A DNA stretch of 64,000 nt from Lepisosteus oculatus. Its lineage: Eukaryota; Chordata; Actinopteri; Semionotiformes; Lepisosteidae. The stretch covers positions 4,969,284 to 5,033,283 of the forward strand of contig NC_090712.1 in the NCBI RefSeq assembly GCF_040954835.1, given 5' to 3'. The stretch's first letter is position 1; each line of letters begins with the position of its first letter. Both the position numbers and the translations under genes were made by a program. The notes beneath the pieces are model-generated. The model did no database searches. It was not told the DNA's origin and was given only the letters and a program-made list of their open reading frames with translations. Positions 1 through 64,000 of this stretch are shown piece after piece.

Positions 1-88
1 GAGGTTGTACTGTAGTTTGACTGTAGCGTAGGTTGTACCGTATTGTGTTTGGTGAGAGGGGCCCAATGAGAATGAGGAAGTGTCTTAC

Positions 89-324
89 TCATAAAGATCC
101 CTGACAGACTCTTCGCTGCTGGTGGTGATTTCATAGTAAGGTCCTGGGCGATAGCTCCATATCAAGTACCGCTGCAGTCCTTTGCTAAAGGCAACTCGGG
201 CTGGACGGTCTGTGTCCGTGCCCTTCGAACGCGTCGAAGAGAACTGCAGCCCATCCCTTGGGTACAGCAGAATGGCATACGTAGATTTTTCCCCAGAAGC
301 CAGGATGGCTTGGAAGGTGTTTCT
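89..324 (-). CDS. nid1: nid1 coding exon 3 (NIDO domain, continued)
   Basis: The 236-bp exon starts RNTFQAILAS after acceptor TGCACAG. It ends inside the codon after ...VRDLY, before donor GTAAGA (88-83). NTFQAxLAS and YPxDGLQF are hallmarks of the nidogen NIDO domain. The apparent stop in this frame is intronic. Exon 4 must lie left of position 1. Confidence 0.87.
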
Positions 325-3300
325 CTGTGCAAGTGGAACAAAATGCAACCTATTTAGACAGTACCCGCGATCAGTGCAAGTCTCTAAAGGAACCCATCAC
401 AAACTCCATCCAGATCATCCCGTTCAAAATCTTAATTCTTCTCTTCTTCTTGGCTTGAGTTTGCAATGGCATTCTGTTTGTATCACTAGCCGAAAACCCC
501 CATTGCATTACCATTGTTTTGCAGAGCGAATTGTAAAGAATTATCCAATTAAAAAAGGCCAAATTATAGACGCATAGCAAAAAAAAGGTATTAAAACAGG
601 ATCGCACAAATACAAAACACATACATATGGGAACAATCCACTTTTAATTAATCACGATACAGGCCATTTACTTCAGGATCAGGGATAAACTGCAATACTC
701 ACACGCACACTTGAAGCAGAACTGAGAGGTTTCGATCAAGGCACTGAATTACATAGACAACACATTAAATGAGAATTACAATGCTTCTGTGCAAGGTTAA
801 GTGGATCAGAGTGAAAGAGCTTGCCTGACCTTTTTGCAGTGTGATGTGAACTTACAGTAAAATACCCCACCACCACCACCACCACCAGATGGGACACTAG
901 CCTTGTAAATGAACCCCCCAGTAAAAACTGATTTCCATTAATGGAACTAGATGAGGAACATGGTGGTTATTCAGATTGGAGGACTTGTACCCAGGACCAC
1001 CTTAACCTCCCTCTGCGGTCTACTATCCCCTCTTACGGTTGCTTTGAAAGGAGGCTGACTGGGAAAGTGCAGCAGGGAGCCAGCCAGTGCCCAGGGTTAC
1101 CTTGCTGTCCAGCCCGTCGCCCCTGGTGTGCTCCTGGTAGGCAGCCACGTCCTCCCAGGTCACCACGAGGGTGTGAGTGGGGGTGAACTTTTCATCGTAG
1201 GGGAAGGCCCGGTTGATGTGGGCGGCCGCCAGCTGCAGGGTGTTGGGACTGGCGTCTTGCCGGACGAAGACTTTGCCAACTCCGTCGCTGGTGTCCAGGT
1301 CGGCCAAGAACATGGCGACCATGCCAAAACTGGGGGGGAAACTGTCTAGATACTCCCTCTCACTTGTCGGTTGACTGGTGGCAATGAAGCCATTGGTGTT
1401 TATCTACAAATTAAACCAAAACAAAATAATATTTTACCATGTATGACTCCAAACATTCCAAAACACTTTTAACATTTCATTGACGTGCATATTATTTACT
1501 GTACACGTTCAGCAACATACCAATACCCTTTACCATATAGTTCAAGCCACGTCAGCATGCATGGGCTGCAAAGGAAAAAGTAAAGGCTTATTCCCAACAT
1601 TTGGGCCGTGGAGCCTTCTTTGGCTGTGGGTGCCATTTGCAATGGGTTTCCTAGGTATGATCTCTAACAATAAATATAAAGAGACTGAGAAACTGTAGGT
1701 CACACTTCAGAATGTCCCGAAGCTGCAAGGACAGGAGAACTGCACCACCACCCCCAGATGGGATATTGGTGTAGTGTTTGAGTATCTGTTGCGCAATAAC
1801 ACAAGCTCTTCCAACATCTTTGCCATTTCTACATTTGTCGTCAATAAATACAGAACGAAGAGACAAAACCCATGTGTGTGGCCAGTGTGCAGGACTACCC
1901 TGGTGGCAGCATAAGGCTGCCGAGCCCATTTCCATGATACCAAACATAATTCAGCATCACAAAAACTGCCTGACAGCAGCTGAGCACCGCCTTTCCAACA
2001 TGTCTTCCTCAGCACTCCGCCACTGTAATAATCCCAGAACACCCTTTCCCTTCCCAAGCCCAAAACCCCAAATGACTACTCTTGAAAGTCTTAAAATAAA
2101 AAGCCCTTTTTAAAAAGACTTCCTGGATACATTGTTATTGTTATTGTTATTAAAAAAAACTTTTTGAAGACGTTGAAGAGGAAGAGCAAACACAAAGCAC
2201 CGTTTTAACTGGCAGTAAACATAAAGGTTTAGGTTGCAGTTCTGGAAAGGGGCAAGACAGGTTATAGAAAAGAGACTATTTTTGTATGTAATCACAGCTT
2301 CGGGAAATTGGTTAGATTTTATATAGATTATAAAAACTAGACTCATTTTTGTGTAGGAGAAAGCAGTTTGGAGAGTCAGCTTTGACATGCAGGGTTGTTG
2401 ATGAACCATCAATTTTAAGTGGCTGAAACGTAGGGGGAAAATGTATCTAAGAACAGGTACTGCAAATGTGCAGCTTTCACAGCTTGTTGCTTCTCTGAGT
2501 TTAGACGACAAAAGCCAAATGTGCAAAGTCTTGTCGAAGGGTCCTCTTCAGCCTGGGATCCAAATGCTTAAATCCAAACCATGAAGAGTTAAAATGTCTG
2601 GCTGACAGCATCACAACCAAGAGGAAGCTAGCTCCAGTGGTCTGTGTGTAAGGCATCAAAGAGCTCCCTGCGAGTCTGTGAAGCTAATTAAGAGTGTGTG
2701 TAGCAATGCATTCCCCTAGTTTGAACCTTAGGCTCCTGGGACAGACTCTTTAACTCAATGTTGAAGAGTCCACACAGCCTGCTATCTGTCTGGCAGGCAC
2801 TAGGGATGACAATGAATGGTTCCCCTAGAGAGAAGGGATATTTCTATTCTGATTGTGAAATTCAAGCCAAGAGGAGTAAGATAAGCTGCAGTCTACACTG
2901 ACTCCATCCCAACAACGCGGCTATCAAGAACAGGAAGGGCCACAGCACAGAAAATTCACCATCATGCAAGACAGATACTCTCAGTCACTTTCTGTTATGT
3001 TTCCTTTATGTTGCCTGAAGGTGAGTAGAAAAAAAGTTCTGGGTTTGTGACACTGGTTGCAATGCAGGGATAAGATAAGAGCTTTTCTTGGGCTGTACAG
3101 ACACACAAGCCTTGTGCTCTTCATCTCAAAGGAATGCTGGGATCTTGTGGTTTAGCTCCACTTTTAATTAAGAAAAGAAAAAGTTGTTCGACCCATTTAA
3201 GCACACCTATCATTCCCCAGGGCTTAGACACAGAAATTACAGGAGCACATTAGGCATGTCAAGATCTGAAAGAATCTGCAAGGGCCCACAAAGTAAAAAA

Positions 3301-6300
3301 AAAAAACACTAATGAGACCTAGTTAGGAGCAATTCACCAACTAAAGTCACTTGTTCTGTATCACATGGTTCAAATGGAATTGTAGAGGTGTACTGACCAA
3401 GTGAGCAATAAACCAGGTTGCAGCTGTTGGTTACTTTTTTCAGTACAAAGACTTTCAATTCCATTTTCAATGGTTAGCCTTCCATTGCTACTATACCGCC
3501 TGAATCAGAAGGGAAGTTTTCATCTTTTTCTCACCACAAATAGCACTGAAAAGCATTGAAGGGCCCTATCAAACTGCCTTGACAGATATTCAAGCTCAGT
3601 GCTGTACAGTGGGTGTCCAGGTTGGACTTCCATGAACTGACTCACACAGACAAATGACAACTAGAAACATTAGCACTGCACAGACTTGAGCTCAGGAGAT
3701 TTTGTTGTGCACTGAAACGACAGAATGTCGAAAACAACACTATCTTTTCATTTAAGTTAACGTCACCTATGTAATTACTGTTAACGTGCACATATTACAC
3801 CATTATGTAAAGACTGTATAAGGATATGCCTAAGGAAAATAAATGTCGCTGTCTCTTTATGAGAAAAAACACAGACACAGTATACACTTTATCATGCACC
3901 TCATAGCCGTTCTTAGTATAGTGTAGACAAAGGCTTTTCTAAACACAGACAGCCTGTGTTGCAGTGTGTGTCCAGGTTATCAGGGCTGTAGTGTGTCTTG
4001 GCCTCAGGGCAGGTTTTTATTTGAGGAGGATGAGCACAGAATGACATGGCTGACATTGGCAAGACAATGAAGCTGTCAAAAGAACTTTACATACCTGCCG
4101 TCAGCTTAATGCTCTGTAAAATAGGAGAGGTTTTTTCTTTCAAAACAAGAGCAGTGATAAACATGAAGGAATTTTTATAAAAAGAATTCAGATGAACCAA
4201 ATGGCACAATTAGGTCCCAGCTGTTAATCACAAAGAGGAGTTTCATCTGCCCGGACCGCCATATTCTCTTTAACATAAGCGTGATGTCGAATTTTGTGGG
4301 AGAGATTTTATGTTAGAAAATGGTGAATTCCTAAAAAAATTGTTTGAAGGCATGGAGGTAAAATAAGTGCTTTAGCATTCCCACATCCCCAGCAAAAACA
4401 AACCTACAAGATTGTGGAAAATGAACCATGAATAAATAAGAAACCACAGGGAATTGGGCTGGCGCAGGTCCAGGGTTGATTTTCTGTGCCGACAAACAAA
4501 ATATGGTTAAGATGTCAAGAGCTCTGTTTTAATAAAGGGGAAGGATGTAAAGAATGTCTCACACTGAAAGAAAATGGTGAGTACATACTGAATGGAATCA
4601 ATTCTACCAGATGCAGAAGAGATTTTCCCCAGTACAGAGAAAACTGCTACACCACAGTTCAGACTAAACAAACCCATCATTAGGGAGAGTTTACATTTGA
4701 TAATGTCGCATGAGGTCTTGTTTATGCTAAGAGACTTGAACACAAAATGCATGGGTGTGTGAATGTGTGCGTGCTTAACGACTAATTACTTCACTGGGGT
4801 ATTTAGGTTTGTGACAAATTGGGCTGGAAAATATCCGCTTTTAGCAAACTGGTTAAAGGGCCTTACTGCTCTGTCCCTTCCAGTGTGTTGAAGAACAGTG
4901 GCAGAGACGTGAAAAGACTTTGAGCAGAAGTGAAACATCGGATCACTTTCTTCATCGACAGCATGTATAATAAAAAAGTCCTTCTGGAGAAAGCCTGCAG
5001 GAACAGCCAGATATACCAGCTGCAAGGTTTTGTGTGTAGATAATGCGAAATAATATTCCTTTACTGAAGATTCAGCCTGACAGACCTGACCTAGAGCAAA
5101 AGAGAGGTGCCTAACTCCCTTTGGTTATTTAATCATATGTTGCTTAAGAGTAGTTTAAAGTTTCTTACACAAAAGGATTAGACTTATCATATCCACGCCA
5201 TCTCTCTGAAGAACAAGCCTGAAGGACTGATGAACCTGGAGCAGTGAGCTGAGCACAACAAGGCTGAGATGACCTGCAATTGACTTGTTTGGAAGGGAAG
5301 TAAAAGTCGACACACAGCAAGTAGGATTCACTGCTATAAAAAGACCATATAAAAACCTCAGCACAATAGGAAATAACGAGAGCATGCTCTGAAGCAGATC
5401 CAAACCCACAGCATAGCCTCTAACCCATCACACAATATTCACTTTCATTCATGTTATTTCAATGCAGTCTTTGCCTACTAATTCATTTGGATAATATATG
5501 AATTTGAGGACCTTTCGAATAGCTTGTGTTCTTCAGCAGTGGTTCTCTTCATACCAGTATTGCTCCCCAGATACAAGTCCGGTAAAGAGCAAATTGTTCA
5601 AAACATGTTGATTCCAGTATCGCCCATAAAAAAATAATGACATTCCCAAGCAAAAGCATTGTGCCCACCCACTGAAATAGACAAAGGGCTAGAAATCTAC
5701 TTACGACTTCTTTCTGTCAAAACAAAAGAGCGGGTGAACACCCTCATGGTGCTATCTGCAAGTTAAAAGGCTCACACTGGAAAGACCCTGCTCATTCGGA
5801 GACACCAGCAGGAACCAGCAGGTTCCATTTGCTAAACTGGGGGAGGATTGCAACTTGCAGCCAGGGGGGGCACTCTTACTTCCTCCCTATCCTAAATGAA
5901 TCCTTCTTCTTCTGTGACAGAGCACAGTCCACATGGGCTCCAACAGCATGCAGAAAGAATTTAACCTCGGCCATCCCCCACCTCTCCCAGAGGCTCCCCT
6001 CAGTCCTGCAGGGTAGGGTAATGATATGAAACCCAGCTGTTGCACATGAAAGCAGCCCGCGGGAGAAACAGGACCTCGTCCTGAGTGGTGGAATGGGAAG
6101 TGAGGGACCCAGGCGCCGCTCACATCTGCTGATGTGCTGAGGATACAGCTGTGAGGGTACACCCCTCCTGGGCTACAGGGACGTGCGCGTCACACAGCGT
6201 CCAAGAGGGGGAACAGTTCAGGAGCAAATGAAGCACTGAAACGATTTGGTGAAGACAAAAACTCCACAGCACATCTCAAAATGCAAGGCTCCACACAGAG

Positions 6301-6883
6301 TATTAATCAGACAAAGCCGGTACACTCCAGCTCCTGACATCACAGAACGACTGGCAAAATCAAAAACTCACTGCTAAAGCACAGCCTGAGAAAGAAAATG
6401 TACTGCACTTCAAAAAAAGGTCTTCCCAACGATCCCAACAAAACCCGGAGGAGTCCCGACATTGCTATTTTGGGAATAATTTTCAAAGGAGGTCAGCATC
6501 TATCCAGCAAAACAGGCAAACTGTCTGCCAACTGCGTGGCCTGTTCTCTGGCTATTGTGTTAAATCAATTAGCCATAAGTGATGCACAAAGAGAGAAAAA
6601 AATAGGTTCCTGTGCGCATAACAGGATTAGCAATAAAAGAATATCCCAGAGGAAACATTCCGGACAACATGTCCAAAGATTGCACGGCTACAGAAATGGA
6701 AACAATACTAAAATTAGTTCATGTTTTTTTTTTTTTAATGTGGAAAAAAAATCCCATAATATTGGGGCATGCAGTAAGACAAGCCGTTACTATACTATGG
6801 TGGCGGTGGAGGGGATCCCCATTACCTGTAAAGCGCTTTGAGTGGAGTGTCCAGAAAAGCTCTATATAAGTGTAAGCAATTAT

Positions 6884-6942
<59 letters not shown>

Positions 6943-8748
6943 GTCCTATAGCGCATTATCACCCAGTACAGGAGACTATTGCCTCAGACCAGAGGAATAG
7001 CAGAGCCGAGAGGTTGCAGAGAAGGATCTCAGTCCACATCTTTAGCAGAAAAGGCTACAACTAGTCCTAGAATCTGGTGCTGCCATTAAGCGCTCGTAGA
7101 ACACAAACACAAATCACTTGTGCTCTAAGGCAGGAAATTGTCTTTGGTGAGAACGCAGGGCTGGATTTCTTTCAGACTATCCAAAGTCGAAGCTGGGCTC
7201 TACAAATATCAATTACCCCAGAAATGAGTAACTTTGAGATGTTTTATAATCACTATGCTGTATTTTTTTTTTGTCGATTGTGTTATTTTTACTCAGAGAA
7301 ATTCCTTTTATTTGAATACAGTACTTTAAATGAAGACAATCTTACAGCAACACAAAATGCAAACAGCTTTCCACATCTCCTGCATCGGAACACTTGTGAT
7401 CTAAAATAATGAAAGGATTTAAATAACAGTTAAAAGTCAAGACAAGCTCTCCTCTTGCTAGAGGGGGCTGGAAATATCGTTATGAAAAGTTAGTTCCTTT
7501 CTGAGGCCTCCCTCCAAACTTGGATAAAATCTCATAGACCAAACATTAGACTTTATATTGGTTGCTCACGTCCTTAGATAGGATCAGCATTCCTTAGCGA
7601 ATGATATCTGCTTGGGAAACCTCGGACTTTAAAATTCAACTTCAATCATCATGCCTAAAAAACCGCTATCTGAAGAAGTCCAATTAAATCAAACAAATCG
7701 GTTTTGGGGCGGTGTTTCCTTTGGTTTGCTGCTTATCTGTTTATTTAATGCAGAGAGATGCAACATTAAAAACAATGGTGGCTACAAAACTGATAATCGC
7801 AGGCAGATTCGCGTATTTGATGTTATCAGTGCTGGCTCTCCATACAGTACCGCCTGGGACTACCTTTTTTCTCGTGATAATTACAAGGCATGGGAGTGAG
7901 GTAAAAGTCCAGTGGTTAAAAAATAAACAAGGCAGAGTTTTCTGTTGCCACAAAGATACGAAGAAACAGTCGATGTATCTATTTCTTAAACAATCGATAA
8001 TTACTCCGGCGCAAAAAGTAGCGCAACACGAGATCCCTTTGGTGGGCGAACCGTTATGTTTCGTTTTTCCAAGTAAGGATCGCAAAAAAGTCTTAGTGTA
8101 GTTATTTCTAACCTTTAGCTGGCTGACATATGTGGAAAGAAAAGGACTTGTGAATCATTATCTTAAGATTCGGCATGTCATTTATTCTGTGCATTTCATA
8201 ATGCTTTGTGCCCTTAATAATATATTATTTCGCTTTATATTAATATGAAAATAGAAGACGAAATATTGAAAACAGTCGTCGTGAATTGATGCTCGGTGGT
8301 TCTTTTTTGCAGATTTGTCGTAAGGCACCTTAAACATTGAGTTTAAAGTGCCTTACGACAAATCTGCAAAAAATAACCAAGATATTGTGGCGTTTATAGA
8401 TTACGTTTAAGTTAAACATTAACCATTTATACCAGCACACAACTCCTTTTTCAATAGGTCTCCCAGAGCTTTCACAGTGCTTACGAAGGCTTTGGAAAAG
8501 AGGTCAACACGCTTCGTGTTAAGTGACTGCCTACTTACATGAACGCTGCTGAATTTGCCGTCGTAAAACATCAGCGGTTTATCCAGAGCGAATTCAAGCG
8601 AGGTGTCGTCTCCTCTCTCCAGGAGCTGGTCCCCAGCCCCCTCCCCGTACTGGAAAAGTTCTCTCCGGCTCACGCCGCCGGTACACACCGCTAACCAGAG
8701 AAGGGCGAGTCCGAGCAGCCAGCCTTTACACCGTGTTGTACACCCCAT
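89..8748 (-). CDS. nid1: Nidogen-1, 5' part (coding exons 1-3; continues off the left edge)
   Basis: Secreted basement-membrane glycoprotein that links laminin and type IV collagen networks. Three coding exons are visible: 8539-8748, 1101-1403 and 89-324, giving 249 residues plus a split codon. Residues 1 to about 26 form a signal peptide (hydrophobic WLLGLALLWLAVC). They are followed by the mature nidogen start RRELFQYGEG and the acidic GDD motif. The NIDO domain begins in exon 2 (NTNGFIATS, FLADLDTSDGVGKV) and runs through exon 3 (NTFQAILAS, YPRDGLQF). Introns 1 and 2 are both phase 0. The EGF, thyroglobulin and LDL-receptor YWTD modules of the family lie outside the window. Exon 1 has some NID2-like residues (GDQLL, FYDGKFSS). 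Exon 2 and the GPR137B and ERO1B neighbours favour NID1, so the paralogue call rests partly on synteny. Confidence 0.85.
867..887. repeat. (CAC)n microsatellite
   Basis: About seven CAC/CCA units in nid1 intron 2, seen directly. Confidence 0.85.
1101..1403 (-). CDS. nid1: nid1 coding exon 2 (start of NIDO domain)
   Basis: One hundred and one codons, phase 0 at both ends. The acceptor is TTTGTAG and the donor follows ...GLDSK as GTAACC. The FPPSFGMVAMFLADLDTSDG segment lines up with the NID1 segment FPPxFGxVAxFLADLDTxDG more closely than with the remembered NID2 sequence. Confidence 0.88.
6795..6941 (+). mobile_element. 5S-SINE 3' tail with (ATT)n tract
   Basis: The segment GTAAAGCGCTTTGAGTGGAG, then TCTATATAAGTGTAAGCAAT, is shared with the copy ending at 24247 and partly with the copy at 14095-14590. 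The ATT tract runs from about 6885 to 6941. Only the 3' part of the element is recognisable here, as expected of 5'-truncated retrotransposed copies. Confidence 0.75.
8297..8379. repeat. Near-perfect 39-nt-arm hairpin
   Basis: Left arm 8297-8335 and right arm 8341-8379 are reverse complements with two mismatches, separated by the 5-nt loop ATTGA. The arms contain the core GATTTGTCGTAAGGCAC. The hairpin sits in nid1 intron 1, about 160 bp downstream of exon 1 in transcript sense. It could be a template-switch product, a tiny foldback element or a small-RNA hairpin. Confidence 0.9.
8539..8748 (-). CDS. nid1: nid1 coding exon 1 (signal peptide and mature N-terminus)
   Basis: Seventy codons from the first ATG (8746-8748). 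The reading frame upstream of it has only a TTG. The exon ends ...FSSVH before a consensus donor GTAAGT at 8538-8533, in phase 0. It encodes the signal peptide and the start of the G1 globule. The upstream GC-rich leader fits a promoter-proximal first exon. Confidence 0.88.
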
Positions 8749-9000
8749 TCTCAATCCAGCTTCGGACCGGGAGTAGATTTACAGATTTTCCTTCTATTCT
8801 CTCTCTCTCCTAAACGGGGTGGAAATCTAAAATGCTGAACTGTCCCCCACCTTCTGCTCCGAAGAAATAGGGGGGAAAAACTTTTTCCAAAAGTTGAGAC
8901 AGGACAGAGAAGCGGGGGGGGGGCGGGCCGGAGTTGGGCAGGGCGGAGAGCTCTGGGACAATTGATTGATAGCACTCATCTCCCTGAAACTTCTCTAACC
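8749..9000 (-). promoter_or_regulatory. nid1: nid1 5' leader and probable promoter
   Basis: The GC content rises just upstream of the start codon. A G-run/GC-box (about 8916-8936) is followed by an AT-rich stretch with ATTGATTG. No TATA box was assigned and the transcription start is unknown. The position is inferred from the first coding exon. Confidence 0.4.
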
Positions 9001-10574
9001 CTCACTTCTCTAGCTGTTGCGGGCTGGAGAAGATCTGGCCGGTGGACACTGTGTAAGACACAGGCAAGCACTGACCCACCATCCCTGACTGAGGCCAAAG
9101 CCGACAAGCCACAGACCTGCACGCGTGGTTGAACCTGCGGATGTGCTTGAAACCAGAACATTAGGTCTTGAGTTTTGTTACATAAACCGAACGCTACAGG
9201 ACAAATCCAATCCAATTAAAAGCGATTGCTGATATGTTATGGTAACGAACTGTAGTTATTCGCTTTTTATTTTATATTTGAGATAGAAACATAATTTAAA
9301 GTTGAAAAATGAATTGCAGTGTTGAAGCGTGTTCATGTCTTGTTTAATTCTCCAATACTGGAATACTGAAATGTTCTGCTTTTTTTCTTCCCCTTTAAAC
9401 ACCACGCTCTTCAGTTTGGGGGAAGAGAGAAATGGGATTTTTTGGCGTGCAGGGACACACGGATTATTTGAAAGTCACGAAACAAATATTCATATTAAAA
9501 GATCTACCAGATATCTCAAGACAACAGAAGGCTTCCTGGATTGTTTAGGAATGTAAAAATGAAGTGGGGGATCTGACATATATATAGATATGAAAAGCAA
9601 TATTCTGCTCTTATGGCGAGCCCTGCCCAATCCGAATAAACTGTGCTTTCGCGGAGAGGACCTGCAGTGTTTTTCCGCTGCGGCCGCTGCCATGCTGGTG
9701 TCAAACGACAGCGCGTCTTTCGGAGTTTCCATTCGCCTCGGCTTTCCTTTCACCGTTAAACTAATTCTGTTTAAAAAGTGGCAACAGTTCAATAGTCAAA
9801 ACTGTTTTATTATTTTAATGGTTACATTGTCGGCTATTGTTTTCGTGTTTTCTTTTGACACGTTCATTAGGAAGCCCTGGTGAACACAGACAGGCGTCAC
9901 CTGCGGTTCGTGACCGAAATGTTCTGGTTGCAATAAAACTTCCAAATCGCGCTTCCAATTTCTGGATTCAAAAGTGCAACACTCGGGGACAGCAAGGTGT
10001 TGCCTGCACCTGCTTGCTTGCGAATGTTAAGGAAAATAAACTCCAGATCTTATTAAAAGGTGTAAATCGTTAGTGTTTGGAAGCCTGTCACGTACAGCGG
10101 GATCTGGGTGCTTGTCAAGGATCAGTGGTGTTCAGGTTAAGGGAAAGGGCTTTGTAACCAGCGGATTCCGGGCTGTCATCATTGTGTGCCCCCCAGTCTA
10201 AATGACTGAACCTCCGCACGCTGTGCTGTGGATGAGATGTAAAACAGGGACCCTACTGCACGTAACAGCCTTTGGTGCCCCCTTGTGAGGTGAGCTGTGG
10301 TCTTCATCTTTAGATGCCAACTGAAGGGCCCTCAGGCGACCAACAGCTGCTCTTTGATGCCTAATCTCATCTTTAATCGGCGCTTCCTATGAGCTACAGT
10401 GTCTGTCTGAGGACAAAGTCGTTTTAAGTAAATTATCGTACAAATAGAGTTTGTTTTTTTATACTGCAGTCAAGGCTTGAAAAGAAACCCCAAAACCAAA
10501 GCTCGTCTCCCTCCACACAAGTCCGTTTTTATCCTCCCGTTATGTCCGCATGAACTGTTACATGAGAAAATCTC

Positions 10575-11560
10575 ATGAGATTTTGCTGCATCCTTCCATC
10601 TGTTTTATAACTGCTTCAACCAGCTTAACCCCGCAAGCAGCAGGTACAAGGCAGGATACACCCTGGATGGGATGCCAGTCTGTTGCAGGGTTCACACAGA
10701 CACCACCACACGGCCAATTTTCCCAGAAGCCAACTAAAACTGCCAGTTTATCTTTGGACAATAAAACAAATCTTTGGAAAAAGGAAACGAAAAGAAAAAT
10801 GATCTTTGGTCTGGAGGGATAAGTACGACGTCACCAAATGGGGCTTCTCCACAGCAAGGGAGGGCTGGAAAGTGGACATCCCTGCTCCCCGAGCTCCTCC
10901 GCAGGTTCAGAGCCGGGACAGGGAAACGGACAACCACGAGGGGTGGGGCTCGGAGGGACTCTGTTGTTGCGCAAATCCGGCCCCCTCATCCACTTGCACT
11001 GACTGATAACGGACAGTCACCTCATTCGGAAAGTTCTTATTTGATGTGGGTTTAATAATTTGTTAGAATGTGTACCTATTGTGAAATGTGTTTTGTGAAA
11101 GTTTATTTTGATGGGAAAAAAAATAAACTCTCTTTGGACTGGAGGCAAGGGAAGGGACTGTGGGCCTTGTACAGGGACGGAAGCAGAAATCTCTGCTCCC
11201 TGAGCTCCTGCGGATGACTGGACGACCGCCGGGTCAGAGCCACAACAGGGAACTGGACAAAAACAAGCGGTAGGACGTGGAAGTGAATGTAGACTCTAGC
11301 AAATCTAGCCCCACTTGCTCTGTTTGATAATGGACAGTCACCCGATTGGGAAAGTTTTGAACTGATGTAAGTTTAATCATTTGTTAGTTATTGTGAAAAT
11401 GGTTTTCATGAAATAAAGTTTATTTTGCTAGAACAAAAAATATCTTTGGACTAGAAACCAGATCACGTGGAAGAAACCCATGCAGACAGGGGAGAAGATA
11501 CAAACTGCACACACATAACACCCCAGGTCTGGAATTAAACCAGCGCTGTGAACCAGTATT
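10575..11560 (+). repeat. Fish-type dispersed repeat interrupted by tandem ~320-bp units
   Basis: The left part (10575-10770) has the blocks GGATACACCCTGGATGGGAT and CCAGAAGCCAACTAAA. The right part (about 11443-11560) has CTTTGGACTAGAAACC and a region close to the GAACCCAGGGCCC end of related copies. Between them lie two diverged tandem units that start at the CTTTGG motif near 10801 and 11130 and end near 11443. The copies share CTGATAACGGACAGTCACC-type and GTTTATTTTG segments. The class of the parent repeat is uncertain. Confidence 0.6.
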
Positions 11561-14094
11561 GATAACTACTACCTTTCTGCTGCAGCTCTGTTGACATTTT
11601 TTTTGATTGCAGAGGTGGGATGAGAGGAAGCACCTGCTTTGCATATTAGATTGGTCTTCCCAGAGCAAACTGGAGGCACTGATCCCATCTCCTGTCCTCT
11701 CTCTGCTTGGCAGTGCTGCCTGCTGGCTGAACACAATACCGCATGGTAGCGTCCATGAGATTCCTCCCCGCCTCAGACTGAGAAAGGAAAACTTATTACT
11801 GTACTTCATTTGTCAGAAGGATTTTATGAAAACAAAAAGACACATGCAGACCTGCTGTAGGCTCACAAACAGCAAATTCAGCCCTCAGCAGATCTCAGAC
11901 TTAAACAAAGACTTCTGTCTGTGGCCAAACAAAAACAAATGTGCAATGTACTGTAATACACAAGAAGATTGTTTTTCTAAACAGCCTGATTTGTGTTGAA
12001 ACAAGGATGTTTGCAGTACAGTGTAAAATGAAAAATAATAATGCACAGCTTTCCTACCAAAACAAGGTATTCTCAGCACAGACTCACGTCAACAGTAAAC
12101 ACCGATCCTGTGCTTCATACAAACTACCTTATCTATATTGTGTATATACTTATTTAAAAAAAACAAAGGAGATTGGTTCGAATAAAGAATTACAACAAAA
12201 AATAAACAAAGCTGCAAATCAGCAACAGGAACAATGAAACAAAAAACTAAGGTAACTAATAACTCCTGAGAGAAAACAATTTTACACAAATAATGTACAA
12301 TGGGTAAACTTCCATTACTAGAAGACATGTGCCAATGGCCTATACCAAGTTTGCTTATGCAGCATCACAGCAGAAATAACAAGACCGGCCTGGGAGAATA
12401 ACATTGTTCCCAGCCTCCATATGTCAATATAGATCCATCCAGATGCTCCAGAGAACTAACTACACTGAGAGCAGCACTAGCTTTTGATCCAAAGCTGGCT
12501 GGCTCCACTAAGGCTTATTAAAAACAGGATTAAACAATCACTGTACTTCTTTTCAGCTCCTGGAAGTTTTCCAAAAAAGTTTGGCACAGCCTCCCACAGG
12601 ACTACTATGTAAACCTGCAAGATGTTTCTATAAATAATTTTACACACACATTCCACATACAATAAATGTAGGTGCATTTAACCTGAACTACCAGCTATAA
12701 AATTCAAAAGCAGTCACTGAGAAACAGGAAACATTACAAAAGTTACATCTTGCCTACCCACCTTTTAGCTCTTTCACAAGCAGCCACAGTAATGGAGACA
12801 CATAGGTATGTGATATTTTGATATGCATTTAGATTTTATGGATTTATTTTTCCATAAGTCAAAAGTACCAGCAGGAGTTTATCCAAAAATACAGCTCAGG
12901 AGGTCAGGCCAGGCTCAAAAACCAGTAAATCCACAATAACCAAGTCAAGATATAGAAGACAAAGCCAGGCATCAGAGCCAAAAACCTAGAAATTTTGCAG
13001 GACAGGAAACAATTGCTCCACCTACTTAATATAATTGATGTCATCTGGGGTATAGTTTGTAAAGTAATTACAATTTGCAGATGCCACCAAACGTGGAAGA
13101 CTGGCAAGCACTGCAAAAGCAGTTAGTGAAATTTCAAAAAGATTTAGATGAAGTATAAGACTGGGCAGACAGCTGACAGATGAGGTTTAATGTAGACAAG
13201 TGCAGGGTTTTGCATGCATGTGCCAAAACTATAAATAGAAACTCAGAACTATAAAGTGAGCTAGAAGAGGCATCATAGGAAAAGGGCTCAGGTGCTTGTG
13301 TTGACACATTATTTACAGTACATTGTTTTAGAAAATATGGAAAAACAATTAAAAAAAGCCAGAACGTGTTATGTATGAGAATACTGTGCATAGACAAAAG
13401 GGTAAAATGTACAGTAATTCAAAGGATGTTATCTTAAAATTGTATTACAAGTTAAACCATTTTTAGAATTATTTGTGCAGTTTAGTCACCACGCTAATTG
13501 CCCTTGAATTTACATGTTTTCCTCATGTTTGTGTGGGCCCCAAAATAGAGGTAGGATAATTGTCTTCCTTAAAAATGGCCTCGGTGCGAGTGTGTTTGTG
13601 TCTATCTGCCCTGCAATGCCCAGAGCTTCCAGTCTCTCCCTCCCCTGCGACCCTGTACTGAATCCGCAGTGATTTGAAAGTGATGTGATGATGATTTTGA
13701 CCTTGTTGCTATGGGCTGAAAGAGCAAAGGGAATATTATATAGTTTAATACTGCCATCTTGTGACCATTTATAGTTTTACATAGTTGTATTACTAAATGG
13801 CCGCTTAACAACATGGGAGATCACGACTTTTAACACTGCCCATATAAGTCCCAATGTATGTCTATATCATCAAAGGCTCCCATTATTAGCTCTTAACACT
13901 ATTGTAATATTCTGCATTGCCTACATCACAGGGTATTTGTTCTTATACTTAAGAAAACACATTTAGAACAATGTTGGGATGAAGACCAAATGACAACAGT
14001 GCATCAGTTTATTATAGTCTCTGGCACTCATCAGCCCAGCAGTAATATATTCTGGTATACCTCATGCAGGCTTGGCTACACTTATACCTCACTC

Positions 14095-14542
14095 TTCAGG
14101 AAAGCTGGAAGCGATGGTAGTGGGCCCAGTAGGGGGCGCTCACCCTGGAGTCTGTGTGGGTTCTGTCCGTCCCTAGTACAGTGACGGGGACACAACACTG
14201 TAAAAAGGTGCCGTCCTTCAGATGAGACGTCAAACCGAGGTCCTGACTCTCTGTGGTCATTAAAAATCCCAGAGCATTTCTCGAAAAGAGTAGGGGTGCT
14301 ACCCTGATGTCCTGGCCAAATTCCCCCCTGGCCTTTACCAATCATGGCCTCCTAATAATCCACATCTCTGAACTGGCGTCATTACTCTGCTCTCCTCCCC
14401 ACCGAGAGCTGGTGTGTGGTGAGTGTACTGGAGCACTATAGCTGCCGTCGCATCATCCAGGTGGGGCTGCACACTGGTGGTGGTGGAGGGGATCGCCATT
14501 ACCTGTAAAGTGATGATGGAGTGTACTATCCAGGAAAGAGTA

Positions 14543-14590
<48 letters not shown>
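14095..14590 (+). mobile_element. SINE body, long copy, ending in (AAT)n
   Basis: It shares long blocks with the copy at 23775-24247: GGTGCCGTCCTTCAGATGAG, CTGTGGTCATTAAAAATCCC and GCTGCACACTGGTGGTGG. It also holds a middle block (about 14310-14400) missing from the other copy. It ends in an AAT tract at 14544-14590. The 5S-like head is not clear here, so this copy is probably 5'-truncated. Confidence 0.75.
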
Positions 14591-17500
14591 GGTGGGAGAC
14601 ACTGTAGCAGCTTGTATTATGATCTAACTAGTTGTGATAGCATGATTTTGTTCAACTAAAGAAAAACTGTTTCAAACGGGGGTGATGGCGGTGTGTGGTC
14701 AAGGCACGCTGGGGTGGATCGATGTGGCCCACTGGGGACACCAGCAGTGTCAAAGCCCCAGTCTGCGGTTACTTTCTCAGCGACAGATCTGACGTCAGCG
14801 AAAAGGGCAGCATGAACCCTGGCAGGGGGGAAAAACACATAAAACAGCAACGAAAAACACAGAGCAAAGGCAGAAGGACTGGGTTGGGCACACAACCCTT
14901 AGGTATTAATGCCCTGATTTAAAAACAACAACTGACAGCACTCTGGCAGGCTTTGACAATCTGTGATGCAGGTCAGTGATGTCACCAGCCGGCCTTTGCC
15001 CCTGTGAAGCCTGGCACTGGCTCTCCTGGTGTTTCTCTATGTGTGGGAACCAGCCGGCTGCCAGCAAGCCTGACCATATTTAGGCAAATCGTGAACGGGC
15101 AGCTTCTCAAGCTCACAGTGCCAGCAGGAAACCCTACTCGCTCTCCGCGCAGCAGTTATGGCATCACAAAAAGCATCCCCAAGCACCGCAAAAAAAGGCA
15201 CAGGGCTGCTGGATTCTTTATTTCACGAGTGCTGTGTAGTCTGTAGCGTGACTCACAAGATGTTTCAAAATATAATGTAATACATCAAATATAGATTCAT
15301 GTTAAGTTTGAAAATATTTTCAAAATATGATATAATAAATGTAATTAAAATAGAAAATATCTGAATCACTCATCTGTTGATCTGTGCTGAATAACAGGCT
15401 AGGTCGTAGAGATTTCGATTTTCAATGCATTGAAATCAATGTTCCTGGTAACCAGCGTGGAAAACCAATACACAATGTATTTATTTTTAACAATATCGTA
15501 GAAGAAAACCTGCCAATCCCAAACAGCCGTCCTGTCAAGTCAGATCAACATAAGGACAATTCCAAATTTTAAAAACATCCATCTTCCTTGAATAGCAATG
15601 ATCTAATCCCTGCTGAGAACACTAACGTGGGCCTCACTGATCCAGGTGCACTGATCCAGGTGGACTGTACTGCGCTCATCTGAGACCCATGGCAAGATGC
15701 ACCTGGGGAGGTCAAGGGTCCTCCAGCTTTACAGCCTCCTGGCTGAGAACATGGAAGGCACTGGGAATGAAACTCTCAATCCGGGCTGCTTTCACAGTTG
15801 GAGTCTGAAAAGCAGACAGCATACAGTGCAACGCCTTTTCATCCTTTCCTGATGGTGGGTTACAGCCGAGTAATCACAAAAGACTAAAGATTGTTTTTCT
15901 CAACGACAGATTGGTTGTTTTTGTCTTGAATGCAGCAAAACGGGTAAAGGAAACTTAAAACCCTCGATTCCCCTCGAGTCCCCCCCATCGGAAACGAAGA
16001 GGACGGGAGATCTTTGATGGGGGCTCCCTTCTTACCTTACAGCTTCCAAAACTTTCTTTGACCTAAGACAGAGGCTCAAGAATGCAAATTCTATCTCAAG
16101 GTCGTTCTCTACCAAAGGCACTGCCCTGCTGGAAAGACCGGGGCATTTATGAGACATCGGAGCAAGATCAGCCTACTTCGGCAATGTGGACAAGTTTCAA
16201 TACTGTACCAGGTTATATTGATGTTCAAAGTATACACAGTCTGCAATGTAAGCTTTAGATATTTCTCAAGCATTCTCACACTCTGTCCCAGAGTAAATAA
16301 AGTATTGCACCCTAGACACATAGCAGCTCTGTTTATATTGAGTTTTGTCTGAGTTTACTTAATTCAATTTCTATTGCACTATAATCTATTATTATGTAAC
16401 CTTATTTGTAACTTTAATTTTGTTTTTTTATCCCCCTGTTGAGCTTGTAGAAAAGACATTTCATTGACAGCAACTACTGCTGCACGCTATATTGTTGTGC
16501 ATTTGATTAACTTTGAGAGATAACAGTGCCTGTTTGCCCACCTTCCATCCTCCAGCATCATGTGTTTTTCAGAGGTTTTCATTCCAGCTGAGCTCCTGAC
16601 AGCCTTTGAGTTAATCATGAGTTTATTTGCATTAACTAAACATATTTCTGAACTTTTCAGCCGCTGCTAATTTAAAAGGGACCCCATTAAACATGCTGAA
16701 GTGAGGTCAGTTTGGACCGAAAGCACTACTGTTGAATGTTCGTTTTCACCCCGTTTGCACAGAGTAGTTATTTCATGTCGCTGACTGGCGAGTTTTTCTG
16801 TGATCGTTAAAAAAACCACGAACCACCGCTGTGTCATACAGTACCCTCGCCCCCCACAGTGGTTTATATTAGTAGGCACTTCCTCAAACAGAGTGGCTGA
16901 CGTACAGTATTTTATGGCTTTACAAATCTCACGGACGGATCATTTCAGTTTCCCTTTCAATGCTTTATTTTAACAAAACAAAAACTTTTACTTATGTCTC
17001 AGATAGCTGTCTAATCTCACCTTCTTTGTAGTAATATAATCTCATAGAAAAGTTTCACAATATCATCATTTTTTAAAAATAAGGCAAGGTACAGACAGAA
17101 GATGACGGGAGGATTTCAAAACTGGTAGGTTCGGAAAATGATACTTATCAGTTGAAAAACCCAAGTTAGCGTGGAAGCATTGCGTTGTAAATTGCTGAAG
17201 CCATTAATTTATATAGTTGCTGTATCAAGTTAATCGTGTTTTTTTTTTGTTGTTACACGTATAGTTTACTTTTTCAGGGTAAAGAACTGAATAAATATTT
17301 GTAAGTAGCTGTGAAAATGTGCATTTAGATATGTTGCTCTTAGCGTTGTTTTTCTCTAGAACTGATGCTTTGATGAACATCAGAGGCTCTAGGATGTTGA
17401 CGCCTATAGCAAAAGAATTCAGACTCGGGAGCCAGCCACTGAAATTAAACCTGTTTAACAGGTTGCGCATGGTTACGACTCCTAGAAATTATTGAACACA

Positions 17501-19789
17501 AATGAAGGTAACAAAAGGAAAATATATCTTATTTCATGTTTATACTCTTTTGGTTTTGACCCGTGGAAACTGTACGCTTACACGAGCATGACATGTTAAA
17601 TAATAGCATATGCCTCCTTATCCCGGTCTGTTAAAGAAGCCTGTTCATTAAGGTCATCATGGTGACATCTCTCCCGCACTGTTTGTTGTGCATCTCAACT
17701 CCCAATAGCCGGTCATGACAACAAACTTTACAAATCGATTCTAAAAGGAGGAAAAAAATAAAAACAAAAATCAACAAATGATTACACACAATGACCAATA
17801 GCCAAAACAGAATTTAGCAACTAAAAATAGTGAAAAATCAACCCGACACTTAATCCATACCTCATTATTTCTACACAAACGGCTTGTTTGATCATGAACG
17901 GCTCATTTGCTACAATACTGTAGCTGTTCTGAGTGGGATTTGTGGAAACATATTCTTTCAATTTATTCTGTGTCCATCTGACCACACGATGGAATGCATC
18001 TTTGCTTCCTGCTTGTATTAAATTAAGTAACATGTCCGTTAGCTGTGTCCATCCTTACGGCATATTTTCCCGACTAAGGAGATCACAAGTTTACAGCTTT
18101 GTGCCTTTCCCGTGTTGTTTTTGTTTTACCTAGATTGCCCCTTAAAATTTAGAGGCTGGAAAACAAACTCCAGTCGTGTTTACTGAAGTGGAGTCCGACA
18201 GAAATGTTTATCGATCCCGAGAGAAATGACGGGGCTGGTCAAAGGTCCGAGCAGAGGACCTCCATTACCGGTCTTCCCCAGTTCTCATGACCTGCGGTCA
18301 GACGGAGGAAAACAAGCAGCAGCGCACAAGGAGAAGGACCTTTGAGCGCACAGCATCTTCGAAGGAATGAAATATGGACCACGGGGCTTCTAGATGTCAG
18401 GGGATTCTCGTTATCCTCTTAGAGAAGAGATCCTTGTACTTCTGCTGGTATGGGATTCCCAGGATTAAGATCTCATGTGGCGTACTGACCTAAGCATCTT
18501 GCCTCAAACGTTTGAGTAAAAGCGTCTAAGCGAGTGAAGCACTGCTGTACTGAAGAAAACGTCTGGTAACGTTGTGTGGAAGGGGCTAAAACGTGCTTAG
18601 ATTCAGTACACTTAATGTGGAAATATCTGCATTTAATACCAAATCGAGTTTGATATCACAGTATCTGTAAGTCAGTGTGCGCCACCAAACAGGAAAAAAA
18701 AAAGATTTAGAAACACTAAAATGCGTGGAAGTCATTATATTACTTGATTTGTATTCTTCGTGTAGGTCATCCTGGTGGTTGTTGTACTTTTTTAAAATAC
18801 AAAGCTCTCTCGAAAAAGAGAAATATTCTCGTAGAGGGAAATATTTTCTATAGATATTTTCTATAAATACAGCAGTCTGCATTAGCAGAAGTGAAAGTAA
18901 ACGTAAATATAGCACAGCGACCGTACAATGCATTCCTTTGCATGACATCTTTTAAACAGAGGACAACATCGATCCATTGAGGCTCAAATTAGGCGATATT
19001 ATTAATAGATGTTCTTACACAAGCTGAATACACGAAACTGTAAATAGCGATGGGTATTGCAAACAAGTTAACGCTAGTTACGTGAAACACTGTTTTGTAA
19101 ACCTTACATCACAAGGCGACAGCAACAAAGCCAGGACAGACTCGCAATTCCATTTTTCAAATCGTATAAATTAAATGTCCATATTCTTCGACCTGTACTT
19201 TCCCATTCAAAAGGTTAATGAATTTATTATTCATAAAACTGACATGAAAAAGAAAAGTGTTAGAGATTCTGAATGTTTTGTTTTTTTACCTATATTCCTA
19301 ATCTCTAGGTGATTTGTGTCTTCATATGTCCATAGCTAAGCACGAGGAAAAGTAACTGGTGAAGTATAGTTTAAGAGCAATTTGAAAGGGATTTGCTATT
19401 TAAGCTACCTAAATATATGCACAGCAGATTACATATCTATAATATATATGGAAGTGTAGAGTTTCCACACTTGGGAATGAACATAGACCTGGAACAAGTC
19501 ATTTTTTACAAAAAAACTTGAAACAGCTTTGTAACATCTGAACCTCTACAGGTTTTTTGAAGGCCTTCCAAAGAAAACCGTTGCGTACAACTTGTCAATT
19601 TGAAACCAAGTCAACCTTTTGCTAATAGATAAATAAAACCTTTCGTCTCGGTCCACATCCGAGACTGGGTCTCTCTAAAGAGTTAAAGAACTGTCAGTGT
19701 GTGGATTGTTTGGGGATTGCCCACAAAGAGCAAATTTCAGTTTCCTGCCAAGTGCTGACAAATGATTCATTCTGAATAGAGATCATGTG

Positions 19790-19983
19790 CTGCAGCTTCT
19801 GGCCCTCGCCGATGTGCAAGCAGGAAGTGAGCTTGTTTTCTTTTTTTCTGTTCATGCCAGAGGCTGCGCTTGCATGCACAGCCTGCATGGAACGGCGTCG
19901 GGGAGAGGGAGACAGGTTGCGCTGAGACAGACGCGGAGCGGAGAGGCCTACCGCCGGTCGGTGGCGGACGGGGGCGGGAGGTG
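19790..19983 (+). promoter_or_regulatory. gpr137b: gpr137b 5' leader and probable core promoter
   Basis: GC-rich sequence directly upstream of the start codon includes a GC box (GGGGGCGGGA, about 19970-19979). The start context GAGGTGATGG is a strong Kozak match. An upstream ATG at 19854 opens a 23-codon frame that stops at 19925. Whether it is transcribed depends on an unknown start site. Confidence 0.45.
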
Positions 19984-20355
19984 ATGGCAGCACCGGTGAG
20001 GGACCTCCAGAGGAACGATTCTGTGCCGCCCCCGACCCTGAGCCCAGCCGTGCCCCCCTACGTGAAGCTGGGCCTGACCATCGCCTACACCGTCTTCTAC
20101 TCCCTGCTTTTCGTCTTTGTGTACGTCCAGCTCTGGCTCGTCCTCCACTACAGGCACAAGCGTTTCAGCTACCAGACTGTCTTCCTGTTCCTCTGCCTGC
20201 TCTGGGCAGCACTGCGGACCGTGCTCTTCTCCTTCTACTTCAGGAACTTCGTCACGGCCAACTCGCTCGGTCCCTTCGCTTTCTGGCTCCTCTACTGCTT
20301 CCCAGTGTGCCTGCAGTTCTTCACCCTCAGCCTGATGAACCTCTATTTCGCCCAG
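19984..20355 (+). CDS. gpr137b: gpr137b coding exon 1 (N-terminus, TM1-TM3)
   Basis: One hundred and twenty-four codons from ATG 19984, ending ...MNLYFAQ at donor GTCAGT, phase 0. The donor is slightly off consensus. The frame stays open upstream to 19870 but has no ATG there, which supports this start. Confidence 0.93.
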
Positions 20356-23300
20356 GTCAGTTCTCCTCCTGTGTGTCTGTGAGTGTGTGTCAGGCAAGCT
20401 CTCATGAGAAATGGGGAGATGGGTTACAGGTATGCTGTTTTTCTTTTTTCATTTTTTTGCTCCTGTGGGAAAAACCTACTGTAGCTACTTCAGCTACTGC
20501 CAGGCAGGGAGAACCCTCTCAGGTGCACCACCGTCCAGTTAGTAAACACCAAGAGTCTCGAACGTTATAGATCCTTCTGTGACCCTCAGACTCTGTCTTT
20601 GAGGTGTGCGAAACTTCTGAAGTGATGCACTGCAGTTACTTGCACACATCTTTTTACAGTCATGCTGCATGTACGGTACATTCATTCAGCGCTCTTGTGG
20701 AGTCAGTGTCAGTTCAAGCCGCTCAAATTGTGAAGCAGAGACTTCGCTGTTTACTTCATCAGAGCCAGCTGACAGTGAGTCTTGTTCTCACAGGAGGTCC
20801 TGACAACAGGCACGTTTTGACAAGTTTATAAACCACTGGACTGCAGAGCAGACTGCAAAGGCTAGAGGCAGCTCTCCAAGTTAGAAATGATTCATTGAGC
20901 CCAGGTCATGCTAACTAAGCATATTTGTTCAGTAAAAAAACCTGACTTGAAAAAGTGAAAAATTAAATGAACTCAATACATGACTTAAACGCATGTAGTT
21001 TTCCAAATACTTTACCGAGTCTATGGTCAAGGAGCAGAATCTAAATTGGCAAAATGACATAGTGCTTATATTTTGTTTATTATTTTACTTTACTTTGTGG
21101 TTCACATCTAGAACCCCAGGAGGACTGATGACAAATCACACCTTGGAGAGGGTTTAGGGCTTGACTTGAGGGTTCTTACTTATAGTTAATATAGCGGTGA
21201 GGCTTATATTACTAATTAATTACTAATTAGAATATAATGTATTACTTTATTAGGGCTGTGCATCTTATTAGAGCTACGTTAGATGTATTAAAGTTAGGGT
21301 AAGTGTTTAAGGGTTTTAGGGATAAAGCTGGCATTAGGGTTTGTTAACTGTTTACATTTATGGGAACTGAGGACTCACTGGGTTTGGTGAGTTAGTGTTT
21401 AGTTTAACTATTTCTAAGGGTTAGGGTTCATGCTGCCTGGTGATTAGCCACAGGTTGTAGTTCAGGTTTATTTTAGAGTGTTAGGAGCAGTGTTTTCTTA
21501 AAAGACAATTCAATAGTAAATCTCTAGCTGCGGTATAGTAAACCACCTTCTGTATCTCAATCAGATTTTGTTGTTAGCATTCCAAACAACAGTATCTCCG
21601 ATGTGATCTCTTGTGATTGTATATACTGGAGATTATCCACAGCTAATCTGAACAGCAGCTTTTGTTTCCATTCTTCTGTTGCAATTAAATAACCTCTGGC
21701 ACTGTTTTTGGAATCCCCAATAAATCCCACACATTGTACTTGGGAAATCTCCCTCAGCGCGTAAGACTCTTCAGATTTAGAGTGTTCTCCTGCGTATGTG
21801 AGAGAGAATAAAAACCACAAGAACTTTCTGCTCTTCCAGTCTTTGAATTTCTTTCTATTCCGTTAATCCTTCCTGGCCAGTCTAACTTCTGTAGAAAATG
21901 CGGCCAAACAAAAGTTTTCTCAAATTAATATTTAGAGGTTGAACCTTTTATGTAATCTGACTTTAAATCTTCAGCACATATGGTGACCTCTGTACGCTTC
22001 TTAAAACCCTGCCTCAAAAGCTGTAAGGTGAATGTGAACATCCTGAGGAGCTGCCAGCGGACGTGTGAAACCTGAGAGAAACAGTCTGGAGTTTGGCGAA
22101 CGCACTGTCCAGAGCCTTTTCTGTCGAAAATCTCTGCATGTCCTGTGTTTCTTCCGGAACACAAACACTGTTTCAACACGCTGTTTCCTTTTAGATACTT
22201 AACTTCACGCTGGGCAGAAAAAAGAATTCAGTAAAGGGGCTGTTGCGTCAAACCAGCAATATAGGCCGTGGTTTAAAAGCAAGTGCGTTGTGTAATTGGT
22301 GGATCTGAAAAAAAATAAGCACAAATGTTGCCACTTTGCATGAAGTTGAAGGAAAACTTGCTAATTTGGGTAGACAAGGTTCAAAATAGGACAGATATTT
22401 CCTGACTGGGGGCAGGTTTGCGTCTCCTGTGAATCAGCCCTTACACTCACACATACTGTATAAACAGCTTACTTTAAAGAATACCAGCATTCAGCTATGT
22501 TAAGGAGTATACTATAAAGTTACTGAATCTGTAACAGCAACATATTGTGTGAGAAAGGGAGTGACTATTTTCCTTAAGAATGCTGCTAGACAGGCTGTAC
22601 TTTTGCACTTTAATTGTGATACATGATTTTGACTATTTTTTGGAAGTTCAGTTGTTTACTACATATTTTTTTTTATTCCTGCTGTTTTTTACCCGTAGTT
22701 AAGAGGAAGAATTTCTTTTTTAAATAGATTGTCTGTGTCAGACACTTCCCCATTTTGCGCTGGCTTCCTGGCGATAAGGGAAACCTTTTCGCTTGCTTTG
22801 TGAAATGACTATTCGTTTGGTCAGGCATCCGTTTCGGGGGCATGAAAGAACTCGTGAACGGCCAGCAGACCGAGCCGGCGAATGTCTGTTGGGACATGCA
22901 GATCATTGCCTCACATCACACATACGTATATGACCCAAATACATCATAAGTGCAAGGTACATATCCCTTTATGTGTGATACTTCATTGTACCTGTTCAGG
23001 CAGGATCCGGAAAGACATCCATGTAAATAAGTGGTGACAGCATGAATATTAGGTTCATGAATTTTATGCTTATGTGCAAACTATGGATTTCTGATCACAT
23101 CCCTACTTGTTTCTGGGGGTTGGGGTTACAGCAGATATTTAGATTAATTAGTAATTCAGTCTCATCAAGGGGCAGGTGGGCTTCCTTGATGCAGTGTCAC
23201 AGCATAAACTTTAAGATACAGACTTGGGCTGCTGAAAGACAAATGACTCCATGGTATGTTTCTTCAGAACTTCTCTTTTCTCTCCTCCCATGCAGGTTGT

Positions 23301-26300
23301 TTTTAAGGCTAAATCCAAGTATGCACCAGAACTTCTGAAGTACAGGTCAGACGCCTTTAATATACTCTGTTTCTTCATAAGGCTGAGAACTGTCCAGCTT
23401 TGGCTGTTGTTTTCTGTGGGCTAACTGCCTGGCTGTCTGTTTCTTTCAAATGTGACACATCCTTGCAGTCTGAACGTCTGAACCTGGACAAACTCAGGCA
23501 AACATTTCCAAAATATCATTTAAACAACAAAATTTAAAAAGCCTGTAAAATGTCAGAGGTTATTGAAAAAAAAAAGCAACTCTCTTTTTTAAGGAAGTGA
23601 AACGTAACCTGGGCAACCAGAGTTTTCAGCTTCACAGAACACACAGCTTTTAGCTGGGTTATTATTAAACACAGCGCTAAGCTAATGGGGAACTTCATCA
23701 TCTACAGTACACAAGGACAGAGAGGGCCTACAAGAAGAGAAGCTACTTTATTTCCACTGGCCTAGTGCTTGAACAAATGTGCTCTACTAGCCAGCAGCTA
23801 TATCACCCTGCAACTCACCACTGGCAGCCCACTGAAGCTCAGCAGGTGTGAGCCTGGTCAGTACCTGGATGGGAGACCTCCTGGGAGAAAATAAGGCTGC
23901 TGCTGGAAGAGGTGTTAGTGTTGCCAGCAGGGAGTGCTCCTCCTGTGGCCTGTGTGGGTCCTATTGCCCCCACTATAGTGACGGAGACACTACACTGTTA
24001 AAAGGTGCCGTCCTTCAGATGAGATGTAAATCCATGGTCCTGACTGGCTGTGGTCATTAAAAATCCCAGGGTGCTTCTTGAAAACAGTAGGGGTGTTACC
24101 CCCTGAGAGCTGGTGTGTGGTGAGTGTACTGGTGCATCATCCGGGTGGGGCTGCACACTGGTGGTGGAGGAGAGTCCCCATTACCTGTAAAGCTCTTGAA
24201 GTAGAGTGTCCAGAAAAGTGCCATATAAGTGTAAGCAATTATTATTACAATGAAGCCAAGTAATGTGATGTCCCATGGTTGTCACACAATTAAAATTCTG
24301 CATAATACTCACCTTTATTGTGTTTGTCTTTTGCAACTGCAATGTGTAGAGTACACTGTGTTTATTATGCATGTCAAGGATTTTGCCATACCCTCACTGT
24401 ACTTTACTTGAGAACATCATGATTTACCACGGTAAATATTTAACAGGCCTGATTGTTTCTATGTTTCTAAATGATTTATGATGGTAAACCATGCAATTAT
24501 TCAATTCCGGCAAAGTCAAAACAGTGAGAGCCTGGTGAAGCCCACGTAACAATCTGAGCATATTTATCATGGCAGACTTTCAGAAAGTCTGGACTTTGAT
24601 TCTTGCTGATTTGATTCTGAGCTCTTCCATTCGCTCATACCAGGTTACCTCTGTACCTGACCTTCCTGTCCATCAGCCTGCTGTTTCTGGTGGTGAACCT
24701 GACCTGCGCGCTGCTGGTGAAAATGTCCAGTGCCGATGTCAAAATAATCGTCCTCGTTCGAGTGGCCATCAATGACACGCTGTTTGTCCTCTGCGCCGTG
24801 TCCCTCTCTCTGTGCCTCTACAAAATAGCCAAGATGTCCTTAGCAAACATCTACCTGGAGTCTAAAGTGAGTCTCCTCTGGTGGGACATTTATGGGCTTA
24901 CCTGCTCAGGTGGAGGTACTGTGTTTATCTGTCTCTAGGACCAACTAACCTACAGGGGAGCTCAGGAGTGGATCATTTTGCATTTCCAAAGGTTTACTCT
25001 TCCACACAGTGGGGGTTTGCTCTCTGGGTTGTATTTTTGTTGTTGCAAGAAACGATAAAATAATAAACTTACCATTTCACACTGTTACAGAGCGCAGCAC
25101 ATGGTCACACAAATGCTGTCACACAAATGATCTCCCTCCGATATTAGAGCATGAATAAGGATGAGCCATTTAGTTGTGTCTAATGGGAATACGATTCCTG
25201 GCGGCCGAGCCAGTTCAGTTGTGAGAACTTGGCCTTTAAATCATTCTGCACTGACATTCCCAGCAAAGATTATGTGATATTATAGAACTCTCTCTATTAC
25301 AAAAGTATGTTTTTTGTGCTAAGGACGTCAAACCTAAAGTATGTATTTAGGTAAGCACGTCCAGGGACTAATATTAGTTGGATTTCTGTGAAATGAGTCA
25401 AAAGTTGAGAAAGTACCATTTAAGGTAACAACAACGTAATTTTGACATTGAGCTTGAAAGACCACAAGATCAAAGTGGGCCAGACGTTCAACAGGGAATG
25501 CACAAAATTATTGAGACCAAGTAGAGATGCTTTTCAAAACCATCGTGTAGGCAGGAGCCAGCGAAGAGTAGATAATGCTGTCGGGTATCATCAAACAGTT
25601 AAATCACAGAGCGTTAAATAAGGTGGGCAGCTTCCAGAATTTACAGAATGAGCGATTGTTGTCCTCCCTTATCAGTTGTATTTTGACAAACCATAGAAAG
25701 ACAGTCTTTGACACTGTAAGATGTTGATGTGGGTATGCATTAGTATAAACAATATATATATATAGATATTAAACAGCATTTAATTTTAATTGAGTTGGTA
25801 CTACATAAAGAAAATGTGTAGAAAAGAGGTAACCAGTAATGATTTTGAATCACAATAAAATTCAAAATATTAGTAGACTGTGATTAAGAAATAAGACTGT
25901 CCAGAAATCTGTACTAGTGCTGCTACATATGAGGCTCCTCAGAAAGAGCATCAAAACTACACTGAAATGCTGTGTTGTGAGTCGAAATAGCAGTGCATTG
26001 ATGTGGTTATAGATCTAAGTGTTGTGGGAGTATCGAACTGTCTGCCCACCCATGTCAAGAATGAGATCTCTGGATTCATTTACTACTAACTACTAAACGG
26101 GTTAGATCCTTTGTTCTTATTCAAAATCATTACTGGTTACCTCTTTTCTACACATTTTCTTTATGTAGTACCAACTCAATTAAAATTAAATGCTGTTTAA
26201 TATCTATATATATATATTGTTTATACTAATGCATACCCACATCAACATCTTACAGTGTCAAAGACTGTCTTTCTATGGTTTGTCAAAATACAACTGATAA

Positions 26301-29105
26301 GGGAGGACAACAATCGCTCATTCTGTAAATTCTGGAAGCTGCCCACCTTATTTAACGCTCTGTGATTTAACTGTTTGATGATACCCGACAGCATTATCTA
26401 CTCTTCGCTGGCTCCTGCCTACACGATGGTTTTGAAAAGCATCTCTACTTGGTCTCAATAATTTTGTGCATTCCCTGTTGAACGTCTGGCCCACTTTGAT
26501 CTTATTCCTGACGTACCTCTGGTAGCTAGATCAGTTATACTTCTGGCACACACGCAGAGTGGCTTTTTAACTCCCTGTAATTATTTTCAGGGAACATCAG
26601 TATGCCAGGTGACAATAATAGGAGTGACCGTCATTCTCCTTTACACCTCCCGGGCCTGTTACAACCTGGTGGTGCTGGTTCTCGCCAATTACAAGAACAT
26701 CAATTCCTTCGACTATGACTGGTACAACGTATCGGATCAGGTACTGTGGTTGAGATCCTGTATTTTCTAATGTCCTTAATGTCACATTCATTAACTTATG
26801 CACGCTCATAGATCCTGACATGCAAATTCTTCGAAGGCGTCCTTTTTTCCCTCAAACAGTAGGCCAATTTTCAGCTGTGTTTTCACATCTTGCACGATAA
26901 TCCCATTTTAACACCTGGCATCACACTCAACAGAGCTATTTTTTCCAAAACTACTGTATATTCCCTATGTACGTTTTGCAAAGTACTCATATAATCAGAG
27001 GGCAGTATTACAAGGATTACCTATGCAATCATGAGCTAAACTTGAAGCCAAAGTAAAAACAATTATTGCAAATATTTTTTTAATTACTCTGCTGAACCAC
27101 AACGCACATGGATACATTCTTAATAAACCTGAACACTAACAAATGAATGCGAAAAAGTATTATGCCCAATAAATTATTGAACCAGCTCGTTTCAGATACA
27201 GGATGCTGATAATTATGTGTTAAACTGAAGACTAATCTGACTACTGCTACTAATAATAATGAGCTATTTGGCCAAATGTTTGCAAGGAGGACTTAAATGG
27301 TTAACAAATCAAGCGTAAACTCTGACAGACACGTAGCCGAGCCCCAGAATATCACCTCAGGCTCTGTGGGCTGACTGACACCTCCTCTCCTCTCTCCGGG
27401 CAGGCGGACCTGAAGACCATGCTGGGGGACGCAGGCTACATCGTATTTGGGGTCATCCTCTTCGTGTGGGAGCTGCTCCCCACATCGCTGGTGGTCTTCT
27501 TCTTCAGGGTCCGCAGGCCGGCGCAGGACGGGGTGAGTCAGGAGGGGGGAGGGGTGTCCAGGGCAGCTTTGGGGATCTTGGACCCAAAACCACCTGCTGA
27601 TATCTGGTACTCAGACACAGTTCCAAGCACGAGACTTATAACTGGCTTTACTATTCCTGGTGTAAGGAGTACAGTACAGCTGGTATTACTATTCCTGAAG
27701 TAACGAGTACAGTACAGCTGGTATTACTATTCCTGAAGTAAGATGGACAACTGGTATTATCATTCCTGATGTGAGGGGTACAGCTGTGCTATAAATTGAG
27801 ACAGATGCTTGCTAAGACTGCTTTCCAGGACAAGGGCATTGCTGTGAGCCCCACAGTGAGGTGTGACACATGTGCTATGATTCAGGACATTTTGCCAGTC
27901 ATTCTTTATAGAGGAATATTAATTCCATCTCATGACATTGATTCTCGGCGAACAGCACTAGTCAAGACAACTATTGCCTAGTTGTTTTTTTTCCTCCCAT
28001 GTTGAGTCACCAATTATCTTTAAAAGGCAAAGGAATGATTGTTTGCTTTGGCTACACAGTGCTTGATTTCATAAAGGCTGTTATTTGAAATATCCTCTCC
28101 TTTAAATGCATCATTTCACACTGCTGAAATATTGTTTTTGTCCACTGTTGTCGATTTGAGCTTTAACAAAGGACTATTTTTGCTACATATATAATATAAT
28201 GTCACAAACCAGTACAAATCCGGTCCTTTCCAAAGGATATTGTTTTAAAATTGGCCCTGAGATATATTTCTGTTTAAGAAACTAAATGTTATCAAAGCTT
28301 GCTGAAAATCGGCAATACTTTCAACAGAATTTCACTTCCCAGGGCAGAAAAAGGTCCAGGCTGTGATTTGAACCCTGTTGTTTAACTTGCTGCAGGTTGA
28401 CACATTCGCGATAGATGATATCTTGGGAATTTATAAATTTAGCAACTGTTTTAGGGTGACTGTCTTCACTGCGTCTTTTCCTCTGCGTTCCTCAGGGCGG
28501 ATCCCGGATCCCCAGCCACGCATTCTCCTCCAGGGCCTATTTCTTCGACAACCCCCGGCGCTACGACAGCGACGACGACCTGGCTTGGAACATCATCCCG
28601 CAGAACGTCCAGGCCAGGTAAAAAAAAAACCCTTAAAAAACTAGGAAAGACGACACTGTAGAAAAGATGCTGCCTGAGGAGCTGTAAGCTGCTTTGTTCT
28701 TTTAAAAATGACCAAAAAATACCCCCCCCCCCCAAATAAAAAGTAGCAGACGGCACCAGACGAGACCCCAAAGCAGTAAATCCATAAACCCCAACTTTGC
28801 AAAGCATAAATAACTGAATCAATGCAGAAACCTGCCAGTGCCATTAAATTGCCTGATTGCTGCCTGGCAATGATTAGTGACTTGGACACATTGGGTGCGA
28901 GATGAATTCCGCTACCTGAGGGGCGTTTGAAGAAGACTGACGAGCGGGGTTTTTGCCTGACCTGTGAGGGCTGTCTCGCTGTTCCCTCCGCAGCCTGACG
29001 GCGGAGTGCTACGACTGGGGCAGCCGGAGCAGCGGGTTTGTGGCCTACATCGGGACAGAGAGCCCGGACTCCCTCCCGACTCAAGAGGAGCTGAACCCTT
29101 ACTGA
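19984..29105 (+). CDS. gpr137b: GPR137B, seven-transmembrane lysosomal membrane protein
   Basis: Complete gene of seven coding exons (19984-20355, 23296-23345, 24644-24866, 26591-26740, 27404-27532, 28496-28617, 28994-29105), 1158 nt, 385 aa; I recall human GPR137B as about 399 aa. The family resides in lysosomal membranes, and GPR137B is reported to act with Rag GTPases in mTORC1 signalling. The N-terminus carries an N-glycosylation sequon (N11-D-S). Seven hydrophobic segments fall at about residues 27-54, 63-86, 97-121, 142-166, 173-200, 219-244 and 275-300. Conserved landmarks include [44 protein letters not shown] and the C-tail [17 protein letters not shown]. The [15 protein letters not shown] segment and the YDWG tail separate it from GPR137C. 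Every exon joins in phase with no frameshift, so the gene looks intact. Confidence 0.95.
20356..23295 (+). other. gpr137b: gpr137b intron 1
   Basis: A 2.9-kb phase-0 intron. A patch at about 21245-21432 is rich in degenerate TTAGGG words. No extra exon was recognised. Confidence 0.8.
23296..23345 (+). CDS. gpr137b: gpr137b coding exon 2 (intracellular loop)
   Basis: A 50-bp exon after acceptor CCATGCAG encodes [16 protein letters not shown] plus two bases of an Arg codon. The donor is GTCAGA. KAKSKYxPELLKYR is characteristic of GPR137B. Confidence 0.93.
23775..24247 (+). mobile_element. 5S rRNA-headed SINE (SINE3-like) in GPR137B intron 2
   Basis: Positions 23775-23890 resemble 5S rRNA. AGCTCAGCAGG corresponds to 5S box A, and CCTGGATGGGAGACC corresponds to the 5S intermediate-element/box C region. 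A SINE body follows with the same blocks as the copy at 14095, and the 3' tail ends GTAAGCAATTATTATT. An internal block of about 100 bp is missing relative to the 14-kb copy. The plus-strand orientation matches the host gene. Confidence 0.8.
24644..24866 (+). CDS. gpr137b: gpr137b coding exon 3 (TM4-TM5)
   Basis: A 223-bp exon after acceptor CATACCAG completes the split Arg and runs LPLYLTF... to ANIYLESK before donor GTGAGT, phase 0. Confidence 0.94.
25466..26503. repeat. 385-bp inverted repeat with 268-bp spacer in gpr137b intron 3
   Basis: Left arm 25466-25850 and right arm 26119-26503 are reverse complements of equal length. Most of the arms was compared line by line and no difference was found, even through an embedded TA-repeat (about 25752-25764). 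The spacer is 25851-26118. The outer ends begin AAGATCAAAGTGGGCC. No flanking target-site duplication or open frame was found. The rest of the 1.7-kb intron is unremarkable. Confidence 0.92.
26591..26740 (+). CDS. gpr137b: gpr137b coding exon 4 (TM6 and loop)
   Basis: Fifty codons, phase 0 at both ends, acceptor TTTTCAG and donor GTACTG. It encodes GTSVCQVT..., [12 protein letters not shown] and [12 protein letters not shown]. It begins only 87 bp after the right arm of the inverted repeat in intron 3. Confidence 0.94.
27404..27532 (+). CDS. gpr137b: gpr137b coding exon 5 (TM7)
   Basis: Forty-three codons, phase 0 at both ends, acceptor CCGGGCAG and donor GTGAGT. It includes [19 protein letters not shown], the last membrane segment. 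Confidence 0.94.
27645..27785 (+). repeat. Minisatellite in gpr137b intron 5
   Basis: Three to four imperfect units of about 40-44 bp share CTGGTATTACTATTCCTGAA and GAGTACAGTACAG. Later units are shorter and more diverged. Confidence 0.7.
28496..28617 (+). CDS. gpr137b: gpr137b coding exon 6 (C-terminal tail)
   Basis: A 122-bp exon after acceptor TTCCTCAG, donor GTAAAA. It encodes the conserved [17 protein letters not shown] motif and ends within a Ser codon. Confidence 0.93.
28994..29105 (+). CDS. gpr137b: gpr137b terminal coding exon
   Basis: After acceptor CTCCGCAG it completes the Ser codon and runs [13 protein letters not shown]... to ...EELNPY and TGA at 29103-29105. Confidence 0.9.
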
Positions 29106-29575
29106 CAGACACTTCCTGCACCGCGCATTTGCACAGGGACCTACGGATGATGTTGGAAGACGGGGGGCTTCACCGGCTCTGCGAACTGTAGGACATGCGG
29201 CCTTTTACATTCATTGTAAATAGTTATTACTTTTATATATTAAAAAAAAAGATGTGTTTTGTTGTTCGGGACCTTCTAAAATTTAGCTTTGCTGCTCACA
29301 AATGTTTTCAACTTGGTTTATTTCACTAGGCGACCCTGAAACCAAGACTAGCTGTCCTTCAGTCTCGAGATCAGTGCTGATGGGACTGACATTCATCTTT
29401 TTTGTCTCCCATCTCTCTCACAACGTCTCAGCAGTTCTTCACAAACTGCTGGGTATGACAGAAATACAGCAGACGCTGGGGCGTGATCAACAATATGATA
29501 GGCAGCCAGACAGCTTTGATAACTAGAATATGCTGCACTGCATAGAATGAATAAAAATGAACAAGTAACAGGTTT
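29106..29575 (+). terminator. gpr137b: gpr137b 3' UTR with polyadenylation signal
   Basis: AATAAA lies at 29550-29555, about 450 nt after the stop, and ATTAAA occurs near 29239. Either could define the transcript end; no cleavage site can be seen. Confidence 0.45.
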
Positions 29576-29606
29576 ATTCCATGTTGAAAAAAAGAAGAGA
29601 GAAAAC

Positions 29607-29640
29607 ACGTTTCGGCCGGGGAGCCTTCTTCAGCTGTGCA
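29607..29640 (+). repeat. Short dispersed-repeat fragment
   Basis: The segment ACACGTTTCGGCCGGGGAGC, continuing CTTCTTCAGCTGTG, resembles one at about 1590-1625 (GGGCCGTGGAGCCTTCTTTG). This suggests a dispersed family, class unknown. Confidence 0.4.
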
Positions 29641-29643
29641 AAA

Positions 29644-29682
29644 TATTCATTATATGAATATATATTATTCATATAATGAATA
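29644..29682. repeat. 17-bp-arm AT palindrome
   Basis: TATTCATTATATGAATA (29644-29660) and its exact reverse complement (29666-29682) are separated by TATAT. It lies just past the gpr137b polyadenylation signal and abuts the repeat fragment at 29607. Confidence 0.85.
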
Positions 29683-31309
29683 ATACAGCTGACAAGAATC
29701 CACATTTAATAAGAGTCACTGGTCAAGGGCCACTTTTTCAGTCAGGACTGACGAGACCACAAACAAGGAATCCAAAAAAAACCAAAAGGAACAATTTCGC
29801 TTTCAGATGAAGGAAACCTTTTCAAATGTGAACAAAACCGAGACCTGCCAACTGCTGCGAACACACAACCCCCACTGTCTGTCACTGGGGTATCTGAGCA
29901 TGCACAGGGTTTGAATGGCTTGTCAACTCCAGGGGACCGCTGGAGAAAACACCCTCCTTCTGTAAAATTGGAATAAGATCAGAAGGTTAAGAAAGCGGGG
30001 CTGCTGTGGCTTGGCATTGGGAGGCAGGTTTTGCAATTCCAGAATAATTCTGCACATTTTACACAGCAAACAGATGCTTTTGTTTTGGGGACGGTATAAT
30101 ATTTTAGAAAAACTAACCTACAATGTGCCACAGTGCAACCCCACTTATCAGTAATACTGTGACTTACTAGATAAACATGATGATGATGATGTAATAACTA
30201 GAGTGTGCTCTTATGCATTTCATATATACAGAGACAGTAAAAAGTGCAAAAAAGGTTTTGGGCCAAATAGCACCAGTTGTGTTTGTAATGCTTTTTTATT
30301 GAGGATTCAGTTCTTTAGACAGATGAAACCTTATCGGAGTATTAGCTCTCAATGGCCGAGCCAGAGCTAAGGCAAGGCTTTAAAAGCAGTGCAGAGATGG
30401 CTGGTCAACATTCTGAAGATTTCATTTTCAGCCTTGATTCTTTGTTATTACACAACTGCAGAGCTGTTGAAGGTAGTGCATCAGTCGAACTGGAATTGCA
30501 GTGCTGGCCCAACTGCAAACATCACTAAGTCTGAGTACTTAAAAGCCTATTAAAACAGCCTGCACTTATTTGTCAGAGAGCAACACTAATCCTGATGTTT
30601 TGTACAAAGCTTCACTCAACATTGGAGAGATAGAGTAGCTCAATCAGACATGTACCTGCAGGAACATAGATGGGAAAGGTACATTTTATTTATTTTATCC
30701 AAGACCAGTGCTATTTATGGGGCACAGATATATTTTATGCATGTTTCATTTTCCCGATATAGAAAGGTTTTAGATTTTATTTTTTATATATGCATAATTA
30801 TTTTAATTTCACATTTCGGCTCTACAGCTTTCCTATCTCTGTATGATTCGTGGTCCATTCTGAACTAGAGACGCAAATAAAGAGCACGTTGTACAAAATA
30901 CCATCCCGGTCAGCTGTTTTTCCATCTGTTTTCTTTTACAGTATAATGGTTTCAACAAAAGCACTTGCATGTTGCGCAAAGTTCGGCCAATGGACATTAT
31001 GTCTCAGAGAACCCGAGTGCTGTTGTTATGAGCCCCTGCTCCACAACATTTCAGCAACATGGTGTCACGGTTACGTAATCTTAAAACAAGAGACCTTGTG
31101 ATCGGCTGTGGCCCCACCTCCTTCCCTCTCAAATCTCTACTGAGAGGGTACAGAGGCCTGCAAGAACTGGGCCGTTCTGCCCAACTATTTGGGACACGTG
31201 GCGATGTACTGTATGCTGAAACCAGTAGCACAAAGTACTGTAGCTCCATCACCGTCACCATCATCACAACCTCAGTAGAAGGTGATCCTACCAGGACAGG
31301 GGGAGACCA

Positions 31310-31495
31310 TCAGGGTCAATGAGGGCCTGTGTGTTTGCAGGTTTTCTTTCCAACCTAGTTCTTAAATTAACTCGGCTCATTATGGACTTATTGCTTCTCC
31401 TAGCTCTTCACACTGGCGCTTTGAAGCGATCTAGAAAACCAGCAGGGAGAGCTGCCCTCCAGGACCTGGACTGTCCACCCCCGTGCTAGAAGGAA
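31310..31495. mobile_element. hAT-type MITE-like repeat fragment
   Basis: It has the style GTTTGCAGGTTTTC..., ending CCTCCAGGACCTGGACTG. Similar TGGTCCTAGAG-type ends occur at about 32860-33020, 33400-33435 and 45560-45610. Assignment to hAT is by resemblance and is uncertain. Confidence 0.4.
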
Positions 31496-31504
31496 GGGAT
31501 GCGA

Positions 31505-31805
31505 TACTTTAAAAACCCTCCATCCATTTTTCTCACCACTTCTTCCAATTCAGAGTCGTGGATCTCCTGGCAGGAAACAGGCGCAAGGCAGGATACACCC
31601 TGGACCAGACACCAGGCCATCACAGGACAGACAGAGACAAGCATGCACACTCACACCAGGGCCAGTTTCCCCAGAAGCTAATGTTTTCTTGGACTGTGGG
31701 AGGAAACCCACGCAAACATGAGGAGAACATACAAAGTCCACAAAGACAGAGCTTCAGGCTCGAACAGAACCCAGGGCCCAGCAATTCTAATCACTGTGCC
31801 ACCGT
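31505..31805 (+). repeat. Fish-type dispersed repeat, forward copy
   Basis: It contains CTTCTTCCAATTCAGAG, GGCAGGATACACCCTGGACC, GGACTGTGGGAGGAAACCC and GAACCCAGGGCCCAGCA in the order typical of this family. Related copies occur at 10575, 59030, 35500 (reverse) and 49225 (reverse). The class is not certain. Confidence 0.7.
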
Positions 31806-34800
31806 GGCATGCAGCTGTGAAACCCTTTCATATAAGTTCAAAGTCCAACAGAACACGGAACCAACTATACCAACAACCCACAGCCAACAAAAAATCCTCA
31901 AATGAATCGGTGATCAAAGGAGCTATGTGGCCCCTGTGGTCTCTGAGGCCAACACATCATTCAGAGTTCCTTTACATTTTGGTGAATCTAAAATTTGTCT
32001 CAGAAAACACAAACACAATGTTATGCTTGACAACCACAAATATTTATTCTTCTCTTCAAATAAATATACTTGATAAGTACAGAGATCAATACAGGTGCAA
32101 TGATTTTGAGTTCCTGAAAAAAAAAAGATCCATTTCTTCTTTACAAATGCTAAGAGTTACATATTAGAGTAAAAAGGCAAGGTAAAGGGAACATTGTAAA
32201 GCAAAGAGCGGCAGACGGAACTTTACAATCGATTTTGTCCATGTGAGAAAGCTTCAACTTTAAGTTTAAGGCAGACAGTGGCTTGCACAGAAAGCTCTCG
32301 TGCTAGTAAGAGTCATGCATTTCCAACATGAAAAACAGAACGGAGTACTACAGTTGGTTTTATTTCACATCCCACAAGTTCCTTCATTTCTGGCTCAGAA
32401 AAGTGAAAGTCTGAAAGAGTCTAGAAGAAGCAGATGGAGGTTAGTGGAGTAACACAGCACTAAACCTTAGGCAGCACATTTCTCATATGGAATGTAAAAC
32501 ACACACATAGGAAGGGCTCTTTTGATCACATTTAGTGCAGCATGGCTGTTGGATCACAGCGGAGGAGGGAGTTATTAATGGGCTTAACCATCTGCACACA
32601 CAGTGCTGTCTGTTACAAGACTGAACCATGAACACTAAAGAGGAGGCAGCAATGAAACATTCACAAACGGGTCACCCAGAACTCTTATCCTTACAAATGC
32701 ACCTTTTTAAAATTGGTAACGATTAGGCCAGACATTTAATTTTAAGGAAAAAAGGAATGTAAATCAAAATCATGTCCCCTAAAAAGATACAACAAAACCA
32801 GTCACCATATGCATTTACTGCTCAACAGTTCAAGAAAGGAAGGGCACTGCTCTACTCAGCAGGGGGTTCCAGTCCTGTAGAGCTCCAGGTCAGTCTTTTT
32901 TATAAGTTACCTGAAAATCTATTTCTTTAGATAAGGAACAATTAGTTCCTCATAACTTAAAGATCAATTAAGCAATTTGTATAATCATGAGAAGTCAGGT
33001 CCTTGAGGGCTGAATGAACTTCAGAATTTGGTCTCAAATGATCCCTAAATTACTCCGTTTTTTTTTTTTAAACTTAATTGATCACAGGTATTGTCCCAGC
33101 TCTTCCAAGATAAGTGACGTAGCGTCTTATGAAAGCTGCTGGAAAGGGGCGCTCTAGAAGCATGGCTGTGCACTACGTGTTTGTCAGATGAACAGCACAC
33201 ACGTCGCTGAAAAGGTCACGGCGAATTCAGGGAAGCAGCATATTCTGTCTCCTTTCCCGTTTCAATGTCATAATCTTTACAATGGAATAGACCACCTTAG
33301 AGTTGTGGAATTCTTCCTTGCGGTCAGTTCGGGTTGTGCCGGGTGCCATGAATTGCACAGTGCTACAGACAGAAAGCTGTTAAGTGCACAGAAGTGTCCA
33401 ATACTGGTCCTAGAGGGCCTGGGTATCTGCAGGCTCTTAACAAGCTCATCATTAGCATTCAAAAGCACAACACTTGAAGAAATGTTTTTTACATTTTATG
33501 GGCATAAACATTTAGAAGAAGATGCCATAAGAGCTCTATGACTTGGCCACAGACTTGCATTTTTTTAAAAGTTTTCTGTAAAAATCTGACCAAATAAAAA
33601 GCACATTATTCTAATTGATGGTTTCTCCTAATTATATGAGCAAAAATCATCTCTCGTCTGTATGAGTACAGCAAGTAAATTATGGGGTAAAAGCATCAAA
33701 AATAAGTTAAAAGGTTCCCCGGATTTCTTAATTGGACAGGAGGGAGAAATATGAATCTTTGTGGCCCCAACCACTTGAGTCTTCCTCAACTCTTTTGAGT
33801 TGTCAGTCTGCTTTCACTGGGCAGGGACTGAAATACTGGTCATTCAACATGCCTGCAGCACTGAGTAAATGGAAGAATTTATCAAATAACAGAACTGAAG
33901 ATGACAGGGCATGAGTTCTAGCTCCCTGAAACCATAATATAACTGTGACAACTTCCAACACGGTCAACTGTACACAGTGAATTCAAACTCTCTTCACAGT
34001 AAGAAGATTGTTAAAACCAAATTGCTTTGTAAGAGTCTTTCTTCATGGCCTTTTTTTAAAAAAAAAGGCTGCTAAGAAGATACATGGGAGTCTCTTTTAA
34101 GGAATTAAATAATGTAACTCAAACATGTTAGTAAATTACCCATATACAATGAGTATGCTACATACTCAAACAGGTTTGCAATTTTATTTCAAGTAAGGGA
34201 AATCAACAGCCCTCTGGGAGAGGTCTATACTGGGCCTTCTTCCTCTATTAACAGGTTTGCAATAAAAGAAAATACTACTATTTAGAAAAGCTACTATTGG
34301 TTACTTTTAGACCTCTGTACCAAGAGCTGTATTTTAAAGTGCCAAGAATTACTTTAATGCATTTGTAAAGTCTGGCAAGTGGAAATAAAATGAATCTTGT
34401 TCTGACCTATAGCTTTCAGAGGCTATCAAGAGGTGGGGAAAAGCAATTTGCTATTCAGTAATTGTTTTAGCAATTACTTACACTATTCACGAAGATTAAA
34501 TTCTATTGCATGTTATCTGTTCATTGCGAAGAGAATTCATAACTTGGGCCTCTATTATCATATTAGAATCACCACTCTCATAAAATAAAGTGCTTTCCAT
34601 ATATTTTACTGTAACCCCATCAGCAAAGAATATGTAGTAATGAAGGCTAAACTTCACACACCAGCACTTTAAACTTAAAGGTTGTGAAAGGTTTGATTTT
34701 TCAACAAATCACACATATATCAATAAAGGAGGCATGCATCAATATGGTTGGCTCAAAAGTCATGGCAAGACCCAACTTTAATACCCTCTTTATCATCGCA

Positions 34801-35499
34801 CATGCCTGATCCCACGATACCACTACATGACAGGATCATAACTTCCCTTATGCACAGAAAAAAGGCCTGCTGGAGGAGATGGTTGATGTCAAAAGAGCCC
34901 ATTCCTTTAACAATTAAAAAAGCTTTACATTTACGAACGCTGACCCTACCTAAACAAGGTATTGCCATGCTTGTGTCAGTTGCATGAGGTCATCGTGTCA
35001 GCTGTTAATACAGGACACGAGAACAAGAGTTCAGCACAGCAGTTGCCTCCCTCTTGATATGGAATTGCAATTCGGCGCGATTTCTGTAACAATTTTCAAC
35101 CAACAAAAGTAAACAAAACAAAACTCTCACCAGATTGGAACAAAAAGAAATGGTTTCATCCCCTGTTCCCACACCAGCGTATCACTGGTTTTACTCCGTC
35201 CAGAGGATGGGAAGCACTCTGAAAGGAGGGGAACAAGGAAAAAAAGTGCAAGCCTGTGTTCCGGTGTTGAAATTGGCTGCATGTCTGCAGCAGGCCTCGC
35301 ACCCTGCCGTTTGGCTGCGCGCCTCTCGGTGTGCACTGTGCACCTATCTAATCAAAAGGGCGAGACGTGTTACCAATGACCCAGCTCGTCTATCTGCTTG
35401 ATGCTGATAAAAAGGTGCTATGAAACGCAGTACAACCACGTATAAGTCTTCAATGTAACTAAGCCCCGTTATTATAAAATGAAATGACGTGTTTTTAGA

Positions 35500-35690
35500 A
35501 TGGCAAGGTGGTTTACCTGCCTCAGGTCTCTGGTTCAGTTCTGGCATGTGAAGCCTTGTCGTTTGAGCCTTGAGTTTGCATGCTCTCCCTGTGCGGGATT
35601 TCTCCAAATGTCCTGGTTTCCTCTCACTTCCCAGTAACATGTCGGTTAGGTTAGGAGTTTTATCCAGGATGCAGTAGGACTCTACGCTGC
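35500..35690 (-). repeat. Fish-type dispersed repeat, reverse copy
   Basis: The reverse complement shows GGACATTTGGAGAAATCCCG and GGGAGAGCATGCAAACTCAA, which match the central part of the 31505 copy. Confidence 0.5.
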
Positions 35691-36310
35691 TGCAACCCTT
35701 AGCAGTAATATTTGTTTTGACAACCAGTGGAATAGATAACCTACTTTAACAGAGCAAACTCAGCTATATAAACCACATTAATCTTTTATCCCTGGAAAAC
35801 TGAGACAAGCGTACTTTTTAAGTTTTACTACACTATTGTAATGCACTTCATAGCATACCATTATCAGCTAAGTGCAAAGTGCTTCCCTTCTTCTTTAACA
35901 ATTTGGACAATCTTTAATCCTTTTACAATGTCACACCTCGCAAATCACACTTTGCAACCTCATCTGACAAGCCACATGAAGGACATGTTTGACTACAGCA
36001 CTATCTGACTGTACGGTATACTTCTTTACCGACATCCCTCGTAAAGAAAGGGGAATGAAAAAGGGATGAACAGGGACAGAGTGTCAGTGTGGAGTACAAG
36101 CTGGGTCACTGGTGCGGGCAAAAGAAACCTAAATGTCAAAGCTTAATATTTGTATTTGCTTCTGCTTCCTGAAGTTTCAATATCAAGTTGTGAATATCCA
36201 GGTCTCGACTGTACAGTCCCTGAAGTATCAGTCATTCCGGAGAAGGCCAGAAGTATTAAGACTATTGCAGTGTCCACTGGAGGGAGCCACGCTGTGGCAG
36301 GAGATATTCG

Positions 36311-36371
36311 TTACCTCTGGTCCTTCAGAAGCATTCTGAAGTTATGAAGTTCTTTTATGCTGGTGGAGAGC
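36311..36371 (-). CDS. ero1b: ero1b terminal coding exon 16
   Basis: A 61-bp exon after acceptor TTTCCAG: completes an Arg codon, then [19 protein letters not shown] and TAA at 36311-36313. Confidence 0.9.
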
Positions 36372-36562
36372 CTGGAAAGAGAACAGAGAAAGAAAATCCC
36401 AAAAACAGATGGCAAAAGGAAAAGTCAAGGTAATGAAGACATGGCGTTAAAATTTTTTTTTTAAATTAAAAAAAATCAACCACTGGATTATAATTTGCTT
36501 GTTTTATTTGGCTCACGATGACGTATCTTTAACATTTTCTTTCATTCGGTTTTTCAGGTTTT

Positions 36563-36602
<40 letters not shown>

Positions 36603-39600
36603 TAGCATAGTAAAGGTGTCATTTTCAGGTCCACATTAACCTAAGTGTTTACTAGGAAGAAATTAGCTTTTGGACAAATAGCTGCTCTTGTACTGTCAAC
36701 ACTCATTACTGTGGAAGTTAACAGCTCCCTCTTGTGACCAAGAGGGAGCTTTTTTCACCTCAGAATAAAGGCACTGCTAATGTAGCATACAATTAACAAG
36801 AGAGTACATTTTCACCCTGCTAAGTAACAGCTGAAACATACAGTAAGAAAAAACTGTGCTTGCTGTAGCTCACTGGCTTCCTGCATTTACAGAGAGCAGA
36901 CAAAATACAGGAGAAAAAGGAGAACAAAGGAGTTATACAGGACCGCTGTGAAACCTAAGGCAGGATCATTTAAAGGGAAGCTTGCAGTCTCCATTTCTCA
37001 GACTGGTTATTTAATCTCTGTAACAACATAAATTAATTGACGGTATCTGACAATTTTACAAATTTCGAATTAAGCACAAAAATCGTGAACTTTGTGAAAA
37101 TACTGTAAATTGCCATGTTGTCGCCAACTGCTGGTCTTGCCATGGGCAAGAGCAAGAGCTCACGGAAATTTTGACGTGAAGCGGCCCTTCCTGCTCACTA
37201 GTCACTGAAATGACTAATGTACTGTGATGCACTGCACAAGTGAATAAGTGCAGCCTGTGCAGCAGACACTTCACCGCAGAAATGTTCCAACGTGATCTGC
37301 ACGTGGAGTTAACAAGTAAGTGGTATTTGTCGGCAGAACCGTCTCGAAGTTGAGAGCAATAATTTGATTGGATTAAAAGAGATTCAGAAGCCTGCTTGTA
37401 CGATGTAATAAGGCTGCTTCACCTCGCCGCCTTGTTCAGAATCCCAGACAATGATGGCAGTATGGCGCTGGGCATGCCTGGAAATGTAGTGTTGTAAATT
37501 TTACACTTTACTGTTGAAGGCATTCAGAACTCATGCTTGTTATGATGTTATGTTACAAAATTAAATGAGCAAATTCTGCTAGATTTGTTTCTGTGCTCCA
37601 GGAAGTCAGGGTCTCATGAACGGTGGTATGGTTTTGCATCTTGTGTCAGATTTAGCTACATAAATCGGAAACAGGGACTTTGGCTGACTGCCAGCGTTGA
37701 CCACAATTAAACTGTCTTAACTGGCTGATTCTGGCAACAAACTGTTAACAACCAATCCTAAAAATGTATGCTTTTGTATGGAAATTTTGCTCATCTCCAA
37801 AAATGAAAGCCTGTTGGTGTCCTTGAGAAAATAGGTGAGAGGAAAGTTACTGGCTGCATCTGTTCTCCTTTTTTATCACAATACAGAAATTTCCATCTTG
37901 CTTTACAAGAGTCGTGTGGTTTTCTAAGAACGGTCTAGCACTGTGTACATTTCACTTTCACTGTAGTTAGAAATGCACTCATTAATGAGTTTCTCATCCT
38001 AAAAAATAAAAACAGCTTTGAAATTCCCCTTAAAGGGTAGCCAAGTGTTACAGATCTTACCTCCCAAAAGCATTCAGAAGAGCAACTACCTCCTGACGTG
38101 TGAGTTGAAAGCCTTTGGATGGGCTGTTCTCCGGAAGGTTTTTAATTTCTTTTTCTGAAAATAAAATCTTCAGCGCAGCGCCCAATCCCTGGGTCTGCAC
38201 AGAGAGAAACCCAACATTATTTGAGAAAACACACAAAGATCCTGCTAGCTTGACTCGTTTTCCAGCCTCTGAGAAAGAGAGGATGCCTCGGAACAGTGGA
38301 TCAGCACAGACAAGAAATTAGTTTTCACAAGCAGAACTAAACTGTTACCCAACACTAGATGTAAGAGCTGATCCATGCCACTGGAAAACAGTATTGCTTT
38401 GCTGCACGATCCAGGCTTGGGTTTGAGGAGAGATGTGCAAAAAGTAAATGAGAGTTCTTGAACAAGTCTTAATGTGAATATTCTGCTGAACTGCCAAAAG
38501 GTAGATACATTTATGTGGTAAGAGACAGAAACAAAGCATGCTGCTGCATTAGCCAATCGCATGCCATGCATGACCGGGAGGAACAAAGATGAATTGGCAG
38601 AGGTCACCCTGCACGAGAAAGAGATGATCATACCTGGAGCTTGCCCCACAAGCGGCACTTGCTGCAGCCGACACAGTCCATTATACGGGAGATATTCTTG
38701 AAATGGAGCCTGAACTCCTCCTAGGAAAACAGAAATTGATTCTGGGTTTTAGATTTACTTCTCTTATGGAAACAAACAGTTTAGGAGAACTCCAGTTGAG
38801 AGGGAGAGAAGGACAGATGAATTCATATTAAAAGGCACACTAACACTAGATAAGGGTATAGAATCTGTTCAGGGAGTTCCACATTTATGTTTTGATGAAG
38901 TTATGTACTGGAAGTATTTCTTACGAGCACAAATATTTAACACCAGATGCTAGGCAATTATTCAGACAGTAAGAACATAGCTACGGATGTAGATACAGAA
39001 ACCAAAATGCATTTGTTATAGTTATTTTTACAAGCAATGCAAATCCCTACACTCTGGTTTGCATAAAGAGCTGTGGTTTTCAAAATAATTTGTCGCTTGT
39101 TGTCTTAAAGTGGGGAACAGATGAGGATACACTAATGCTGTCCGAGTCTAAGCAGGCATTTATTTAATTTGTCTAATGAAGGTTACAGAGAAAAAGAAAA
39201 GCTGCCAGTACCACTCTGTGTAGTGAAAAACAGGAAATGCATCTCTGCCTGAATGACTGCAGTACACATTGAAGCAACAGAAACAGAGACTAGTCATTTA
39301 CAGAACCCTTTATTAATTATCTTCAGTGCCATACATAATTACTCAGTTTGAGCAATACCGGAGTCGTGTCTGTCCTGGGGTCAGAGAACAGAGAAACAGC
39401 AGGGAGATTAATTAAAACCATTTCTGTGCCCTTCTTGGTTTTTATTTTCGTCTAAACTCCGTCAGCAACAGAGGTTTCTGATGAACATGAATACTCTGCT
39501 TGTGCTGCATTAGGAGGGAATGTTCAGAGGGTTTAAACAGGTGAGTGATGCAAACACACCATCAATGCTCCGACTCAACCTCACTGCTGCCTGGCACCTG

Positions 39601-42600
39601 ACAGCCCTTTCTGACTGCTCCGTGACTAGACTTCATTTCTCGATGCCGAGGATTGAATAAACTTACCTTGAGCGTCTTTGCTTCCATTTTGTCTCCTGCA
39701 AACATGGACTTCTCATCAAAGTGCATGGGGAAAGCTCTGTTGAAAGATAATTAGTAACAGTGGCCAGTCATCCCTCCAGAATCTAGCATAGTGTAACAAC
39801 ATTCAATGCACTTCCGTATTCTTAAACAAGAAGGGCACACTGGCACTACTCTGTGGTGCAACATGTGAGACTTAAAATAAGAGAACTGAAAAGTAAAGAA
39901 ACATCACAATAGACTATCAATGGCTTAAACTAGTTTCCCCTTAATTACAGCTGTACATGGAGTGTGTATTGTGATGACGACAAGTGATAAGCTCGTTCCT
40001 TACTTCGTTTCATTGAGGATCTGCAACAACAGGTCCTTTGTCTCAGTGTCTTCCTGGGCGTTTCCTGTGTACAGGTTGACAATCGAACGCTCAAAGTATG
40101 GTGCAACTTTGGACAGCGCCCGCAGCTCGATTAAATACAGGAAGTACAAGTTTTTCAGCCTCCTCGGACCCTCTCCCTTGGTTTCGGCAGGATCGAACCG
40201 GTGGTGGAACTCCTTCACATTTGGTCCCCAGACAGTCTTACCCCAGCCCTCTGCAACACACAAAACAGCAGAGTAAAGTACAAAAAAAGCTCTTCCATGT
40301 GCTGATGCAATTCATCCGAACAAAAAAGAAAATGTTTTTGCCGTCCACTTACCATCTAGAAGGTGTTTTGCACAGAGGTGAATGTTGATGCTGCTGTGGA
40401 GTCCTGAGATCAATCTGTAGAAAACCCTCTTCTCGAGACACAGTCCTGTATGAGAAGAGAACAAGTTTGCAAAGAAACGAAGTTACATGCAAAATGCATC
40501 AACATCTCTCAATAGGTTTCACCTGCTCAAAAAGATGTAAATCACTCTATGAATTTCACATCAACTAATAGTTAACACTAGCAGACAAAAAGGCTACCTC
40601 TTTTCGTGTCATAAAATTAGTTTTAAGACTTTTACTGATTTACTAACTGAAGCATAACATACCCAGCCAAGTTCCAGAACTTTTAAACACCTAAACAATC
40701 TGCAGCTTCAAAAACACATCTTGCTTTACACAAAAGGAATGACAAAATAACTTTGGAAAAAGAAACCTTGTAGAATCCAAATTTGAATCAAGAGAGGATA
40801 AAAGATCTTGCATAAAACATAGATGTGATGTTTCCTAGTTTGACCAGAATACAAGGCGTTGGTGTGTGTTTGAGGTTCTATGGTTGTCTGAGTACAATGG
40901 GTCAGTGAGGCCATGCTTCTACACATAATGAGGTGAAGACAGCCTCTGTCTCATCTCCTTAGTTTCAGCTGAATGGGACAGAATGAAGGAATCGTCTGGT
41001 TCAGGTAATCCTAGCTCAAGGCTGGTGACATCACCTGTGCACAGGTAACTGATGTTCTCCCTTGGCTTAAAATAAAATAATTAATTTAGTAACCATATGC
41101 ACTACTAAGGATTAGTAGTACTAAGGACACAAGAAATAAAATAGCATTTTCACATATAAATGTATCATATTACTGTTAGTTTGGTAATGTACTGTATAAG
41201 AGCAGAAATTACCTTCTAGCCAGTTGTAAAATCCTTCACCTGTGTAAAGAAAATATTTATGTTATGCTTTATTTATTAAATCATGTAACCCAGAGAAGGA
41301 TAAAGATTTGAGAATTCAGAGGGCATCTGCCACTTAAATTGCCCCTGAATAAATTATTTTGAATTAAAGTGAAAATACATTTTCTACATTTGATTTAAAA
41401 TCTATTCATAATCTTGATACAACATGAAAACTGCAAGTGTTCATTCAGTATTTCATACTTTCACTGATGCTTAGACTACAGGTATTGGATATTGCAAAAC
41501 CAAATGTATCCAAGATAACTGCACATTTTCCAAATCGACTACTTAAATTTATTCACACCCTGCAAATCCACTCAATCTAGATATAAATACATGTATATTT
41601 AATGTCGTACAACTGTCTGAAGTTCTTAGCTACAGGTTAATAGTGATCACCGACTTTATAGTCAGCAATGGAAAAATGAAGAAATCCCAGTTTTGATTGT
41701 GGCGTCCGATATCCAGTTGTTCAAGGATAATGGGATAGTTGCTACCCCACCAGGAAGAGGATGAAAGTGCACTTTATCTAAATCTGCGGCTAGAGAAGTT
41801 GTCTGGGAGGTTAACTCGCACGCAAGGGTAAAAACGGCCTTCTCAAATCATCAGGATTAAATAATCCCTATGACTAGTCAATATTTTCCTATTTTAGACC
41901 TAAAGCCTAATTAGATTTTCCTGAGTCTTAATCAAAGAGGAAGATAACTCATCTGTGCTATCAGCCAGGTGCTACAGCAAATTTCAGATCAGCAACAAAG
42001 TTCTTTTTATTTTTTCTATATGCCTATGGGTAACTACTGAAATAGTAAACACTGGAGTATGAATATTTTTCATATATAACTAGAAAATATGACATTGTTT
42101 TGGGTTTTCCAATACTAATATTCTAATATATTTTCAGTTTTCATTTCTGTAACAAACTGTGAATGGACACTTGCATTTTGTTCTTGCTAAGACCGGCTTT
42201 ACATTACCAGCAGTTACATTATATAAAGGGCATGTGGAGCCACTGTGTAATCATAGAGGTAGCAAAAACATGGAAACTATTATAATATGATAGACTGTAT
42301 AGCTGTGTGTTGGCATTAAAGAAAATAAATATTCTTACCGTCATCATCGCCTAAAAGAAAAAAAAAAGAATCTTACAAACACATCTCCAGCACAAGAATG
42401 ACAAAAAGTCCACATTCACACAAGTACTGCGCAAGTGTAACTGCGTAAGAGGTTTGCACTCACTTTTCTTATGCTTAAGTGACACTTAATTCCTGACAAG
42501 ACCAGGGCGAGTGGCGTCTGTTTTAATTCTGCTGTGTGGCCAACTCCTGACATTTCAGCCAGAGGAGCACAGAGAAGAGCACACTCACAATCTCACTCAT

Positions 42601-45600
42601 CCCTCTCTTACCTTTGCTTGGAGCCAGTGGATTAAGGGGACGATACACGGATCGAGGCCTGGAGAGAGAGAGACAGCCATTCAATCCAGCGCATGCTTTC
42701 CAGTAACTAGGTGGAAAGCCTAAGAAATAAAGTGAATTTGTTTCCTCACTTGAAGCAGTTTTCCTCGTAGATGCTGTTCCACACCCGCCATGCGGACGGG
42801 CCCTTGTACCCAGTGTAACGCTCAGGGTTCAGACGTAGGTCGACGTATTCTGCATCAGGCGAGGTCTCATCTGAAGAACAAGAACGGTCAGCCCCTGTCT
42901 TGACTGTCCCTGGTCAGTCAAGAGAAACAGCTGAGAGGCACGGAATAAAAACTTTGACAGTCGGAAAATTAAGCTGCAGCCAACCTATGGCAACTTTTTT
43001 GCTTGTCCAAAAAGTCTCCTTTCTTCACTACAACAGTAACCCACTAATTACAACTACAGCTCCACATTTGCGCAATGTTAAAATTTTAATTTAAGCAGTG
43101 TGATGTAAAAAAAAAAATTCTACCATAAAAAGTTATCCAGCAAGACAATTCATGTCAGGGGCACTGCTTCAAAATCAAAACTCCTGGGAAGACTAGCAAG
43201 ATGTTTTAGAGGCACTAAGGTACAGCTTTCGAATGTTAATTGTCTTCCTTAAGCTTTTACGAGAGTTGTTGTTGCCATTTAAAAAAAAAAGTTTCTATCT
43301 TTTTCTTCGTAATCGATCAAGAGGCGGACATTACCATCGAGTTCACAGAAATGGTCCTGTGCATCATCATGCCTAGCCCAATCTGCGAAGGCTTCTTTAC
43401 TCTGGTTGCTGAAGAAAATAAGTTTTACAAATAAACAATTTAGTAGAATGATACACTGCATGAGAATCTCAGGTTTGTGTTCTTAGGAGTAGCACTGATC
43501 TCAGGGCTCCCCATATTTAATTTTAGCATCAGCAACCACAGATTCTAACATGTCAGAGTCCACAAAACTATACGTTTCTCCTCTTATTTTGCTGTTCTAG
43601 TGTTAACGTGTGCAACAGGGTATGGCAAAACCACAAAACACAGCAGCTTCACCAAAAGGCAGAATGGAATAATGTCCCTGCTGCAAATCAAAGCACTTCT
43701 CTGGTAAATGGAGAGAAAAATTGCTGTTGCCACATCAGCAATCATCTCAAGGATGAAATGGCAGCAAAATGCAACTCAAGTGCAGGAATAAGTGCATGAA
43801 TGCATCTGAAGACCTGCAACAGTCCAGTGCTACCACTCCTCAGTACGAGAACGGTAGCAGCACACCATTCTGAGAAAAACACTGCCAAGCCAATTAATGT
43901 CTGTGAATGAGATTTTAAATATTTTAGCTAATGTACATTTACTTCCTTCAGCTTTGAAAGATGGAAGAATTCCAAAAAGATGTACATTTCTCATCATGTG
44001 AAAGATGAATTGATTTCCTGCAATGCCTCTGATGTATTTATTTATCAAACCACTTTAAATATTTATATATGCTCGGCAGCAGCAGAGAAACAGCATGACT
44101 GAAGTCTACACCAAAAGACTTTTTAATGTTCACAGAACATTTTAAAACTGCTTTTTTTTAAAATAAAGAACACTGTCCACTGCTGTTCTGTTTTGAGCTC
44201 AATGCTCCAATCAACATTAAATATTCTAATTCAACAAGGTAAACTTAAGATTTTCACCGAAAATATTTACTGTAGTTACTCAGTTTATTCCACATGGACA
44301 AAACGATTGGGACTTGTTAACAAGTGCTGTACCACTACAGCGTTCTCTTACCTCAGTGTGCTATTTATTGCTCCAAGTTCATGTGCCTGTTCACAGTCTT
44401 CTATTTCCTTAATTGCATTCGCCGCCTGGGAATACTACATCAAAACAAACCAAAGCAAATTGAGAGCGTTATCCCACAAAGAGCTGGTTTGTTAACCCAT
44501 CGACAGCTGGGGGGGAATCGCAGCAAACTGAAAGGAAGATGTCAGAAGATAATTCCATCCATGTCCTTTCAAATGGAAGAGCAGATGTTCCTAATTATGA
44601 CCTTACAGGTTTAGCATAATCATTAGGTAACACACGGGCCTGCTCCCGCTTGGCCTGACTGGCAAAGGAACTTGCTTTGAGGGCAGGTAGATTCGCGTGG
44701 CCTGGATCCGAGCTTGGGACAAGCCGCAAGCCGACGAAGACCCGAACAGGCAGCGCACTGCCAGGGCTAGGGTGGGGCTCCCAGCGAAGGAGTGACCCCT
44801 TCCCAGGCTCCTCCACTCTCACAGTGACGTCAGCTCTGAGCCTCCTGTGCCTCAGGAGTACAAAGATGAACAGTTCACTAGGTGAGTGTGCAGGAGGTTT
44901 GCCCTTCAGGTGTGGGCACAGCCTCCCTGCTGGTTGTTGGGTTTATAGTGAAAAACTAACTGGTATTCCTATATTTTGAAGACTATTTTGTAGAACTATC
45001 ATATAAGGACCAAGTCAAACTTCATTAGGTGGTGAATTGAACTTGCTCAAAACAACACGCTCATATACTACAGCACAGCATAATCTACTGATGGTGAACA
45101 CAAAAACTGGCCAGCTCTGCAAAGTAACCACACCATTCTGCATTACGGGATATCTGAAGAACGGCACAGACTCCAACTATAGTCTGGACTGACAGCTGGA
45201 GAGAAGGCCGATTTAGAATGTTTTGGCTAGCAGATCTTGTTTTGACAGGTGGAGAACATCTTCCTGCACTCCTGTCATGAACCAGATTCTCAGAGGACAG
45301 GTTGGCACCCAGAAGACAGGCGATCACAACACAAGCTTCCAGCAGGCCTCACCTCCCACAGCCCTTGGAGACTGCCTCCTAGATCACAGAGCCTGGCCAG
45401 ACTAGCTCCGGCTGGCAATTTTTCATTCAAATGTTCGAATGTGATCCGAGGGTGTGAAAGGACTCCACAAACTGGCTGTAAGGACATTGCTGGGCTCCAC
45501 GGGCATTTTTCCAGGCCACCTGAGACCTGAGGAAGGCAGCACAGGTTCCTCTATAGCAGTGCTTCACAAGTCTGGTCCTAGCGACGCACACCAAGATTGA

Positions 45601-48600
45601 GAACCACTGCTCTATAGCAGCCTATGTAGAGAACAAAGTCAAATATTGAGCTTCCTTGCTTAGTGCTGTGTGTCACCACCGAGAACTGGAACTAAAGGAG
45701 CAACCAGAGAAGGTGCTATTTTACACTACTAACCCTCATGTTAAGCCTTGAACCAGGCCTCTACTGACTATACTTATAAAGTTATAAAGACATTTTTAAG
45801 GGGATATCATGACAGATGAAAATTGCCTCTGGAGGCCTGTGACACATAGAAGTACTAAAAGGTTAAGCCTACACAGAGAAATTCCCAGCAAATTGTGTGC
45901 TCCTCACCTGAGTAAGTACCCTTCACAGAAATTACTTTTGTCATCCAGGGCACTTTACAATGGGGGCATAATAACTTCTTAAAGAGCAAAAGAACAACCT
46001 GGGGTTCTGAAATAATGCTACGCTAATAAAACGGTTCTATAAAGTTCAGTGAAAGTGTGAGAAAATTTTAATTTTTGTGCTGAAATACTTATGTTTCACA
46101 AACTTATGTTTTTAATACCTGTTTGTCCATTCAAGGAAAATGATCATCAGAACAGCTGATTTTTAATACCCTTAGCAACATGACTAGGAAAAAAAATCAT
46201 GAATCGAAAGAAATCAATACGAGGAGTGCAATCATAATTTAATGTCCATCCACTTTCCAATAATTCAGAGGCAGACATTTCGGTAATGTGGCAGATTCTC
46301 ACAGATAAACACTGAACTTTAGTTTTACGACGTTTTATTAACTGATACTCAGACAGTAGGGTAAAGTAGAAGTAAAATGTTCGAATGTGATCCAGTTGTG
46401 TGAAAGGACTCCACAAACTGGCCACTAAAAACAGTGCAATACAACTCCTGCCACAGGCAAAGTCTTCATGAGCTACATTAGCGTTGAACAGTACTGACAA
46501 GATACATGAAGCTGTGCTTTCAAGATTAAAGTTCTGATGAGCTGAGGGCTTGTTCTAGCCCTGCATATAACCATGGGGCTTTTAAAGTGTAGGGCTGCCC
46601 AGGCACCATGTATATGAACATCTCAAAACTCTTCATTTTTCATCACTGGACCAGGAAACATCTGAAAGAGAAACCAGCCCAAGCTGGTCCCTGTGAGCTT
46701 TTCATCAGTAAGATTAGTGAGCCGTGACAATGTCAACTCCACCTGCTGCGTATTACAGATTTACATACATATGCAGGACTTGATTCTGTCCAATATAGCA
46801 AGCAGGCTTACCGATACAGGCTGAACAGCAGGGTTTTGGGAACTCGGGAGCTGTCTAAACTTCTGATATGTATTCCAAGAAACTGAACCAACTTTCACAC
46901 TTTTTTTTTTACCAAACTTAAGTGCAGGGCTTCCACCCTGTGATATGATTCACCAGTAAAGGGGGAACATCTGTTTTCAGAACATGCAGAGCTCAGACTC
47001 ATCGGGAAGGACAAAAAGCTGTTACTCTAAAAGTGTGCAGCAACTGACCTTGAGTCTAAGCTGGCCAGATGTCCCCGTTCTTTGGCCCTAGCACAGGACA
47101 AACAAACCAGCACATTACAGGCAATAGACAAACAAACCTGTTCGGGGAAATGGACACTCGCATGCACTTTTAAGAAAGGCCACTTTCAGTATATTCAGTT
47201 AATAGGAAATGCCAGACCTTCAAGCTTATTTAAATGTAGATATAATCAGAATTCCCAAAATAGTACCCAAGTACCACGACAGGTAATATTGTGCTGCACA
47301 ACATGCCATTCATTGGTAGGCTCCTTAAACCAAGAACCAAACTACTAAGATCCCAGGACCTACTAAGATTCTGTTCTCAAGAACAGGGGTATTAACACCA
47401 GTGTCCCAGCTAACTCTGGTCTTGTATAGTCTGGCCTCCCCATACGTTCCTTTTAATTTAGCTGGTGAGACAATTTCTCACTCCTCCACCTAATGTGCTG
47501 TGTCGTAGGGCTGCTGGTGCATAATGGCTTCCACACGTTACCCAGGTTAAGCAATCTTTTTCAGTGCCAAATAAAATGGTTTCCTACCTACAGTATATGC
47601 AAAGCTTTAAGATTAAACATTAAGATTAAAGCACCTGTGGGTGAAAGGCACGGGTCTAAATACAAGGAGTGATTATGTTCACACTGTTCATTGTTTCTAC
47701 AGTTAGCAGCGAGTTTGCTTTCCCACATTTCCTGCTACCTGACACAGTGTAATACAGCACTGCTCTCCAAGACCACACTGAGCTTGAGCTGCTGTCATTC
47801 ACTCAGTCAGCTTCAACACACAGGCAATGCTGACAGCAACCCCAGACAAAGAGTGAGAAGCACAAAACCAGCTGAGAAAGAACAGTTCACCAACACCTGG
47901 CTCAAACACTAAAAATAGCCAGTTTCATTATTATACCTTTTCTCTGTTTTCCATAGGCTTAAAATATTTTTTTTTCTTTTCAAAGCCAACTGGTGTTTGC
48001 TGTACTTTATTAATATCATTAGAGGTGTTTATGGTTAAACTCCACAAAAAGACTTGCTTGTTAGTTAATTATCTGCCACAGCCATGTCTTTCTGCATTCA
48101 TTGTGAATACAATGAGCCCAAAACCAAGTCATATATGTTATATATGAGCACATATATGTTATAGATGAGCACAGAGACTGTTTAATGTCCAGTATTGGAC
48201 AAGATTTAACAGTCATCAAATTCTGCATACCCAAGATCCCTCCAAAGGGCTCTAAATACACAAGTTCAGGAACACCCCGCAAAATTGCTTTTCCCGACCC
48301 TAAATTAAATGCATATCCATGTAATATACAATGACTGAATAATACTACTACATAACAGCATAATTTGCTAAATTAAAATATTTAAAATAGTAATAAAAAA
48401 CAAGTATCAAAAACCAGTTGCCTTTGCATATAAATTCTAATAAAATCTGCATAGATTACTGCCCTGTGCCCTCACTTTGCAGTATGCAGTGAAGAGAACT
48501 TACTTTGTTGTAGTTTCCAGCTTTAATCCCAACTGGCACTTTACTCTGTCAACAGAAATATACAGCAGATTAGAGAAGGGAAATATTAATGTCAGACACT

Positions 48601-51600
48601 AGCTACATAGAACTGAAACTACCTTTGCGTGCAAACACTGGACAAAGTAATAATGAAAATATTAATAATGCATCATCTTTTCATACTGCAGTAATGTCTG
48701 TGCATGCTACTGAGAATATTTCATGACACCAGGCTGTAAATTTCAACAACTCTGTTCAACAGTATCAAAGGAACTATCAAAAATGAAACCTTTTTAAAAA
48801 AATAATGGTTCTGGGGAACTTTTAATCAAATGCATTTTTGTTCTTATGTGCTGTAGGCTTAATGAGCCAGTGCTCACTATCTTGTTTAATATATCTGTCT
48901 ATCTTGGCACATCTGTCTATGTATTCCAGCAGCACCGTCTCTCTCACCCAGAGCAAGCCTGAGTTTTTTCACTAGCGAGGAGACAACCGTCCAAGTCCGC
49001 TATTTGTTAATCAAATGGCCACCACAACCAAAACCCTGAGAAATTGGAGCACATGCAAATAAAAGGAGGAGGCGAACCTCGGGACAAGGCTCGACTTGGC
49101 AGTCCTTGATGGCACAGTGACTGTCGTCCGGCCAGAAGGGGCATGGGCGCTTCAGATTCACCTGCAGGAGAGGAGGAGGAGGACAGGGGGCATCGTTACT
49201 GGCTACACTCACCCCCCACCAAATCGGTACACCGAGACACGGAGAGCCACTGAGACAAGAGAGACACGGTTACACTGTGACGGACTGGTGTCCCATCCAG
49301 GGTGTATCCTGCCAGGGTTGGGCTCCAGCTCCCCGCAACCCTGAACTGGAAGGAGTGGTGAGAAAATGGGTGGATGGAGTCTGGGGTCAGCTCGTGTTCT
49401 CCCTGCCACCCTGTGTTTGGGCTCCACGCTGTTAAAAATCTGATTAAATGCCACGTGCAGCAAATGTGGCTGAGCTGCCCCACTGCCCTGGACTATGGTC
49501 CAGTTAGGAAGATGAAAAGTAAATCGGGGACAGGGGAACTGGGAGACCACAGGGCTAAAACCTACTGTGCATATACTGAAGAGACATGCAGTAAGTAATT
49601 TGGCTTAATAAAAATGTGGACATTTAAAAGAAGTGGGCAATGCACTTTAAGGTTAATACTTTAAACTAACATTTTCATGTTTAATCAGAGAATGACCATG
49701 TAATAGAGCAAGGGAGTTTTCACCTGATTCCAGCGGTTATCTCTTTCTTTTCCGAGCTGAATTCAGGCTCCTAATCTCCTGAACCACCTGGAGTCCTTGA
49801 ACAGCGGGTCAGCTGTCTTTTACACAGAGAGCTGTGAAAGTGGCTGACTGCGAGCTGCCAATTAAAACTGTACAGCACATCAAAAGGCTGGGCTGTGCAC
49901 AGAGGCCCTGCTTCACAGCCGGTAGCAACGGAAGTGTGTCAGACTTCCTTTTTCACTTCCACACCCTGCGGAGGAGCTGTAGAGCCCAACTCCCTTATAT
50001 ATTAATTATTTTGACATCAAAAATGGATAATCTTAATTTTCAGTGCGAAACTCTCTATGGGATGCGGACACTTTTTGTGATATGCAGTTTAAATGATAAA
50101 GTGTTATAATGACCAAAGCCTAAGATTTTTTTTCTTTTTCGTAACTGTGTAGCTGGGCGATATGGTGGGTACCATGGCTGCCTCGCAGTGCTGGGGCTCT
50201 GGGTAATATAGTTTAGGAAGAACATGCCTTTTGTTATCCACCCCTCCACTATCTCCCAAATCTTTCTGGCATAAAAAGGCTGTGAAGTTGAATGGCTCCA
50301 TCTTTCTGCCTGTATGAATTATTATGGAAAGGACCCATGCAGTCAATATGTAAATGAAATAAGCAGCCCGACCGCAACACTACCCCTGAACTAAGCCCAC
50401 ACAAACACATCTAGAGCACTGTGCGAGCTTGCTGTAGCTGAGCCGAATCTGTGCACCAGGACCTCTCTGCCTGCATAAGGGGTCAAACAAAGTCAACACC
50501 GCAGCACAGACAGCTGGGAAGCAAGGGAAATTAATGGTGCAGGTGAACCCCTCCTGCCTCGTCAGTAAACAAAGAACAACGTGTTGTGAATGTCTCAGTG
50601 TGAATTTCCAGAAACACAGAGAACACTGTCGAGTAGGATCCAAATGTGCTCATTCGGGCACGCGTAAAGTTGTATCAAGTATATTGTTGACGTGGCTGTA
50701 TTAGGCCCCTCCACCACTAAGCCTTAGACACACATCAAAAGACTGCAAAAGGAGGACGCTCACAGCAGCCCTCTCCTACTGTGCATAATGCAGCTATAAT
50801 GAGACCAATACCCCTGTCGTGCAGAAATATGACCTACCTGGTCTTAAAGACTATTGAGTGTAATGTTCTGGGGGACAGTGTGTTCAAGAGCTTTACACAA
50901 CTCCTGCAATCTGAAGACACCCCAGGATCTTTCAATAAAGCAGCACCTTTCATTGCGATTCTTACCTACTGCTAGAGAAGCACTGCAGCTTCCACTATTG
51001 TGCTCCAAGAGGTCTCCCTGTGCGATTGAATGAGCAGCGCACTAAAACTGCCAATACCCTCCTATTTACTCAGCCTTTTAAAACCTCACATTGTCTCCTC
51101 AGAAGTTAATCCATAACGCAGCTTATCATGTCTAACTCCTTGTTTGCAGCCTGGTTCGATTTTGCCATCATTTTCAAAGGTGCAGAAATGGCCTAACCCT
51201 CTCTTCAGCTTTCTAGTATAGACTTGACTTTTTTATAAACCTGCGATGAGGTATGGTTAGGCGGATTTTGTGTAAGAAAGTCAATCTCTTATCTGTACGT
51301 TTTTAAGATTTTTTTTCTGAATATTATACTTACCAGAAACTTAAATATGATATTATATATTTTATTATTATATAATATTTATATATAAAATAGATTTGTT
51401 TAGGGTTTGAAAACCTATAAAGATATTGCATAACGGGTGAAAAATTACTTATTTTGGTATTTTATGAACAATTTTAAAGACTAGCACAATTCAGCCCACA
51501 AAAAGAGATAAAATGAGAAAAGTGCAAAAAATACAGCAGTCTTAGCACTACAAAACCCTTGACTATGCTTGTTATGACGTCTACCACACTCAAGTCTATA

Positions 51601-54600
51601 CCAGTTTTTTTCTGACACCATGACTTTTAGAAGCCTGCTTCCACAGCACCCTGAAATCTTTCAGGATGCTAATTTTGGGTCTCTGTGGAGAATTTCTATT
51701 ACAATTTACTGTGGAATACCATGGCAAGGACACAGCCATGTGGAGTAAAACACAGAAAAGTATGGGATGAGGCATGAGACAGACTGAGAAACCACAGAAA
51801 ATATATGACAAACATGGTGAAGCTACTACAAAACTGCTAACAATATCCTGCATGTTTATTCATATAGACAGGACATTTTGCTCTGTGTAATGCAGGGATC
51901 CCCAATTCTGGTATAGGAGTGCTTGTGTTTATATGGGTTCCAGTCCAGCTGTGCTTGTAACATCCTGAATCAGCTCGTTATTGATTTAATCGATCCAGTT
52001 TATAAGCTGCTCCCTGCTCTTCAGGTGCTGGTGCTTTAAACAGACTTTAAATAGACTGGTGCACAGATACTGGACCTAGAGGAGCTGGACTGGGGACACC
52101 TGTTATAGAGACTAGCCCTACCAATTAAAAAAAAAAGTAATGTAAACTAAGCAAAAAGGAGAACATGGGCTTATGCGATTTTGAGCAAACAAAAGGCTGC
52201 AGCTACAGTTACATCCATGCATCTGTCCAGCATGAGTATCTAAGCAATAACCGGTTGTGTAACAAGATCGCGGGGGAGTCCATGTCTGTCCAGAGTGAGG
52301 GGAGGACGATACAGCTGCAGCACCAGTGACTTCTTCATGTCATGGTCTACAATAATTAAATCTAAACGAGTTACAAAAGGGCAAGGATCCCAGGGACAAA
52401 AAATGTGTTTTAGCCCATAAAAGGGTAACTAGTTACTAGAGAACTAGTTGCGAGAACCTCATCCACAACAACAAACACAAAAAATGAATAAGCCCATTTT
52501 GCTTTGTTTTTTTTAATTGGGTTAGGACAGATCTTTGAAAAGAAACACAACAGAACCTATTTATCTCCCCACCATGGAAGTGTAAAGAGCACTTAGTGGC
52601 TTTGCCAGAGATTTAGACTGGGGGGTGGGTGACAGGAACCCAAACTAAAGCCGTGTGTATAGTAAATTTGACCCATTTGAACTCATTTTATTTCAAACTC
52701 CATGAAATCCGATTTCATCAAAAGCCTTGGAAAACACTGCACGTGAAATTTAAAGCTACAGTATGCTGTTGTGGGTTTGTTTTTTTCCCTCGCAGAAGCA
52801 CATTATACCAAACATGTACCTGACAGGCAGACTTACTCTGTAGTATCTGAAGTAGTCTCTCTCCGTCAGTTTTTGAATCCTTGGGTAAATCTTGAAGTTG
52901 TTGAAGACGTCAATGCTCTCTATGTCACAGAAGCAGTCATCCAAGACACCTGTCAGCTAGAAAACACCAGACAGGGCTCACAGCAAGACTCACCACACAG
53001 CATCAAAACAAAAAGGACAAAATGTCTCTCAAAAAACAGAACAAATTTAAAAACCCATCTCTACTGTCCGTAGACCTGGCACTAAACACAGAATTATTAA
53101 ACTTCCCTCTACCAACTATTCCCCAGATTTACAGTCTAAGCATAAAAACCTGTTGTGAAACCAACATTAAGGTCTGACGATCGCAATCAAGGATAAGATA
53201 AGGCTGCATCGTGGCTGATGTGAAAAACAGCGCTGATACTAGACTTCCTGTCCTCACATACGTTTCACAAACCACCAAGTATTGCACTGCTTCCTTAAGC
53301 TTGTTTAATTCACTCTCTGGTAACTGGTTTCGTGCTGTCAAGAAAGATCAGGGCCGACATGTTTGGGGGTAAAATTGGTGCTGCTAACTTTAATTCGTCA
53401 GCATTCATCACCCGCCACGGTCTCTCGAGACTTGACCGCCAGTAGAACAGGTCTATGAACTCGGAATCGGGGCCTGTGGCCTGACAGGACTGCAAAGCCA
53501 AGTCCAAAGACATCGGCAGACTGCAGAACTGGGGCGGACACGGGCCGGACCTCAGCTCTTAAAGGGCCAGATGTGAACTGTGTGCCTCGGCCATATTCGA
53601 GGTGCGCACTCTCTCAGGAAAGCGTTCCTTTGCGGGAACGAGACAAAAAAATGGGGCTTCCCAACACATGAATTAAATGTTGTTGTTTTTTTAAAAAAAA
53701 GCTCAAAACAGTTTTTGTAAGTTGTAGCTGAATCATTATTATGTAAATGGATCTCAGGTATTATCCTTAAAAAAAATCAGACTGATAAACTGATGATAAA
53801 ACACCCTATACACACCTTGTCTAAATCAGTTGAAAACCGTATAACAGCAGAATATTTAATATACTGTGGGTACACAGAGAGACCTGTTGAAATGTAATAT
53901 TTAAGTGCAAGCGAGTAATACTTTCAAATTATTCATTATATGAATGAAATAAGCTCCTGATGTCTCCATAGGTTATCCACAATAACCTTTCTGTCCTATA
54001 CCTGCCACCTCTTAGTATTTGCAAACACTATTATGTATTTTACACAATGACAATGGATAAAGGATAGCATTGTAGCAGCGAAGTGACTGCGGGTTAGAGC
54101 AATAGGTTTTCCCCGTTTTATAAAAACATTTTAATATGATGTAAGCCATTTTATATGATTTCTAAAAAACTTCTGAGAGCACTTTAACAGTAAGGGAAAA
54201 AAGCACACAACGAGAGGAGACAGCAAACTGACACAATTACAATAAGAGTTTGCAATACAGTAAGAAAGCAAAGGGACAGAAACAGTTAAATAAAAGCCCG
54301 TCTAAAGAAGGTTCTGAGTTTAGATATGAAAGTGTTTAGGGAAAGAGACTCTCTGATATCCTTAAGGATAGAATTCCTGAGCTTTGGGGCGCAGCAAAAA
54401 AATACAGAAAATACACAGCATAGCATTACATAGAAAAAAAACACTTATTGCTCTACTATGTTCACGTAAAAAATTCCGAAGTGTCTCATTAGCAGGCGCA
54501 ATTTGAAAACTTAATATAGCTGATATCATTTAAACCGCAGTCAATGACAGGCTGAGAGAGGAAGAACGGGTTATATTTAGAAAGCAAGCATACTTTTAAG

Positions 54601-57355
54601 CGTGCTTTTCAGAAGTTCATTGTTACCACTTTAGAAGCAGAATGTTTCAGCAAAAGACACCGTAGCAAAGGTCTCTGACTAACCTCTGACTTGCACTGCC
54701 CGAAACAGACCATTAAAAACAGCGACCCCACACCCGACAGGGAAAGCGCTCCGCTCATTACGTAGCTGAGTGAGAAGGTACCCCTTTCTTTCTTCGGCAA
54801 ACGCGTTGTCAAGCGTTCAAAAGTTTAGGGTGATCTTGCATTGAGCAGCTTTCACTGCGAGCAAGCCACTTTTCCTTATGCATCCATGCAAATATTCCAG
54901 ACGCTACTCTGGTCCGTCCTGGCAGGGTTGTGCGGTGCCTGTCTATTAAGTGCTACAGCTACAGCCCAGGGCAGGTCGGAACTCACTCCCTGCCCCCTTA
55001 GTTGATAACCAAACCCCGCCTCCAAACAAAGGAGGGCTCGCAGCACGTGGAAACGAGCGGCACACCAAAAATGCATTCTGCGTCTTGTAGTCCGGTCTGC
55101 GTTTACAACCCGTTCCACCAACGGCATCTCTTGGAGAAACGGACTACAAGTCCCGCGCAGCCCTAGTGAGCGTCGTTATAGTGACCCAATCCGGATAGGC
55201 CACGCCGTTCTGTATCACGTGAGGGGGCGGGGAACATGCTCCTACTTTCAAAAACCCGACTGAGGTTAATGTTTCCTGTTTTCAAAAAAAAAGTTAACGA
55301 CCTTTAAAATTTCGCCGAATGTTAATAGCATACTTCTTCCTCGTATAATAAACAATAAAGGCGTGGCGATAAAGTGAAATTAAAAGGGACCTTTTTTCCT
55401 TTCATTATAACGTGCTGCAGTGTAGGCTACCCATCGAAATGAAGAAGTTATGCATTACATATATACATTTTTCTGATTGTTAATGTAACCTTACGGAGGC
55501 AAATTACTTGGTTGAACCTTTTGGAGTCCAGTTTAAATATGTCCCTAGCCAGTGCCTGCAGTCGATCAAGGACGTGCTCTAAAAAGATGCACATGAGGTG
55601 ATCAGACAAGGAATAGTACAGAGGAGAGAGAGGGAGTGAGAGAGAGAGAGATCAGAGCAAAGAGACACGATGTCAAAATCTCAGTTACATAGGTGGTCTG
55701 ATTATTCTATTGCATAACTGTAATATTTGTAACCAGTTTTTACAAATAAATGTGCCTTTAAGTATGTGGATATTTTGAGTAATCAACTATAAATGATTTC
55801 AGGAAACATTCAATACATGTATAATCATTTAGTTATTTTAATTGAACATTCCGGCTTCTAAATAAACCCGGCAGACTCTGGGACCTCCACGTACTGAAAA
55901 ACCTTGATTTTCAGTGACCAGCAAAGGGAACGTCGTCTTATATTAATTTACCGCCGTGATGGACACGTGCCCTTCCTGTCTGTGCGTTTGAAAATACAGC
56001 TGATCATTACAGCCACTATAGTTCAAGTTCAAGTCTATTTGTCAGTCCAGCCATATACAAGTCTACAGGGGAGCGAGATATCGCTCTACAGGTCTACGGC
56101 GCGAATAGACAAGACATTGACAGGGTAAAGTGCAACGTGCATAGTGCAAACCAAGACAATATATTTAAACCAAGACAAAAACATCCGATTTGCAAAACCA
56201 CAGCAATTTAGGTTTTAGAAGTGTCAGCTGTTGAAAGACACGCTGATCTGTTTCCTAAAACAGACGGAGCGGTGGCACTGTGGCTAAGGATCCTAATGCA
56301 AGAAATTGTATATGGCTAATAAAGTGATCTTATCTCTTAAATCACAGCTAGTAAACAGCCCAAGTAGCGTTATTTGTTTTCCAGTTTGACAACTCCCGAA
56401 ACAGAAAGGGCATATCATTGCAAAAACGCAGACACCCCTTAGGAACCGAATTAAAAACTATTTATCACATGCAAGTTATAAAAAAAAAGATTTAAAAATT
56501 GATTTTTGTCTTGCAGAAAGGTTATAAGAGGTACCCTGTCTCTAATGTCACCCGCAACTAAAAACTGTATTAGAACCGCTGATATACGAGACGCATTAAT
56601 GTGAGACAATTAGCTGATCAGTTAGCAAGGAGGCCTTATAACACCTGTGGAACCAGAATAATAAGAGCTCATGTCAAATCTGCCTAGTCAGCAGTTGCTG
56701 TGTTCAAATCAATACATGGCATATAAAAGACAGAGTCTACAATTGCAAATCGACTGTAAACAGCAGAGAGGACTCAAATTGTGTTTTTTCATTTGCCGTC
56801 TTCAACAGTGGCTTCCAAAAATAACATATATATATATATCTTAATTATAATAGGTATCTAACTTGACTTTTATTCAATGCGTATCACTAGGTTCGCAAGA
56901 GGCGAAGGGATGCGGGAAAATACTAAGAGAACTACAGTAAATTGCCTGACGTCTAAACCAAAAAGACAAGCTTCCTTAGAACGAAGGAAACTTAATGATG
57001 ATGATAAAGAAACCCGACTGGAATCGAGAAAACGGAATACAATTTTATAACATGCCAGCACAACATTTTTTGGTGCATTTATATGACGTCACATTAAGGA
57101 GACAGTGGAAAATGCCAGAAGTTTAAACGGCCAGGCTTAAAGGACAGTTTTGAAAGTCTGGTAACATCCTCAAAGATATTAACCCCCATTTATACTTACA
57201 TGACAAAAACAGCTTTGGTCTAGGTTATCGAAAGGTGAAACCCTGCCAGCAGATTCGCTTCGTTGCCTCTCGTTCAACCAGCCCAAAACCAAGTCCCCAA
57301 CGAGCAACCACAGGAAAAAAGATATCCCTCCGATCTGGGTCGTGATTTTTAGCAT
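36311..57355 (-). CDS. ero1b: ERO1B, endoplasmic reticulum oxidoreductase 1 beta
   Basis: Complete sixteen-exon gene. ERO1B is an ER-lumenal FAD enzyme that reoxidises protein disulfide isomerase using O2, driving disulfide formation. With the distal first exon the product is 485 aa; with the proximal one it is 458 aa. Numbering for the long form: signal peptide about 1-25; CFC (50-51 region) and CFCDIES early; shuttle cysteine pair C113-C118 (CQVEPC); [45 protein letters not shown]; and inner active-site cluster C408-xx-C411-xx-C414 (CVGCSKC) followed by RLWGKLQTQGLG. The features [21 protein letters not shown] and [11 protein letters not shown] assign it to ERO1B rather than ERO1A. All phases close exactly (1302 nt for exons 2-16). 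The gene lies tail-to-tail with gpr137b. Confidence 0.96.
36568..36602. repeat. (AAT)n microsatellite
   Basis: About eleven AAT units in ero1b intron 15. Confidence 0.85.
36723..36750. repeat. 12-bp perfect hairpin
   Basis: AGCTCCCTCTTG and its exact reverse complement flank the loop TGAC in ero1b intron 15. A T-run follows on the plus strand. It is probably the end of a small repeat. Confidence 0.8.
38061..38194 (-). CDS. ero1b: ero1b exon 15
   Basis: A 134-bp exon encoding [19 protein letters not shown], then [20 protein letters not shown] and LNAFG. It matches the ERO1B C-terminal region closely. The donor is GTAAGA. Confidence 0.94.
38634..38720 (-). CDS. ero1b: ero1b exon 14 (CxxCxxC active site)
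   Basis: Twenty-nine codons, [20 protein letters not shown], then KCRLWGKLQ, carrying the inner active-site disulfide that reduces FAD. The acceptor is TTTCCTAG, the donor is GTATGA, phase 0 at both ends. Confidence 0.95.
39667..39736 (-). CDS. ero1b: ero1b exon 13
   Basis: A 70-bp exon encoding [20 protein letters not shown], then TLK. The acceptor ends CAACAG and the donor is GTAAGT. The preceding Lys codon is split across the joint. Confidence 0.92.
40004..40250 (-). CDS. ero1b: ero1b exon 12
   Basis: The largest internal coding exon (247 bp), encoding [18 protein letters not shown], the highly conserved [20 protein letters not shown] and [13 protein letters not shown]. The acceptor is TGTTGCAG and the donor is GTAAGG. 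Confidence 0.95.
40353..40445 (-). CDS. ero1b: ero1b exon 11
   Basis: A 93-bp exon encoding [20 protein letters not shown], then [10 protein letters not shown]. LISGLHxSIN is an ERO1 signature near the flavin. The acceptor ends CTGTACAG? no: it reads CATACAG followed by GAC; the donor is GTAAGT. Confidence 0.92.
41213..41239 (-). CDS. ero1b: ero1b exon 10, 27-bp exon
   Basis: A 27-bp exon encoding EGFYNWLEG across both splice joints, acceptor TTTACACAG, donor GTAATT. FYxWLEG is conserved in the family. Confidence 0.88.
42339..42350 (-). CDS. ero1b: ero1b exon 9, 12-bp microexon
   Basis: Twelve bases (GCGATGATGACG) between acceptor TTCTTTTAG and donor GTAAGAAT. Spliced in, it gives ...[18 protein letters not shown], matching the acidic GEDDGE stretch of ERO1B. 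It is a multiple of three, so skipping keeps the frame. Confidence 0.82.
42612..42658 (-). CDS. ero1b: ero1b exon 8
   Basis: A 47-bp exon encoding [15 protein letters not shown], acceptor CTCTCCAG, donor GTAAGA. Confidence 0.93.
42750..42870 (-). CDS. ero1b: ero1b exon 7 (FAD-region core)
   Basis: A 121-bp exon encoding [20 protein letters not shown], then [19 protein letters not shown]. The YTGYKG and AWRVWN residues belong to the conserved ERO1 core around the flavin. The donor is GTGAGG. Confidence 0.94.
43335..43408 (-). CDS. ero1b: ero1b exon 6
   Basis: A 74-bp exon that completes the Ser codon and encodes [17 protein letters not shown] and FCELD, a segment typical of ERO1B. The acceptor is TTCTTCAG and the donor is GTAATG. 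Confidence 0.93.
44352..44434 (-). CDS. ero1b: ero1b exon 5
   Basis: An 83-bp exon: [16 protein letters not shown]... to ...INSTL plus two bases. The acceptor is GATGTAG. Another AG nine bases further in (TTCCCAG) is also in frame and would drop YSQ. The longer form aligns without a gap to ERO1 relatives. The donor is GTAAGA. Confidence 0.9.
44435..48503 (-). other. ero1b: ero1b intron 4
   Basis: A 4.1-kb intron. It has a CpG-richer patch (about 44640-44870) with a palindromic TGACGTCA (about 44824-44831). It also contains two copies of a 48-bp segment (45429-45476 and 46375-46422). No exon was recognised. Confidence 0.7.
48504..48545 (-). CDS. ero1b: ero1b exon 4
   Basis: Fourteen codons ([14 protein letters not shown]), phase 0 at both ends, acceptor TTGACAG, donor GTAAGT. 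It matches the KIPVGIKAG segment of ERO1B. Confidence 0.9.
49078..49161 (-). CDS. ero1b: ero1b exon 3 (shuttle cysteines)
   Basis: Twenty-eight codons, [13 protein letters not shown]... to DCQVEPCPE, holding the outer CxxxxC pair that passes electrons from PDI. The acceptor is CTCCTGCAG. The donor is the weak GTTCGC, with no better alternative keeping phase with exon 4. Confidence 0.92.
49225..49390 (-). repeat. Fish-type dispersed repeat, reverse copy in ERO1B intron 2
   Basis: The reverse complement reads CCATCCATTTTCTCACCACT, then CCTTCCAGTTCAGGGTTG and CAGGATACACCCTGGATGGG. This is the 5' half of the same family as the copy at 31505. It lies just upstream, in transcript sense, of ERO1B exon 3. 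Confidence 0.65.
51893..52102. mobile_element. Non-autonomous hAT-like MITE in ero1b intron 2
   Basis: A roughly 210-bp element with imperfect terminal inverted repeats. The left end is CAGGGATCCCCAATTCTGG; the right end in reverse complement is CAGGTGTCCCCAGTCCAGC. The CAGG..TCCCCA style fits hAT ends. No 8-bp target duplication was found, so the exact edges are uncertain. Confidence 0.6.
52837..52956 (-). CDS. ero1b: ero1b exon 2
   Basis: Forty codons, phase 0 at both ends: [16 protein letters not shown]... to ...ERDYFRYYR. The acceptor used is TTTTCTAG. A second AG seven bases downstream would break the frame. The donor is GTAAGT. Confidence 0.93.
54684..54758 (-). CDS. ero1b: ero1b candidate proximal first coding exon (1b)
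   Basis: Twenty-five codons from ATG 54756-54758 to donor GTTAGT, phase 0, so it joins exon 2 in frame as ...QCKSE then LTGVLDDC. It resembles mammalian ERO1B, where ...EAQ precedes VTGVLDDC. The hydrophobic run [11 protein letters not shown] fits a signal peptide. It lies just downstream of a GC-rich promoter-like region. It lacks the CFC pair of exon 1a. Expression is inferred, not seen. Confidence 0.6.
55071..55095 (-). promoter_or_regulatory. ZNF143/Staf-type site
   Basis: The reverse complement reads GGACTACAAGACGCAGAATG, then CAT. It matches the ACTACAA...CAGAATGC form of the ZNF143 site with a few differences. It faces the second site at 55141. Confidence 0.55.
55141..55162 (+). promoter_or_regulatory. 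ZNF143/Staf-type site, second copy
   Basis: GGACTACAAGTCCCGCGCAG keeps the ACTACAANTCCC half of the ZNF143 consensus. It lies in opposite orientation to the 55071 site, about 45 bp away. Confidence 0.5.
55186..55204 (+). promoter_or_regulatory. ero1b: ER stress response element (ERSE), exact match
   Basis: CCAAT at 55186-55190, nine bases, then CCACG at 55200-55204: the exact CCAAT-N9-CCACG consensus bound by NF-Y with ATF6 or XBP1. It lies about 430 bp upstream of the exon 1b start codon. ERO1B is a known unfolded-protein-response target, so both site and gene agree. Confidence 0.75.
57200..57355 (-). CDS. ero1b: ero1b distal first coding exon (1a)
   Basis: Fifty-two codons from ATG 57353-57355 (context GTGATGC, G at -3) to consensus donor GTAAGT, phase 0. 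It encodes a hydrophobic signal peptide ([13 protein letters not shown]) and a linker ending DQSCFCH. Joined to exon 2 it reads [15 protein letters not shown], which parallels the ERO1A N-terminus (RCFCQ, then VSGYLDDC). Confidence 0.8.
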
Positions 57356-59500
57356 CACGGATCCAAAAGAATAATTAAAAAGCACGACAGAAAGCTTTCC
57401 AATAACAAGAACAAAAGTATCTCAGTTCCACCTTAACAAACACTCCAGAAGAAGGTGGGCATCGTGTAACACAGCACTGTCGCAAAGGAAGCGATATAAA
57501 ACTAGAAATTTCGCGCAAAAACTAGTCTTTTATTGCCCAATATCATCAGTAAAGATACCTTTGAATCGAAATTGGCGAACGCCTATAAAATAAAGCTAAC
57601 ATAGGCAATACGGGTGCACCACACACATCGTCTATTGTCCAGCGCAACCGTGTTTATATTTTGGTTTCGAGATAGATGCGGACTGATCTCCTGAGCCAGC
57701 GGGAAGTAATGAGAGACGGGCCGGAGTGTTACGCGTGTGGAGTCCAAGGGTACTAGTGCCCCCTACAGGCGAGTGGAAGAGTCAACAGACTCAGCATCGT
57801 ACCTGAGATCTCAGGTCTGGCAGCCTCTCCTGGCTCCGCCGGCTTCTGGAACGAAGGAGCAAAAATGTCTCCATAAACTATTCACAGGTGTATTTGTACA
57901 GGCGTCATTCACTTCCTCTCCAACTCTCCCCTCTTGAAAACGTTGAATAAGTTATTCAGCTTCAGAACTACCCTGCTGTTTGCAAACCTGTAGTGTCCCA
58001 TTAAGCTTTCCAAAAACATGAAAGCATTGTTAGACTTATTTGTAGCTCAATAATTAAGGAAACAGATGGTTGAGATCAGTAGATTGATCAATAAACTACC
58101 AGACATTGAACAAAAAGGTGGAGGTGGAGTCCTCCTGTTGTAACCCTTTAAAATGTTGCTAATTCTGTCTTAAGAAGGTTGCTATTATCTCACAGCCTTG
58201 TCCTCAAGGATGCAAATGCAATGAACTGCCCTAATTCATGATCTTAACAATGAGAACTGAACACTTTAAAGACTGACGACCGCTGATTTGTTTTGTTTTT
58301 CCGAAATACTTTCCAGACAAGGACATACAGCAGCACCTAACAGTTGAAACTATTCCCTGGCTTGAAGATCAGGCCAATCATATAAATTGTGGAATTCAAA
58401 AGGCAAGGAGACATAATTCCAAAAATATATAGTGACCAACAAGAGTGTCAGAAATATTCAATTCGCCACCAGAGTCCTGACTTTGTCCAAGAATTAAACT
58501 GGAATTCATTGCAATGGACTTACCTCTGTATAGGAATTTTAAAACAACGACCATATCCATTAACCCTTTCCTGTCAGAGACCCAAGACATATAGAATGAG
58601 TTATATTCTGAGTGCATATCCGACATTCCCTGTGATATTAGCGGCCACTTTCCACATCATATCGGCCTTCTCATGGCTTGAAAGCCATTGATGCAGGTGG
58701 GGGTCTGGCTGTGTTTCTATGTGATAACTCTGTGAATTAACTAAAACAAGATACAACACAACTGGGTATGTATGGATGGAATTTGCACCCCTTTAACACA
58801 GATGTCAATGTTTGCAGAATCCATAATTTGCACCTGCTGTTGTTCCTGAACTTGAAATAGACTACATCTTCACAAAATTAGCTTAAGTAAAGTTTAACAG
58901 CTATCCCCGAGAAAAATATGACCAACCATATTGAAAAATACTTATTCCGTGCCACCATGCTGCCCTATATATGAATTATATCAATTAAAAAAAAAACTGT
59001 AGTTACATTTTTGCCAGGAGACAATTACTTCAGCTGTATGGATGTGGACTGTGGGAGAAACACAGAGTAGCCAGAGTAAACCCACACAAACCCAGGGAGA
59101 ATACACAAACTCCACACAGCTAGCACACCAAGGCCCCAGCACTGCAAGGCAGCATTGCTGACCACTGCTCCACCTACCAACATACTACCCTCTAGAACAT
59201 CTGCTCCTAAAAAATAATTATCACGCTCTTGTTTTTAAACATTTAGCAGTGCTGCTCTTGTGCTGCATTTCCTTCAAAGGAGCTGGCCTGATGCTTTGTA
59301 GGGTCCCTGGGCTCAACACAGGTCCTGCAGATTCACCGCTGCTTTGCCCTAAACATGCATCTCCACAGACCTCTCAGGGAAAGTTTTCAAGCTCCTGAAA
59401 TAATCCGAATAATCTCTAGTTCATGCCAGAGAAGAGCAACATGTCGAGGACTGAGATGGTGTGCCTCAGGTTTCGTCTCTGTTCTCAACACAGCGCTACC
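57356..59500. other. Upstream flank of ero1b exon 1a
   Basis: The possible distal promoter is AT-rich to about 57650, with CCAAT at about 57536-57540. A mildly GC-richer patch follows at 57640-57860. No exon of a neighbouring gene was recognised. Confidence 0.5.
59030..59185 (+). repeat. Fish-type dispersed repeat, 3' part
   Basis: It contains GGACTGTGGGAGAAAC, CAGGGAGAATACACAAACTC and the CCCAGCACTGCAAGGCAGCA end, colinear with the 31505 family. Confidence 0.55.
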
Positions 59501-59509
59501 TTGCTCTTG

Positions 59510-60770
59510 TTTTCACCCTTTCTGTGTGTCAAAGTGGTAGAGACTTGCAGATGAAATTGCTGCTGAAGGTGCTTCAAAATAATAACATAATAATAGGTTA
59601 CAAACAAAGGGCGACCATTTGGGAGTTAGTAGCTAACTAAATCTCATCAGGCTGTTTCTTGGAAAAAGAAACATGGCTGGGTAGCTTGTTCCAGGCTCCC
59701 ACTACACTTTGTGTAAGTGCCTCCTGTTCTCAGTTTTAAGTGTATTTCCACACAGCATCCAGTTGTATCAGGTATCATATTTGTAGACATCCATCAAATA
59801 TTGACTCCCAAATAGCAGTGCATAAAATACACTATATAGGCAAGTTCTTCAACATTCATACTAATTTTCATCGTCAGAAATTGTTCTGTGGCCCACTAGA
59901 AGTTTAGCATAGTCAGAATCAGGTGTCCTTGTCTGTGCTGCACTGTGGGTTTGTGAGCTCTGAGTGTTGATCTCACTACTTACTGAAGGACGTTGAACAT
60001 ATTGAACCACACGATGGCGCTGGACACTTAAAAAAACACAAGGGAGTAAGGGACAGGACATCTGCTCTGCTTCACGAGTGTGGAACAGTGGGCAGGGCTC
60101 TGGACTTGTAACTGGATGGTTGTGGGATCAGATCACAAGTGGCACAAAGCTGTTTTTATCCTTGAGAAAGAGGTACTTCACTCTGATTGTTCAGTAAAAT
60201 GCCCAGCTGTATAAAAGAGTGAAAACACCAGTCAGTTAAACATGTCACACACATTAAATTAATTTGATTAGGAGGGGACTAAATAGTGATGGATAAGAGA
60301 CAACAGCTACCACTCTTGAACTTTGTCGAACCAATTAGATGCTCTAAAACCAACTACAAAGTCTCCGCAGTGCACACAAAGACATACACAAGGCTTCTAT
60401 GTGTTTATTGAAAACATCTGGATTTGTATTTTTAATTTATCAAGCAAACTGACAGTCATTCAATATTAACACTGGGTTTTACATCACATTGATTAGATAT
60501 CGCATTATGTCATTAGCTTACAATATGATTTTTTCCTGGAGGAAGCGTTTGTACTAAAATCAGTGTTATAGTGATGACAAAATCCCAAGGCTGACTGACT
60601 CTCCTTTCATGATGATCTTGACGATGATGATAATGATGGTGATGATGATGATATTTTTTTTAACATGGTGCAATGAAGAATGGAACATATGTGTCTTTAA
60701 TGAGTGACCAAACAACAAAGTAACTGATCTCAGAACACAGGTGCCTGACCAGACAGAAAAGACTCCAAAA
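59510..60770. repeat. Direct duplication, copy 1
   Basis: Colinear with 61095-62456 over most of its length. Shared landmarks include GGCTCCCAC, GATCTCAC...TTGAACATATTGAACCAC, ACATCTGCTCTGCTT, GGACTTGTAACTGGATGG, AGGCTTCTATGTGTTTATTG and CACAGGTGCCTGACCAGACA. Identity looks high with small indels. A tRNA-like SINE head lies within it. Confidence 0.8.
60076..60250 (+). mobile_element. tRNA-like SINE head inside duplication copy 1
   Basis: GTGGGCAGGGCTCTGGACTT, then TGTAACTGGATGG and TTGTGGGATCAGATC, is arranged like tRNA A and B boxes. TATCCTTGAGAAAGAGGTAC and GTAAAATGCCCAGCTGTATA follow, a layout familiar from fish tRNA-derived SINEs. The B box is degenerate. The second copy is at about 61768-61935. 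Confidence 0.55.
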
Positions 60771-61094
60771 CAGCTCTGGGATGGATTTGCCTATGCAAAT
60801 TCATTCTTTTAAATTGAACTATAGCTCTCAGTATGCATATAATCTATATCAAATTGAAATGGCTTTTCACTATTCATTATGAAACAATTTTTATTTTAGA
60901 ATCCATGTTAAATGGACTTTTGCTTATTGTCAAAATGAAAATGACTGGCAATAAAAAATCATTATTTTACTGCATATATTGTCTTGCAAATGTTTTTACC
61001 CACAGCTTTAGGGAGTTGAATCTGATTGAAATATGGTAGGAAAACCTGATTAGTGCTGAACAAGACTGGAGAGAAGAAAAGGCAAGCTTTCACC

Positions 61095-62456
61095 ATTTCC
61101 ATGTGTCAAACTAGTAGAGACTAGCACCTGTAATTGCTGCCAAAGGTACTTCTAAATAAAAACTGAGGAAAGGTTACGAACAAAAGATCATTTGGTACTT
61201 AGTGGCTAATTGGATCTCATCAGGCTGTTCCTTGATAAAAGCCTGGGTATTGGCTTCACCAACATGGCTGGGCAGCTTGTTCCAGGCTCCCACGACCCTT
61301 TGAAAAGAAGTGCTTCCTGTTCTCATTTCAGTCCTCTGATTCACGTTTCACTGTTCATTCTGAAGAAATCCACTGGCTTGTGAGCTCTGAGTGTTGATCT
61401 CACCACTTGCTGATGGACGTTGAACATATTGAACCACATGATGGCGCTGGACACTTTAGAAAACATACTTTGGTCTTCGTGCCAATACAAATAAACCCAT
61501 AGACACAGGTCTGTGACACGTGAACATATCTAACCTTTGTAACAGAACAAAAACTTAGGCCCTTTTATTTTAGGGAGTAAATACTATAAGCACGGCCAAA
61601 GGACATTCGAACACAAAGTGTGAGCCTTCAGAAGAAGCTGAATGAATATACTTTCAGACAAGTCTCCTGTTTGAAATACACCTGGCCCCTGCCTCCCACA
61701 ACACACATTGCAATTCAGTTGTGTACAGATCCAGGGAGTAAGGGACAGGACATCTGCTCTGCTTTACGCGTGTGAAACAGTGGGCAGGGCTCTGGACTTG
61801 TAACTGGATGGTTGTGGGATCAGATCACAAGTGGCGCAGTGCTGTTCCTATCCTTGAGAAAGAGGTACTTTACTCTGATTGCTCAGTAAAATGCCCAGCT
61901 GTATAAAAGAGTACAAACACCAGTCAGTTAAACATGTCACACACATTAAAATAATTTGATTAGGAGGGGACTAAATAGTGATGGATTAAGAGACCACAGC
62001 TACCACTCTTGCACTTTGCCAAACCAATTAGATGCTCTAAAACCCACTACAAAGTCTCCGCAGTGCACACAAAGACATACACAAGGCTTCTATGTGTTTA
62101 TTGAAAACATTTGGATTTGTATTTTTAATTTATCAAGCAAACTGACAGTCATTTCATCATTAACACTGTATTTTATATCACATTGATTTATATACAAAAA
62201 AAAGCAAACCCATATCTCTTCATGCAGGTCGAGATATCGCATTATGCCATTAGCTTACATTATGATTTTCTACTGGAGGAAGCGTTTGTACTAAAATCAG
62301 TGTTATAGTGATGACAAAATTCTGAGGCTGACTGACTCTCCTTTCACGATGAAGTTCTTTTAAACCTGGTGTAATGGAGAATGGTACCCGTGTGCCTTTA
62401 ATGAGTGACTAGACAATAAAGTAACTGATCTCATAACACAGGTGCCTGACCAGACA
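61095..62456. repeat. Direct duplication, copy 2
   Basis: Second copy of the 59510-60770 unit. It carries about 265 bp extra (61466-61733) between the GATGGCGCTGGACAC block and the GGGAGTAAGGGACAGGACAT block, so either an insertion here or a deletion in copy 1. Confidence 0.8.
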
Positions 62457-64000
62457 TGCTGAGCAGCATAAGTCCAGTAGGACCCTCAGAAGAAAGCAAA
62501 AATCCAAAACACTGAGATGGATTTCGCACAGTGTCCATAGAAAGTAATTACCTCTTGCCATAGGGTTTCCTTGGATGTTGCAACTCACCCTCCTGATCAC
62601 ATTTTACGTACTTTAGCGCATGTTACTCTGAACGAGACGCATTTGTGTAGACTTCAAGGCAAACGCTGAAACATCCTTTGTTATGGGTCACCTTTCAATG
62701 GCAGAGTAAAGACAATTGTCACACTGCACACTGAAGGCAGCTCAAAGCAGAAAGGCTCATTCTTATGACTCCTAAATCCCACACAGCCGGTTTCTGGCAA
62801 TGAGCTGTGCTGTTATTAAACAGTGAGGTCCTCCATCTTTTCTTTATGCATACAGAGAACATCCTTACTCCTCACTCACTGAGCAACCTGGGAAAATCAA
62901 CTTTCACATCACCTTTTTCAGGTAGGAAGTACACAAACAGCTGTATTTTTAAATGAGAATTGTTTCTGGCATCTGCTCACATTAGTAAAGTACATACGCG
63001 TTCTTTCAAGATTAGTAGCAAAGACGTTACAAAAAAGCTGTAAAAGTCAGCACAGGTTATAGGTTAAAACAAACATTGAAACATTAAATGGACTAATTAA
63101 CTTTGCGAAAAAGGAAAAAATAATCGGAATAACCCAAGTTTTTCTTCTTTCTTCTGCATGTAAAAAAATCTGATTAGGAGATTGTTGTTGGAGAATAAGA
63201 ACACATCTGGGTATAATGGAATAAATTAGAGACTTTGAATTTAAAACTTAAAATGCCATTTTATGATTATTTTCTGATGTTATTTTAGCATTTAGCACAA
63301 TCAAGGCCAGTAGTCTGAGGAGCAGTACAATTTCCAGGGCCTCTGTGAAAGTGAAAAGCACTGCACTCCTGTCTGGTGACAGCGAGCCAAACAGGCATGA
63401 TCTGAATCCTGAGTGAATAGGGCTCAGCTGGCTAGACAGGGTTAAAGCCCTTGTTTTGAGATCTGTGTTTTGGGTGGTTGTAGTGAGCTTCCCTGTGGAC
63501 AGACTAATACATCAGCCCATAACGAAGTCTTTATTTCTCTTGGGAGAAGGCTTTCAGCTCTTCTTCCCCTCTAGGGAGAGTTTAGTGTTGCGTGAGCGTG
63601 CCCAGAGTCTAACTGGACTAAAGGGGAAGGTTTGGACAATGCTGGAAACCTCACTTATCTGCCAGCACCCCCTTGATTACAATAAAATGTATAGAAGGTC
63701 TGGGATCTCATTCACTGCTCACAGTATTCAGTGTGTATTCTGTGAGGATCACAAAATGTCATCAATGTTCTTTCACAGAAGAAAGTGCTTCTTCCCAAGA
63801 CATCAACCTTCTTTGGTTCCTCCCCAAGTGGCCAATCAATGCTCTACTAGTTAGCTCTGAAAGGTCAGTTCTGTGCTGTTGTACAGATGACCTGCAGGTG
63901 AAAACGATCTACTGCATTATGAAATTTTGGGTGTTCATACCACAACAGCTTGCAAAACTGCAGCACTTTACAATTTACAGTCTCACAGTTAAAAAAAAAA
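62457..64000. other. Right-end flank
   Basis: No coding exon, RNA gene or clear repeat was recognised. The longest open frame (63456-63854) has no family resemblance I can name. Confidence 0.5.

Follow-up and report, generated by a model that had tools for sequence, protein, structure and literature searches.

The window, the whole 64-kb stretch of DNA analysed here, contains a NIDO domain at 1023-1403 on the minus strand and, on the same strand, a gene with an ERO1 domain (PF04137). We take GPR137B also to lie within the window, beside NID1 and ERO1B, the human gene order presumably being NID1 - GPR137B - ERO1B. An exon-wise Pfam search of the genome gave at least nine ERO1 matches at two loci, four on the window's contig (C17) and five on contig C8, a lower bound given that only the best candidates were scored. 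When human ERO1A and ERO1B sequences were used as tblastn queries, ERO1B outscored ERO1A in nearly every shared exon block; the block at 42892-42749 was level (81.3 for ERO1A vs 80.1 for ERO1B), and the last exon was equal (29.6 each). By sequence comparison, the window gene is thus closer to ERO1B than to ERO1A, for which there is a separate locus on contig C8. The common exon 2 (52837..52956, minus strand) is phase 0, begins at 52956 preceded by ...TTTTCTAG, and carries cysteines at the positions of the partner residues Cys46 and Cys48 of human ERO1A. It is followed by the common exon 3 (49078..49161, minus strand), which ends in PCPE, and by the remaining coding exons, spanning 36314..48545 (minus strand), which were located by tblastn with human ERO1B, with borders read from the sequence.

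An earlier note on this DNA had proposed two in-phase first exons for ERO1B, each with an ATG, a hydrophobic leader and a phase-0 donor, and their coordinates, frames and donors proved exact. Exon 1a, a coding first exon (57200..57355, minus strand), runs from its ATG through 52 residues comprising a hydrophobic leader and DQSCFCH, and ends in phase 0 directly before GTAAGT (donor CAT/GTAAGT, score 4.53). Exon 1b, a candidate coding first exon (54684..54758, minus strand), encodes 25 residues, a hydrophobic leader ending in GQCKSE, and likewise ends in phase 0, directly before GTTAGT (donor GAG/GTTAGT, score 3.46). Together they have the form of an alternative first exon pair: both bear an ATG, and the donor of each fits the phase of the common exon 2. 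The ERO1A-like character ascribed to exon 1a was borne out: its CFC pair and the site of its phase-0 intron are those of ERO1A, as seen also in this genome's own ERO1A gene, and its alignment to exon 1 of human ERO1A gave a higher score than any of 1000 shuffles. The match to ERO1A also led us to reject a chance reading frame as an explanation of exon 1a.

To scan for start exons, we collected open reading frames running from an ATG to a phase-0 donor with a score of at least 2 in the region 60000-52957 (minus strand), and ranked them by donor score plus leader hydrophobicity. Five candidates at four donors were found, with exon 1a first and exon 1b second. Across 200 dinucleotide shuffles of the region, donors of 1a quality arose on average 0.015 times and donors of 1b quality 0.05 times, while of 18 unshuffled 7-kb segments taken from the window, 4 contained matches of 1b quality. 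At the 1b thresholds the whole window gave five matches, exons 1a and 1b and three others that we take to be NID1 exon 1 and two GPR137B membrane exons; a Pfam search of these three returned no families. The same thresholds applied to 40 kb around ERO1A returned two donors, that of ERO1A exon 1 and another without explanation, and because of the latter the scan alone is no proof of exon 1b.

Other origins for the start exons were also considered. Exon 1b as a duplicate of exon 1a was not supported, as only a 9-base match connects the two (E 0.053). As to a repeat origin of either start region, 54500-55600 and 57100-58000 each occur just once within the window. An acceptor-like CAG ends at 54766, ahead of exon 1b; a coding cassette exon spliced behind exon 1a was nevertheless rejected, since the 82 extra bases would throw translation out of frame.

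Both first exons are associated with CpG-rich sequence, defined as at least 20 CpG per 400 bp with an observed/expected ratio of at least 0.85. Four such stretches occur in the 64 kb, although none coincides with the presumed start of GPR137B near 20 kb, so CpG richness is an imperfect promoter mark here. One stretch (57321..57960, putative promoter a) overlaps exon 1a, and another (54781..55520, putative promoter b) starts 23 bases ahead of the exon 1b start codon and has the highest CpG count and observed/expected ratio of the four. The latter contains an ER stress response element (ERSE), CCAAT-N9-CCACG, at 55186..55204 on the plus strand, in reverse orientation relative to ERO1B and 428 bp upstream of the exon 1b ATG. 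This is the only ERSE match in the window, even allowing one mismatch, and none was found at exon 1a; shuffled windows gave a mean of 0.03, with a match in 3 of 100 shuffles. A distance of 428 bp from the ATG may lie beyond the usual spacing of an ERSE from the transcription start.

The two exons differ in the cysteines they would supply. In human ERO1A, Cys35 pairs with Cys48 and Cys37 with Cys46 (PMC4354306), and both of these nested disulfides bridge an exon-1 cysteine to an exon-2 cysteine. The isoform starting from exon 1a has four cysteines at -4, -2, +8 and +10 of the exon 1/2 junction, the full set for nested disulfides and with spacing equal to that of human ERO1A. The earlier note's placement of the CFC pair in exon 1a only was upheld, but exon 1b is not cysteine-free: its isoform has cysteines at -4, +8 and +10, the first in register with the first CFC cysteine, and a serine at -2 in place of the second, leaving it short of the four cysteines. 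Because the nested disulfides span the two exons in this way, exchanging exon 1 should remove both. In the literature, Cys35, Cys37 and Cys46 of ERO1alpha are outside the conserved vertebrate cysteine set (PMC3971451), and ERO1B has four N-terminal cysteines in fish and only two in birds, reptiles and mammals, in agreement with the earlier note's statement that mammalian ERO1B lacks the CFC pair; the two-cysteine form is attributed to cysteine mutation (PMC4354306). In that paper, the amphibian cysteine state differs between legend and text, and the word exon occurs once, for CD4.

We consider it probable, from sequence features, that two promoters drive ERO1B, each supplying its own coding first exon for splicing to exon 2, and that promoter b is controlled by the ERSE. 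This is favoured because the reading frames, donors and phases are exact, both exons take the top ranks in the scan, each has a CpG-rich stretch, and the single ERSE lies at exon 1b; because exon 1 of the paralogous ERO1A closes with CFCQ at a matching phase-0 junction and no ERSE occurs in the 40 kb around that gene; because mammalian ERO1B is induced via XBP1s and ATF6, and exon 1a shares the ERO1A cysteine spacing; and because the three other scan matches in the window look like coding exons. Several features count against it: neither Lys nor Arg precedes the hydrophobic core of the exon 1b leader, five upstream ATGs lie within 450 bases of each leader, and exon 1b is short, with a donor that has T at +3 and beats only 5 of 13 scored downstream donors. 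Promoter a would give the ancestral N-terminus, resembling that of ERO1A, in which the CFC cysteines would pair with the two exon-2 cysteines in two nested disulfides; promoter b, with its ER stress element, would give a short N-terminus unable to form the nested pair, and ATF6/XBP1 signalling would shift output toward enzyme without nested disulfides. We infer that both promoters fire, that stress induces promoter b and that enzyme behaviour may change; exon 1b is presumably used and may be orthologous to the mammalian ERO1B exon.

The arrangement also suggests that exon 1a was lost and exon 1b kept, in place of the published cysteine mutation. As a tentative extension, which we hold to be possible and not favoured, ERO1B would change over under ER stress to a promoter whose first exon abolishes both nested disulfides at once, and birds, reptiles and mammals would have come by their two-cysteine ERO1B through loss of exon 1a, with the stress-controlled exon 1b retained. 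There is a reasonable though minor chance, compatible with two promoters and contrary to such exon loss, that the start exon 1b is specific to its lineage and has no relation to the first exon of mammalian ERO1B. The likeness to mammalian ERO1B exon 1 claimed in the earlier note failed to reach significance, with 77 of 1000 shuffles matching the human sequence as well as exon 1b does, and no relatives were confirmed from 38 pattern matches among prokaryote contigs. Signal peptides diverge fast, however, making weak similarity uninformative, and the absent second cysteine, the phase-0 junction and the ERSE all fit the mammalian gene as published.

Somewhat unlikely, in our estimation, is that exon 1b is a genuine start exon with a tissue-restricted promoter free of ER-stress control, the ERSE match being incidental. 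Mammalian ERO1beta is indeed tissue-restricted (PMC3971451), and the element was spotted by reading the region before matches were counted; yet it is the sole one in 64 kb at up to one mismatch, where 0.03 are expected, and the mammalian orthologue is a reported ATF6/XBP1s target, ERO1beta being induced by XBP1s and ATF6alpha (PMC3971451) and its induction being reduced without ATF6 in a further report (PMC5798892). We regard it as unlikely that exon 1a, the ancestral and better-scoring exon, is the sole real first exon, with exon 1b a chance frame next to an intronic enhancer rich in CpG and the ERSE acting from downstream on the 1a promoter ~2 kb off: the 1b donor is weaker (3.46 vs 4.53) and unexplained matches do occur in the scan, but shuffles give only 0.05 donors of 1b quality per 7 kb, and exon 1b begins 23 bases past the CpG-rich stretch whose CpG count is the highest of the four, and has the position expected of a first exon relative to the ERSE, downstream of it.

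If ERO1B has two promoters as we propose, one gene making both N-termini on an identical catalytic body would offer a ready-made test of the role of the N-terminal region, with stress as a possible switch between the two. If exon loss is also true, animals with both exons would represent the intermediate state.

The ERO1A of the same genome (contig C8, minus strand) has an exon 1 ending in RCFCQ at a phase-0 junction identical to that of exon 1a, and in both this and human ERO1A the spacing to the exon-2 C-X-C is the same as in the 1a isoform of ERO1B, such that nested disulfides can form. Unlike that of ERO1B, its intron before exon 2 is ~600 bp long, and no second start exon was found inside; the 40 kb around it contain no ERSE or ERSE-II, and two UPRE matches lie at least 14 kb upstream of exon 1. 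The predicted 1b isoform resembles amniote ERO1B in being without the CFC pair, and mammalian ERO1B is induced by ATF6/XBP1s, but exon 1b retains one in-register cysteine at -4 where human ERO1B is not known to have any. Fish and shark ERO1B have four N-terminal cysteines, as does the 1a isoform, although one N-terminus per gene is described there and the land-animal form is ascribed to cysteine loss (PMC4354306). Our literature search returned no report pairing ERO1B with an alternative first exon, ERO1B/ERO1LB being absent among the matches listed. As with alternative first exons and promoters in general, two start exons would join a common exon 2 and alter the N-terminus; what differs here is that the swapped exon carries one half of two disulfides and the common exon the other half.

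A tblastn search with human ERO1A and ERO1B queries located an ERO1 gene on the minus strand of the window (contig C17), from 52956 down to 36314. The ERO1B query outscored ERO1A in nearly all blocks common to both (184 versus 140 bits in the largest), with one block level (80.1 for ERO1B, 81.3 for ERO1A) and equal scores for the last exon. The spliced N-terminal pieces exceeded the Pfam ERO1 cut-off, and the second ERO1 locus of this 1.2 Gb genome, on contig C8, is ERO1A. As for the neighbors, a NIDO domain at 1023-1403 (minus strand) marks NID1, and an exon at ~20 kb on the plus strand presumably represents GPR137B. The genes are compactly arranged, which suggests a fish genome. ERO1B exon 3 seems to finish at a weak donor, GAG/GTTCGC (49072-49077, score -0.23).

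The two alternative first exons proposed in the earlier note, exon 1a (57355-57200, minus strand) and the candidate exon 1b (54758-54684, minus strand), were recovered at exactly these coordinates, both in phase 0 with the common exon 2 at 52956. Using a donor frequency matrix, their donors scored 4.53 and 3.46, the latter beating 5 of 13 scored downstream donors. A scan of 60000-52957 gave five candidates at four donors, with exon 1a ranked first and exon 1b second; equally good donors arose at a mean of 0.015 (1a) and 0.05 (1b) per shuffle (200 shuffles). Across the full 64 kb on two strands, five matches reached the exon 1b thresholds: 1a, 1b and three others, which we take to be the first exon of NID1 and a pair of exons from GPR137B, though Pfam assigned no family to any of these three. 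In 40 kb around ERO1A, the scan picked up one donor that has no explanation, besides that of ERO1A exon 1, which counts against the support that the scan lends to exon 1b. An acceptor-like TTCTCACTCAG is found at 54766, immediately ahead of exon 1b; cassette use of the exon through this site would insert 82 bases, changing the reading frame. Five upstream ATGs occur in the 450 bases ahead of each start codon (54759-55208 and 57356-57805, minus strand), possibly forming upstream reading frames, subject to where transcription starts.

Exon 1a is ERO1A-like, as had been suggested. The ERO1A first exon of the same genome (L010:555-659, corresponding to G000:C8:13550555-13550659, minus strand) encodes MRFKLKLFVLLGSLLCLHTSQDFYPGSAEHRCFCQ (or two residues more), ends in CFCQ and is followed by CAG/GTAAGG, and ERO1A exon 2 opens with VTGHLDDCTCD. 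Since this intron is identical in residue and phase to the 1a-exon 2 junction, exon 1a is most simply read as the ancestral start exon common to ERO1A and ERO1B. The exon 1a peptide also scored above 1000 of 1000 shuffles against human ERO1A exon 1. The score of the exon 1b peptide was reached by 77 of 1000 shuffles against human ERO1B exon 1 and by 216 of 1000 against ERO1A exon 1; the likeness to mammalian ERO1B claimed for exon 1b thus rests on the missing cysteine pair and the promoter, and not on sequence similarity.

Numbered from the exon 1/2 junction, cysteines are present at -4, -2, +8 and +10 in isoform 1a, likewise in both ERO1A proteins. Isoform 1b has cysteines at -4, +8 and +10, serine at -2 and an additional leader cysteine at -8, such that the CFC pair is indeed confined to 1a, but 1b retains the -4 cysteine. 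Human ERO1B, whose sequence enters the mammal comparison only and not the reading of the locus here, has cysteines at +8 and +10 only. By a simple small-residue rule, the allowed 1b signal cleavage sites include those after residues 20, 22 and 24, so the mature protein may keep or lose the -4 cysteine according to the site used. PMC4354306 gives the human ERO1A disulfides as 35-48 and 37-46. Every one of these disulfides therefore bridges exon 1 and exon 2, and exchanging exon 1 breaks both pairings. PMC3971451, for its part, counts Cys46 among the non-conserved cysteines, together with Cys35 and Cys37.

Four stretches in the 64 kb are CpG-rich (at least 20 CpG per 400 bp, o/e at least 0.85): one overlapping exon 1a (57321-57960, putative promoter a), one that sets in 23 bases ahead of the start codon of exon 1b (54781-55520, putative promoter b), one at the presumed NID1 exon 1 and one ~0.8 kb upstream of the latter (9521-10100). 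Under an o/e criterion of 1.0 or more, five stretches qualify, including those at 1a (57201-57880) and 1b (54961-55600); the presumed GPR137B start is in neither list, with 18521-19300 close by in the second. Within the 1b stretch, an ER stress response element (ERSE, CCAAT-N9-CCACG) at 55186-55204, oriented in reverse to ERO1B, is the sole match in the window even with one mismatch allowed. Shuffled windows gave a mean of 0.03 matches (3 of 100 shuffles with matches), a post hoc count given that the element had been spotted on reading the region beforehand. No ERSE, ERSE-II or UPRE was found at the 1a stretch, and no ERSE or ERSE-II in 40 kb of ERO1A, where two UPRE matches both lie at least 14 kb upstream of exon 1. 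The window's only copy of the palindrome TCACGTGA, which we take to be E-box/CLEAR-like, is at 55215-55222, 10 bases from the ERSE, and a palindromic CRE, TGACGTCA, is at 57084-57091 in intron 1, ~110 bases downstream of exon 1a.

ERSEs are bound by NF-Y with ATF6 or XBP1s. Most likely, promoter a would give the ERO1A-like N-terminus and promoter b, through NF-Y and ATF6 or XBP1s, an N-terminus incapable of nested pairs. Mammalian ERO1B is an XBP1s and ATF6 target according to PMC3971451 and PMC5798892. PMC4354306 proposes an inhibitory role for the N-terminal region; should that hold, isoform 1b would be expected to show the higher activity under heavy folding demand.

Two first exons of ERO1B are not described in the titles and abstract openings searched, a scope with little coverage of subscription papers and of genome annotations; the two isoforms may already figure in public gene models. 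PMC4354306 counts four N-terminal cysteines for ERO1B in fish and sharks, against two for its counterparts in birds, reptiles and mammals, with a single one in Japanese ricefish and with figure legend and text contradicting each other for amphibians. That account has cysteines lost along with life on land, with loss of one disulfide and the inner pair retained. In contrast, the exon 1 exchange here would break both pairings, and one gene with both start exons suggests exon loss as an alternative route to a two-cysteine ERO1B.
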